From: Clitopilus passeckerianus | Lineage: Eukaryota > Basidiomycota > Agaricomycetes > Agaricales > Entolomataceae | Assembly: GCA_944990035.1 (NCBI GenBank) | Contig: CALYLX010000075.1 | Location: 124,001 to 188,000, forward strand | Reading direction: 5' to 3' | Length of the DNA: 64,000 nucleotides | Shown: positions 1 to 64,000 of the stretch, one piece after another | Layout: every line of letters starts with the position of its first letter | Numbering within the stretch: position 1 is the first letter of the stretch | The notes under the pieces: model-generated | What the model was told of the DNA's origin: nothing | The model's database searches: none | The model's input: the letters and a program-made list of their open reading frames with translations, nothing else | Made by a program: the position numbers and the translations under genes

Positions 1-2766
1 ACCGTAAACGCAGTCGAATGAAGAGAATGAACGAATGAGTGCGTTAAGATAGCTCGGATCCTCAAGATCCCATGGTCATATCTCCAGCGAAGCCAAACAC
101 ATACCTTTCTGAAGACGGAGAGAATATTCTTGAGGTGCCATTGTTCGTCGATGTGAGATGGATTGTGGTTGTTAGTGGATAAGAGCCGATGACGCTGCGG
201 GGGAGATAAAGGACTGGAGAGCGGCGAGGTCGGACCGGTGATGGATGAAGTCATCAACGGAGGAAATAGCTCCGTTTGGGTCACGACGTGCTACTGCTCA
301 AACGACGACCACAAATGAATAACGAAACACCTCTTTCGCCTCCCTTTGTGCTCCCCGTATAAGTTATTACAACAGAAAATTGCATCGCCTGCATAATACT
401 CTTTCTGTCAAGCTCGAGCCTTCTTTCCTGTTCCTAATGGAATCGTGATTCCTCCAGTTTTCATGCCCACAATCAGCAACAGCAAATGACAGGGATCCAT
501 TCATGATCAAGATATGGTTAAGAAGAGAACTCGGGACCATTGCGTGAGAGCAGCTGCTTGGGGAGGATTGGTGCTCGCACTAACTTGTGCCTGATGGCGA
601 CGGCAGGAAGCTGCAATCCCTATATTTCCATCCATGACAACTCGGGCAGCCCGGGTTGACGTTATTACCAGCGCATGACTTGGACTTCGGTGCTTAAAGC
701 TTAAGGTCTCGTATTGGATATGAGAGAGTGTGAGGTTGCGCTTTTGACCAAATACGAACTCGATAGGCCGATATATACGCTCATTATGGTCGCACACAAC
801 ATCTACGACCAAATCCTCTCATTACTACCTCAAAGCACCACCGCCCCATTCCCTCTCAACACCTCACATATAGTCTTCCAATACATCTCGCTCATACTGC
901 CAGCTCCAAGTCCTCCCTTCTCCCAAGCGTACCAGAGCGCTGTCCTCCCCCACTGATCGACCAGATTAACATCCAGGCTTTCATGCTCAAACAACAATAC
1001 CAATACCGAATTCGCCCTATCGACGGTGTCATTTATCCCTCTCCGTCCGATCTTCTCCTCATCCGTGTCATCACCGACAGCGAGGACTGCATGAGTGATG
1101 GTTGTTGGCGAGGCTCACCTTTTTCTCGATAAAAAGAAGACCTGACTCAGATTTGAAATATTAGGGCCCAATAAATACGAGACGATTTCATCCTGTCCGC
1201 ACCGTTTTTCTCCACAACCCTTCGCTTCTGCTCGATAAACTCATACTCTGAAGTTTCTATGTTACAGTGAGAGTCATTCTGCTTTCCAGAGGTTCGCCTT
1301 AGCCTGGATTGGATTGGGATTATAGGGAAGTGATATGGGGGACACGTACCTTGTGTAGGCATTCTTGTAAGGAGAGCTGGAATTTATAGAGTGTGTCTCG
1401 ATCGATGGCAGTAAAATCTGGAACACCAGGCTTGGATAATCCGTCGTCACCTTATTTCCGATTTGTCGGGTTCAATAGACGCCCAGTGTCGAACCTGAGG
1501 CCATCCTCTAACTCATCGGCTCTTACCAGTTGCACTTAACATCCATCTCCGAGTCCCGTCTACTCACAATGGCAACTCAAGAATACACTCTCCGTCTTCT
1601 GAAAGGTGTGCCTTGGGTTACTGGAGATCCTATGTCCCCTTCACTCATTCTACCAACGTAACTGATTCGGGCATCCGAGTCCTAGGCGGCATCGTCCCAC
1701 CCCGGACGATAATGACAATCACCAAATCGCGACGCCAACCAGGCCTCCGAGTAACCTCCGCCAGTCGTCTTGGAACACGCTCCCTCAGCGACGCCCTGTG
1801 TAAAGCACAGCGTCACAACCGACTCCCTTGTCGACGAAATCCACGCGATATTGGAGGAACTGTCCATAGAGAAGCCGCCAGGGAGTCAAGATATCCATGG
1901 TATGAATACGGGTATTACGTGGGAGGTGAGGATCTGCAGTAGGTGAATAGTGGGTCACAGGGGTGTATTTGGAGGAGAAGTGAGGTGCAGGTGGATGAAG
2001 TGCGAAAGGCGATGTTCAGGAGGCGGTGGAGGTTGTTAACCAGTTGGTTAAGAAGGCGCAGCGGGGAGATGGAAGAATATAGTCTCTGTCTCAATCACTA
2101 CGTCTAACCCTTGGTTGGTACCGAAATATTGCGATGTTATGGATTTTTATTCGTGGACGTCATGGTCCATCTTCCTCGATGTCATGAGTCAACCAGAAGT
2201 GTAACAATTTACGCCATATAAAATAATCAACCTAATAATTCATCGTGTTCGAGCCTTCCTTTTCGCTGCTTGCCAATATATTTACTTTGCCAACTCCGTT
2301 ATGAATTCCACAAAGGGCTTGGGCTGTCGACGCTCGATGGACCGCCATGTTCGGGATTGAGTGGCCTATCAGCTGAGCTATGTGACGCTCCTGGAGTGAA
2401 CAACCCAGTCGAATCGTCCAATTTCACTGTGCCAAAAAAGGATATCATAAACACTAGCGCTCAAATCGGATGGAAAAACCTAGATTTCGTACCGAATTGT
2501 TCGGTATTTCCGAGGTTCTGTGCAGCGTGATCGGCGCCGGAGGACGTTATGGGAGTGAGGGTGGCAGGAGCACCTGGAGTATCAGTACGGACCGTATAGG
2601 GGTGCTTGCCAATGGACACAATGCCTAAGAAAAGAGAAAGAACGACATTTGTTATCCAAGACTCATAAAACTCAGGCATTACTTGCCATTTTCGTATTCA
2701 ACACCGAGGTGGCCAAGGGATAGTCCGCCACTTTTCTGTTATTCACCCGTGTCATAACAGGTTTCT
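1..2766. other. 5' gene-poor stretch, no gene assigned
   Basis: No open frame here matches a family I recognise. The best candidate coding patch is on the plus strand at about 714-956, with an in-frame continuation near 958-1130, but it has no recognisable domain and no clear splice pattern. A short ATG-led frame at 1569 (first residues MATQEYTLRLL) runs into a possible donor at 1606. The frames at 1613-1942 are Arg/Ser-rich and look like chance readings. The end of this stretch holds the last introns of the minus-strand gene that follows. Confidence 0.35.
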
Positions 2767-4152
2767 TTAAGAGCCATGATGAGCAACAAGGCAACTCACG
2801 TCCGAATCGAGGGAAAGCAAGTCGTCATCGTGTGTAATCGCTACCTTGGCGTGGGGAACCTGTAAGGTGGAACGATATTCGTTCAGCCTGAGATTACTCA
2901 AAATAGGAACGGCGCAAAGAAACTACCACCTTAGAGAGAAGATACCGATTGATGCGGTTAGATGGGTGATTTTCCTAGGTTCATACGTCGTTACAGGTTG
3001 GCTGTAGGTTGAGTTTGTATCATACTCACCTTGGGCGAAGAAACCTGTAACGCTTCTGCAATGACGGCGCCAATGTGTTTTCGACTGGGAGGAGCCATTG
3101 CCCGTTTACTGGGAGCGGGTGGATATGGCAACCCAGTTATCATGCCATGCATTCTTTCCAATCCTTTCGACAGACCACTAGCCATTTTAAATAATGACTT
3201 CGTCGCGAACTTTTTCGAATCCGTTTTCCCGACCTCCGAAACCTCCACGGTTCCCCACAGCTTATCCCAGATGGTATCTCCGAGGGTGAGTTTGTAACCC
3301 TTGAGAAAGACACACTGGTTTTCCATGCGACTAGATCCATGCTTGGTCGTCGCGGGACCGGCGCGGTGCCATACTTCGTCGATGAAACGAATCCGGAATT
3401 GCCTGCCATTGATGCCATTGAATGCAGCAGTTCCCCAGACAGATGTCTTTTCCCAACCCGTGATCAAGTAGATAGACCCGTTTGACACATCTCGACCAAG
3501 TCGATCGTTCACAAGTTCGTACCAGGAGATGGCGTTTTCTCCGGCGTAGTCTTTGAATTCCTTGAGTCGACGAAGCTCACATTGGCGAGTAGAATGAGGT
3601 AGAGCGAGGATGGCCCCTTCTCCAGCGTCGCCTAAGAAGTGAAACCGCCCATCTGGAGACTCTCTAGAGATATATAGATCGTCAGTTGACTATGACCTAC
3701 ACAACGCAAGGAGTGAATACGATTTACTCAACCTCCACAGAGCCGCTTACACGAGGTATTCCAGGTCTGGTCGTCTTCTCGTACAGAGGCCATCCATTGC
3801 CAGTCCATCGCAGATCATCAGCGTTCAGCAGAAATGAGCCATCCTCATGTACCAGGGGCTCAAAATCTTCGGGTACACGCCCGATGTTAACAGGATGGTC
3901 GGCTGGAAGACAAATATTGAAAAATGTTTCAAAGAAGCCTTCGTGGTGATCCACGATACCCACATCTCCGATGCAGACGCCGTTGGATTGGCATAGACTG
4001 GGCAGCCAGCTTGGTGGTTCTGGCTCGAAGAGAGGGTATCCGTGCTTTGGTAGAAGCAAACGAGTGTAGGTCTGACTTGGATTCTCGAGTTGTAAGGTAT
4101 CGGGAGTTACAGTAGCGTCGCTACCGCTGCGTCCTGTGATTAAGTGAGGCAT
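2767..4152 (-). CDS. Conserved agaricomycete protein of unknown function
   Basis: Spliced model: exons 4152-3751, 3659-3030 and 2859-2767 give about 374 residues. The start is the ATG opening MPHLITGRSG. Exon 1 holds GYPLFEPEPPSWLP, a IGDVGI turn and FFNICLPADHPVN; exon 2 holds SPDGRFHFLGDAGEGAI, a ENAISWYELVNDRLGR stretch and LITGWEKTSVWGTAAF. This pattern of a Gly/Asp-rich front followed by a K(T/A)xxWG(T/V)AA core recurs in hypothetical proteins of mushroom genomes, so I treat it as a real gene although its function is unknown. No signal peptide or membrane helix is visible. The donor gtgagt at 3029 is strong. The 3' end is less certain: the frame either stops at 2767 or uses another gtgagt donor at 2799 that would lead to a stop just after an acceptor near 2682. 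It lies downstream of NLR A in the same orientation; a shared role is not shown. Confidence 0.7.
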
Positions 4153-4691
4153 GAGTCCAGTCTTCGTATGAGATGGACGTACCTCTCACACCCGGGGCGA
4201 TATGGAAAGAGACGTGGTTGTTCGCATTTGCCGAGTTGTCGAATCTACTGCCACGTACGGTCACGCCACCTCTGTTCTGGCTGCAGAACTGACCAGTCAG
4301 TCTGCGTTTGGTGGTGTTCTTGTTGACCCAAAGCTCACCTGACGACGTCAGTATACTCCGGTTGTAGCGATTGGTCCATTAAATGGTCCAATCCAGACGG
4401 CGACCGGATGTCAACCGTAGCCGATGCCATATACTAAGAGCTCCAACGAATTGCCGGAAGGTGAACGACAGAACATCAGGAGGCCAAATTGGATGTTTTA
4501 AGTATGTTGTGGTCAAGGATGATTTGATCAAGACTCGAAATCAAGTGACCGTAGGATTTAATCCCCGTAAAAGCAAACCCAACTGAGCCCAGATGATGAC
4601 AAACAATTCAGACAATGTTACATCGCATGTATATCAATCGTCATATACTGTAGTTTGTGTGCGTTTCATATTACTCTGTCCGCTCTGACGC
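4153..4691. other. Intergenic region between the unknown gene and NLR A
   Basis: This is the promoter side of the minus-strand unknown gene and the 3' side of NLR A. Short frames here have no recognisable content. I see no repeat or RNA gene. Confidence 0.4.
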
Positions 4692-7600
4692 CTAAGATAC
4701 CCGGGAATGTCCTCCTTCACTTGCCTCGGCGATGATCTCCGTGTCATTGTCATCCTCTTCGTCGCCGCCTAGAGCCATAGCCTTTACACCATCCAACATC
4801 TGCTTCAACGTCCCACCAACGCCTGCTTCCTCTGCCAACTCCATCCCCGCCGTTGTCCATTTCATCGCCTCATCCCATCTTCCCCTCTTCATATAAAAGA
4901 GCCCAAGTCGTATCATGATCCCCGACTCTCCGAGTCTGTCTCTGTCACTATTTCCTCGATTCGGGCCTGTCGACAGTTGTTCATTGGTGGGAGCCGGATT
5001 GGCAGCCTGAACAAGGTTTAAGGCATCAAGCATAACACGTTCCGCATCCTCAGGCTTCTCCCGAGCTTCGTAGACACGTGCGAGGAGCGCAAGGTCGGTA
5101 GCTTCGTGTGTTCGGCTGTTAACCCTCTCAAGGGTGCTGAGACCGACGTCTCTGTTCATCTCCCGGTCGACCTCCAAACTCCTCTCCAGCACCTTCTCTG
5201 CTTTCTCCAACAATTCTTCGCCACCACCATCGCCAGCCGACTCCGAAGTAGCCGCATCGTACCAATTAAGGTACAATTCCCCCAACTGCCTCAAAGCTCC
5301 CGCCTCCCCGTATTTGTCTCCTTTCTGACTGAACAACCCGACGGCATCATTCAAAGCCCCTTCAGCTTCTTCCCGTCGTGAGAGCTTGGTGTACGCCAAA
5401 GCAAGGTCCTGAAGGTCTTGAGCCTCACATTGAGCATTATCAAGTTGGTGATGTAGGACGCGAGCTTGGGTGGTGAACTCGATGGCGATCAAGGGTTGGT
5501 TGCGGGCGAGGTTCAACTTGCCGAGGATCTGGAGTGCGTCGGCTTTGAGGAGAAGATGAAGGTTTGGGGTTGGGGCGGGATTCGTGGGAGGAAGTTCGAG
5601 GGAAGTGGAAGGCAGAGGTGTGGGGACCCAACGATCGCAAAAGTCGATCGCTTTGTTCAAAATCTCTGTATCCGTCATAGCTACACCAAGGTAGATCGTC
5701 CAATTGGTGTACAACATGGCTGCGACGACGAGAACCTTGAGCCTTTGTCTCTCTTGCTTCCACCGTTCTCCCTGGTCCTTCTCGGTAGTACACCCGGAAG
5801 CCTGGATCTGGATTCTGCACGCCGGTGAGAAAGCCACCTCCAACACAGCCCTAACGTTGTTGACCTCCGGGACCATCCTCATGTGCACCTCGCTCATCGC
5901 CTCGTGTGAGCTTTCTACCGCGAAGGTGGCGTACAGCTCTACCACGGCCAACGCCGCCCGCTCGTAGTGTATTGCGTTGATTTGATCGGCCTCGTCAGTT
6001 GCGCCGGATACAGTAGAGGAAGCATGAGGGGGAAGGTTTGAAAAACAATACTGTCGGATGGGCGACAGCAGCTTAAAGCGAGGGGGCGTAGTGGATTTGT
6101 CGGTGGAGAGGAGTGACACGTTCAACAGAGTGGTAGTGCATTTCCTGAGATTGATTGCTATCTTGGGCGAATCGTCCAGCGCATCAAGCCTGCCCTGCAG
6201 CTCCTGAACCCATCCACTTCCACTCGATATCCCGTCCGGAAGAATCGCCAACGCGGACAGTATGACCCTGGCTTCCGGGTTCGCGTTCATCCGCGGACTG
6301 TTGAGCGAGACTTCAATCGATATGTCCAGTTTTGACAGGCGATCCCCAAGCGCACCTCCAGGACCCAGATCCTCGATCATCCGGGTTTGCTCGCGACACC
6401 AGCGCTCCCACAAGGATTGGGGGGTTTCGTTCCCATCTTGAAGGAGATATGAGAGAATGGTTATGGCAAGTGGGAGGCCTTCCACTGCGTCAAGGAGTTT
6501 GTTTGCGTATTCGGCTTCCTCATCTCCGATCCCAGAAATCTGACCCATCAACTCCCGACTCCTGTCCATGGTCAAGGGTTTCAAAGGCTCCATGAAAGGC
6601 TGGTTCCAATTGACGCCTCGAGGACGTTGGGTGCCTCTCATCGTAACCACCATGGATACGGTCTCAAGACCTGCGAGGTACTGTAGCGTTTCTTCGGCTT
6701 TTCGTCGCGTGGATGGAGGTTCCCAGAAGGACTCGAAATTGTCCAGAACTAGGAGAGTCCTGTCCTTCTTGAGATGTTCCAGAATTGCGGTGAGCAGCTG
6801 TTGGCTCGAGGTCTGTTCTAAGTCGGGCTTTAAACCGAATGTGGCAGCAAATGCGGCGTAAACGGCTTCAAGGGTCGTCAAACCCTCAAAGGAGATGAAG
6901 TATCGTTGAGGAAAAGCCGTGGTGATTTCGGCATCATGGAGGATGGACGTAACGAGTGTGGTCTTGCCGATTCCGCCAGGGCCTAGGATGGTGATGGTAG
7001 CTTTGGGATTCGGGTTGTGGCCGGCGGTGGGGTCGGTGGAAGAGGAGCCGAGGAGAGTGGTAAGGAGGTAGGTTCTCTCCGTCTCGCGGCCAACAAGGTG
7101 GAGGGGTGTGGGAGGGAGGACATAGGCAAATAGTTCAGGTTCTGGCTTGGGTATACTGTAAAAATTATATCAGAGTCCGGCTGTTGGCTTATGAGGAATT
7201 ACGTACGGTAAGCTGGAGCCCGGTCCCTTCTTGATGAGATGTCGTAGTTGGGCCATTGAATTGCTCTACAGGTGCACAGGTTAAGACCGGAACACGATGG
7301 AAATTTTGAGAGCAACTTACGAGGAGAATATCGTCTGCGTAGCTGTCAATTCGGCGGTCCATTTCGTTGAGCTCATCAAGGCCTCTATCCATGATTCGGC
7401 TGAAGGTGTTTCGTTTCGTGAGTTTGGTGACGAGAGAGAATATTTGCTCAAGCAGCCTAAGTAAAAGATGCCAGTTGAGTATGGTAAATTCGGCGAGGGG
7501 AGAATGTAACCTACTCATGGTAGCTGGCAAGATGTTCTGAAAGTTTCCTGAACTCTGGTTCTTCGACCATTGCTTTGATCTCGAGTAGGTTCTCAAGCAC

Positions 7601-8027
7601 GACTCGCGAGCGCAGGAACACCTTTTCAAGGAGTTCGTTGCAGCGACGTTTGTGAAGGCGGACTTCCTATAGAAAAGAGTCAGCATCACTCTGGAGGGGA
7701 TATGGAACAAAAATAACACACGTCCTGAATCTTAGCAAGCTGAGCTATTACACCTGCTATGGCCTTGATGTATGGAATGTTTGAGAACGTCTCAGCGACG
7801 TCCTTGGCGATCAGAGCGGCTGTATTAGCTGCTGGCGCCGCCGTCGACCCAAACCCATCCGCTGATTGAAGGTTTTGCTCTGGCGGTGATCTGGCGTTGC
7901 TGTGGGCAGTCGGGGACCCATGTAGTGTTGAGGTGATGAGCAGCTTGCGAAAATCAAGCTTCGCGGAGATGGGAGCCATGTAGGCCCTGGGTTGGGGGCG
8001 GGGGTCCGATGCGTTGAAGGTGTCCAT
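4692..8027 (-). CDS. NLR A: helical bundle - NB-ARC - TPR protein
   Basis: Five exons (8027-7722, 7666-7515, 7456-7321, 7265-7207, 7155-4692) encode about 1038 residues. Exons 1-4 give an all-helical N-terminus (AALIAKDVAETFSNIPYIK; LLEQIFSLVTKL; RGLDELNEMDRRIDS) that I read as an MLKL/HeLo-like bundle. The P-loop GPGGIGKTT lies at about residues 276-284, with GPG instead of the GMG of the other copies. The kinase-2 strand LLVLDNFE is near 356, and VTMRGTQRP and GLPLAITIL follow. TPR-type helical pairs fill about residues 700-1010, ahead of an acidic tail (GGDEEDDNDTE). It is the longest and most divergent copy. An inner ATG at 7979 (MAPISAKLDFRK) aligns with the starts of NLRs D and F and may be the true start. 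Predicted role: cytosolic ATP/dNTP-switched sensor of non-self or stress that triggers cell death (inferred from architecture). Confidence 0.88.
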
Positions 8028-9480
8028 GTGATATTTGGCGGGCGAAATTTAAGGTCAAGGGTTCCAACGCAGGTCGTCGTGCATTATGTACTACAGAAGC
8101 CAATCAACACGTCAGGGCGAACAAGGAACAGGAGTGATAACATAGCCAACATACCTTCAGGTACAAGCAATTGCACGCTCTAATGGTTCTTTCCCGTTCT
8201 ACCTCCACCAGCAATAGCTATGCAGGCAATTCCGAAGCAGCCGCCAGAGCTATTGAATCGGAACGACGTTCCGCAAGGGGGCCAGGTGTGCAAGTGTCAA
8301 TACTGTCCGACGAGTACGCAGACAGCTGGGGTACAGCCCGAGCTAATCCTCAGCAGTCAGATGCTCCTGCCTTAGGATATGGATAAGTCGAAATTCTGGG
8401 ACATCAGTTGAAAACGCACATGTGCTGTTCCTCAGCCGCATAAAGTTGACTCGAGATTGATGAGGCGCAGATCTTTGTTCTTGTCTGCTGAAGACATCTT
8501 GTGCTGAATCCATTGAGCCCTTGGTATTTCGCCAACATTGCAAATGGTTGTACGGTGGACAGGGTGAAAGGAGAGGAAAAGCTTGCGCCAATTCGTACTA
8601 TGTTTGTTTGAAACGGCGTTGCCAAATAATTGGTTGCCGGTTGATGCCGGTGAGCGCTCAGTGAGCGCTTGACCACTTGGATGCCAATGGCAGCCACCAT
8701 AGGGGTTTCCACGTTATTTTCCACCCGACTCTATTGAATTTCGGTATGGAATAATGGATTCTGGCCAAAGTCTGGCTCTTCTTTTGTTCTGGGCTCTCAT
8801 TCATGGTATGCAAATGATCGGTAGCAACTCTCGGCCGGAAGGTTTCGGTAGCCCCGTTCTATTGCGTCGGCGAATGTAAATGCCTCGAGTTCCTGCGAAC
8901 GGGTAGTGGGCGTTATTTCGAAACGTTCTTGCTGCTGTTCGAGAGTTTTGGCCGCAAGCCCACAGTGATGATTCAGGCCACTATCTAACGATCGCGATGG
9001 TCAATTCAAGGCATCCGGGTCACTGTCGTGCAAATATTGCGCTGGTACATCCAACGCTCTGATCCTGAATTCGTTTCACCATTGCCTCCTCTTAACTGGT
9101 GCGTCAGCTAATTTCTCTACGCTTCCGGATGACAGCGAGGACACTTCTGGCTAGCAGACCTTTGTGGGTCCTAATGTGGTTCCACTGGTATGGACGCAAT
9201 TGTACAATGTTTACCGACCAACTCTCGGGTATTTCTAAGAGCTGTACCTATTCAATCGATTTTTTCTTCGTTTTGTTTCTTTCCTGTGTCCTTGGTGTGT
9301 CCAGTCCGCCCGCTTACCACTTCCCTCATCGACAGCATTGTCTCAAAGAATTGCTAGAGAAACTGTGTCACATTCGGTCTGACAGTCGCTTCAGAACAAA
9401 TGACTGACTGCCATGCTCCTATGAACGTCGATGGAATTCTTTAAAAGCCAGTGGAGCAACCGAAGACCCATAACTCAATT
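8028..9480. other. Intergenic region between NLR A and an NLR fragment
   Basis: Upstream side of NLR A. The short frames have no family signature. I see no tRNA, repeat array or clear transposon ends. Confidence 0.4.
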
Positions 9481-10020
9481 TCAATCTCCCTCCTCCTTTC
9501 CCCTGTACGACATTTCTGCCTGGATAATATTCCTACTAGCAACAAGGCAGTCGAGGCACTCATTGGCCTCTATAGCAAGCGTATCAGTCATATCGATTCC
9601 AAGGCGTCATATCCATGGGTCAGCAGTGAGCTGCTTAACATTGCAACTCTCCTCAAGCTCGCCTTCACTTCGGGATACGCTAGCGACACCCTCGGACAAA
9701 CAACTGCCTGCTACACGAGGTGGGCGAGGTTCTTGGGTAGCCCAACTACCAGACCTGCTGAAGTGGCGATTACCCATCTGTCAGACTTTCCCTCTGGCAA
9801 AGCTGCATGCCTCCAAGCTATGGCAGAGACGGTGCAGGGGGAGAAGGCGGTCGGGTTGATGAAGGATGCAGTCGAAGAGTACAGGAAAGCTGGGGAAAAA
9901 GACGGAGAAGCGCAGGCATTGAAGCTCAGGGGCCGATATCTCATGGCTCTTGGAAGGACTACAGACGCTAAGTCGTGTTTCAAGGCGGCGTGGGAGCTGA
10001 ACCACCCCCAATCAGCTCAG
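9481..10020 (+). pseudogene. NLR fragment: ARC2 end and first TPRs only
   Basis: An open frame carries LLLSPVRHFCLDNIP, then EALIGLYSKRIS, YPWVSSELLNIATLL and TRWARFLGSPTT. These align in order with the segment of NLR C that begins LLSPVRQFCNANLP. It continues through roughly two TPR-like helical pairs (EKAVGLMKDAVEEYRKAGEKDGEA; MALGRTTDAKSCFKAAWEL) and then loses similarity near 10020. There is no P-loop, no kinase-2 strand and no N-terminal domain anywhere upstream. The open frame itself runs on to 10449, but that part is low-complexity and Arg/Ser-rich. It is a 5'- and 3'-truncated copy, not a complete gene; a short expressed TPR protein cannot be excluded because the frame is open for 333 codons. 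Confidence 0.75.
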
Positions 10021-11346
10021 GTCAAGTCTCGTTCTGGCAAGCCGCGGGCCTGCCCCGAGCCTGAGGAGATTGATTCACAGATATTGAAAACGGGTCTACG
10101 ACGAGGCACCCATACATGGTATACGGAGAGGAGAATGTCGAGGAGCTCTTCAAGGACGCGTCAGGCTAGGCGGGCGAGAAAGTCAAGGCAGAATTCATTG
10201 CTCGCAAAATATTACAGTTCTGTAGCTTCTGTAATACGACACTGTTCGAGCATTATGTCCACTGTCGACATTCACCCTTCCCTTCATAAAGTGCTGTTTG
10301 GACTAAGAGGAATGGCTGTCGTGACCTATACTAGCAACCACATGACGGAAACCCCGCGCCAGAACCTAGCAACTGAAAGGATGTCAGCGTCTGCAAACGG
10401 GAAGAGAGAAGACGGGATCCTTACGAAAGTTTCAGCGCCATCGTTCTGAAATGTAACTTCCAGCGGTAACAGTCGGTTTAAGTGGGGGTTTCCTCCTTGG
10501 CCGGTCCAGTGTTGCCTGAATTCCAATCTCTTCACCAAGTGGAGAATAGAAATAAATTCTGACATGGCACTGGCGCTCAGTAGGAGCAAAAATGTGCGCA
10601 GGCCGCAGGTGGAAGAACTATGTTCGGTGTGGGCGGAAGAAGACCATCAACAGGTGGTGACGTTGTGTCCTTCAAATTATTCTGGTCCGCAGCATTTAGC
10701 TGAGCCTTGCTCCTTTCGAGATCTTCATTCTGAGAGGAGGGTATACTGTTCTCAAAACTCCATAAGTTTGCAACGACGGGTCGAAGATGACCGAATTCTC
10801 ACCGGTGATAAGGGGTGTAGAACTTAGGTACTGGTATGTGTATTTATCTGCTCCCCGCTCTCTGAACCCCTGCGAAGTACATCGAGATTCGAGGAACATT
10901 TTAGAGGCGGAGAGCAGGCATTCTTGCGCAGCAAGTTTCCGAGGGCGCCGATGGAAGAAAAAGGTTGGCCCAAATGTCAGCAGCATGTTGCATCTTTGGG
11001 AAGCCGAGGTCCATGCTGATATAGCAAAGAGCATTTGCAGAGAAAAGCGAGTGCAGACGCTGCCCATCCAAAGCCCTTCGTCGAAGCTGGGGTGTGTGTT
11101 ATTTGGCATCGACATTCGCGACAAACAAGCTTTGCCGAACTCTGATCTGTAAGTACTAAATCCGCAGGTCCTCAAGGCCTCATACGGCACAGCCCCGAAC
11201 GCTGTGATTGATTGTGACCTTCATCGAGCTTCCTTGGGGAATAGGCGCCTAGGGACCCATGACAAATGTATTAGGAACGACAAAACGCCAGGTACCCTAC
11301 CTTTGCCGTTGACTACCACCTCTTCCTTCCCCGGTTATCCAGAGGG
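10021..11346. other. Intergenic region upstream of NLR B
   Basis: Nothing recognisable. A 164-codon minus-strand frame at 10696-11190 has no domain signature and no splice logic that extends it. The last few hundred bases serve as the promoter side of NLR B, but no TATA element is obvious. Confidence 0.4.
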
Positions 11347-14124
11347 ATGCCTGCTTTGCGACACAAAGAGCTCCCTCTAATTCCCGAACATCTTGCACTC
11401 ACAGCAGCTCCGGATTACCCACGGGCGAACGATGCTCTCCTCGCCCTGCCAACGGTTCTTGCATTGACAAAGGAAGCTGTTCAGGCAGTTTCTAATGTAC
11501 CTTATGTCGGAGCAATCGCCAATTGTGTGGAACGGCTGATAGCTATCCGCGAGGTAAGCATTACACGTTCATTCTACAATGGTTGCTAGACGCCTGAAGG
11601 TAGCATACACTAGGAACTTCAAACGCAGAAGGATCGATGTCAAGAACTCCTTGATCGCGTTCTCGGAAAGATTGGGAAGGTGTTCCGACATCTTTTGAAG
11701 CTGAAGGAGTACAGCGGAGACGAGCAGTTCGACGAACTAACACTTGAGTTGGGCAATTACTATAAGTAAGTGGTATTTGTTTGTGATATAGCACCGGGCT
11801 CACTCTCCTCGTCAAGCTTTCTGAAGCAGGTTATCGAGGTGGTCACAGAACTACAAAACCGACGGCTGTGGAGACGTTTGCTGGATCGAGGGACCGAGGA
11901 ACTTGAGAAGCTAGATCGCATGGTAAATAACTTCGATAGTGATATTATCTCGGTTGGTCTTGTTCTACTTTGAAGCTTGATTGTCTGCTAAATCCCACTT
12001 CATAGGCTCTGGTCATACACCTCGTGACAGAGCGAAGGTCTAGGAAGAAACATGAACCCTACGGTGCCTACAAACACCCTGAACCGTACGTCAACCCCGA
12101 CCCTGATTTCCCACTCATTTGACTGAGAGGATGCACATAGAGCTCTAACCCCTGGCATTGCGGAACTACTCCCTCCCGGTCCTGTGAACGTACTCGAAAG
12201 AGACAGGCAACAAGAGGAGATCGCAGAAGCTCTCCTTCGCTCCCCGAACGCAAAAGTCGCTATCCTCGGAATGGGAGGAATTGGCAAAACCACGCTCGCC
12301 TGTGCAGTCATGCGGCGGCCAGGGGTTGTCGAGGCTTATCCACGACGGCTTTTCATCTCGTTCGAGGGCCTCTCCACCTCCGAACTCGTCTACAACTCCC
12401 TCGCCAACACATTCTCAATCCCATCCGACTGTCGCAAATCCGAAGGTCAGATTCTGGCGCAGATCGTCCGCTATCTAGGGCAGAAGCAGACCCTGTTATG
12501 CATCGATAATTTCGAGACCTTTTGGGAGGTCCCAGAGAATCGTCCCGCTGCCGACGACTTCCTTGGAAAGTTGTCAAGCCTACCCAAGTTGGCTATCATA
12601 GTCACGCTTCGTGGCTCACAGGAACCCGGAAATCTCCTCTGGCTGCGAGTAGGGCCATTGGTACCATTGACACAAGACGGGTCTGAAGACCTTGTACGGC
12701 AAATCATCCGAGGCCAATTGGACCCTAGCGAGACCCGGAGCTTAAGGAGCCTCCTCGACGCAGTTGCGGGAATCCCATTAGCGGTAACGCTGATTGGGAA
12801 TCTGCTGCGAGACCAAACGGAGAGTCCTTGCTCGCTATGGCACCGTTGGACTCAGGAAAGCACCCAGGCCATTGGCCTTGCTGTGCCGGACCGTCAGTAC
12901 CGATTGGACGTATCTCTCAAGCTGTCTGTTTTCGGGCCACGGATGACCGATAATGCTAGGGCCGTATTGGCTGCCATAGCTGTACTGCCAGCTGGACTCT
13001 CGTCAGACGAGAGCTGGTTAGATTCCTTCCAGGCCCTCCTCCCATCTCAGGTCCACCTTCGTGATTCTATCCGAGCACTTCGCAACGTTTCACTTTGCTC
13101 ACTGGATAACAATGTTACACCCCCACGTTTCCAACTCCTCTCACCAGTACGCCAGTACTGCGTGAAGCACCTCCCTGTTGACATTGAGGTCGTCCGCAAA
13201 TTGATCGACCTATACAACAATCGATTGTATGACTTCCCTAGCGTTGAAAATAAGTCCGAATATACCTGGATCACCCGCGAGCTTGCGAACATCACCAGTA
13301 TACTCAATTTCGCATTTTCCCTCCCCTACGTCACCGATGCCCTCGCGCATGCCTCCGCTTCTTATACGGACTGGATGGACTTCCTAGGCTCGCCGACCAC
13401 GGATATGGTTCAACGAGCAATTGACGCACAGCTCGGCGACTCCGATGCAAAGGGCAGATGCCTCGTTGCACTTGCCCAGATGCATGGGCACCGTGGTCGT
13501 GATGAGGAAGCTGTTGCCCTGCTCGAGCAGGCACTTGACATACATCGAAAGCTCGGAAGCGAGGATGACGAGGCTTGGGACCTTTACTGGCTCGGAAAGC
13601 AGTATAGGAGAGTTTTTCAAGTCGAGAAATCGGTGGAGGCCCTCAATACTGCGTCTGCACTCTACCGAACCATCAAGAATTCTGATAGTTTCGGTGAGGC
13701 GAACTGCCTTGAAGAACTCGCCGACATCTACGTCAGTCAGGGAAAATATGCTGAAGCTGAAACCTCGGTGGTCAGAGCATTGCATATCTTTAGCACGACA
13801 CATCCGAACCGCCTTGGAGAGGCAAATTCTCTCAGCACGTTAGGACGAGTGTATAGGGAGCAGAGCAGACCCGAAAAGGCGATCGAGACCTGGAGAGCGG
13901 GCTTTGAGGCCTACAGGGATATCAACCACAATTGGGGGCAGGGCATCATTATGAGGAACCTTGGCGAGCTATACCGGGACGAGCAGAATATGGAGGATGC
14001 AGTTCAATGCTTCAAAGAGGCTATCAAGTTTCACGAGCAAGCAAACTACCTGGACGATGTTGAGGAGCTTCGAGAGGACCTGCAGGCGATTCTGGATAAG
14101 TTACCCTCAAGTTATCGAACATAG
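11347..14124 (+). CDS. NLR B: helical bundle - NB-ARC - TPR protein
   Basis: Five exons (11347-11553, 11614-11765, 11817-11952, 12006-12085, 12141-14124) keep one frame of 852 residues. Residues about 30-165 form the helical N-terminus: ALPTVLALTKEAVQAVSNVP, YVGAIANCVERLIAIRE, ELQTQKDRCQELLDRVLGK, then RGTEELEKLDRMVNNFDSDI. I read this as an MLKL/HeLo-like executioner bundle. The P-loop GMGGIGKTT lies at 235-243, kinase-2 LLCIDNFETFWE around 310-320, VTLRGSQEPGN near 343 and the GIPLAVTL motif further on. LLSPVRQYC marks the end of the ARC region. The last 220 or so residues are TPR pairs (EEAVALLEQALDIHRKLG; AEAETSVVRALHIF). NLR C lies 1.1 kb downstream in the same orientation with the same exon plan, so the two look like a tandem duplication. 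Role inferred: death or incompatibility receptor. Confidence 0.9.
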
Positions 14125-15271
14125 GAGAAATAGTCTTGAAAATATATACTACCCCGTAATTCTATGGATTTGCTAGTGCATGTAGCGGTTGTATTGGTGG
14201 CCCTGTTCGCTGGTGTCGGGACCGACGCGTCTTCGAATTACCAAATTTGGGACGCGTTGATGGGCAAATCCCTGGGAAACAAACTGAATTTGGACGTCAC
14301 GCTAATGCCTCCTCCTGTGCCCATTGTACTTAACTCACGCTCGCTTTGCCACTGAAACCATGAGGAGAAACGTGGAGTGGATTCTACCAGATGAATAGTA
14401 TACAGAAACGTACCCCGCCGTTCTTTTCATCACCTAAGGTTCGTGAACCAGGCGTTTATCTAAGTCTCCCTTCTGCGAGCTATTTGACTTTCAAAGATCT
14501 CTGCTTTCAACGGCCTGCCGCCGACTAGTGTTTTAGGTAAATACCACCTTTGAGGGCTCCCTCAAGGCTGAAATGACCCCAACTTGACGGCCTCAGCATT
14601 TCGTTGCGCTGAAGATTCTGACATCGCCCATCAAGCTTCAACCAGAGAAAGGAAGATTCATAGGTTTCCAGTTGTAGGAGGAACGAATCACCGTTAAGTG
14701 AGTTCTTTCTCGCCAGTCCCCGTTCTCACCCTTCTACTCTCCGTGTGACCTTCATTCCTCCCCCTCCCTCCCTCCCTCCTTTACTTCCGGTTCTTCTACT
14801 TCTGTTCCTTTCGTCTTTCTTTCCGTCGTTTTCGCTGAATAAACACTATCTTAGGATCGTCACCTAGCTATGGCAATACTTCGATGCACACTGCGAATTT
14901 GGACACAACGCCCGCCATTACTCCACGCCACAGCCTCGCAAGCATTGCCAAAGCCTGTCAATCACTGGGAGTTAGATCGTGATGAAGGTTGTGGGATTGG
15001 GATGGCCAGTAACTCATTAGCCATGAGGCCCGACTCTATGCCAATGCCTACGGCTCCTTTCTGAAGCCCAGAGACTCCTCTGTATACTTTCACTGTATTG
15101 TGTATATTCGTTCATGAATACATACATCTTGATGCAATTCGCCCGAGCTCTGGTAGAGGTGAGCCTACCACTCGAGCCGTGTCGAGGCCGAATGGATGAC
15201 AGCAACACATGATGAGCGCCCATCTACACACGCACGAAGCAATCAACAATTTACTTTCCCCATCAACCGTC
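14125..15271. other. Intergenic region between NLR B and NLR C
   Basis: No gene recognised. A pyrimidine-rich tract with repeated ccctcc units lies at about 14755-14785, ahead of C/T-rich sequence to 14830, a composition often seen in fungal promoters. Short frames at 14870 and 15112 carry no signature. Confidence 0.4.
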
Positions 15272-18158
15272 ATGTCGCCTCCTTGGAGCCTGGCCTCGGG
15301 CCTTCGCAGAATTACCCTTTCCTCTATCGCTCCTGTGTCCAACTCCTCAGAATTACTAACTCACATCGCAAGTGGCCACCAGAGACCAGTATTCTTCCAG
15401 TCAGGAAGAGGCGAATCGACCGAGAACTCAGCAACCCCTCTCCAGAAGCTCGAGGGCGATGCTATTTCTGTAGTCGCTCTGGTGGCCAAACTGACTATGG
15501 ACGTGATGCAGGGATTATCAAGTGTCCCGTATGTTGGAGCTATCGCTGGCATCGTTGATCACTTGATCCAGATTCGAGAGGTATGTCCAGTCCAGTCCTT
15601 CGCCACAATCACTGATGATTATCCGGCTTGCAGGAGCTTCAGAAGCAGAAGGATCGTTGCGAAGAAGTGCTAGATCGGGTGTTCCGGAAAATATCTAAGG
15701 TTTTCGGACAGCTTTTAAAGCTGAAGGACCTGGATGGGAAGGGCAAATTTGACGAACTGGCAGTCGAATTATGCAGCTATCACGCGTGTGTATCTTCTAT
15801 TAGAATGGACGGCGCATGCTAATAGGTGCATTATGAAGCTTTCTGAAGCAAGTCGTTGAGATTATAACAAGAGTCCAGCATCGAGGGGCAATGGAGCGTA
15901 TTCTGGATCGAGGAGTCGACGACTTGGAGAAATTGGATCGGATGATCAGCAACTTTGATAGTGAAATAATATCTGTACGTTACATACCCCCAGTTTATAG
16001 CTCGGAGGAAGCTGAACCCATACTTAATCTTCTTAGGCGATGGTGATGCACCTCATCACAGAAGTTCTGAGGAAACCGCAGGCTACATCGGCCTCGAGTC
16101 CGTGAGTCTACTATCAGCGATTGTTGATACTTGGCTCATTATTCTCCAATCAGAATTATATCCTCCGATGTTTCTACGCTCTTACCCCCCGGTCCGGTTT
16201 GCATGCTTGAACGGGAGGGACAACGGGATGAACTTGTCAACGCTCTTATATCCTCTCAGAACTCCAAGGTGGCCATTCTTGGGATGGGAGGCATAGGCAA
16301 GACAACGATTGCCTGCAGCGCTATGAAGGATCTCCGTATCGTTGAGGAGTATCCGCGACGCTATTTCGTGTCCTTTGAAGGTCTTCCCACATCGGACCTT
16401 GTCTACACCTCCCTGGCGAACACATTTCAAGTCCCCCCAGACCTTCGCACCTCGGAGAACCAGATTCTCTCCCAGCTTCTTATACACTTAGGACAGAAGA
16501 AGACGCTCCTATGTCTTGATAATTTCGAGACTTTCTGGGAGGCAACCGAGAGCCGCAGGAAAGCTGAAGAGCTTCTTGGTCACCTGTCGTCACTCGGGTC
16601 CCTTGCTATTCTAGTGACCCTTCGTGGTACAGAACGTCCGGGAGGCGCAGATTGGGTGCTTCTAGACCCGTTGCGGCCATTGACTATGGAGACATCCGCG
16701 TCTCTTATATCTCGTATATCCCATCTTTCGCATGAAGATGGTAATGAAAAGGAATATATCCGGAAGCTCCTGGATGCAATGGGTGGGCTTCCATTAGCCG
16801 TCACCCTTATTGCAAACCTGCTCCGGGATGGAGCCGAGACACCTGAGTCGCTCTGGGAGCGCTGGCGTGAAGAGAGCACAAGCGTTATTAGCACTAGCGG
16901 ATTGGACGACAAGCAATACCAACTCAATGTCTCCCTTAGGCTTTCGATATATGGTCCAAGAATGGACCAGAACGCCAGAGATGCACTGGCCGCCATAGCA
17001 GTACTCCCAGTTGGTCTGTCTAATCTTAAATCTTCAATAGACGACCTCCAATCCCATCTCCCCTCCGAAATACGTCTACGTGATTGTATCAGGACTCTTA
17101 GAAATGTAGCGCTTTGCTCTCTTGACGAATCCTCATCCCCTCCCCGACTCCAACTTCTCTCCCCCGTTAGACAATTCTGCAATGCAAACCTCCCATCCAG
17201 CAACAAAGTCATCGACGGGCTCATTGACTTCTACAATCACCGAATGGCAAGTCACAAAGGGCTGGGCACCAGTGCGATGTTCAGCTGGTTTTCGAGCGAG
17301 CTTTCTAACGTTGACGCCGTAATCCGCCACGCCTATTCCATCGGTCGCATCACAACTCCCCTTGTATGGTCAACAATGGACTACGTCCAATGGATGGGCC
17401 ATCTTGGTTCAACCACGTATGAAATCCTCGAGATTGCCGTTGCCGCCCTCCCAAGGCGTTTCACCAACAGAGCAAAATGCCTCGATATCTTGGCGGGTGT
17501 ATACCTAGGCCTCGGACGGAGTCAGGAGGCTTGTAACATCCTCCGTGAGACCCTTGAAATACATAGGGCTGTGCAATCCCCCAAGAGAGACGAGGTTTAC
17601 ACCCTTACGTTGCTCGGACAAGCCTACTTTGACATGGGGGAGTCGAATGAAGCGGAGGCTGTTCTGAAGGAGGGGTTGGAAGCCTACAAGGACTCCGATG
17701 ATCCACTGGGAGCTGCGAATATCTTACATAGCCTCGCTTGGATCCACATCTGGCGTGACGAATTGGACGAAACCGAGTCTTTCGCGAATCAGGCGTTGGA
17801 ACTTCGCCGTACTTATAGTGATCGCCTTGGCGAGGCCAACGTGCTACACGTACTCGGGCTCGTCTATCACAAGCGCAAGCAGTTCTCTCTCAGCGCGAAG
17901 ACGTTTCAGGAGGCGGTCGATGCATCCAAGGACACCAATTATACGTATGGTCAGGGTGACAATACATATTGGCTTGGCCGTACGTATGCTGAAGCTCAGG
18001 ATTTTAAGAGAGCAGTTACATGCTTCGAGCAAGCCATTCCACTTTACGAGCAGGCACATGCAACTTCTATGTTAGAATCTGCAAAGGAAATGCTGGAATC
18101 CTCGCGCCAGAAGCTCATCTCGGAGCCGGAAGGTCATGACTCCGCTCCCCTTCAATAA
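15272..18158 (+). CDS. NLR C: helical bundle - NB-ARC - TPR protein
   Basis: Five exons (15272-15580, 15634-15785, 15839-15974, 16037-16101, 16154-18158) give 888 residues. I chose the ATG opening MSPPWSLASGLRRITLSS because it matches the starts of NLRs D and F; an in-frame ATG at 15209 would add 21 residues. Exons 2 and 3 are exactly 152 and 136 bp, as in A, B, D and F. The N-terminal bundle includes VALVAKLTMDVMQGLSSVP, YVGAIAGIVDHLIQIRE and RGVDDLEKLDRMISNFDSEI. The P-loop GMGGIGKTT is at about 264-272, with LLCLDNFETFWE, VTLRGTERPG, GLPLAVTLIANLL and LLSPVRQFC following. The TPR region runs from about residue 640 to 875 (EACNILRETLEIHRA; SLSAKTFQEAVDASKD). The tail ends PEGHDSAPLQ. Predicted to be a cytosolic NB-ARC switch with a death-type effector domain. 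Confidence 0.9.
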
Positions 18159-21100
18159 TTGATCATTAAGGCAGATTTGTTAGCTCAGAGTTGCATCATG
18201 TTCGATATATTCCTGTACATATCAGAAACAGGTTGAAATACGATAGAAATACATTACAAATATTTACGTCGATCCTAACCACGCGGCACTGAAGGATTCA
18301 GCTGCAAATACTCCTGTTATACGCATGCAAAGCCAATACGTGCGTCTCGTGTTACTGATCCTGCATAGTATGCACTAGACCCAAGGTCAACTGGAAATCT
18401 TAATGTACAAGGTCAGAGAAACCACCGCTTGCGGCCAGTGTAACGAACATCCCATTTCAAGCCCAGTTGGCACTTTACCCGATGCAGCTGACGTGCAGTG
18501 TCGCCTCAGCATTACATTGGTGCCGGGGGTTGGAATGCGAAGCCACTACAGGGTTTCGAGAGTCCTTGGCATGCGCCGGGAGAATAGATATAACGTCGAG
18601 CGGTCTCTTGCGAAGAACCGTTCGTCAATTTTAGCAGAGGAATAACTCGGGGGAGAGAACCGTACCATTCGGGTTCAGAAGTGACCCAGCAGAAATATTC
18701 GCCCTCAAGATATTAGAGGGAGCACTCAGCCTCATCGCCAGTACAGAGCTGACAGCTGGATTCGGCCGAGTTCACGCGGTGAGGACCAGGCCCATACATA
18801 TAGCATGCAGGAAACAGTTGTAGGATGCTTGTAATCTGTTCAAGAAAACATCAGTTGGTCGACAGGTTGATGGGAGTTGAAACTTGAAGGCTGGGAAATC
18901 GAGAAGCCATAGATGACCAAGAAAAGGGCTGAGTCGGGCTGAAGAGTGCGGGGTTGAAAGTAAGGATAGAAAGCAGCGACATGGAAGAAGAGGAAGAACA
19001 TGGAAGGGGGAAGATGTTGAAACAGCTCACTGACTCTGTCTGTCACCACGGCGGGAAAATGAATGTTATTTCACGCCACTGTCTGCCAATTATCCACAAG
19101 TTTCGAGTATGGCAATCTCCTGGTTCTAAAAGAGATTTACTAGGTGGTAGAATCAGCTTGTTGTTAATTGAAGGTTTCTGGAGCAAGATGAACCCTCTTG
19201 GGCATTGTTTTTAGCTTAATTTCCATCTCCGACACCCCTCATATCTCAGTGTAAACGAAAAAGAGAGACGAGCCTTGGCAGCGGGAGTCGGTTGAGGGGG
19301 CAAAAGACGAGACAGCGTGCTTGCGTAAGCAAGGGCCCAAGGCGTCTAATTTCGAACGCGTCGTTTGGCAACAGCTTGGAAATACACCAACGGCAAGCAA
19401 GGCATCAACAGAATTCAATAACAAACTCGCCGTCCTTGTCGCCTTTTCTGCGAACAAGTCTATTGCCCTGAGCGATGCTCAGCTTTCTTTCCAGCCACAA
19501 CACCAACCCAAACTTTACTCTGGGAGCCTCAATGCACTGTTCTCACTCAGCGTTCATCAGATTCAGAATATTGACTAACTTCATCGCTAGGCCGGTCCCT
19601 AGGCCATCAACTCAGGAAACGTCCATTTGATAACGCCTTCGTCCCTGCCCTCTTTCAGCCGACAGAAATAGCCCGCTTTCATTGAAGTGTCCTACCTAGG
19701 CATGGCCTACAAAACCCTGGGATCATCTGGCAAAGATTCGGATGCACCTCTACATCGAGGCAGTACTCTCCTGGAGGATCCACCTGGCTCCCTTCCGGTC
19801 TCGAATGTGCAACGGGGAAACCCCGCCTATGGAACCAATGCCTGCGCGTTATGTTAGACCAGCCCTTTTTTGTCGAAAAAAATGAGGCTTCCAACTTTCC
19901 GGATGGTGAGCTGTTCCGAACCCCAGGGAGACCAAGTCTGACATCTTTCCTCTCTTCTAGCCTATATCTAGGCTTCAACGGTGCCATGTATCTCATGGCT
20001 CCGGCTTCTCGCTTCTACTGCGCCAGCACCACCGCACCGCGCTGAAGCCATCAAGCCGACCATCCATCATATGAAGCTCTATTCTCAACGCGGTCACTGT
20101 CGACATATTATGCCTCCACATCTCACAACTTTTTGATGCCAAAAACTTTCGTCTTCTTCTCTCGTTGTGCCTACGGAAGAGAAATGGTCAACAATACCGC
20201 AGGATGCCCGATACGCAGAGCTGCACTGACTGAGCGAACGTCCAGTGAGTGTTCCGGTACTACTGTTTCACCACCCGTAGGAGCTGATGTACATGCTTTA
20301 GAATGTCAGGAAAGATCTTCTTTTGGGATTGGGCCGAAGAATGCGACGTTAGGCACGAAAGGCTCCCTCCGATTGAGGTTCCTTGTCTCTTTCTGCGCCA
20401 GTTGAGTTCTAACACCCTTAGGTGGCCCTATCTGTCTCACCGCCATTTACCTAGCTTCTTGTGGGTTATGCACTCTGCTATTCATGCACAAGTACCGCTT
20501 GAAGCAGCTGTCAGTGACACTCCTCGCGGCACATCACTAGCTGTAGTTGCGCGTTTAGTAAGCCTTTCCAATTTACCCCGATCGTGAACATCCGCTGACT
20601 GGTCATCTACATGCTTTTCCTACTACAGCTTGCCTGCTCCGTACGTCAAACGAAGAGCTGCTCCCGATACATGATCGCCGTTGTTATTGGTCTCGGTATT
20701 CGCCTGTTATCCGAGGACACATCGAGCCTCGATCCATTGGGATCGACTCGGCCAGCCTCTCACTTTTACGCAATGTATCACTTCAGAAATGATTTACCCG
20801 TAATTTAGAAATGTTCCACCTGCTAAATACACGAATTCAATATAGACGATAGGAGCTTGAGTTAACACACTGGCCGGAGCGCGCGCCTTGAAGCTCGACG
20901 TGATAACCATTACCAGCAAAATCAAGGCCGTTTTGGTCATGATATCAGTGGTATTGCAGGGGCAAGTGTTCTGCAGGCGTGATTCCAGTTGCGAAGCATA
21001 TGTTATTTTGTAAGGCTCGTAACCAGAAGCAAAATCCTTCGAAAGACGAAACTTCACACTAGGTTTCTCCTCATCCTCTAGCAGCTCCATAGATCATATC

Positions 21101-21535
21101 CCGCGGCAATAACCTCCTAGGATAGTAATATAGTAGGGTGATTTTTAGCGTGAGTTCATCCGCCTTGAGACTCCGTAAGCAGATCAGCCGTTACCTGGAC
21201 CAAGCAAGGGATTTGGTGACTGGTTTCCTCCTGGTAATGCGCGCCTTCTCCCCCTTTCTCGACGATCAATTTTGCTTCAGAATTTACTGCGGCCTGAGGG
21301 CTCGAAACCTCGAATAATCCTTGTTAGTATTCCCATCGATTCCATCGGATATGACTGTACAAGTCTCATTGTACTGTCCCGTCCACTTCAAATATAATAC
21401 GTAGTTTGTATGGAATGTGATACGTTCGAGAGATATAGCTGCATGATCTATAAGCAAATGTGATCAAACCTCGTAGAATAATATCATGCATAACATGGCT
21501 GTTGTGTAAGATTAGGGAATCCCCGCCGCTTCGGT
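18159..21535. other. Long gene-poor stretch after NLR C
   Basis: About 3.4 kb with only short, unrelated frames on both strands. None shows a domain, a signal peptide with convincing context, or consistent splice sites. A minus-strand frame near 20794-20943 starts with a hydrophobic stretch (ALILLVMVITSS) but is too short and isolated to call. No tandem repeat or transposon end was noticed. Confidence 0.4.
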
Positions 21536-22070
21536 TTCAAGCTCTGCACTGAGCATAGAGGACCAGTGAAAGGTCATCCTTCACGATCTGTGCACTGTGC
21601 TCACTAGAAACTTGTTGATAAAGCTGGAGAGCTTCTCGAAGGCAAGAAGCAGCGAGACCAAGATCACCCCTGCTCTTGTCGGCTAATCCAAGAGTAAGTG
21701 AAAGGTGGTGCATCCTATAAGAGAAACAGACAAGTGTCGGCTTTGAAACTCGGTACCCAATTCTAGAGGAGATGAACCTTCCGAAATCCGCGATGCACCG
21801 AATACAGGTTTTTCACTCAAATCCGATCGGATCTCCAACTCCAGCATCACTGTCGATTTATGCTCGGAGCTGTCTTGCCAGCGGACGGCCTGTAGATGAG
21901 CAAGGTATGGTGGCGCTGCAAATCGACAACTTGCGGTTGCTAAACAAGCTAGCAACATAAAAGTCATCAATGGGAATTTCCAGCCTCGGCAAGACGGCTA
22001 ACCAAAGGTTCAAACCAGTAGGCATTCCACTCGCATCCCAGCCATGTCCCATCCACCAACGTAGGCCAGG
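21536..22070 (-). pseudogene. NLR tail relic on the reverse strand
   Basis: On the minus strand, 21720-21536 reads HHLSLTLGLADKSRGDLGL, then AASCLREALQLYQQVSSEHS and AQIVKDDLSLVL, followed by a stop. This matches the last TPR and tail of the NLRs (for example QAVSCLREAVQLFEQASSPR with LARDDLSRVMS). Further upstream on the same strand, near 22060-21980, a different frame contains WMGH...LPRL, resembling the WMGHLGS...ALPRR segment of NLR C. The pieces are in different frames and everything else is missing, so this is decayed debris of a copy that lay in the same orientation as NLR D. Confidence 0.6.
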
Positions 22071-23456
22071 AACGTTGCCTGATCGGTAGGTCTCCTTGGG
22101 TGGCCCACGTCGTGTATCAGGGTGCCTTCTTTGTATGCCAAAAATACTGAAGACGAAGAGATGGGTAAAGTTCGAAGAGCATAGCCAGTATAGAGGAAAT
22201 ACTAACCTCCAGCGCACCGCAGAGGACTGATCCTGCTCGTGCCTAGCTCCTGTTTCTTGTTCGCCTTGGTTGCACTGACATGCCGTTGGAACAGTCCGTC
22301 TTCTATACTCGGTGATTCCACGGTCACCGTGATGATGCAAGAATTCGCGAAACGTCTGGCTTTGGTGGAGAAGGCACTGGAGTACACGTCAGCTACCTCC
22401 AGAAATGACTTTACGGGAAACGACAAACATTCATAGGTGCTCCAGGGAACGATGTCCCAGGCACAACTATGGGTCGCAGCAGTAGCCGGTTGCAGTTCGT
22501 GCTTTGAATTGACAAGCCAGCTGCCAGTGTGGTGCACACCACAGGGATTGTTATTCTACCAGAAGGCAATGTCAGTATGGATGCGTGGAGGACAAAGGAG
22601 AGGGGTCGAGAGAGTTCAAGCAAGAAGGGGCATATAGCCGTACTCTTCGATTATAAAAACCCAGAGTGTTTGAGGGGAGGGAGGCAAGCAGCTTCGAGGT
22701 AGACGAGAACTTACGGAGGTTGAAGCAACGGCCCGTCGCTCTCTGTTCCCCCTCCACGCCTGAAACAGCACTGTTTCTTTGACTTTGCCTTGGGGTAGAC
22801 AGCTTCTTAGGGCGCAGCTATTCTCGACATCCTAGAAGATTGTCGCGTCTTGCAAAGGAACTGCCGGAAAGAAGCGGTTGGTCAGTTTTCGGAGGCGATA
22901 CTCGACCTTGCAAAGCGCCGACCTCGTGAATGCAGCAGAACCTTCCTGACCACAACTTGTGTCCGTTGTTAGAGCTCTGGTGTGATGTGAGGATTATCGA
23001 TTCCGGCAAGGCATCCACATATAAGGTCATGGTGTTTTCTTGCGTATTCTGCACCTTGCCTGAAGTATTTGAATGTTTGTAACAGCTGTTGCGCGCTGTC
23101 GCAGACAAGGACGGTCAGCAATTCCTTCGGAACAAAAGTCCGGCAAATGGACCAACCCAGATCAAGATAACAGTTGCTGTAGATATCTCTCCGAGTACCC
23201 GAGATATAGGCTGAATAGAGAGAACTTTCGTAGGCGGAAGGCTCAAGGGCCCAGGAAACGAAGTGGAAAAGATCAGGGTGATGTCCGAGTCTTTGTGCTG
23301 TGTTGATTATTTGTTTGACAAGCCGATGAATAATAACGCGTGTTCGATTTTGGTACTTCGGTCGCGTCTTCCTCAGGCCGGACTCGGATATGTGATAACT
23401 ATCTTCTGCACCACAAATTCCCTACATATAACACTGCTCAATTCTCAAAGTCGCTA
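22071..23456. other. Intergenic region downstream of NLR D
   Basis: Short frames only. A plus-strand patch near 22330-22430 (QEFAKRLALVEKALEYTS) looks helical but stands alone. Nothing else recognised. Confidence 0.35.
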
Positions 23457-26299
23457 TTACTCTATGCATTTCTTGTCTACAATGGGCGCCTCTTGATTAT
23501 TTAACCGTAAGAAGACCCGTGTAAGAACATCTTTGGCCTCCTCTGCGTCGGTTGGGGTAGAGGCTTGCTCGAAGAGCGGAATAGCTCTTTGGAGACACGG
23601 AACGGCTTTGCTTAGATGCCCAGTTTGCTCATGGGCCAAGCCCAGGCACAACATCGCATCAGCTTGCCCATATGCGTACTTGATTTCCTTGTAGATGTTA
23701 TACGCCTCGGTCAAGGTCTCCACCGCCAGCTCCACCTTATCCTCCTTCATATAGGTCCATCCAAGAGTGTTGAGCGCATTTGCCTCCCCTAATTGATTCT
23801 TCAGTGATCGGTAGAGTTCTATTGCCTCGTTTGCAGAACTTTCCGCTCGGGAAAAGTCATTTGCCTTATTGTAAACCAAAGCCAGGTGGTATAGGCAGTT
23901 TGACTTACACTCGAGATCTTCCTCTTGCTGACAGAGCTCGAGGCCGTTTTGCAAGGAGGCTTCTGCCTCGTCAAGCTTGCCAAGCATTCGGAAGACCTCG
24001 CCGAGTAGCCAAAGGTCTCGAGCCTCCTGCCTTGAGTCTCCAACGCCTCTATGTATTTCCAGTGCCAGCTGCAGCAGCCTAACTGCTTCATCGTACTGAT
24101 CCCGTCCTCTTAGCACATCAGCGAGAGTACGAAGACACCGTCCTTTGGCAGTAGACTGCTGTGGGAGAGCATCGATTGCCTTCCGGATGATATCTGTGAC
24201 TGGAGAGCCAAGATAGTCCATCCAATCCGTGTACGAAGCACAGGCGTACGCAACGTCGTCGGTAATGTATTGGGAGGAAATGGCGTAGTTGAGCACAGCG
24301 GTAACGTTGGGGAGTTCATTGGTGAACCATGAGTACTCTGAACTCAAATTGTATTCCGGATATTTTGAGAGTCGGGTGGCGTATAGGTCGATCAGTTTCT
24401 GAGTAACGAGTTCATCAAGTGGAGGGTTCTGCATGCAGTATCTTCTGACGGGTGAAAGGAGATGAAAGTGATGGGGAGATATTTGTTTTTCGTGCGTACA
24501 CAGTGCGACGTTGCTCAGAGCCATGAGGCCGTCATGGAGATTGATAGATGGCGGAAGGAGAGATTGGAAGCTGTCTATCCAAGTCTCTTCGGATGAAAGC
24601 CCAGCTGGCAACAGAGCAATGGCAGCCAATAGATCTCTCGAGCTGGGGTTCATACGTGGGCTGAAGATGGATAGTTTGAGTGACACATCAAGCCGATATT
24701 GACGATCCGCCACCTCTGTCCCAATTGCACGTACACTTTCTTTTGTCCATCGTCGCCACAACGAGTGAGGGGTCTCCGAGCCGTCTCTAAGTAGATTCCC
24801 AACCAGAGTGACCGCTAACGGTACGCCGGAAACAGCCTCGAGGAGACTCGCTAGGGGCGCTTCTTCACTCTCGTGGAGTTTGCCTCGAGTGATATTCTTG
24901 ACAAGATCAGTCGATGCAGTCTGCGACAACGGCTGCAATGGACCGATGCGTAGCCAATGGTTGTTGCCGGGTTCCTGAGCGCCTCGCAAAGTGACGATCA
25001 GAGAAAGCTCAGGCAGAGAGTACAAGTGTCCAAGAAAGTCGTCAGCAGAACGACGATTCTCTGGTACCTCCCAAAATGTCTCAAAATTATCTATACATAT
25101 GAGTGTCGGCTCCTTCGACAAATAGTGCATGATGTGGTCTAGGATTTGTGATTGTGATTTCCGAAACCCCGCAGGAATCATGAAGGTGTTTGCGAGGGAG
25201 TTGTAGACAAGTTCGGTGGTAGAGAGGCCCTCAAAAGATAGAAACAGGCGACGAGGATACGCAGCGATGACGCCAGAGTCTCTCATGGCACTGGAGGCGA
25301 GTGTTGTCTTCCCAATTCCGCCCATTCCGAGGATCGCCACTCGCGCATTTGGGGAGGTTAAGAGTGCATGGACAATTTCCCTGCGCTGAGAATCACGCTC
25401 GAGCATGTAGACAGGGTTTGGAGGAGGGAGAGCTGAAATCCCAGTGGATGATGACCTGAATGAGATATAAATCATCTGGTACGAGATCAAGAAAGTAAGA
25501 TGATGGCCACTTACGTCCTTCTGCTATCATCTGATGTACGCCGAACGTTCATATCACTCAACGTTTGCGTCACACCCCTCTTCAGAGTAGAGTGTTAACC
25601 AACTTGACATGACCCGACCCGAGATGGGAATAGTCACCAGAATAATATCGACACCGAAACTGTCGATTCTGCGGTCAAGCTCATTCAGCTCGTCCAATCC
25701 TCGGTCGAAGAGTCGACGCAGAAACTTCCGGGTTGCCATTCGCTGTAAGACCTGATAGACTTGCTGTAATAAGCTTCGCAACTGTTAGCCACCATAGTCG
25801 GAGATATATTATTGATCTCGTGCCTCTGATAATCCTCGAGCTGTTTCAATAGCTCTTGGAATCGCTCGTCCTCCCTGCGAGCCTTCAGCCTTTTCCACTG
25901 CTCGAATACGACTTTTCCCCGACGAAGCACTTTCTCCAAGAGCTCGTTGCACCGTTTCGAATGCGCCTGAAGCTCCTACGGGGAACGTCAGAAATCGCAG
26001 ACTTATTTGATTACGGTCATCCTGACCTGCTGAATCTGAAGAAGCTGGGATATGATGCCAGCAATACCTTCGACATACGGCAGATTCCCAGCTGCGTCGG
26101 CCACGTCCTTCAACAGACTCGTAATCGTAAGTGCGAGTGAACAGGCATCTTCCACTATTGGCGTGCCAACTTCTGCGTTTCTGGAGATTAGATGCTGATG
26201 GGTTACAATTGCTGATGTCTGCAATGATGTCGACCCGTGGATGGTCGAACTGAGGGCTAGTTGATAAATTTCGCTCCCCACCTTCCTCGACAGGGACAT
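23457..26299 (-). CDS. NLR D: helical bundle - NB-ARC - TPR protein with a GC-AG intron
   Basis: Exons 26299-26027, 25975-25824, 25773-25638, 25579-25515 and 25455-23457 give 874 residues. The start MSLSRKVG aligns with NLR F. The N-terminal bundle carries PIVEDACSLALTITSLLKDV, YVEGIAGIISQLLQIQQ, HSKRCNELLEKVLRRGKVV and RGLDELNELDRRIDSF. The intron after the 152-bp exon must begin with GC (AG|GCACGA); no GT donor is available nearby. The P-loop GMGGIGKTT is at about 252-260, followed by LICIDNFETFWE, VTLRGAQEPGN, GVPLAVTLVGNLL and LLSPVRRYC. TPR pairs fill the last 230 residues (AELYRSLKNQLGEANALNTL-type repeats). It is transcribed away from NLR E. Role inferred as in the other copies. Confidence 0.9.
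25776..25823 (-). other. Intron of NLR D with a GC donor
   Basis: Exon 2 keeps the family length of 152 bp only if the intron starts GCACGA after AG. The acceptor is GCGAAG. Reading through the intron puts the conserved LLQQVYQVLQR helix out of frame. NLR F has the same non-canonical donor at the equivalent position. Confidence 0.75.
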
Positions 26300-27030
26300 G
26301 ACGGTCGTAGGTAAGTACTGGCGAACCGATGGCACCAGAATATCCTCTCTAGTCGCGTCATCAAGATCGCTTCAAACACGTGGGCGCCACGCATGTATCC
26401 CATGACCCTTTCTCAATCGTTGTTGCAATCATCCGTTATGACCATAAATAATTCTAAACTGGTCAGTTGACTAGAAGCTTTGGCGGCTTTAGTGGAATTT
26501 ATGTATCACCACAATCGTCTATTGAACGTTGCACGGTTTACTTCATATGTAATGGTCTAGCACACGAACCTCGGTAGATGAGACGAGAGATCCTTTGAAG
26601 ATACTCACCTCGCCAGTTATCTAGTGCGACCGAAGTCGTATGCTCGCTACCAGCAAACTGCCCCCGGTTCTGAGTCTCTGAGGCCTCCCTCGCTTTGTCA
26701 ACTAAGCTTCTTAGAGCACATCCCCGATGCATTATTTGTTTTGCGCGTGTAGTTCATATATCGCGAACGGAGGGTATCTGTTGGGATGCGAGTTGGCAAG
26801 AGGAGAGAAGTGAGTACTGGAGAGGTGTGATCGACTATCGGAGGTCGAATAAACCCTTGTATTATTTCATGCCCGCTAGTACAAGATCTAAATTAATAAT
26901 CTCTGTCATCCGGGTGTCTGACGACCCCAACTAGGAGAGGGAAGGCTGTGGTTACGCATGAAGGAAAAATGGCGGTGGCGACTAAAGGAGGAACCAGTCA
27001 GAATGTTGAAGCGTCGTTGAGAAAGGCGCC
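26300..27030. other. Intergenic region upstream of NLR D
   Basis: Promoter side of NLR D. No gene or repeat recognised; short frames only. Confidence 0.4.
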
Positions 27031-27900
27031 GAAAAACCAACCAAGTAACACAGCAGTATCAACCTCCTAAGCCTTCTGTCAGGCGTTCTCCACCGCATCG
27101 TCTTCAGGGCTAGCCCAGTGGGTTCAGTTTGGATGTGACACGGCCTCCTACTAATCCATCACCGTCGGCATCGTCTTGGGTCTAGGCCTTATCAGCAGTT
27201 GTGACGACGTTCCAAGGAAAAAGCCTTGCTCTGTGAAAGTAGCTCATTAGCGAAGGTGTGTGAAGAAAAGAAAACTGGAAGGTGTACATACTTTGTTTTG
27301 GCTGCCGGTGTTCCGGAAACTGAGACCATGGGCTGGAAGGGAAACCTCCCCTTCCAGTTACGCAGGAACTTGGCGATTCCAAACGAGGGAAAAGTTGGTT
27401 GCATATCGTAGAAGCATGACATGGAGAAGAAATCAGCATGCCGGGACGTCACCAAGGAAGCCGTTGAAGAACTAACCAAGTAGCCGGAGCAACCTCCCGC
27501 CTTCTCGTCCGAGGTCATGTTCCAATGCCACATCAACGTTGCTCTGGCCGGACCTGACACGACCTTCCATTGATGTATCGCCGTCGTCGTCGTCTTGTGT
27601 CTAGGCATTGTGAGCAGGTGTGACGACGTTCTAGGGGGGACAAGGATAGCCTGTGAGAGTGGCTTGTTAGCTAGGGTGCGTGGAGAAAAGAGAAGTGGAA
27701 GATGCGCATACTTTATTTCTCGCCACGCTGACGCCGTCGAAGGGTTGAAATTCTTGACGTTCCCGAGGTTGGGACCTTGCCTTAGGAGGAATGTCTTCAT
27801 TCACTGTACGGATGATACAGGCAGGAGCTGCAGAAATGCCCCAACTTCATGAACAGGCGTGCAGCTGGCGACGGAATCCAGGGCCTGGCGGCTACTAGTC
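27031..27900 (-). repeat. Two tandem degenerate units of about 420-435 bp
   Basis: The segment around 27129-27290 is repeated at about 27549-27715. Shared blocks include (c/g)gtcttg(g/t)gtctaggc, gtgacgacgttc and an agaaaaga(g/a)aa(c/g)tggaag block, in the same order and spacing. In the reverse sense the units look like decayed exons bounded by gt..ag, but I cannot name a protein. A related single unit lies at about 35570-35710. They look like remnants of a duplicated multi-exon gene. Confidence 0.6.
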
Positions 27901-28918
27901 TAAGAAAGCATTAGAACCCGTATAAGGAGAAGAAGACGTGGAAGGGGATGCAAACCTTGGGTAAGGCGACGCCAGTGTACTCCGTCCGGATGCTTACGTC
28001 CTGGAGGTTTCGGAGGGTGCTGAGGCCGATGTCCAAGGCGACCATGAATTATCTTGGTTCGCTGTGCGGAGCTGGGAAGTGGGAGTTGGAAAAGCTGAGA
28101 AATTACCAGTGAGCAAACGTTCGGTACAGGAGCAAAATGGAAAGGTGAGTTCACCGGTGCCAATGCAGCTGTGTGTCGTATTGCTGAACCGACAGCTACT
28201 TCAAGAACTCCTCAAGGGAGTATACAGAAACGTGCGCAGCTTCGACGCTGGGAGTATGAGAATCGTGTTAAACGGCGATGGGGTAAACGGAGCCCCATAA
28301 TATCCTGCAGAAGAACATGAGTTGACGCTCAAACTGGGAAAAGAAGGAGGAGCAACGAACCTTGATAACTACGGGTTTTCGGTCACATAAATGGCCCTGT
28401 TTCTCTACCCAAGCCCCGGAGAAACTGAACCCCGACGTTCTAGAGCACGAGCATGAGCTTTTGCAAGTGGCGAAAAAACAGAAGTACTCACTGGCTGTTA
28501 GCTGGGTAGATCCAACGACGCCCGTCTTGAGAAGAGTGCCAAGTAGCTCAAGGCTCTGCGGCTGGCCAGGCTGTACGTGTACCCTACCGCCCCACTTCAA
28601 TGGTATAATAACGACGACATTATTTGAAGTTTCGTACGCCAAGATGACGCAAGAGGTTGGGTCGAGTTTTGAGAGCAGCCATGGTTGGCGATGGAGTCTG
28701 GCATGGCAGTCTGCTTGAAGGTTTTGATGTGGAACTGCAAGATTGGAGTCCTGGCTGAAAGCGGCCATAAACACGAGATATCAGATATCTGACGCCGTTG
28801 GTAGGCCAAAGGGAGGCTACTCTGGAGCAAAGAAATAAGACCTAGCTCAAGTTGGGGTCGGGAAATTTGCATACCTTACAGTAGGCCCCATACCGGCCCG
28901 TTCTCCCCTCTGCCGCTG
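27900..28918 (-). pseudogene. Decayed multi-exon gene, copy 1 (unidentified)
   Basis: On the minus strand an exon-like patch near 28310-28250 reads APFTPSPFNTILILPAS. Its counterpart near 36295-36225 reads DPFTPPPFDTILGWSAS. Further matching blocks are (r)PxLxLxLISLxxSSLPxA at 28865-28810 against 36700-36640, and a cttgggtaagg block at 27956 against 35936. The two stretches are therefore paralogous over about 2 kb. Both contain many stops and broken frames. I do not recognise the original protein. The transposon relic sits immediately to the right. Confidence 0.5.
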
Positions 28919-28927
28919 ATCTAATGA
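28919..28927 (+). repeat. Left 9-bp target-site duplication
   Basis: ATCTAATGA here is repeated exactly at 31161-31169, flanking the element between. A duplication of 8-9 bp is typical of hAT and KDZ-type DNA transposons. Confidence 0.7.
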
Positions 28928-31160
28928 GGTGATTAACAAAGTAACTTTTCGTCCTAACTTTTCCTATACAAAGCTTACTTCAGCTAACTTTTGGCAGGCA
29001 AATGCCGATGTTGCCGCGGTCCTGGACGAAGCTAAGCCAAGAATCGTTCAAATATTGACAAGAGTACAGCCTCATCCAATATTGGGCCTTCTGGATGAAT
29101 GGGTGAGCGAAAGAAAGACTATGGACTCGCTGGAACGCGAGACATCTTTTACCACGGATCGGTTCATCCTACACACCTTTCGCGGTGATGATTCTCTCAC
29201 AGAAGCAAGGATTTCAGAGGTTGCACTCGAGCTTGAGCGCTTCTATGGCCCAAAGAAGCCTTACAGCATCGGGTTACTCATACAGGTCGCAGCAATTCTG
29301 TTTAAACTTGCCCTTACACGCTACTATCTTGGCCAAACACCAGACCAAGATGGGGACATCTTCAAGTTATCAATTACCCCAGTATCTTCCACTACGGTAT
29401 CAAGACTCCACCGTGTTCTCACACTCCCTGAACAAGCCCTTGCAGCTATTCGAGGGTCTGACGATTCAAGGTCGTATCTTCCCCCGGGCTTCCAGTCAAT
29501 CGAGGGTCAGACACCCATACTACAGATTGAGAAGTCAAGCTCGCTTCTTCAAGATGCCTCACCTGTCACGGTGTTTACACCTATGGCCGCAGTGGGTCAG
29601 AAGCATGTGTGGAGTAGTGATCCCACCATGCGGCTTTCCGTATCTGGACTGGCGAAACTTACGTTAAAGTTGCCAGCAAAGGTGCAGCTGCACCCGTAAA
29701 TGTCCACTTTTGAATGTCCCTGTTTCAGTTCACTGACAGCAACACAGCTCTAAACCAGCCAGAAAGAGAAAAAGGCGTTCACCAGACAAACCAGCCCCCT
29801 CAGATCACCGCATGGGCTTGAGAAAGCGCACGAAAGCACCATGAGGGCTTTTCCATCGGGGATCGTGTCGCGCACAGCCACACAGCCAAAACTCGAAGTC
29901 TACCACACCTTCGAATAATTGTTCTGCATTTATAACACCTTATCTCGCCAAAATACGGATCTAAACTTGCAGTAGTATAGGTATAGAATACATATAAACC
30001 ATAAAATCTTGTCATTTACTGGGCCAATTAGCCTCGCCATTCGTTTTGGTGATGGTGCCCATACATTAGCGGACCGGGGACCCCCAAGCTTCTGGTAATA
30101 ATTATGGCATATAAATAGCACCTCCAGGTCGCAAGGGCCGTCGTATCCGTACGTAATACTATCTAGAGCTTAAATCAAAAAGTTGAGGTCAAGTTAGCTG
30201 CCAAAGTAACTTGAAAGTAACTTCAAGTAACTTTGTCATGTTAACTTGGCGCTAACTTTGGCGCGGCAAGTTATTAAGTAAGCGACAAAGTTACTTCGTC
30301 GCATTAGCCAAGTTAACTTGTACTGACTTACTTGGTACACACCTTGACACACTACACCAAATATCATTGCATTGAAAGCTAGTGATACTGTGTACACAAT
30401 ATTGTGGTACCCATTGAGTGATCATTAAAGATGGCCTTCAAGTTCTCGTACATGTAGACGTAGCGTGGAACCGAAAATGTGCTGAACTGAATACGGTCCA
30501 TTGCCGGTGAGTTCTGATGCAACTATATTACTGACTTCGTCTGAGAAGAATTTTACCATCCTAGCCCTCAGGCCACCCCTGATATGTACCTTACTGCCTC
30601 TCCAACGAAAATATCCAGCATGCAATACACCTGAGCAGACAATCTGGGACCTGCCACAAACCCGCTGCCAGTGGCGCTCCCTGTACTAGTCAAGTGCAAG
30701 TATAGTGGACTCGGATCGAACTCTGTAAGAACTCGGTCCTTTGATTTGCACCCTTCCTGTCCAAAAGCAACCGCCCAGCTGTTGGAGAGTGATCTCCCAT
30801 CACCAAAGGACACACACAGCCTTCAGGGATGTCCCGTCTGGGGTGACGATCCGAGTCGGCAGGAAGACCGGCAGAGCTGGATCAATTGAAGCTCCGCTGG
30901 GACACTGACTATTGAGAATGCCAACGGCGGGGAGCAGCAAGCTAAACATAGTTTCTAGAAACTGTAAACGGATTCTACGAACCTTACGATGGTCCCGATA
31001 TTTGTGTGGTCTAGGGAAGACCGTCGGAGTTGCAAGTTAGTTTGGTCGCAAGTAAAGTAAGGCTGCCGAGGATATGCCGAAAGTTATCTGCTAAATTCTG
31101 GCACGTGAAAGTTACCCAAGTAACTTGAAGTTAGTGCCGAAAGTTACTTTATTCGCACTC
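28928..31160. mobile_element. DNA-transposon relic, 2233 bp, with AAAGTAACTT ends
   Basis: The ends are imperfect inverted repeats: the left has AAAGTAACTTT 10 bases inside, and the reverse complement of the right has the same 11-mer also 10 bases inside. Short GTTA/TAAC-rich words (aagttaactt, aagtaactt) crowd both subterminal zones and an internal block at 30180-30340, as in elements with subterminal repeats. Exact 9-bp repeats flank it. No transposase was recognised, so it is probably non-autonomous. The superfamily is unresolved; the duplication length fits hAT or Kyakuja-Dileera-Zisupton elements. It interrupts sequence that matches the region at 44750, which shows where it inserted. Confidence 0.7.
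28998..29699 (+). CDS. Open frame inside the transposon relic, function unknown
   Basis: A 234-codon open frame starts after an acceptor-like ttttggcag at 28997 and has no ATG near its 5' end. It contains LDEAKPRIVQILTRVQ, SLERETSFTTDRFILHTF, ARISEVALELERFYGP and IQVAAILFKLALTRYYLGQTP, all helix-prone. At its 3' end a donor gtaaatg at about 29697 and an acceptor near 29731 would join a short last exon ending at 29820. It may be a transposon accessory protein or host exons captured by the element. No catalytic motif of a transposase was seen. Confidence 0.4.
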   Translation, partial: ANADVAAVLDEAKPRIVQILTRVQPHPILGLLDEWVSERKTMDSLERETSFTTDRFILHTFRGDDSLTEARISEVALELERFYGPKKPYSIGLLIQVAAILFKLALTRYYLGQTPDQDGDIFKLSITPVSSTTVSRLHRVLTLPEQALAAIRGSDDSRSYLPPGFQSIEGQTPILQIEKSSSLLQDASPVTVFTPMAAVGQKHVWSSDPTMRLSVSGLAKLTLKLPAKVQLHP

Positions 31161-31169
31161 ATCTAATGA
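31161..31169 (+). repeat. Right 9-bp target-site duplication
   Basis: Second copy of ATCTAATGA. Directly to the right the sequence aggtggtcagtaggat matches aggtggtgagtaggat at 44753, so the element split a unit that is uninterrupted near 44.75 kb. Confidence 0.7.
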
Positions 31170-32651
31170 AGGCAAGGTGGTCAGTAGGATAAAACTGGTC
31201 CTTTCCCTTCCTTCGTCATTGCACGTCGTCAATTCTCCCTCCCTTTTCTTACACCCGCTTTTCCCGACACAACCGTTCCCAATTTTCCTTCTATACTTTC
31301 CCTCCCCATTGTCCATTTCCAAGGCGGCTCCCTTCCTCATCTTCTACACGCTGCAACTCTATTGGACCCATTGCGTCGTTTTTGTTCTTCCGTTCGTACG
31401 TCTCGTTACATCAAATGGCTCAATCCCCCATATCCCATCATCCCCGACTTCGTCCTTCACCAACTCAATATCTGACACCTCTCCTAACATCGCTGATGTC
31501 CTTTATTACAGATCAGTCTTCGAGTCCAAACTCCTCACGCAGTTTCACCCCATAACCTCGACCTCGACCATCCAAGGTCGTATGATGGGAAGACCGGTAG
31601 GAGACGATGATAGAGGTACGATGGCTTCTCTGTGAACACAAGGCTCGTCTCCTTTCGCCTAGGCTGAATACCGCCACCGACTTACCCGCTCCTTCCTCTA
31701 GATGATGAACTTGAATCGCAGATCCTTTCACTCTGAGGCTCCAACTGCTCTTCTCTCGCATACGGTGTCACTAGCATGACTTCTCTATGACAATATATCG
31801 GATCTTCTAAGGCAAAGGAAATGGGAATTAGGGGCGAGAGTGAAGACGTAGGAGAGCTGGATGAAAGGTTCGCCTACCCCATAACCAATGCGGTTTTCGA
31901 ATTCAAATCTGAAGCCGTGATCGGTATGACAACAGCGGGTTTCTCTATCGGCTCGAGTAGAGGTATGTGCTTGTCTCGGTGCTGCATCTCTCTTCGGAAA
32001 TTGACGCATATTGACAGGGTTTGGTGTATCCTGGATACGGGGCTACGTCGGTTCGTGCTTGGGCGGCCTGGGAGGTAGCTAATGCAGGTTTCACTAGAAG
32101 CGAGAAATTTACCTATTACACCGATGGGCATCGTTCAAGTCATGCTACCTCACTGCGAGTATGTCGCGCTGCGGTTCGGACGATGAAAAAGAGGCCGGTC
32201 GTATGAAGGTTTGTCATTTTCTCGAGGCTTGGTATATTTTTTGGGAACTGAAAGTAGCATGCAGATACCTCAGTATGCGGAAAATTGACGCCGGAGGAGC
32301 GAAGGTTGAGACACATGGGTTTTTTTGGCCCTTGAATGAACACAAGGGCTTGACTATCAAATTCCCTCTTCCGGGCTTCCTCTCTGTACCGCTGCTTCGT
32401 CTGCCACCCTGACTTGTGGTATCTTCACCTTACGACACTTTTTTTGTGATGTGACTACCTTTGCCATACGAAATCTAATCTACCTTGCTCCATCTTGTTT
32501 GCCAATCAAGGCCTCAGTGGGTTTGCTGATCAGCCTGGCGGACAGGGGTCATATGACTGCTGGTTTGATTTCGCCACTGGCGCTCATCGATAACGCAAAC
32601 CCTTGCCCTTGTAAAATCTATTAGATCCTACAAGCCAAACACCCCTCCACC
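31170..32651 (+). pseudogene. Decayed multi-exon sequence upstream of NLR E
   Basis: Several exon-like patches lie between gt..ag boundaries, for example 31879-31965 reading (A)VFEFKSEAVIGMTTAGFSI then GSSRG ahead of a gtatgt donor. A GFS-x-G-x-S motif recurs upstream of NLR G (46452-46496, EVGGFSFGVSIYRG) and, changed, upstream of NLR F (GFGTSLYRS near 38240). The frames do not connect into one protein. I read it as a degraded gene that was part of the unit duplicated with the NLRs. Original function unknown. Confidence 0.4.
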
Positions 32652-34926
32652 ATGCTTCCATCCGTGAAGTCATTATTTAACCGACGACTTAAATCAAAAC
32701 GAGACGGTAAAGCATCTGGTCCCCACTCAGGTACCAAATTGTTCGATATATACAAAAGGCGCTGCTGACATCGGTTCAAGGTGTGACGGCAACCATTGAA
32801 TCGGGCACAATCTCCGCAGGCAACGATGTCCAAATGAACATCAGCCATGTTACGCATGTTTACAATGGGTCCCAAGGAACAGGTCCCTCTGATATTACAT
32901 TGCAGTGAGTCACAAAGTGTGATCCTGTAGCACATTTCTCGACGGAATTAGGCCGGCAACGACGGGTATTCCCAGCCTCCGTCCTCGTCGCCCAGTCCAC
33001 ATGCTTGAACGAGAAGAATACCGTGAATGCATTGTGAAAGCTCTCCTTGGTTCTCCAGACGCTCGAGTTGCGATTCTCGGAATGGGCGGAATTGGCAAGA
33101 CGACACTCGCTGCGAGCGTCATGTGGGATCCGCAAGTTCTCAAGACCTACGCCAAACTGTATTTCTTGTCGTTTGAGGGTCTCACTACGCCCGATCTCGT
33201 CTATAGCTCTCTCGCCAACACATTTGAGATTCCCCAAGACGATAGGAAATCTCATGCCCGTGTCATGTCCTTTGTTATGCATCATCTAGGACAGATGCAG
33301 ACACTTATCTGTATTGACAATCTCGAGACCTTTTGGGAGGTTTCTGAGAACCGTGGCGCGGCCGATGAAATTCTAGGGCAACTATCTTCTTTGGATACTT
33401 TGGCCATCGTAGTCACGCTCCGAGGCTCTCAAGAGCCCGGAAATATTGACTGGATCCGAATCGGCCCATTGCAGCCCCTGACACAGGTAGCCTCGAATGA
33501 CCTAGTTCACAAGATCATCCGAGGCGAGGCTAGAGATGCAGAGGAGGGGTACCTAGGAAATCTCCTCGAGGCAGTTGCAGGAATACCACTTGCTGTCACT
33601 CTTATCGGAACCCTTCTGCGGGATGAGTCCGAAACACCTAAATCACTTTGGAATCGATGGTGTAGAGAAAAAACATATGCCATTGGTACCGACGTGCAAG
33701 CCCGTCAATATCGTCTTGATGTGTCCTTGCGACTGTCTGTGTTCGGCCCACGGATGAGTGACGGTTCGAGAGCGGTATTGACTGCCATTGCGCTCCTGCC
33801 TGCCGGAATGACATCCGAAGATAATTGGTTGGAAGAATACCAAGCACTCCTCCCATCATCAATCCACCTACATGAATGCCTCAGGGCCATTCAAAATACC
33901 ACACTATGTTCCCTGGATCGAAATTCAACATCCCCTCGATTTCAGCTCCTTTCGCCAATCAGACAGTTCTGCATGAAGAATTTACCGTTGGATGTTGAAG
34001 CTACTCGCAAATTAATTGACCTCTTCACCAACCGGTTATATCAAAACGAGCGCTACGATTCGAGTACCGAATACGCCTGGTTCACCAATGAGCTCACCAA
34101 CATCACCGCTATCCTCAACGTTGCACTTTCCCTCCCCTACATCACGGATTCTCTTGCGTATGCTTGCGCCACTTATACGGAATGGATGCACTATATCGGC
34201 TCTCCAACAACGGATATCATTCGTAAAGCCACCGACGCACGGCCCGAGGGTTCCAAGGCCAAAGCAAGGTGTCTTCAGTCGCACGCTTACGTGCTGTCAC
34301 GTCAGGCCCAGTATGAAGAAGCCATGAGCCTATTAATGGAGGCACTGACCATTCACAGGGAAGTCGGGGACCTGGTGGAGGAGGGTCGGGACTTGTTTGA
34401 GCTTGGAGAAATTTATACAGTGCTCAAACGGTTTGATGACGCCGAAGGAGCTCTCAATAACACTTTGAGGCTCTACAAAGAACAAGAAGACCGGATAGGC
34501 GAAGCAAACTGTTTGCGCGCCCTGGCCGGGCTGTATAACGATATGGACAAATTTTCCGAAGCCGAAAGTGCAGCGAAGCAAGCAATTGAAATTTATCGCT
34601 CAATAGATAATCCGCTGGGAGAAGTAAATGCCCTCAACACGCTGGGAACGGTGTATGCCAGTCAGGGGCATTTGGAGCTGGAAATAGAGACCTTTGGCGA
34701 AGCCAGGCAAATCGCCAGAGAGATCAAGTACACCTATGGTCAGGGAGCTGCAACGCGCTATCTTGGACTGGCTCATGAGGATGCGGGAAGCCGCAAAGAA
34801 GCTATTTCTTGTCTTCAAGAAGCCATTATGCTTTATGACAAGGCTTCATACCCCGCATATGCGCAGCATGCCAGAGATGAGCTCTCCTGGGTGCTCTCAA
34901 AGCTTGAGTCTGAGAACACACCGTAA
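32652..34926 (+). CDS. NLR E: amyloid-like motif - NB-ARC - TPR protein
   Basis: Exons 32652-32706, 32781-32904 and 32952-34926 give 717 residues. The start lies in a good context (ctccaccATGC), and the same start and splice sites occur in NLR G, which supports the model over a start at the inner ATG 33001. There is no helical bundle. The first 60 residues are a basic stretch (SLFNRRLKSKRDG) followed by ISAGNDVQMNISHVTHVYNG at 29-48, a short alternating hydrophobic/Asn-rich segment of the kind found in fungal amyloid signalling motifs. The P-loop GMGGIGKTT is at 103-111, with LICIDNLETFWE, VTLRGSQEPGN, GIPLAVTLIGTLL and LLSPIRQFC following. TPR pairs run from about residue 470 to 700. Predicted role: sensor that seeds a partner through its N-terminal motif (inference). 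Confidence 0.88.
32819..32880 (+). other. Candidate amyloid motif of NLR E
   Basis: Encodes GNDVQMNISHVTHVYNG with a trailing SQG. It alternates hydrophobic and polar residues with Asn/Asp and Gly at the ends. The same block with few changes is present in NLR G and, broken, before the relic at 56690. The amyloid assignment is by resemblance only. Confidence 0.5.
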
Positions 34927-35211
34927 TAGCACACCAGGTATATACCATCTTCTTGCAACGGATCGTAATTACCGTTAATTATGGATCACACAGGTATAGC
35001 TCGTCCAAAAGCCAAGATGTATATATTTTTGAAGTGTACCTTGTATAACGGATACCTTAGGGGTTACAGTTCATGCAGATATAATGGTACCAGCTCCTTC
35101 AAGGAACGAACCCTCGGCCTCATTATATACCGATTATACCGTACTACCCTAGACCATGTTCTGGCCAATTCTTTTTGCTTGTCTTGTCATCTCGGGAATT
35201 GAGACGGATGT
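34927..35211 (+). repeat. Conserved 3' flank of NLR E
   Basis: After the stop, the block taacggataccttaggggtt and a following agctccttcaaggaacgaac match the downstream sequence of NLRs F (about 42050-42125) and G (about 49440-49520). The copies were therefore duplicated with their 3' flanks. Confidence 0.65.
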
Positions 35212-37560
35212 TCGATTAAAGGATACTGTGATCCCACTCGCTGCTTTCAAAGACATAGTAACTCAGGAGTTGACGATCGGAGGCGAAGGGATGAACGATA
35301 ATTGAATTAGAAGAAAACGAGGCTGTTAGGAGGCAGGGGGTGCCATGTACAGAATGGGTCTGGAAGGCATCTTGCCAGATAACCATATCGATTGTACGAT
35401 TTATTTGCATTAGTACAGTACTTTGAGATAAACGAGGTCCATATTCAGATAACACCAGCAGCATCACCCTCCCAGCATGCGTTCTCAACCGATGTATCCC
35501 AATGCCTCGCCATTTCTGTTCTGGACGAACTTGATCACGACCTCCAGCGAAACATTATCATCGGCAAGGTCTTGAGACTAGGCCCTGCTAGAAGGTGTGT
35601 CAATGTTTGCGGGAGCAGATGGACGACCTGGCGAGGATAGTTTGTTAGCATGGGTGCATGGAGATGAGGAAACGAAGGGTAATATACATACATCGTTTTC
35701 GGGGTCTATGACGGTGTCTATCTTCAAGCGTTGGTTGTAGGTGTTCCTGGTGCTGGGGCCGCACCTGGGTAGGACACCTTCATTCACTTTACGAATGATC
35801 TAGGCGGGAGTGACAGAAATGTCCTAAGGTTCACCAGCAAGTGTAAAGGGATTCCGGGGTCGAGGAGCAGGGCCTGTCAGAATAGAGTTAGCATGTATCC
35901 ATGAATATGTCGAACGGCAAAGGTACGTACACCTTGGGTAAGGTGAGGTCGGGACAGTCCTTCTTGATGGCTAACCACCCGATTTCTTCAGGGCGATAGC
36001 ACAGGTGAGCCAGCTATTGGGAGGTGCATCTTCGTTTGCCGTACAACGCAGCCAGCGGGAGGGTAGTGGAACAACCTGTAGGCGACCGGTTAGTGGACGT
36101 TTAGTATGAGAGCTAAACGTAAAGGTTAACCTACCACTGAAAATATAGCTGTGTCGTATTGCTGGGGAATGTCACTAACGGTTGCTTCATGAATTCCTCA
36201 ACGAGATGTACAGCAACGTGCACGACTTTACGATGCTGACCATCCGAGAATCGTATCGAACGGTGGTGGGGTGAATGGATCCAAACAGTATGCTGTCGAG
36301 ACGAACATGAGTTTGAGCTTGAGGTTGCAAAAAAGAAACGACAACGAACCTGGTCGTGGTGCGTATTCACCCACAACTGCCCTATTTCTCCGCGCAGGTC
36401 TAGACGGAGCTGAGTCCTGACGATCTAAAGCATGAGAGTGAGCGTTTGCAAGTAATGAAAGAGCAGTACCGGGATACTTACCGCCGTTCACTAGCGAGAG
36501 TATCCTGTAGCATAGAAGCGACGGTTGGACAGACAAGAGCGGCTGTGGTCAGCAGTAAAGCTCAATATTATGCCAAGCATAGTGCCTTTGATGTGGGACC
36601 GAAAGATTGAGGCACTGGATACAGGACGCCGTATTGAAGGCGGATGGTAGGCTGCTGGGGAACAAAGAGATGAGAGCGAGCTTCAGTCGGGGGCCAGGGA
36701 TAAGCTTACCTCGTTGCAAGCCCGCACACGCCCGGCGTTCGCTTCGTTGATGAGGTATTTGGGGTGCACATCTGCCGCCAAGGGGGACTTCCAGCATGGT
36801 CTCCGTCCGGTTGCCAGGTAGAATCCTTAATTGGCCAGAATATCATTAATACCGGGGAGACGCTCTGTGTTGAAGAGCTCATGCGACGAAGAATTCGTTG
36901 ATGAGGATTAGAGCAAACGAGAGCGCCGTCGGTTGGTCGAGGAGGGTGAGGCGTCCAGGCCTGAGGGCCGAATGACAAGTCGGGCCGGTCGGTGTTCAGA
37001 TAGCTCCAGTAGAGAGAGAAGTACCTCTATGCCTCCACATAGCATAGCAATAGCAAGTATCAGCTTCTGCTTAGGTGGCAAAACGAGGAGCACTAAAGAC
37101 TGTCAGCTGGTTGGTGACAACGGAGGCTGAGAGAGCGATGGGATGGGGGATGGCTTGTTTGTGCTTGATGTTTGCCCAAGACGATGCCAAGCAACGCGCT
37201 CCAGAAACACCAGCAACAGCCAAATTGAGTACGCGTTATTGTGCACTGGCCTGTGGAACAAACAATGGAATCAGCTCGAATCAAGCCGTCCATCCTTCTC
37301 CCCTGCCCAGGATATCTGCAAACACGAAATGTACCTGGATCTTCTTCCAACCTTCCTCCCACCAGCGCGAAGCTTTGTTGCTTCATTCTCGTGCCCGTAT
37401 CGTCAGTATTCTCGGTGGCCGCGGAAAAGGAACATTCTCATGTTATGGAATTGAAGGATGATTGTCGTTTCAACTGCTTAGGCGTCAACTCAGACAGATC
37501 ACTGATGCTTGCGCTTTTTTATTTCAAGTGACGGTAGGGGCCTTACAGCGGTTGACTGCC
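35212..37560 (-). pseudogene. Decayed multi-exon gene, copy 2 (unidentified)
   Basis: Paralogous to the stretch at 27.0-28.9 kb: matching blocks at 35570-35710, 35936-35960, 36180-36360 and 36640-36710. On the minus strand, exon-like patches are LAIKKDCPDLTLPK ending at a gtgtac donor (about 35934) and ADVHPKYLINEANAGRVRAC ending near a gtaagc donor (about 36712). The frames are broken in between. I cannot identify the protein. Confidence 0.45.
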
Positions 37561-39143
37561 CCCATTGCCTCTCTCTCTCACGGCGCCTGCTGTTTCAACG
37601 CTGGCATTCAGGTTGATGCTTGAACCTAAACATGGCGACGTTTGTGGATGCCGACGCTGTGGTTGTCCTTCGTAAGCATAATCTCCTCTAATTCACTCCG
37701 CACCGACACGACCCTATTCACCCTTCATCTCGGATACCATTCTTCCCCCTTCCTAGCCATTTGCTGACTCGGCTACTTTCTCTCAGACCAAAGCTACCAC
37801 CAAAAACGAAGTGAATATCGTCTTCTGGGCTGTCGACCCCGCCGCCATGTATACGCCGATTCTCGTATGGTCTGAACATAACGTTACCCTCCAATACTGA
37901 GGAAGGCACGCAAGATCTCGCTTTCTCATCCACTGAGGTTCGTCTTTTCCGCGGTTCCTTGCTAGAAACGTCTGTGACCAGAGGTTCGTTAGTTTGCCTG
38001 CGTCCTTTGGATTCTAACATGCTCGTCTATCTCCTATACTGCACCTTCTGGCTTAACGAACTATTGTCGCAACACATCAGCTGGTGGGTAATGACGGCAT
38101 AAGGGAGATGAAGCTGTGAGCAGGATTGTTGGCGAGGGGGATGCTCAGTTTATGTGAACGGTATGGCATCGTCTTAGTGTTTGATTTTTTCACCGAAACC
38201 CACGTTTTAGCTGATTTTAGCGTCCTCAGGCGCGGTTTCGGAACCTCATTGTACAGAAGCATGGCAGGAATCGAGTCCGTAGCGCCAAGGGAGAGCATTC
38301 ACGTGGATATGAGGACCGGTTTCCGTAAGTTCTTCCCCTGGGCAGATGCCTACCCCGATGCTCCTGTATTCTACATCCATCCCTCCAAACTCACATCTAT
38401 ATTCAATAATTTCCTCCATTGCTAACTTCGTCTTTTTCTTCTTCTAGACCGAGGGCAAGGTGGCTACATGTGGTCCCATAATCCGACAACCGCAACTCGA
38501 TATATGCTAATAGCTAGCCCATCCGATACTGGTGCCTTCACAACGAGAGTAGTCAATGGCGTTGCTTTCTCGCGATTGATATTTTGAGAGGCTCGTAAGT
38601 TCATACGCTTCTGGCCCATCTGGTTTCGAAATAGCTGAGGCACAACGGCTTTGGCCAGCAGCCACGCCGGAGAAAAGTTTCCCGTGGCGGTACCCTAGGC
38701 TGTGACAGCTGACGGCACGATCATGAGCAGCAAGTTCGCGCTTGTCGACCCCACCACGCTCGAAATGGATCAACCTTGAGATATCAATCCCCGTTGGAAC
38801 TGTTGGATGCCAAGCCCGAGAAACATGACGCAGCGTGTTAGAGGAAGAATTTCAAGGGAATTGTGGAGTAAGCTTCTTCTATAAAATGATGTCAGATTGG
38901 CATTGAAGCGTTTCACCAAGGATTTCAGCAGATACAGATATCCATTCTGTGTAGAATTAATTGCCTTCAATAAGGAAAGTTGCCTGTACCGGTGATCTGA
39001 CAGTCCGCATCAGTTCTCTATAAATTCACCGACAGAGCGCCTATTTCTGGCCATGCGATGCAAGCACAGCATGCATGTTGTCGTTCTGATGGAACGAGAC
39101 ACGCGACCACGTTTCATCTCCTGTACGCTCTCCTTTATCCACC
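37561..39143 (+). pseudogene. Decayed multi-exon sequence upstream of NLR F
   Basis: Exon-like patches include one at 37632 opening MATFVDADAVVVL before a gtaagc donor, one after an acceptor at 37789 reading TKATTKNEVNIVFWAVDP, and one at about 38180-38320 holding VLADFSVLRRGFGTSLYRS. Stops and frame breaks separate them. The position relative to NLR F and the GFxxSxxR motif match the sequence before NLRs E and G. From 38560 to 39143 nothing is recognised except the promoter side of NLR F. Confidence 0.4.
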
Positions 39144-41960
39144 ATGTCCCTAAAGAAGATGGGCAACCCATTTCGCCAGCTAGTGTTAACCTCGACGATC
39201 CATGGATCTTCGTTGCCTCAGACGTCAGCTGTTGAAGGTACTCATCAACTTGGACCCGGAAATCCCTCTGCGCATCGTCCGATTGTGGAGGATGCCACCT
39301 CCCTAGCGCTCACGATAACTAGTATATTGAAGGATGTCGCGAAGACCACTGAGAGGCTTCCGTATGTCGAGGGAATTGCTGGAATGGTAAACCAGCTACT
39401 TCAAATCCGTCAGGTTCGCTCACTGTACCATTATATCGGCGACCTCACTCATTTCCCTTCATGTAGGAGCTCCAGGCACATTCGAAACGGTGTAAAGAAA
39501 TCTTGGAGAAGGTCCTTCGAAGCGGAAAGGTGGTCGTTGAGCAATGCGCAATGTTGAAAGGCTATAGGGAAGAAAGCAGGCTTGAACCCTTCTTCGAATG
39601 GCTAGAGGCGTATCACGGGCACGTATCCATTTTCATCTCGACTGCTAGCGATAATACTGAGGAACTCACGCAGCTTATTGAAAGAAGTCTATCGTGTCTT
39701 GCAAACGATGACAAAACGGAGCTTCCTCAATCGGCTCGTCAATCGGGGGCTGGATGAGCTTAATGAGCTTGACCGCAAGATTGAGAGCTTTGGGAGGAAT
39801 GTCGATTCAGTGGGTTATGTTCTCTTCATGAGCCCCCAGGGTTGACTCAAATTCAAACAGATTGGGATCGCGCAAATATTGGCTATAGTGGCCCCACATG
39901 AGACCATTCAGAACGCCCCCGAGTACGGAAACCTCTGATCGTTGCCTTTGCTCACCTTGAGCTGACGCAACTCTAGGTGTAGAGCACCTTCGATCAGTCC
40001 TGCGTCCCTTCTTCCCCCGGGACCAATCCGGGTACTGGAGCGTGATGACGAAAGGGAGAAGATCGTTTCTACTCTTCTATCATCTTCGAATGCGAGAATT
40101 GTGATCCTCGGAATGGGCGGCATTGGGAAAACGACGCTAGCATGTAGCGCTATGCGAGATCCCAGAGTTATAGAAGCCTATCCCCGTCAACTATTCATAT
40201 CATTCGAAGGTCTTTCCACCGCGGAGCTTGTCTATAATTTCCTCGCAAACACCTTCAATATTCCCACTGAGTCTCGAAAGTCGAATGCTCAGGTTCTCGA
40301 GCACGTTGGGCACATCTTGGGACACGAGAAGACAGTCATCTGCATTGACAATTTCGAGACATTTTGGGAGGTCCCAAAGAACCGCCGCGATGCAGATGAT
40401 CTCCTCGGGCAGGTAGCCTTGATTTCAACGCTTGCCCTCATTGTCACAATTCGGGGTATTCAAGGCCCTGGAACTGTCGCTTGGACTCGAGTGGGCCCCT
40501 TGCCACCGTTAACACAGGCCGCGTCTAATGACCTTGTTCACGAAATCACGCAGGGCGAACTTGGAGACAGTGACTCAGATCCGCTACGGAACCTGCTGGC
40601 TGCTGTAGCTGGGGTCCCACTTGCCGTCACCCTGGTAGGAAACCTGTTGCGAGATGGATCAGAAACCCCAAACTCGCTCTGGCACCGATGGAATCAGGAA
40701 AGCACACACGCGATTGGAACGGATGTAGAGGATCGTCAATATCGGCTTGATGTATCGCTGCGGCTCTCCGTATTTGGCCCACGGATGAACGATGCCTCCA
40801 GAGCGGTATTGGCTGCAATTGCTCTCCTTCCTGGCGGCCTCTCTGCTGAAGAGAGCTGGTTGGATGGCTTTCAAAAGCTCCTCCCCCCCTCACTTCACCT
40901 ACGTGATTGCCTTAGATCTGTCCAAAATACGGCCCTCTGTTCACTCGATAGACAGTCATCTCCCCCTCGATACCAGCTCCTTTCTCCGATAAGACAGTTC
41001 TGCATAAAGAAGCCATCCATAGACGTCGAGGTTACTCACAAATTGATAGACCTCTACACCAACCGATTATACGAAAACGAGGAATACGATTCAAGCACTG
41101 AATACACCTGGTTCACCAATGAGCTCTCCAACATCACCGCTATCCTCAACTCTGCACTTTCCCTCCCCTACGTCACCGACTCCCTTGCATATGCTTGCGA
41201 CAATTACACCCGGTGGATGCGTTATCTTGGGTCTCCAACGGCGGATATCATTTGTAAAGCCACCAACGCACAGCCCGAGGGTTCCAAGGCGAAAGCAATC
41301 TGTCTTCAGTCGCACGCTTACGTGCTGTCACGTCAGGATCAGGTTGAAGAAGCCGCGACCCTGTTACAGGAGGCATTATCCATTCACAGGGATGTTGGGG
41401 ACCTCGAGGAGGAGGCTTGGGACTTGAGGGAGCTTGGGAATATTTATTCCCAGCTCGAACGGCTTGACGATGCGGAGGGAGCTCTCAATGATGCTTTGAA
41501 GCTCTACCAAGAACAGGAACACCAGACTGGCGAAGCAAACTGTTTACAATCCCTGGCCAAGGTCTATAACGACGTGGACAAATTGTCCCAAGCTGAAAGT
41601 TCTGCGAAGAAAGCACTTGAGCTATCTCGCTCGCTAGGTAATCGTCTGGGAGAGTTAAATGCACTTAACATACTGGGATGGGTATACAGGAGGCAGGGGA
41701 AGGTGGAGCTGGCAATAGAGACCTTGGATGCTGCCAAGCAAAGCAGCACAGAGATCAATTACACGATTGGCCAGGCTGAAGCAATTCGCTTTCTTGGCTT
41801 GGCTCATGAGGATGCTGGAAGGCCCGATCAAGCTGCTTGTTGCCTTCGAGAAGCTATTGCGCTTTTTGAAAGGGGTTCATCTCCCGTCGATGTACAGCTG
41901 GCCAGAGACGACCTCTCCTACGTGCTCTCAAAGCTAGAGCCTAAGGGTGGACTCTTATAA
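39144..41960 (+). CDS. NLR F: helical bundle - NB-ARC - TPR protein, chimeric
   Basis: Exons 39144-39413, 39467-39618, 39674-39809, 39861-39922 and 39977-41960 give 867 residues. The start (tccaccATGTCC) is well placed. The front resembles NLR D: PIVEDATSLALTITSILKDV, YVEGIAGMVNQLLQIRQ and RGLDELNELDRKIESF, and exon 2 ends at the same GC donor (GG|GCACGT). The P-loop GMGGIGKTT is at about 252-260, with VICIDNFETFWE, VTIRGIQGPG, GVPLAVTLVGNLL and LLSPIRQFC following. From LLSPIRQFC onward the sequence follows NLRs E and G (NAQPEGSKAKA, LQSHAYVLSRQ, KLYQEQEHQTGEANC), as does the 3' flank. This suggests recombination between copies with different N-termini. Role inferred as for the other NLRs. 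Confidence 0.9.
39619..39673 (+). other. Intron of NLR F with a GC donor
   Basis: The intron runs from GCACGT to CACGCAG. A GT donor exists three bases later inside the exon-side codons, but using it puts the conserved LLKEVYRVLQ helix out of frame. The GC choice keeps the 152-bp exon and the frame. Confidence 0.75.
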
Positions 41961-44500
41961 CACATGTATGCACCATCTTCTTTGAACCGATAGTCACTGC
42001 TTTTACTTACAAGTCACGCAGAAATGCCGGACTTGACATGTACCTCGTATAACGGATGCCCTTGGGATTACAACTCGCATACATATTGTAGCACCAATTT
42101 CTTCGAAAAATGAACCTTCGAGCTCATTCTCCGGTGCTCTTTCGCAACTTCTGCATCACTCCCTCATTTGTTCTGCTTGTCGCACTTGCTTAGCCCGCTC
42201 TTTTCACCTTACCTTTCATACGTCCCCGTCTTCGTGTAAAACCTGACATCTGTCAACACGACTTCACTAAGACATCGTTCTTGACAGCCTTTACCTTTGT
42301 GGATAATAAACTGACCCTCGGCGTCTTGACGCGCTCGTCTCAGTTATCCAAAGAAGCTGTGAAGGCGAGGGCGAGCCGGGAGGAATAATTAGGGCCCCTT
42401 ATTGTACCGCCACAGCCCTGAGCTCGTATATACAGCTCCTCAAAGAAGAGTAGAAAGAGATTTAATTGGAGGACACTCGTCTACTTAGTCTTCGGGAAAA
42501 GGTGTTTGCAAGAGAGGGTTCCTGTGAACCTCAACTCGAGTGAAAGCTGGTAAAGAACGGAGAAAAGTCGATAATGTAACGTACGTGGAGCACAGAGAAA
42601 GACGAAAGTTCGAGATACTAAACCCGGTGATGCGAAGCGCGTGAAATGAAGCTAAAGGTGCGTGAAACAGAAAACTCTATCCACACAACACTAACACTCA
42701 AACCACACACAACACGGGTTCGATGGGGCTTATATGAACCAATAGACACCGTAGATACACTTAGCACGAGCGTAGTATAGCCGTGAAATGTAGGAGGTAG
42801 TTCAAAATCGAAGATGTTGAATGCAAAACAAATAAACTCGCGCGCACGCAAGTGAAATCCTTCAATATAACTCAAATGACCTTAGAACTCGCAGTTTCTT
42901 TGGTAGAAGCGCTCGCAAATAGGAATCTAAAGCAGTCACAACACAGGTAATGCTCGAATTCGGTCTCTCGATTACTTGGGGGATTTTCCCGCTCATGCTA
43001 CAGTACTTATACAAAATGATTGCGTCTACAATAGGAAATAAATAGAATATTCTGGAAGTCGGCAGGTGGGTTCTTTCATGTGAATGCTCCGGTAAAACAT
43101 CCATCATGAGTATGAAAACCTGTTGTGAGGCCCAATACTTGAGAAATGGAGAGAAACCTTGGAGATTGATGGACTGGTGCCTATCGAGACGAGGATCCTG
43201 ATTGGTTGGAGACATAGCATGACTCAGAGAAACTAAGAATAGCTTTTCCTTGGCATCTAAGCCGGTAAAATCGCAAGTTCACGTGTATTTATGGCGCAAT
43301 ACACATTTCGAGGGGGTTTCCAGATGATCTTCCCTCTATACCGGGCCGGCAAGGTGAAGTACCATCATTTCTTGTCTCCGATAAATCCGTTGCCCATATG
43401 GAATCGCAGGCAATCAATGCCGAAGCTTCTCCGGATGAATCGGACCTTAACACCGCGCACCAGGAATTCGTCTCCTTGTTTTGTCAAGCTTTGAGAGTTT
43501 CTCGTGTTGATCCTGGACAGTTCGGAGCTCACTTCCAGGCTTCGTAGGTCCAATAGCATTCATTAGGTAGAGATGTAATACACGTAAAATACACAAAATG
43601 CGCAAATTTAGATGTATTAACGGCAGGGCCGTGTCACCGGCCTCAAATACGGATACCGGCTCACCTTGAAAGCATGCAAGAGCAAGGAGACACATGTGTC
43701 TATTCACGTAAGTTACCCATTTCGAGATTTGAGATTTTGGATTCGGGCTGGTCCAGCGGTCTAACTCACGAATTGGCAGGCTTTCCCTAGGCGTGCTTCA
43801 ACTTGACCTGGACCTGTGGTAACTTCGCCACGCTAAGTCGATGACACACGGACATATATATTTTCTGAAGCCTGGAAACGGGCTTGAAAGCTGAGCGAAC
43901 TCGTGGGGTTCGATGAACGGGCGTACTTACTTAAGTTTGCGGGAGGTTGACTTGGGCTTGATCAACGTCCAACCATCCGCTCGGATTCGTTCGTGACGCG
44001 GCAGATCCAAGATGTTGGCGTGGCCCAATTCGGCTAGCTACCACATATGGAGCCGACGGTGCGGGCATGGTCGTGAAGATCAGACTCATTGGTAGTGCTT
44101 TGTGTACTCTTGAATGATTGTTGCTTCGTACAGTCAGGTATGTCTTGGAGACTCTTCACACATATGTTCAAGCCTTATCATGATCGCGTGGGTGAATTGA
44201 TGTGAGAGAAGGAGGCGGCGAATTACTGGATTGGTCCACGCGTTGTTGTACATCGGCATTTGGAACAAACAAAGCACACAGATGCGTGCCTGAATCGGTT
44301 GTGTCGTTCATTTCTCCTTCACCAAGCCTCTTGCAGTTGTCACTTCCATCTTGCCATAACCTTGATTGCCGCAAGAGCAGGACACTCGCCATATGTCATA
44401 TGGACGAAGGTATGTCTGTTTTACGCAGAATCATTTCGGGCAAGCTGCTGACACGGGTCATTTTGCCTTAGCCAATATACGATGCATCTGACGTCAACAT
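41961..44500. other. Region between NLR F and the sequence upstream of NLR G
   Basis: The first 170 bp repeat the NLR 3' flank. From about 42200 to 44500 there are only short frames on both strands with no family signature. The 117-codon minus-strand frame at 42862-43215 is unremarkable. Confidence 0.4.
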
Positions 44501-47047
44501 CGACATCCACGGTCTTTAGATTTGAGCCCGAGGTGGTCAGAGGAATTAGTTAGTGTCCCTCCCATCCTCCACCGTCCTGCCTTGCTGCCCCTATTCTCGC
44601 GGTTTTCTGTCTCTTCGCCGAGAACTACCTACTGACGTGCCTCGTACCCTTCCACTAGATCAACCATATCATCCACTCTTCTATATCGAGCTCAACTACA
44701 CCAGCTGTCGTCGCGGCACGCCAGCCGTAGCTGACGATGATGTACGAAGACGAGGTGGTGAGTAGGATACCACTTGGATTTCAATTCCTTCGCTATAGTT
44801 CACAACCCCATACGTTACGCCGTTCTCTTACCTCTTTTCCCTTGCATTCTCTATGCCCTCCTTCCGTTCTTCTTTACACCGTTACTCTCGCTGCCCCATC
44901 TATATCATCCCTCTTATCGTTCATCACCAACGCTCTCAACATCCAATGTCCCAATCTTGCCCATGTTTCACTTCAGACCTCGTTTTGAGCAGCTTACTAA
45001 CCATTCTCTTCCCCCCGGGTGTTTTCCCCTAAGTTATCGACCAAGAAATACACCACTATCGCCCATTCGTATCTAACGCACCAAACCCGACCCGGGGATC
45101 AATTTCCGAGTCTGTATACCAGTATATCACGTTGCCGAAGGTCAAGAATAGGCCCAAAACATCGGTTGTAGCTACACGATCGTAAAGGTCCGCTCTCTTA
45201 TCCTGGTGCTTCGGAATGAAACCTGACCACTATTCATTTTGACTAGCTGTACGCCCCTGTCTGGAAGATTTGCGGCCAGCAGTAGTTGCTCGACGACGTC
45301 GTGAACAGTATGTCATACCCTTTCTCCCTGCCTTTCTGACAGCCATCACCAATTTAAAATCCTCCAGAATGGCAGGTGGTTAGCGCGAGTGTCAGCATCC
45401 TGCCAAATTTCCTCGACCTTTGCTTCGCTTCCTGGGGGGTATGCCCTCTTCTCAGTGCTATCTCGTTCTTCGTAACCTGATGCATCGCTGTCATTTTCAG
45501 GATTATGTGGTGCTTGAACCCGCCATCCAGGACTAGCGGGAACGGATATTCACGAATACGGCGACTCTGGCTGGAGTAGTTTCCGTAAGTTCTGTCCTCC
45601 ATTCGCGCTTTTCGTACTTTTTCCGTTCGAAATCATGTCACGAACATTTCCGAGTCTTCTACGTATTCTTATCCTTTTTACAGATCAACGAGGAGGGTGC
45701 TTGCGATTTGATTCACATGATCCCGGCCTCGTTCCCGAGCGTTTGGCGGCGGGAAAGATCATGAGTGACAACTCTGTATCGATGCACCGAGTGGTTCGTG
45801 ATTCCCGCGTAATCTGGTATTTACATCTCGAACTGACGCTATTTTAGGTCCACAGGCGTCGGGAACGTATGTTGACCAGATGACTCGATGTATGAATGCT
45901 GTGTGGTGCAGCGGGGAAGGCGAAAGAAGAGGAGGGTGGGATGAATGCACTGTGTCTCGTAAGTTCTCCTTTGCTTTTTTGTTCTTTTAGTGGGTAGTTG
46001 CTAATGCGTGATTCAGGTCTCGATCTCGACCCGTTTTCCCTGCGTATGAGGTCGCTAGTGGACTGAAACGCAATTCTCAACTTTCATATTCCGTTCAAGG
46101 CGAGATGCTGCCTATGCTACCAATAGGCACCCCTCACTTCGACAAGGGCTTATCGCGGCTTGTCGTGCCTTGCTCTGGATCGCGGATGCTGACTACGTTA
46201 TATAGAGGTTTGTCATTGTCTCAACGCTCGGTACATACGCTATAGAGGACTGCTACCTCGGTATGCTGGGCGTTGGCATGGGAGAAGTAACGCCTGGGTT
46301 CGTCGCCGCTTGAGATAAGAATAAGGGCGAGTGTATTGAGCTTTCTCTTCTAGGCGTCAATTGAGGTTGGTTGATTGCTTATCTGCCCCAGACGATAGCT
46401 GATGGATAGTGCAGATTCTCTTCAGGCGTCAACCATGGCTGTGTCTCTGCAATAGAGGTCGGCGGTTTCTCTTTCGGAGTCTCAATCTACAGAGGTTCGT
46501 CTGTTGTTGGGCGTACTTTATTTCACCATCTTGACGACTTTCTTAGGAACAGCTGGTTCACACGTTTAGGCCTTCCTCCCTTCAAGACTCGGTGACTTCA
46601 GATCGGAAACTCGTGCTCAAAAGAACTCTGATTGTCTCCAGTGTCAAACATTAGCTGCGCGTCACATATCCTTAACCCTGTCTAATTTCATCCGGTTCCC
46701 ACATGTCTATGTCATATTTGATACCTTTTCTGCCTTTGAGTTTCCGTCATACCTCCATGTACACATTTGCTTTGCCTTTCCGGTATAGCCACTTTGACAT
46801 TAGCAGACGGGTTATGAGGACACTCCTGCTGTGATATGATCACCTTGTCGTATGAAATCCAAATTTCCTTGTTCCTTGCTTCAATCCGGGCGTCAGAGTA
46901 TAACGGGCGCTTCCCGCCAACCTGGCAGGTGGCTGACAAGGATCATATGACAGTCAATGTCGCTTCTGGCGCTCATCGATAATTCGAGCATTTTGCTTTC
47001 GCTCCATCTATTTAGAATACACAAGCCAACCGTAAAGTGGTTCCACC
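44501..47047 (+). pseudogene. Decayed multi-exon sequence upstream of NLR G
   Basis: Patches between plausible splice sites include YVVLEPAIQD near 45508 followed by a stop, QINEEGACDLIHMIPASFPS after an acceptor at 45683, YVDQMTRCMNAVWC near 45869, and EVGGFSFGVSIYRG at 46455-46496 ahead of a gttcgt donor. A gacgatagctgatg block at 46392 recurs at 54670. The first part aligns with the sequence right of the transposon at 31170. It looks like the least damaged member of the decayed family that precedes NLRs E, F and G. No function can be assigned. Confidence 0.4.
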
Positions 47048-49329
47048 ATGCTTCCAGCCATCAATTCATTATTCAACCGGCAACCTAAATCACAATGGGA
47101 TGGTAAAGCGCCTGGTTCACATTCGAGTACCAAACCGTGGTCGAAAAATAAGAAGGGCTACTCACACTGTTCACAGATGTCGCCGCGACAATCGGATCCA
47201 ACACAATCTCCGCAGGAAACGATGTCCAAATGACCATCAGCAACGTTACGCACATCTACCATGCTCCCCAAGGAGCGAGTTTCTCGGATGATTCAGCCCA
47301 GTGAGTTACCAAAGTTGATGTTTTCGGAGCACTTCTCAACGGAGTCAGGCCCAAAACAAGGGATATGCCCAACCTCCGTCCCTCCCGTCCCGTTCACATG
47401 CTCGAGCGTGATACCTACCGTGAATGCATCGTCAAGGCTCTCCTCAACTCTCCGGACACTAGAGTCGCGATTCTTGGAATGGGCGGTATCGGGAAGACTA
47501 CACTCGCTGCTAGCGTCATGTGGGATCCGCAGATTCTCAAGGCTTATCCCAAGCAATATTTCCTGTCTTTTGAGGGTCTTTCCACTCCTGAACTCGCCTA
47601 TGGTTCCCTGGCCAACACATTTGAGATTCCACAAGATGATAGGAAATCCCATACACGAGTCATGTTTTGCATTATGCAATATCTGGCTCAGGCGCAGACA
47701 CTTCTGTGTATCGATAACTTTGAGACTTTTTGGGAAGCACCTGCAAATCGACGGGCAGCGGACGAGCTTCTCAATCAGCTGTCTTCGCAGAGCACCCTTG
47801 CACTTATCGTCACCCTTCGAGGCTCTCAGGAGCCTGGAAATATTGACTGGCTGCGAATCGGTCCCCTTCGGCCACTAACACAGGCAGCTTCGAATGATCT
47901 CGTTCAAAAGATTACTCGAGGTACGGCAGTCGATGGGGAGGAAGAATATCTTTCAAGTCTCCTCAATGCTGTCGCCGGAGTTCCTTTGGCGGTAACGCTG
48001 ATCGGGAACCTTCTCAGAGATTCAGAGGACTCAGAGACTCCGCGCTCGCTCTGGCACCGATGGACAAAGGAGAGTACGCAAGCAATTGGTATGGATGTCC
48101 CAGACCGTCAATATCAGCTCGACGTGTCACTTAGACTGTCCGTGTATGGGCCACGGATGAGCGACGACTCCAGAGCCATCTTGGCAGCAATTGCTGTGCT
48201 TCCTGCTGGGCTCTCCTCGGAAGAGAGTTGGTTGGACAAATATCAAGGCCTACTTTTACCTGGCGTCAACATACGGAATTGCCTCAGAGCATTGAGTAAT
48301 ACAGCACTCTGCTCATTCGATAAATCGACCTCCCCCCCTCGACACCAACTCCTTTCTCCAGTACGACAGTTCTGCCTACAGCATTTACCACTCGACCATC
48401 TGGCCATTCAAAAGCTGATCGATCTGTACATATCCAGACTGGGTGTATATACCGAGTTCGATTCACGGTCTAAATACACCTGGTTCATCAACGAGCTCAC
48501 CAACACCACTGCTATCCTCAACTTCGCATTTTCCCACCCCTACATCGCCGACTCTCTTGCATATGCTTGCAGCACTTACACCCGATGGATGGATTATCTT
48601 GGGTCTCCAACAACAGATATCATTCGTAAAGCCACCAACGCACAGCCCGAGGGTTCCAAGGCGAAAGCAAAATGTCTTCAGTCGCATGCTTACGTTCTGA
48701 GGCGTCAAGGTCAGAATGAAGAAGCCATAAACCTATTACAGGTGGCATTGGCCATTCACAGGGATGTCGGGGACCCGGTGGAGGAGGCTTGGGACTTGGG
48801 GGAGCTTGGTGACATTTATAGGGCGCTTGGACGGCTTGACGACGCCGAGGGAGCTCTCAATACTGGTGTGAAGCTCTACCAAGAACAAGAACACCGACAG
48901 GGTGAAGCAAACTGTCGACAATCCCTGGCCGACCTTTATGATGACATGGAAAAACTCTCTGAGGCTGAAAGTTTTGCGAAGCAAGCAATTGAGCTTTATC
49001 GCTCGATAGGTGATCGACTGGGAGAAGCAAATGCCCTCAACACGCTAGGATGGGTGCACAGGAAGCAGGGGCAGTTGGAGCTGGTTATAGAGACCTTGGG
49101 CAACTCCAAGCGGATCAGTACAGAGCTCAACTACCCCTATGGTCAGGCTACAGCAATGCGCTATCTTGGCCTGGCTCATGAGGATGCCGAAGATCTCGAT
49201 CAAGCTATTTCTTGTCTTCAAGAAGCTATTACGCTTTCTGAAAAGGCTTCATCTCCGAGTGCTACACAGAACGCCAGAAATGACCTCTCCAGGGTTCTCT
49301 CCAAGTTAGAGTCTGAACGCAGACAGTGA
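47048..49329 (+). CDS. NLR G: amyloid-like motif - NB-ARC - TPR protein
   Basis: Exons 47048-47102, 47177-47300 and 47349-49329 give 719 residues. Exons 1 and 2 are 55 and 124 bp, identical in length and phase to NLR E. The N-terminus reads MLPAINSLFNRQPKS, then ISAGNDVQMTISNVTHIYHA at residues 29-48. There is no helical bundle. The P-loop GMGGIGKTT is at 103-111, followed by LLCIDNFETFWE, VTLRGSQEPGN, GVPLAVTLIGNLL and LLSPVRQFC. The TPR region is close to those of E and F. The conserved second copy of the motif, with the same flanking exon structure, argues that it is functional. Predicted role: NB-ARC sensor that would nucleate a motif-bearing partner; no such partner is visible in the window. 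Confidence 0.88.
47215..47276 (+). other. Candidate amyloid motif of NLR G
   Basis: Encodes GNDVQMTISNVTHIYHA. Differences from NLR E are conservative (V to I, N to T or H), keeping the alternation of hydrophobic and polar residues. Confidence 0.5.
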
Positions 49330-50149
49330 TAACACATCATGTATGTAACATCTTCAATGGATTGTAACTGCCCTGGTTTACGAGTCACGCAGGTATAGTT
49401 CGTCCAAAGCCCAGATATACATACTGTTGACGTGCCCAGTAACGGATACCTTGGGTATTACAGTTCACGTACATATAGTAGTACCAACTCCATCAAGAAA
49501 CAAACCTTTGACCTCATTCCATGCCAGCTGCAACCTCGAACTCCTGAACATCTGGCAGTGTTTCGTACCCAGCTGGTTCCTGTAGGTGTGTATTCTACGG
49601 GTTCGTCATATTCTTCGCAGTGAGTATCATTTTCGGGCGCTGACGCCTTGTTGTGCTCGCAGGCCCTATAATGCAAGAAGGCGAAATTCGGTCACTTGAA
49701 ACGGGCGGAGCCTGCGCACTTGGGAGCATGGACGTCGTATTTTCTCGAAATTTGTGATTTCCGTCGCGCTATCATCCTCCAGATGTTTCTAACAGTCCAC
49801 TGACAATTTAGTTTTTGGTGTCAACCGAAGACATCTGCAACCTTCAACTGGATCTCGTGCCACGTGCATTGATCTCACCTGCTTAGCACACTGCGACAAA
49901 AGATCGGTCGGATCCAGGTTTGTCGTTTCCCAACGGCTCTCTTTGTTGGAAGTAGGGCTAGTTTCCTCGAGGCGTTGCTCGTTGCTCGGAGGAGCAGAGC
50001 GAATACCGTATCTCGACCCCTGACCTATGCTGGGCCAGACGTAGGTCAGAAAGGAAGTTCCGCTGTATGGGCGATAAATTCTGGGCTCCCATTTCCTACA
50101 TTATAAGATAGCTGACGTGCATCTTTTCCCCAGATATAGCGAACCTCTG
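49330..50149. other. Downstream region of NLR G
   Basis: The first 200 bp repeat the conserved NLR 3' flank (taacggataccttgggtatt). The remainder has no recognisable gene. Confidence 0.45.
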
Positions 50150-51664
50150 GGTATATGGGAGCTTTCAGGCATATCATCCAATTGTACTCCCCAATAGGCT
50201 ACCTAATCTGTTAGATATGGCTTCGCTACAGAATACATTCAATCTCTCTTCCGACCCTTGAGATCTGGAGCAGTTACTGGACGTTTAAGTGCTTGCCAAT
50301 AGTTTCACGATAGCGCTTCCTAGGTAGGGATTAATCACAAAAGACTTGCGGCTCCGCCGTCGTCAATCTCTCACTTAGAATTATTATGCTTATTGTCACG
50401 ATGCTCTATTAGGCTTCTTGTCAAGATAGAGGTTTGAGGTGCCCGGCAGAGTGTTATGCTGTGTTTCTTAAACACTACAAATATAGTTCGTTAATGTCCA
50501 AAGGATGGTTTCGGTGCAAACATACTTCTATGGTCTGTACTATGCGCCAATCTCTGATCAAAGAACCTGATTCATTTGGCTGTACTTCCAAGCGGGCCGT
50601 CGTCGTCAGAAAGCTGGATGGATGAATTTCAAGCCCTGCTACCATCCTCAAATAACCTGCCAGCTTCTATTAGATCGCTTCGCAATGCCACAATGTGTTT
50701 ACTTGATAAATCGTGCTCCCCACTTCGAAACCAACTCATTTCCACAGTGCGACAGTTCTGCATCCAGAATCTATCAATGGATAGACCCGTCACTCGCCAG
50801 CTTATCGACCTCTATATCACCCGGCTATATCAGCCCCCAGATTACGCATCTACCTTTCAACATTCATGGTTCGTCGATGAGCTCACCAACATCACTGCTT
50901 TACTCAACTTGGCGTTTTCAAGTTCCCTCCCCTACACAACTAATACCCTCCTATATGCCTGCGCCAACTACATGGGGTGGATGTATTATTTCATTCAGAA
51001 AGTCATTCATGCTCTGTCCGAACCTTCGGAGGTCAGAGCTAGATGTCTTCACTAATTTGCTGATGTATTGGGACGTCAAGGACGGAATGAGGGAGCAGTG
51101 AATCTTTTGCAGGAGGCTTTGTTAGCTCATAGAGAATTCGGAGACACAACCCAGGAGGCCCGGGATTTATTCCTGCCTGGAGCAGTGTATATCACCCCAG
51201 ATCGGCCTGATGAAGCCCACAGAGAAGCGCACTGCCTTTCGCATTTGGCTATCATCAATTAGAACAGTCTTTCCAAAACCCAAAGCTAGGCAGAGATGGA
51301 GGTTGAACTTTATCTCTCCACTAAGGATCCTCTTGGTGAAGCAAAGGTTCTCAATATACTGGCATGGAGGTACGGAGTGCAGAGGAAGCTCGGGCTGGCG
51401 TTAGACACTGCCGAGCACGCCTACAGAATTAGCACGAAAATTAATAAGTACGTTAATGGTCGGGCTATTATTGCAGTCCGCCGTCTTGGCCTAGCCCACG
51501 CAGATAACGGCAGTCTCGATCAGGCTGTTTCCTGCCTTCGAGAAGCCGTCCAGCTTTTTGAGCAAGCGTCAAGTCCTCGTAACGTACAGCTTGCGAGAGA
51601 TGACCTCTCAAGGGTCATGTCAAATCTTGCTGGAATTGAGCACCGAGACGAAAGCACTAGTTAA
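50150..51664 (+). pseudogene. NLR pseudogene lacking most of NB-ARC
   Basis: A faint NB-ARC patch (AYHPIV...LDMASLQNTFNL) lies at about 50175-50265. The clear match starts at 50576: AVLPSGPSSSESWMDEFQAL, LRNATMCLLDKS, STVRQFCIQNL, then the first post-ARC helices. An in-frame TAA at 51053 (after RARCLH) interrupts the TPR region where the paralogs read RCLQSHAYVL. A second stop at 51259, after HLAIIN, follows an internal deletion, and the tail resumes in another frame (LGEAKVLNILAWRYG; QAVSCLREAVQLFEQASSPR; LARDDLSRVMSNL) to the stop at 51664. The P-loop and the N-terminal domain are gone. It is a dead copy, possibly a source of recombination. Confidence 0.85.
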
Positions 51665-51913
51665 TTTCAAGCCGTGGTGAAGATGTAAACACTCGCACGG
51701 ATAACGGTATACAGCTGCACGTTGGGCGGAAATCGACAATCCGTAGCTGCAGCACTAGTACGTGTACTTACGTTCTAACTCACTCCAGATGTTCAATAGT
51801 GAGAACAATTGAAAAGTCATCATTGGGAGTAAGAATGTTATACATGATCAAATTGTACAAAAGTGAACTCGTAATAGGCCTTTGCGTCCAACCCAGGTCC
51901 GATTTGCCGGGTT

Positions 51914-53023
51914 CTAGGAAGAGACGGCGGCGGTCTCAGACAAGACAGGTGCCTGCTCATTAACCTTGGTAGAGGGCGCAACTGCAGGCTTGGAGAAAGG
52001 CTCCTCGTTGATTCCCTTCTCGATCTTGTTGACCGTCTTGCTGAAAGTCATTACGGTAAGTCCTTTAGCTGCGCGAACGCGCGACTCCCACCCTTCGGGA
52101 AGCCGTTCTTCAAGTAAAAAAGCCCGGAGGTCATCAACACGGCCACCAAAGGCGGTCAGAAGAGCTGCCGAGCTTTTTTTGAGAAGACAAGAAAATCAGG
52201 TTTTGTCGAAGAGGGAGAGCAGTGGTGAAACTGAACCCACTTTGAACTTCCGAACATGGCGTGGAACTTATCGAGGGAGAATTCAGGATTCTCTGCGCGG
52301 GCTTCGGCTCTCCTCTTCGAAGACATTTTTGATAGGTCGGGGATGGTGAGAACAGGATTGCCGTCCTGGTCCTTGGCGGTGGCGGATTCCAATAGTTCCT
52401 CGACGTAGGGGACGTGAATGATAGATTGATCAGGTTGGAAGTGGAGGTCACGGCCTACAAAAGAGGCGAACAAGATGTCAGAATAAAAAATCGGGCACCG
52501 GGCACTTGGATAATGACAACAAGCACTCACGGAGTAGGGAAGCATCGTGTTCTATCCCGTTGTGTACATCCAGTTCAGACAAGTCGAATGTATCGGTCTT
52601 GTATTTCTTCTTCAACGTGTTGGCCGCGAAAGTGGGGAGTAAGAGGCTGAAAGAGGGAGAGAAATTGTAGGTGGTGCGGAGTTTCTCGGGAAGCTCAGCG
52701 AACGTGATACCCTTGCCATCTCGTGCAAGAATACCTGTATCAAGAGGTTACAAGTGAGCAAAATGGTAAAAATTCTTCCAGAATAGAGACGGGTATAACT
52801 AACCATGATTCGCCAGAGCATTCAACGCTGGGCATGAGCATCTGCTATCTCCCTCCTTGGTAGGAATGAACTCGGGCCATTTCCCTTCGAATCCAGGGTG
52901 TCCTTCAGGCGTGACTTTACCCTCGGGTCGTTTCGAAGAAACGGTGTTGACCAGCGTCAGCCCAATGTCATATGTGAAGATACTGAGATAGCTGATAATC
53001 TGAGAAGGGGTGATCGTAAACAT
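51914..53023 (-). CDS. Heme-thiolate peroxidase (chloroperoxidase / short peroxygenase family)
   Basis: Exons 53023-52804, 52734-52531, 52454-52241 and 52172-51914 give 298 residues. The heme-ligand region reads GDSRCSCPALNALANHG (residues about 58-74), corresponding to the Pro-Cys-Pro motif of the family, here Ser-Cys-Pro; the Cys is the axial thiolate. GHPGFEGKWPEF precedes it and GILARDGKGITFAEL follows. The acid-base segment NGIEHDASLLR supplies the EHD motif expected for peroxide activation. The N-terminus (SQIISYLSIFTYDIGLTLV) is hydrophobic and could be a signal anchor. The start at 53023 was preferred over an upstream ATG at 53104 because family members begin just before this helix. 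Such enzymes use H2O2 to halogenate or oxygenate organic substrates. It is unrelated to the surrounding NLR copies. Confidence 0.88.
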
Positions 53024-53395
53024 GATGGTAGTTGGACTAGAAGAAGGGTCGAGAGAGGGCAAAATATTCAAACACGATCCCCTGGCACCCGGTAGACCTT
53101 TCATAGTTTATGGCCTTAAGGTGCTGCCGAGAAACGTAGTGAACATTGGCAAGTGACATATCACATTCTGAATGTCATTGTCAACATTTGGGATCAAGGA
53201 AGGAGCTCATATCCGAATAGAAGCTTAGATAAAAACCAGCATCTATCCTCTTCAACCCAGAGTCGTCTGGGAAGGGGATAATAAGACGGTGGGTATGTCA
53301 GATTGCCTGAAGAGCGGTAGGATACCGGGCGAATATTGACGACACTTCAACTTCAACAACAGAAAGATTCTATACTGCTTCTCGATCGCAGACGT
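53024..53395. other. Upstream region of the peroxidase gene
   Basis: Promoter side of the minus-strand peroxidase. No gene or repeat recognised. Confidence 0.4.
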
Positions 53396-53850
53396 CAATC
53401 AGAAAGTCATTCATGCCCCTTCCAAGCTGTCTTCAGCCATTTGCTGATGTCTTGAGACGTATTCAAAATCACGAAAGCTGTACCAACAACACCCCACCGA
53501 GAAACGCACTGGCACTGCCTTCCACATTTGGCTATGCATCAAAAGGAACAGCCGCGCCGAAGCCCGAAGATAGGCAAAGATGGCGGTCCAGGTTTACGGT
53601 AGCGCTCAGTTAACAACACGGTTGGCGAAGTGAGGCAATGGCAGACTTGGACGTGCGCAATGCAAGAAGATCTAGAAGCTCGGCCTGGCAATAGGGCCTG
53701 CCGAGCACACCTACGGAATTGGCACGGAAGTGAAGTATGTACGGCAAATGTAGCCTATGCAGACAAGGATAGTCTTGATCACTGGTAGGCTTCTAAAGGG
53801 CAAGGCAAGAAACGGCCGTCCAGATTTTCGAGCACGCGTCAAGTTCGAGC
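53396..53850 (+). pseudogene. NLR TPR-region debris related to the 50.2-51.7 kb pseudogene
   Basis: The sequence tcagaaagtcattcatgc matches 50995-51012 in the pseudogene upstream. The similarity continues in order: tttgctgatgt, gaaacgcactggcactgcctt (against gaagcgcactgcctt), and agataggcaaagatggcggt (against agctaggcagagatggaggt). Scattered indels and stops destroy all frames. This is a second, more decayed derivative of the same copy, lying on the far side of the peroxidase gene. Confidence 0.65.
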
Positions 53851-54449
53851 AATGTTACTGTACAGCGGGCGGGAGAGGACGTGTTGGGTGTCGAGATTTT
53901 AAATTATGTAGGAGTGAGGTTCGTTGTATATCTGATAGAAAACCGTTGTAACTCGACTTGTGCGAGGTTGGGTTGGGTTGTGTGATGTAGAGAAAGGTTG
54001 GGAGAAGGTAACTCAAAGCCTCTAGAACGACGAGAGTGTTCCCGACGATTAGTGCAGGATCATGGATGGCGATGCGTTTCTGAACCATACCGCAGGTTCG
54101 TCCATTTCCCGACTTGAGGTCATGGATGGGGAATATAACGTTCTCAGTAGGCTTCTAGGCGTGCTTCAAAGGTCCTCTTAGCCCAATATAACGAGAATTA
54201 GCCCCACTTATGGCAATGGCTGGTCCGTTTCTGGTCTGCGACGTCATTGACCAGGTTTACTTTTCTCGTTGGAGTGGACGGACGTGTTGGGATTTGAGAG
54301 ATGACGTAGAGGCGAAGGAACAGTTGAGGCTGGTTTTCTGATGTATGTTCTTCTTTTTCTTTCTGCTCCTCCGAGGATGCTTCAACGCATCATACGCCCC
54401 TGTCGCTCCCACCTCTTTTCGCCGTCCCCGCCCTGGGTTTCCGATTACT
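53851..54449. other. Intergenic stretch
   Basis: No gene recognised. Part of it may belong to the degenerate units that follow. Confidence 0.35.
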
Positions 54450-55870
54450 GACTGACTTGCCCTCAGCCTGGTAGATATGATGGACTGGCTGCTCCATAAT
54501 TGACCGATTGTTGAAATATCCTGCCTCCTTGAGTTTCTACAACATCGACTGTTCCCACGTTCAACTCGAATCTTCGCGCTCAATACATGCCATACCCCAC
54601 GAAGGCGCCGGAGCTGGACGAAAATTTCGTTGGGGTCGAAAAAAAGTTCTTACTCCTCGTCTATTCTAGACGATAGCTGATGTTCTCTACTTCAGATTTC
54701 TTCCTTTGCCTCCCATGGTCTGGGCGCGTCGGACGGGCGCTGGCTAGGCGTTCCCCTGTCAAAGTGATCCTGAAGGACGGGAGCACTGCGATATGCGATG
54801 CATGTGAATGAGGAACCGTGAGTCGACACGTCTCTTTCTATTGTTCCTTTCCTCGGGTCGTTTCTTGCTCGTTGTGTGGTTCTGGAGATAGCTGATTGGG
54901 AGTATTTCAGGATCTTTCGTACAATTGGTCGAAAGTTGGAATCTCCCGCCGGCTCTAGCCTCGTCGAGGTGCTGCAACATCGACTGTTACCAAGTGCAGA
55001 TCCAGTATTCGCGCTCAGCTCATGCCATCCGACCTGACACCAAGGCACTCCCCTCACAAACGCGCCCGGGTTCGTCGTTTTCTTTCTGTTTTTGACTATT
55101 CTCGAAGATAGCTAATGTTCGCTGCTTCAGGTTTCTTCCTGTACCTGCCATGGTCCGGCTACCCAAAACAATGTGGCTCCTGACCTCGTGGACCGGATAC
55201 TGCCTGTGCGTTCTGCTGCTGAAGAGGTTAGGGAGGATGGGAGTACTCTCGGTATGCATGTGAACATTTGAACCCGTAAGTCAACCATCATTCGTTTCCG
55301 ACCTTTCACCCCCTGCCGTTCCAAAGTTACCATGTACCCCAATACCTACCTCACTCGTGCCTTCCCTTTTTCGTCCATCCACGTGAGTTTTCTCTCTCTA
55401 CCTTCATCCAACTCTTTGCTATATCATTCCACCTTCGCTTCCTCCTCCTACCGTCTCTCTCTTCGACTCCGAGAACCGAGCTGATAGAAAGACCGTTCCT
55501 AGATTCTTCAAGTTTATCTCTTGTCTTTGCGCAAGGTGTCCGCCAGTGCGAGGCTCGTGTGTGACGTCTCCATGACGCCTGGTCACCGACCACTGGCACC
55601 TAGCCCGAAGCATGAAAAGCGTCATGGAACTCCCTTAACAAACGCGTAAGAGCCGGATGAAGGTTTCCCTTGGGTCAAAAAAAATTCGTCGGTTTCTTCC
55701 TCCTCGTCTAATCTCAACAATAGCTTATGCGGGGTACCCTGATGACGAGGGAGCACCTGACCTCGTGGGTTGGACAATGCTTGGGCGTTCGGCTTCTGAT
55801 GAGGGTCTGATGGACGGGGGTACTGCGATATGCGATGCACGTGAACGAGGACCGGTCAGTCAATACAGCT
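54450..55870 (+). repeat. Three degenerate tandem units (~435 bp and longer)
   Basis: The block gatagctgatgttctctacttcag at 54672 recurs at 55107 (435 bp on) and, weaker, near 55715. The block ctgcaacatcgactgtt at about 54538 recurs at 54971. The third unit still carries an open exon-like patch, GYPDDEGAPDLVGWTMLGRS then GGTAICDARERGP (about 55735-55855), aligned with ggac-ggg-gcactgcgatatgcgatg in unit 1. The units share the gacgatagctgatg block with the decayed sequence upstream of NLR G. They appear to be duplicated exons of the same lost gene family. Confidence 0.55.
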
Positions 55871-56689
55871 CTCGCTATCGTTCATTTCCGACCTTTCACC
55901 CCTTCCCATCCAACATTACCATGTACTCCTACCCACCTACTCTTCGTCCTTTTCACTCATCCATCTGCCCAAACTGCTCGCCTTCATTTATGAAATACGT
56001 TTCTTACCTCCACGTTCCCCTCTTCGCTGGCTCTTTTTTCTTTTCGGTTTTTGATTCCTAGTTTCCTTCCGAGCCCTCTCCTGACATAGTATTTGCCTTC
56101 TAGATATCTACTCCTAACCTCAAGTCATGCGTGACGTCTCCATCACACCCCCCGTACGCCTGGTCACTGAATTTGGGTCAAAGCTGGGTTTCGTTCTTGA
56201 ACCTAGCGTGGAATATGACCCGTGGCTCGTCTGCTGACCACTTTGAGGTCGAGGTGAAGCGACAGGATGATGCAACGAGTCTTGGGAACTTCAGTTGGAG
56301 AAAGGTAAAGCCGATCTGTGCTTCCTGTTGTGATGACTTCCGTTCTTCTAGTCTGTTGGAGGCGGCTATTCGGTCAGACGCGTTATGTCGACATCTCAAT
56401 GTTACATCGCTGTAAATCTCCTTGTACTATCGAGATGAATTCAATTATCTTTTGTTTTGAACATCAACGGCATGGTGTGCATTGAGGATATTCTCCACGG
56501 CATGCTCAGACCCACTCCGCTATATATACGGAGATACAGGGAAGCGTTAGAAAACACGAATCCCTTCCTCTCGATTACGATCAGGGCATTCTGGCTTGAT
56601 CTATCTAGAAAATAAGCTTCTCCTCCATACACGTGAATAGGCCAGGGATGGTATCCCATGTCGTCCTATCCAGGTACGATACCCGAGCT
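55871..56689 (+). other. Continuation of the decayed sequence upstream of the NLR relic
   Basis: A 94-codon frame at 56131-56415 overlaps a patch at 56127 reading MRDVSITPPVRLVTEFGSKL then GFVLEPSVEYD. The cgtgacgtctccat block inside it also occurs at 55560, which ties it to the tandem units. I do not call a gene. The frame VVLEPAIQD near 45508 may be a distant relative of GFVLEPSVEYD. Confidence 0.35.
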
Positions 56690-58170
56690 TAGAACCCGCA
56701 GGAGCAGCCACTGATCCTTGGAATAGAGGTAATAATTTGCGCCGTTCAACTCTACTACAATTTCAACAGGGAATGATATCCGCATGCACATTTTGAACCT
56801 GACTACGAATATCTACTATGGTTTCTGAGGATATCTCGGCAGAGACGAGGCCTTGGTAAGTGCATTCCTCCCATGGAAATGAAAGATATCTAAACGGCGT
56901 AGGGCTTTCAAGGGCAAATTGAATCACTCCCTTCCTCTCCTCGTCCTGTCCATATTCTCGAACCTGATGCAGACTATAAAAGCATAATTACCGCTCTGTT
57001 CCAATCTCCCGGTACCAGGGTCGCAATTCTCTTCTCGGGATGGGAGGGTTCAGGAAGACAACGTTAGCCTACCGCATCATGTGGGATTTGCGAACAATTG
57101 ACGCCCATCCTCGGCGGTATTCCCTGCCCTTGGAGGGGCTTACTACCACCGATTGTTCACAGTTGCCTTGCACATACATTCATGTAAATCCGAAGCACAA
57201 ATCCTGGCATCCATCAAACGTGACCTTGGGGAAGAAACGACCCTTATTTGCATCGATAGCTTCGAAACGTTTTGGGAGGTGCCCAAGAATCGCCGCGGTG
57301 CTGATGAGCTTCTCGGGCATTTATCGTCTCTCCACTCACTTGGTTTACTGGTCACACTTCGAGGCTCTCAAGAGTTAGGGACTAGGAATATCCGGTGGTT
57401 ACAAATTGGACCGTTGGAGCCATTAACACCGGATGCATCGAACGATCTCGTGGAAGTGATCGCTAGAGGGAAGGTCTTTCACATGGAGGAGCGGGAAGTT
57501 CTCAACAACTTTTCGGAGGCTGTGGCGGGGATCCCACTCGCGGTGACCTTGATCGGAACTCTGCTGAGGGATGGATCAGAGACTCCTACGTCTCTGTGGC
57601 ACCCATTGGAAACGGAAAAGCGTTCGCCGACGGGATCGATTGGATGTGTCCCTCAATGTTTCCATCTTCGGCCCACTCTTCAAGCCCCCGTTCCACTGAC
57701 GATGAACTTGCGGAACTGCATCGGAGATACCTCTCCCCGCCCATTGGACGAGAAAACCTCGTCGAGTGGATTCCAAAATGCTTTCTCCAATTCGACAATT
57801 TTGCTTACAAACCCTATCTTTGAACACGGAGATCATACACAGACTCATCGGCCTCTATGATGCTCGACCGTCTAAATCTACTAGCTTCGACTCGACTTCG
57901 GAGTACGCCTGGTTTCCCACCGAGGTCACGAATTTCACCCATCTCCGCAATCTCGCATTTGCGCTCCAGTACATCACGAACGACCTTGATCACGCTCTTC
58001 GGTCTCCTCCCGAGCGACCTACCACTCAGCGTTTCTTCGCTCGTCCGTTACTAGGCCGTTCCTATGGGGCAACAAATTTTCCGGAGAAAGGAAGATATTC
58101 TTCGTCTTTTGGGCAAGTGCAGCAGCGTCAAGAACAATTGCGGTGCTTAGAATCAATTTATGCACCTATA
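56690..58170 (+). pseudogene. NLR pseudogene of the amyloid-motif type
   Basis: After an acceptor at 56769 the sequence reads GNDIRMHILNLTTNIYYGF and then hits a stop, matching the motif exon of NLRs E and G. A gtaagt donor and an acceptor near 56903 precede SSPRPVHILEPDADYKSII, the junction found in E and G. One extra T before the P-loop shifts the frame, and the P-loop itself reads GMGGFRKTT with the invariant second Gly replaced. Later segments (CIDSFETFWEVPKNRRGAD; VTLRGSQELG; GIPLAVTLIGTLL; LSPIRQFCLQTL) are readable in different frames with deletions between. It ends without a TPR region near 58170. Clearly non-functional. Confidence 0.85.
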
Positions 58171-59136
58171 CAGCTCAGTTGTAGGTATATGTTTTTGTCG
58201 ATTGTCAGTAAACATGTTCAAGGGTCAAGTATAGCTACTTTTGCTATGAGCACGAACTCGTCGACCCAATGGATCTGTAGCAGTTTACCAATGAAATGGG
58301 AATCACGGGGATCGAATGTAATTGGGATTCACATTTGCCCCTAGTCGATGATTTTCATTTTCTACCATGGTTTGCTATCTCCGCCGGCATCCCTTGGGTC
58401 GCATCTTGGCTGTAACCCGCCTTCATGAAGGATCGCCTTAGTGTGAGATCAAACTCAATAAGATTCGCTCATTCAGGCCCGATCCGGATTTTGCCGTAAT
58501 ACGGATGACCCTGCGTTTCGACTACTACAAAGCCGCTCTTTCTAAGTAACTCAACACTTCTCAAAGTGCAGAACGCCACGATGCCTTACGGGGGGGTCGT
58601 CTACTGGAGGATCAATTTAATCAAACGTATGTTCTCAGTATATCAGCGTAATTTCAGTTTCAGAACGTTCCTCACAGTTATCTTGACCTCACTCATCCCT
58701 ATGATAGAGGTCCAGGAACAAATGGATCTGCTTCCGTCGATCACCTCTTTGGCGTGGTGGCACTAGGAACTTTCAAATAAATCCGCACCCATTAGGATTC
58801 GTTACTTTCAGTCAGGGACTTGTCTGAGCTAGAACCCCTAAAACAATATAAAGTACGTACCAGGCCAGTTTACGGTCCAATTTGCGGAAGGCTAAGCCTT
58901 CTGGTTAGAGCGTTATAATCACGAGATGAAGCGTAACCACCTTCTCAGACCAGGGTCCTATAAGCCTTAACTCTACAACTGAAATTGATTTTAACCCCTT
59001 CCTTTGTTCTCCGCAGATCTTCGGTGTCGTCGATAATCTATAAAACACTAACTTGCCAACAGCATGAAGAACTTATGCATGTTCTCCCACTCTGCCTCGC
59101 CGCCCCACCGAGGTTCGTATGATAATTGATCCAAAT
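58171..59136. other. Intergenic region upstream of the DUF6533 gene
   Basis: No gene recognised; short frames only. The TPR part of the preceding pseudogene is missing here. Confidence 0.4.
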
Positions 59137-60781
59137 GACTTCGGCGCAGTCACCGCTTCTGCTCATCATTTGTAAGTCAAAGTGATTTCTACGTTGCTTC
59201 AACAATAGGGGACCGACTGGATTTTGGGTGGGCGAGTAGGCGATTGAATAAATATTTCCAAGTTGCTTCGTTCGTTATCCTGATATATGACCATGGTTTG
59301 TCTCCATTTTTGTTCGAATCTGCACTGTATTCGCTGACCGTCATGCCAGCTATTACCTTTTCCCAAGAGGTACTGTTCTTGTTGTTTTCTACTATATCAA
59401 TACCCGAGCTTCTCTAGATCGAGAGGGTCTGGAAGGACAGGGTGACCGGCGTCACCGTTCTGTTCTTCATTAATCGATATGTATCCCCCCTCCTCGTCAT
59501 CGTGGATCTAGTAGGTGAGTTCTTCCGGCTACATTTGGCCCAATACATGACGAAGGACGTAAGCTTGGAACGATCCCCGCTTCAAGGGAACCGTAAGTAC
59601 CAGTCAATTTGGTCTCCCAACTCGTAATGAACGATCGGTTCTTAGATGTAATGCTGCGCCTTCTCATTTCGGAACGGAATGAATGAATCTTACAACCCCC
59701 ACAGCTGCACCCGCTTCGTGAAATTCGAGGGCTTCGCAGGAATCGGTATCATTGCTAGTGAGTATGTCATCCTCGAATTCATGAATCAAGACGCTTAATA
59801 CTTCCAGTTGGCGAATGTACGTCCTATATCTTCCCCACTCACACCCGAATTCATGCCCTAGAAAACGGTTCAGTGACAATGATTCTCCGGGTCATCGCCT
59901 TCTACAACCGAGCATACACCATAATCATTCTCCTATACTCCCTTTGGGTTGCGCAAATCTGCATCTCAGTTGTCGGGTTCTCTCGCGGTTTCGGTTAATC
60001 CAACAAATATTAACGATTCCCGACGCTGAATATTTGCTTAGCGGCTGAATGGCCCCGCCCAGATCTCGTAGGTGAGAATTCTATTCCTTGTAAACTTTGA
60101 CCATTTCGCTTCAGCGTGTCCTAGGTTGTATCCTAGTAGGAGATGGACCCCTTTTCGGTATGTATGGATCTCCTATTTCTATGCCCGTGCATTGAGATGT
60201 GCTATTCGGTTTCAGCGTTGAGCTGGATATCTGCCCTTATATGCAACACAACGGCGTTCCTATTGACCGTATACCAATCGCGCGGGAAATTCTTCTTGAG
60301 GACACGGACACCGTAAGTATGATTTGTCAATTTTTTTGTTGACGCAGATTGCTCATAATTGAGTTGAAGGATCTTACACGTATTCATGCGAGACGGTGCC
60401 ATGTACTTCACAGTTGTGTTTATAGCCAACGCAGCCAACACTCTGAACTACTTCGTAAGTTTCCTCCCCCTCCCTCATGTCTCCTAGCTAATCCAAATAA
60501 ATCTCCGACCTTACTAGCTCGCCGCCCCAGATCTCAAAGCCCTCATCGCACCATTCACCGCCATTATAACGTCTATTATGGTCTCCCGACTTATCCTGAA
60601 CCTCCGATCGGTGTCGGCGTCAAGATTTACGACTAGTTATTGGACTGGCCGCCAGACGCTACCGCTGAGCTTTCTTGACAGGACTTTTGGGGATATTGGA
60701 GGAGAGTGTGTATCGGTGCTGAGCGGTTCTGTGGACGTACCCCGAGAGGGTGTCGGTACCCGTACCAGGTATCACCAATAG
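59137..60781 (+). CDS. DUF6533-family multi-helix membrane protein
   Basis: The translation carries the agaricomycete DUF6533 signature RLNKYFQVASFVILIYDH, AITFSQEVERVW-type junction (here AITFSQEIERVW) and KDRVTGVTVLFFINRYVSP. Later segments include CTRFVKFEGFAGIGIIAS, LTMILRVIAFYNRAYTIIIL, ALSWISALICNTTAFLLTVY, ILHVFMRDGAMYFTVVFIAN and LKALIAPFTAIITSIMVSRL. Probable exons: 59240-59295, 59350-59369, 59418-59514, 59705-59757, 59808-59816, 59874-59993, 60042-60067, 60115-60157, 60216-60312, 60370-60454 and 60518-60781, with a first exon at 59137. At least five hydrophobic helices are visible, so a plasma- or endomembrane protein is likely; its function is unknown. The join between 59514 and 59705 does not keep phase in my model, so either a missed exon lies there or the copy is damaged. 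Confidence 0.75.
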
Positions 60782-61565
60782 AAAAGTGACCTAATTGTAA
60801 ACCTAATGGGTTAACTTTCGGAGTCAACGTCGATGTGTGATTACCAGAGGCCTCAATGGTCGCTCTGAAAGTGGGGAAGGTGAGATGTAAGGGATGGATA
60901 TGCCACTATTGAGACCTGGTGCCAGTCATGACGCGAGACAAAACCGTTCAAGCTCGAGCGCTTGAGCTTGAATGTTTGAACACATATCATCGGATAAGCG
61001 TTGGGCGCCTAAGGTGACTAGCGATTAGTTATCGGAAATCCTTGGCATGCAACCATTCAGCCCAACTTGAGGCTCGGGACGTGCCAGTGACTCGTAACAG
61101 AGGCTCTAAGTTGCGGAAGGCGGTAAGATGATTATCCACTCAAAAAAGCGAGAGTAATGGTCAGCATTTGTCTCAGTTAGCTAATCATTTCTGCGTACAC
61201 TGGCAAGGAGGTTAAACACATGGATATGTCGTTGAATCTATGTGAGGGCTCAGGGTGGCTTCAAAATGGCCCTTAACGCGTGCGCCTCTGGTCTCTAATC
61301 ATTAAAGGCTAGAACAGCTCAAGACTTGAACATTGACAATTGTCTTCCCTATGCGAACGTAGGGTTCTCGACGAATCAAGACTTCATTGGCTGGCATCAT
61401 CGTCACGCCTGCATATCCGCTATCTTGGGATGCGAACCCTCAGATGGCCTCTCAATCTCAGACATCCGCCATTCAGCACATTGCCGGTGAGGAAGAAATA
61501 GCCTCCTAGCCGCGGCGTGCCAGATCTACCGGGCCCCACCGTAACCGAGAACCTGCGCTTCTACT
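60782..61565. other. Spacer between the DUF6533 gene and its duplicated last exon
   Basis: No recognisable coding sequence. Confidence 0.4.
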
Positions 61566-61784
61566 ATATTCCAGGGTCGATCTGAAAGCCCTATTCGCAT
61601 CAGTCACCGCGGTGATGACTTGCATCATGGTATCTGGACTTGTCCTCAATATCCGTGCAGCATCGGCGCCGAGGTTTACGACTAGCTATTGGAATGGGCA
61701 CCAGACGCTACCGCTGAGCTTTCTTGATAGAATTTTTGGGGATATTGGACTGGAATGTGATTCAGTTCCGGGGGAGCTTGGGTA
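61566..61784 (+). pseudogene. Duplicated last exon of the DUF6533 gene
   Basis: An open stretch reads VDLKALFASVTAVMTCIMVS, then LVLNIRAASAPRFTTSYWNG and QTLPLSFLDRIFGDIGLECD. It matches the last exon of the upstream gene (LKALIAPFTAIITSIMVSRL; RFTTSYWTGRQTLPLSFLDR) at high nucleotide identity over about 180 bp. None of the upstream exons is recognisable nearby. It ends at a TAA just after GELG. This is a partial duplicate, not a gene. Confidence 0.8.
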
Positions 61785-63190
61785 AGTTTCGACAAACTTG
61801 GTGTCATTTGTTACAACTGGTCCCAGTAGTCACGATATAATAGCGATGTAATGGGGAGTATAATAACCAGGAATATAATATACCTAGAGCCAATCAGTTC
61901 AATCTTATGGAGCCACGAATGAGTGCCCGAGAAAACTATGCGCGTGTAAGAAAACGGAAAAGCAACGGACAAATAGACTACAGAAGTGATCAATAAGGGC
62001 ATAAGCGCCGAGGCGCCTAAGACATCTTGCTTAGTGATTTTGATTAGTCACCAAGGCTCTTGTGTGGTAGTGGTGTGTGAACCAAACAAGTGGTCAACTT
62101 GGGATCTCCCTGCTTTCTGAGTTTCGGAACCGTATCCACCTTCTTGGTCGAAATTGCCACTGGGTTATGTCACCATCTAAAAGTGTGCCTCCTATTGCTT
62201 TTACTAGCTGACTCCTAAGCCCATAAAAACGACTATTTTGAACGGATGGCAGAGCATAAGGACAACCTGTACGTCTTCTCCATCCGAGTTCCTTGTTTCC
62301 GTCTCCTTACACTTCCTTTGGCCATCTGTCAAGGGTCGGTTATCTCCTGGTGCTAGGCCTACCGGTATCCAACTCGAATCATATGCTGCTGCCTGCTGCT
62401 GCAACTTGCACCTCTCGGATTTATTCCTCGCCAAAAATGGCATTCACCTTTCGAGCATCAGCTCATGACTCAAAAAGCTCTAGCAGGCCGGTGCTTCTAC
62501 GGCACACTCTTAACGGTACCCAAGCCAATGAAACCGCCATCAACAGCCAAAGTGCCTATTCGGATTCCTCTCCTTGCATCATGTTGATTTTGAATCTATG
62601 ATGCTTCTCGGATTCGATTCAATTCATTCGAACGCCTTCAAGCAGCTCCGGCAAGTTCGGTCCCGCACCTAGCAGCTTCCTCTCCCTCGACCTCGTTGAA
62701 GCCAGATAGATTTCGCGATTCTGGCTCCTCGGTTTCCAACGCGACTATGAATCCGGAAATATGCCGCTCATTGACGCCCCAGACTCGTGACATTTCTGTG
62801 ACATCCTAGGCGGGGAAAGCAAAACAATCTTCAGCAGGGTGCCGAACGCACGATGACATCTTCCATACCTCGGCATATCCCCCATGATCTGATTCGGCTT
62901 GCTTCTTCCTCGTGATGCATATGCCTTGTGGAGTCCCCTCGAAATCACATCACCAAGCCGTACCAACGCAAAAATAAGCTATACCCTCGATGTTTACGTC
63001 GCACTACGGCGCCAATGCTACGGTCCACCCGTCTCCACTCTGCACAATGCGTTTGAAATTGTTCCACATGCTCCGACCTCATGATATATTCGTCGAATTG
63101 CACCCATCATCGAAGGCACAACGGACATACCAGTAAGCATTGCGTCGTCTTCCCGAATACCTTGTGCCTTACACCATCTAACTTAGGCTT
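61785..63190. other. Intergenic region before the glycosidase gene
   Basis: Short frames only (for example 62204-62443 and 62293-62601) without recognisable domains or splice structure. Confidence 0.4.
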
Positions 63191-63193
63191 CAG

Positions 63194-63200
63194 TATAAAA
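63194..63200 (+). promoter_or_regulatory. TATA-box candidate of the glycosidase gene
   Basis: TATAAAA lies 49-55 bases before the start codon, followed by a C/T-rich tract (tctctctccttgacacc), a common layout for highly expressed secreted-enzyme genes in fungi. Confidence 0.5.
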
Positions 63201-63248
63201 TCGGGTTGCGTCTCTCTCCTTGACACCACACACTCACCTGTGTAAACG

Positions 63249-64000
63249 ATGAGGATCTTCGGTCTGATTACCGCTTTGCTCACCATCTCTTCGACGGTTT
63301 TCGCGGCTAGCCTTAACCGTCGAGCTCCGCTGAATCCCAGCGTCAATGGTAATGCCGTCCAGGTCAACCCAGGCGCAGGTGGCACTTACCCCAGATTGAC
63401 GAACCTCAATGATGGTTCTATCCTCGCCGTAAGCATGTCTCTTTCCTAATTGTCGACCACACACTCAAGTCATATATTAGGTTGTAACTGCCTTCAGCGG
63501 TTCTAACCACATCCTCACCATCACCCGTTCCACTGACGGTGGCAGCTCCTTCCAACCCTGGGGAACTGTCGCTACTGGTACCAACGATCTCGACAACGGA
63601 AACCTCGTCCAACTTCCCAACGGCGACATCGTCTGCACTTTCAGGAATAACGACAAGAACGGAAACACCTACACCTTCTACCGTATCACTGCTTGCATCT
63701 CTCATGACAACGGACGCACCTGGAGCTTCCTCAGCCAAGTCGATCAGAGGGGCGCCAATGGTATAAATGGTCTCTGGGTTCGTCCTCACAATCTCTCATC
63801 TTGGCAACAGTCGCTGATATTGCTCTACAGGAACCATTTGGTCGTGTCGCAAGGTCTGGTGCTCTTCAAGTCTACTACGCTGCAGAGAACAACGGCGGTG
63901 ACCAAGACATCCTCATGCGTTCCTCCGGCGATGGCGGCAAGACCTGGGGAGGAATCATCACTGTCGCTGGTGCTGGGACTACGGGACGTGATGGCATGCC
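63249..64000 (+). CDS. Secreted sialidase-fold glycosidase with Asp-boxes, 5' part
   Basis: Exons 63249-63428, 63481-63777 and 63831 to the window edge keep one frame. Residues 1-19 (MRIFGLITALLTISSTVFA) form a signal peptide. The mature part has YPRLTNLNDGSILAV, then Asp-box repeats STDGGSSFQPW, SHDNGRTWS and SGDGGKTWGG, which mark a six-bladed sialidase-type propeller. DNGNLVQLPNGDIVCTFRN and RVARSGALQVYYAAEN are typical of fungal BNR-repeat hydrolases, and the run ending GRDGMP resembles family GH93 exo-arabinanases. A role in secreted polysaccharide breakdown is likely; the exact substrate cannot be fixed from half a protein. The 3' end lies outside the window. Confidence 0.85.

Follow-up and report, generated by a model that had tools for sequence, protein, structure and literature searches.

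A short, HRAM-like N-terminal module as a candidate amyloid signalling motif in an NLR cluster of Clitopilus passeckerianus

What could a short N-terminal peptide do on a receptor whose neighbours carry a helix bundle in the same place? In Clitopilus passeckerianus the question arises from a cluster of NLR genes in a window of 64,000 nucleotides, by which we mean the whole stretch of DNA analysed. Gene models, with splice sites placed by eye, bear out that two of these genes, E and G, have three exons each on a common plan and encode intact proteins:

32652..32730, + strand: E exon 1 (gene model), a 26-residue basic leader, MLPSVKSLFNRRLKSKRDGKASGPHS
32781..32904, + strand: E exon 2, the motif exon, with its core at 32810-32863 (residues 37-54)
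32952..34926, + strand: E exon 3, NB-ARC (residues 93-299) and TPR repeats
47048..47126, + strand: G exon 1 (gene model), leader
47177..47300, + strand: G exon 2, the motif exon, with its core at 47206-47259
47349..49329, + strand: G exon 3, NB-ARC and TPR repeats

The first intron of E measures 50 nt, against 48 nt for the allele on contig C150 (by eye). In Pfam searches the E protein scored 35.6 bits for NB-ARC (cut-off 23.5) and 72.2 bits for TPR_12 (cut-off 30.1), the combination of NB-ARC with C-terminal repeats that defines an NLR. The conserved module lies within the first 68 residues of both receptors and its core reads ISAGNDVQM(N/T)IS(H/N)VTH(V/I)Y at residues 37-54, with GNDVQM, originally placed from residue 32 on, starting at residue 40.

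The helix bundle of the neighbouring receptors

In each of the window's five other NLRs whose NB frame has full length, bundle exons lie upstream of this frame, in agreement with the original observation that these receptors are helical where E and G have the motif. The five NB frames are the ORFs 4692-7169 (-), 12127-14124 (+), 16128-18158 (+), 23457-25523 (-) and 39966-41960 (+), and NLR fragments at 9445 and 50558 are excluded from the count. The genes are:

39144..41960, + strand: NLR F, bundle exons at about 39144-39842 followed by NB-ARC/TPR; the contrast gene, with E and G on either side
4692..8048, - strand: bundle-type NLR
11275..14124, + strand: bundle-type NLR
15200..18158, + strand: bundle-type NLR
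23457..26371, - strand: bundle-type NLR

A death domain, as which the bundle had first been described, was not matched by Pfam in any of them; instead Pfam ties the bundle weakly, below its cut-offs, to RPW8 or MLKL_N. The bundle of F matches RPW8 with an E-value of 1.1e-4, MLKL_N is matched by the gene at 12127 (E 0.02) and by a stand-alone bundle gene, L042 (E 0.005), and the genes at 23457 and 16128 match neither family. In the PDB, MLKL chains appeared only at E 0.71, after 36 other sequences, and a query with F as single sequence returned no MLKL. An MLKL_N match at E 1.3e-6, present in three of eight members, was rejected as evidence on the fungus's own bundles, as the member concerned is not among the four that this genome contributed and so stems from an outside relative. 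The bundle is thus a predicted cell-killing helix bundle that resembles MLKL weakly. The BaMLKL bundle-NLRs of basidiomycetes (PMC9815663) likewise share the NB-ARC/TPR chassis and the cluster, but have an executor-type bundle in cis where E and G have the motif.

Origin and constraint of the module

The module is not confined to the two NLRs in which it was initially noticed. At least 11 copies turned up in the genome, of which 10 keep the motif frame open and one is a pseudogene; each sits immediately before an NB-ARC, and the two contigs that bear them look like a pair of haplotypes. The broken copy lies inside the window:

56736..56825, + strand: third motif copy of the window, with a disrupted frame; the NB-ARC downstream of it (56903-57857) is broken too

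A profile search of the window, of C150:1-180000 and of further pieces separated the 11 copies (at least 46 bits) from the next-best match at 10.9 bits; beyond 180 kb of C150 it covered 180001-186500 and the surroundings of the copy at 227 kb. In five copies the module begins at most about 7 residues after the start codon (splice sites by eye). Searches for outside relatives found none with the motif beyond the source genome.

In the best tree of 9 motif-bearing and 12 bundle-bearing receptors the former make up a single clade next to the latter, requiring one change between the two states (support 90/93), and as few changes were seen in none of 500 shuffles. Outside this tree stand c227, the copy at 56736 and the NLR on C125, which are split or fragmentary, as well as two NLRs at C150:180-186 kb. 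The single clade suggests that the swap from bundle to motif happened once; the bundle would be the ancestral state. The view that a short N-terminal module stands in place of the bundle on a common NB-ARC/TPR chassis is supported.

Has the motif exon merely been left behind by the loss of the bundle, drifting neutrally since? Such a relic would fit with several copies being broken elsewhere, namely the copy at 56736 and the copies c57, c105 and c227 with their split NB-ARC frames. E and G share 15 of 18 residues in the core, whereas their flanks agree at 6 of 10 and 5 of 14 positions, and the contrast between core and flanks among nine distinct copies was reached in 7 of 100000 column permutations, which bears out the original remark that the core is the better conserved part. 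Pooled over 10 copies, pN and pS are 0.176 and 0.699 in the core, 0.327 and 0.717 in the N-terminal flank and 0.464 and 0.750 in the C-terminal flank. With the NB domain of 8 copies at 0.193 and 0.701, the core is kept about as tightly as the NB domain. The motif core is under purifying selection. Neutral substitution, which had been named as an observation that would speak against the motif, is contradicted by these values (rounded, pN 0.18 vs pS 0.70), and since the constraint acts at the protein level, with a pN/pS of about 0.25 at near-saturated synonymous divergence, a drifting relic is extremely improbable.

Likeness to known amyloid motifs

For comparison with the HET-s-related amyloid motif (HRAM), the definition given in PMC4518210 was turned into a rule for HRAM positions 8-20, which specifies residues at 8, 10-13, 15, 16 and 18-20 and permits alanine at 10. 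Five of the 10 open copies (c111, c71, c87, c227 and c57) satisfy it; no further match occurs in 455560 residues of six-frame ORFs and none in the 37 NLR-like proteins searched (26182 residues), although the rule was composed after the motif was known, so that the lack of chance matches is weaker evidence than it appears. The five copies agree with HRAMs in hydrophobic residues at 8, 16 and 18, polar residues at 11-13, arginine at 15, glycine at 19 and a large polar residue at 20. Of the hydrophobic HRAM positions 5, 8, 10, 16 and 18, the copies keep 8, 16 and 18 and have alanine at 10 throughout; in an ungapped register the copies show S, A or T at 5 and a hydrophobic rather than a polar residue at 3 (by eye). 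Like the r0 motif of NWD2-type NLRs (PMC4518210), the module is present once per receptor and has few charged residues (by eye). The glycine of the beta-arch at 19, invariant in HRAMs, is also found in c62, where position 20 fails the rule, and is replaced by histidine in c161 and by serine in E and G, which lack R15 as well but retain the spacing. E and G may accordingly form a separate specificity class or a weakened one.

The Pfam family PF11558 (HET-s_218-289) matched one of 10 copies, c71, at E 0.029 and 14.8 bits, below its cut-off of 32.2; 0 of 40 shuffles of c71 matched it and 2 of 40 matched other families. According to PMC4518210, only 38 of 155 HRAM sequences match PF11558. In the genome the family had no matches, and none in any control genome either. 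An AlphaFold2 monomer of the motif showed no structure (mean pLDDT 56) and is non-discriminating. The one PDB profile match to the motif (E 0.76) was taken as chance.

In line with the proposal of an amyloid-like motif, the closest paralogues of E and G show an HRAM-like residue pattern. With a slightly better than even chance, we judge, the module acts on the receptor side as an HRAM-like amyloid signalling motif that would template a separate cell-death protein: it may fold as a beta-arch, stack upon receptor oligomerisation and template itself and then this protein. Alternatively, it could be some other short linear motif, for targeting, membrane contact or protein binding, with a likeness to HRAMs that is due to chance. 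The basic leader preceding the motif in E and G, the weak PF11558 match of a single copy and the missing glycine of the E/G branch and c161 favour this possibility, but no chance match to the strict pattern turned up in those 455560 residues, and we consider this possibility unlikely.

Further receptor-side short N-terminal motifs are sigma, PP (RHIM-like) and PUASM; the G-hydrophobic-Q-hydrophobic-G pattern of PP is absent here (by eye), and no linked effector was found. NLR-controlled amyloid signalling has been described in Ascomycota and bacteria and is an in-silico prediction in Basidiomycota, as stated in PMC9815663. The study also predicts a large class of short N-terminal amyloid-like motifs, the Agaricomycete NLR05/08/22/29/44 meta-family (Wojciechowski 2022, PMC9815663), so that the epithet "undescribed" originally given to the motif is doubtful. 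Compared by description only, the meta-family also has its short motif on Agaricomycete NLRs, often at the very terminus, and in the NLR05/22 group near the terminus as in five copies here. In Gymnopus its motif is characterised by a G[DN] pair, which E and G lack at the corresponding place, along with three hydrophobic residues, and Table 1 gives no motif-bearing neighbours or effectors (PMC9815663).

The missing partner and its alternatives

Is there a protein that such a motif could template? The genome has six PF14479 (HeLo) matches at four loci; the motif is absent from the HeLo genes in the DNA examined at all four, and in the long tails that follow the HeLo domain at two of them the best motif score was 0.8 bits. 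Among 16 bundle genes examined, 15 run into NB-ARC; the remaining one, a truncated gene that stands alone, L042 (C75:119500-122200, beside the window), was rejected as partner because it ends straight after the bundle, with no motif. Among the matches inspected, genome-wide motif searches returned NLR copies and chance matches only, the latter being the pattern matches C106:392392 and C26:508559 (a ubiquilin-like gene); this verdict covers these two off-cluster matches and leaves out five further two-mismatch matches on other contigs. Goodbye (PF17109) had 0 matches here and in every control genome, and PigL_N (PF17111) had 0 matches here and was found in 3 controls below its cut-off. The expected HeLo-type partner with the motif was thus found in none of these places, nor was one with a C-terminal double motif, as in HRAM systems, though a diverged partner would escape a motif search. 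Clustering of receptor and effector is common in HRAM systems but not systematic (PMC4518210). Most likely the partner is missing or too diverged to be seen; the preferred reading would have it exist outside the searchable range.

A rather unlikely alternative, albeit one of appreciable weight, dispenses with amyloid templating: the module would be a homotypic oligomerisation or docking element through which motif-bearing sensors pass their signal to bundle-bearing sister NLRs as helpers. Both receptor types share chassis and cluster, no effector among the genes examined bears the motif, and no bundle-NLR examined has a copy of it, all of which fits. This arrangement, however, leaves unexplained why five copies show HRAM-type residues and why the constraint acts on the peptide core itself, rather than on a length.

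Templating and sister receptors may also be combined. It is conceivable, if distinctly improbable, that a receptor clade gave up its built-in executor bundle and took on an amyloid tag of its own, since split into IGN (arch-glycine) and ISN/ISH (serine) types and differing in copy number between the two nuclear haplotypes of a single individual, and that this tag recruits bundle-bearing sister receptors instead of a HeLo effector. If true, such a receptor-to-receptor amyloid relay could also serve self/non-self recognition. A single cluster with a single chassis offers both an executor in cis and a putative tag, with alleles on two apparent haplotypes, so that moving about 40 residues from one receptor to another would put the swap to the test. 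The class of E and G, which lacks the glycine, offers in turn a natural experiment on the requirements of the HRAM arch.

The motif of E and G and its copies

E and G, the two NLR genes of the window with a short conserved N-terminal motif, are intact and according to the gene models have three exons each, as originally predicted, with the motif core, ISAGNDVQM(N/T)IS(H/N)VTH(V/I)Y, at residues 37-54. Exon 2 encodes about 41 residues in each gene, including the core, and exon 3 encodes NB-ARC and TPR repeats (35.6 bits for the NB-ARC of E). A basic 26-residue leader (SLFNRRxKSK-like) is present in E (32652-32730) and G (47048-47126) and absent from c111, c71, c87, c227 and c57, copies on a second contig (C150) named by their position in kb. 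With splice sites placed by eye, the predicted proteins of the first four begin MS[AS][HN][SP] followed at once by the module, and that of c57 begins MSDV.

Is the motif restricted to these two NLRs? When the whole genome (64.8 Mb, 160 contigs) was searched with protein and with pattern queries, at least 11 copies emerged: E, G, eight on C150 and a broken one at window 56736. A profile search of the window, C150:1-180000 and further pieces recovered these 11, each scoring at least 46 bits, with no other match exceeding 10.9 bits. Every copy lies directly upstream of an NB-ARC frame, and the observation on E and G is confirmed and enlarged.

The substitution pattern of exon 2 argues against neutrality. 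Among ten copies pS is 0.70-0.75 in all parts, near saturation, and pN rises from 0.176 in the core to 0.327 and 0.464 in the N- and C-flank, as compared to 0.193 in the NB domain of 8 copies, all values being pooled over pairs of copies that are not independent. Amino-acid divergence among nine copies (without c105) is 0.287 in the core versus 0.634 in the flanks, a contrast equalled in 7 of 100000 column permutations, and in a divergence scan of these copies the best contiguous stretch of the core's length begins exactly at the core.

Likeness to HRAM

Could this be an undescribed amyloid motif, as the original prediction proposed? Amyloid-like motifs have been predicted in Agaricomycetes: PMC9815663 describes 689 NLR N-termini with NLR05/08/22/29/44 motifs, nearly all basidiomycete and in the NLR05/22 group usually with the motif at the very terminus. 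These motifs combine three hydrophobic residues with a G[DN] pair and were suggested to be a basidiomycetal variety or homologue of the HET-s-related amyloid motif (HRAM). The table of that study gives no motif-bearing neighbours or effectors for them, and possible genome-wide motif pairs are named in Moniliophthora and Fibularhizoctonia and HRAM-like pairs in Sphaerobolus. Our copies with an arch glycine (IGN-type) fit what that study describes for these motifs.

In HRAMs positions 5, 8, 10, 16 and 18 are hydrophobic (10 sometimes T), 15 is preferably R or K, 19 is an invariant G, 3 and 20 are large polar, and one arch has two and one three polar residues (PMC4518210). With the G of HIGN set as position 19, the hydrophobic positions 8, 16 and 18 hold I or M, M or V, and I respectively, position 10 holds A, the polar stretch 11-13 reads GND, and R and N occupy 15 and 20; in an ungapped register the copies depart from HRAM at positions 3 and 5. 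A pattern for positions 8-20, written after the motif had been seen, allowing A or T at 10 and omitting 3 and 5, matches five of ten open copies and no other place in 455560 residues of six-frame ORFs, and 0 to 28 of 200000 shuffles per copy for the nine copies shuffled. Pfam PF11558 matches one of ten copies (c71, E 0.029, below cut-off); among 40 shuffles of c71 none matches it and two match unrelated families. E and G retain the HRAM spacing but carry Q at 15 and S at 19. A relaxed pattern matches all nine distinct copies tested, and also about 0.1 to 0.5% of shuffles. E and G depart from HRAM by the missing glycine, making it less likely that their motif is an HRAM and leaving unaffected that it may work like one. 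Taking sequence pattern, constraint and position together, we see no better reading than the amyloid one, which seems to us slightly favored; the motif would then fold, template and have a partner.

Executioner genes and the helical bundle

A templated HeLo partner carrying the motif had been expected. The genome contains six matches to this executioner-type domain at four loci:

C136:50123, C52:171958, C51:3333 and C135:263861: HeLo loci (L035-L038, L044, L045), four near-copies with a long C-terminal tail

The motif did not turn up in the DNA examined at these genes, nor at the two of four loci where the long tails were followed further. The two scanned stretches contain no Pfam family above cut-off besides HeLo, and two near-copies have a split HeLo match and sit at most 5 kb from a contig end. 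Likewise, neither a profile nor two region searches found the motif in 37 NLR-like relatives from outside this genome, the named best matches being Agaricomycetes (Mycena, Pholiota). Since this collection is thin in fungi (closest relative 48% identical), the absence cannot count as proof, and an effector copy that has diverged would go unnoticed in all these searches.

Five NLRs with full-length NB frames surround E and G, and their exons upstream of the NB encode a helical bundle, originally taken for a death domain. Pfam matched no death domain in it; weak relations are to RPW8 for F, the NLR between E and G (39144..41960, +; E 1.1e-4, below cut-off), and to MLKL_N for the gene starting at 12127 (E 0.02). 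The bundle fits the BaMLKL class described in PMC9815663 by its position and in that F is 30-31% identical to two outside relatives. Searching the genome with it gave 39 exon matches and 30 scored candidates; the matches group into 16 genes, 15 of which run into NB-ARC. The remaining one, on the contig of the window (C75), is a possible naked executor or truncated NLR:

C75:119500-122200, about 2-3 kb left of the window: L042, stand-alone bundle gene of ~178 residues ending directly after the bundle (MLKL_N match at E 0.005, under the cut-off)

Two probable haplotypes and a proposed replacement of the bundle

C150 runs collinear with the window; identity is 92-93% in stretches around three bundle-NLRs and E, and 83% over window 35411-41296, which includes F. 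Of a ubiquilin-like control gene there are exactly two copies, both on other contigs and 91% identical to each other. The simplest reading of these alignments would be that the assembly contains both haplotypes:

Window 9800-54000 versus C150:52800-180000: putative haplotype pair of the NLR cluster, alleles 82-93% identical

C150 carries large insertions of NLR copies that are specific to that contig. At window 9445-10449 lies a C-terminal NLR fragment, seemingly truncated on this contig, whose C150 counterpart (C150:180001-181362) retains an open NB-ARC frame. The C150 allele of E has a broken NB frame, and C150:1-180000 contains no close allele of G, the best match reaching 74-75% over the NB part and 81% over 835 bases at the 3' end. 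Window 50579-53920 matches the c57 stretch at 82.5%, but its ORF at 50558 is an NLR fragment only (50558-53920), without NB start and motif. The two contigs therefore do not carry the same set of motif-NLRs.

A tree was built from the first 185 NB residues of 9 motif rows, 12 bundle rows and 2 outside proteins. One side of a branch in it, with support 90/93 and found in 92% of 200 bootstrap trees, consists of the motif-NLRs. As the root is a midpoint without true outgroup at which two long branches meet (flagged by a tool warning), and as the outside row P0001, having a short N-terminus with neither bundle nor motif, falls among the bundle rows, the direction of the swap is one that we infer. 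In the midpoint-drawn tree the motif-NLRs are surrounded by bundle-NLRs, which suggests that the bundle was replaced by the motif a single time.
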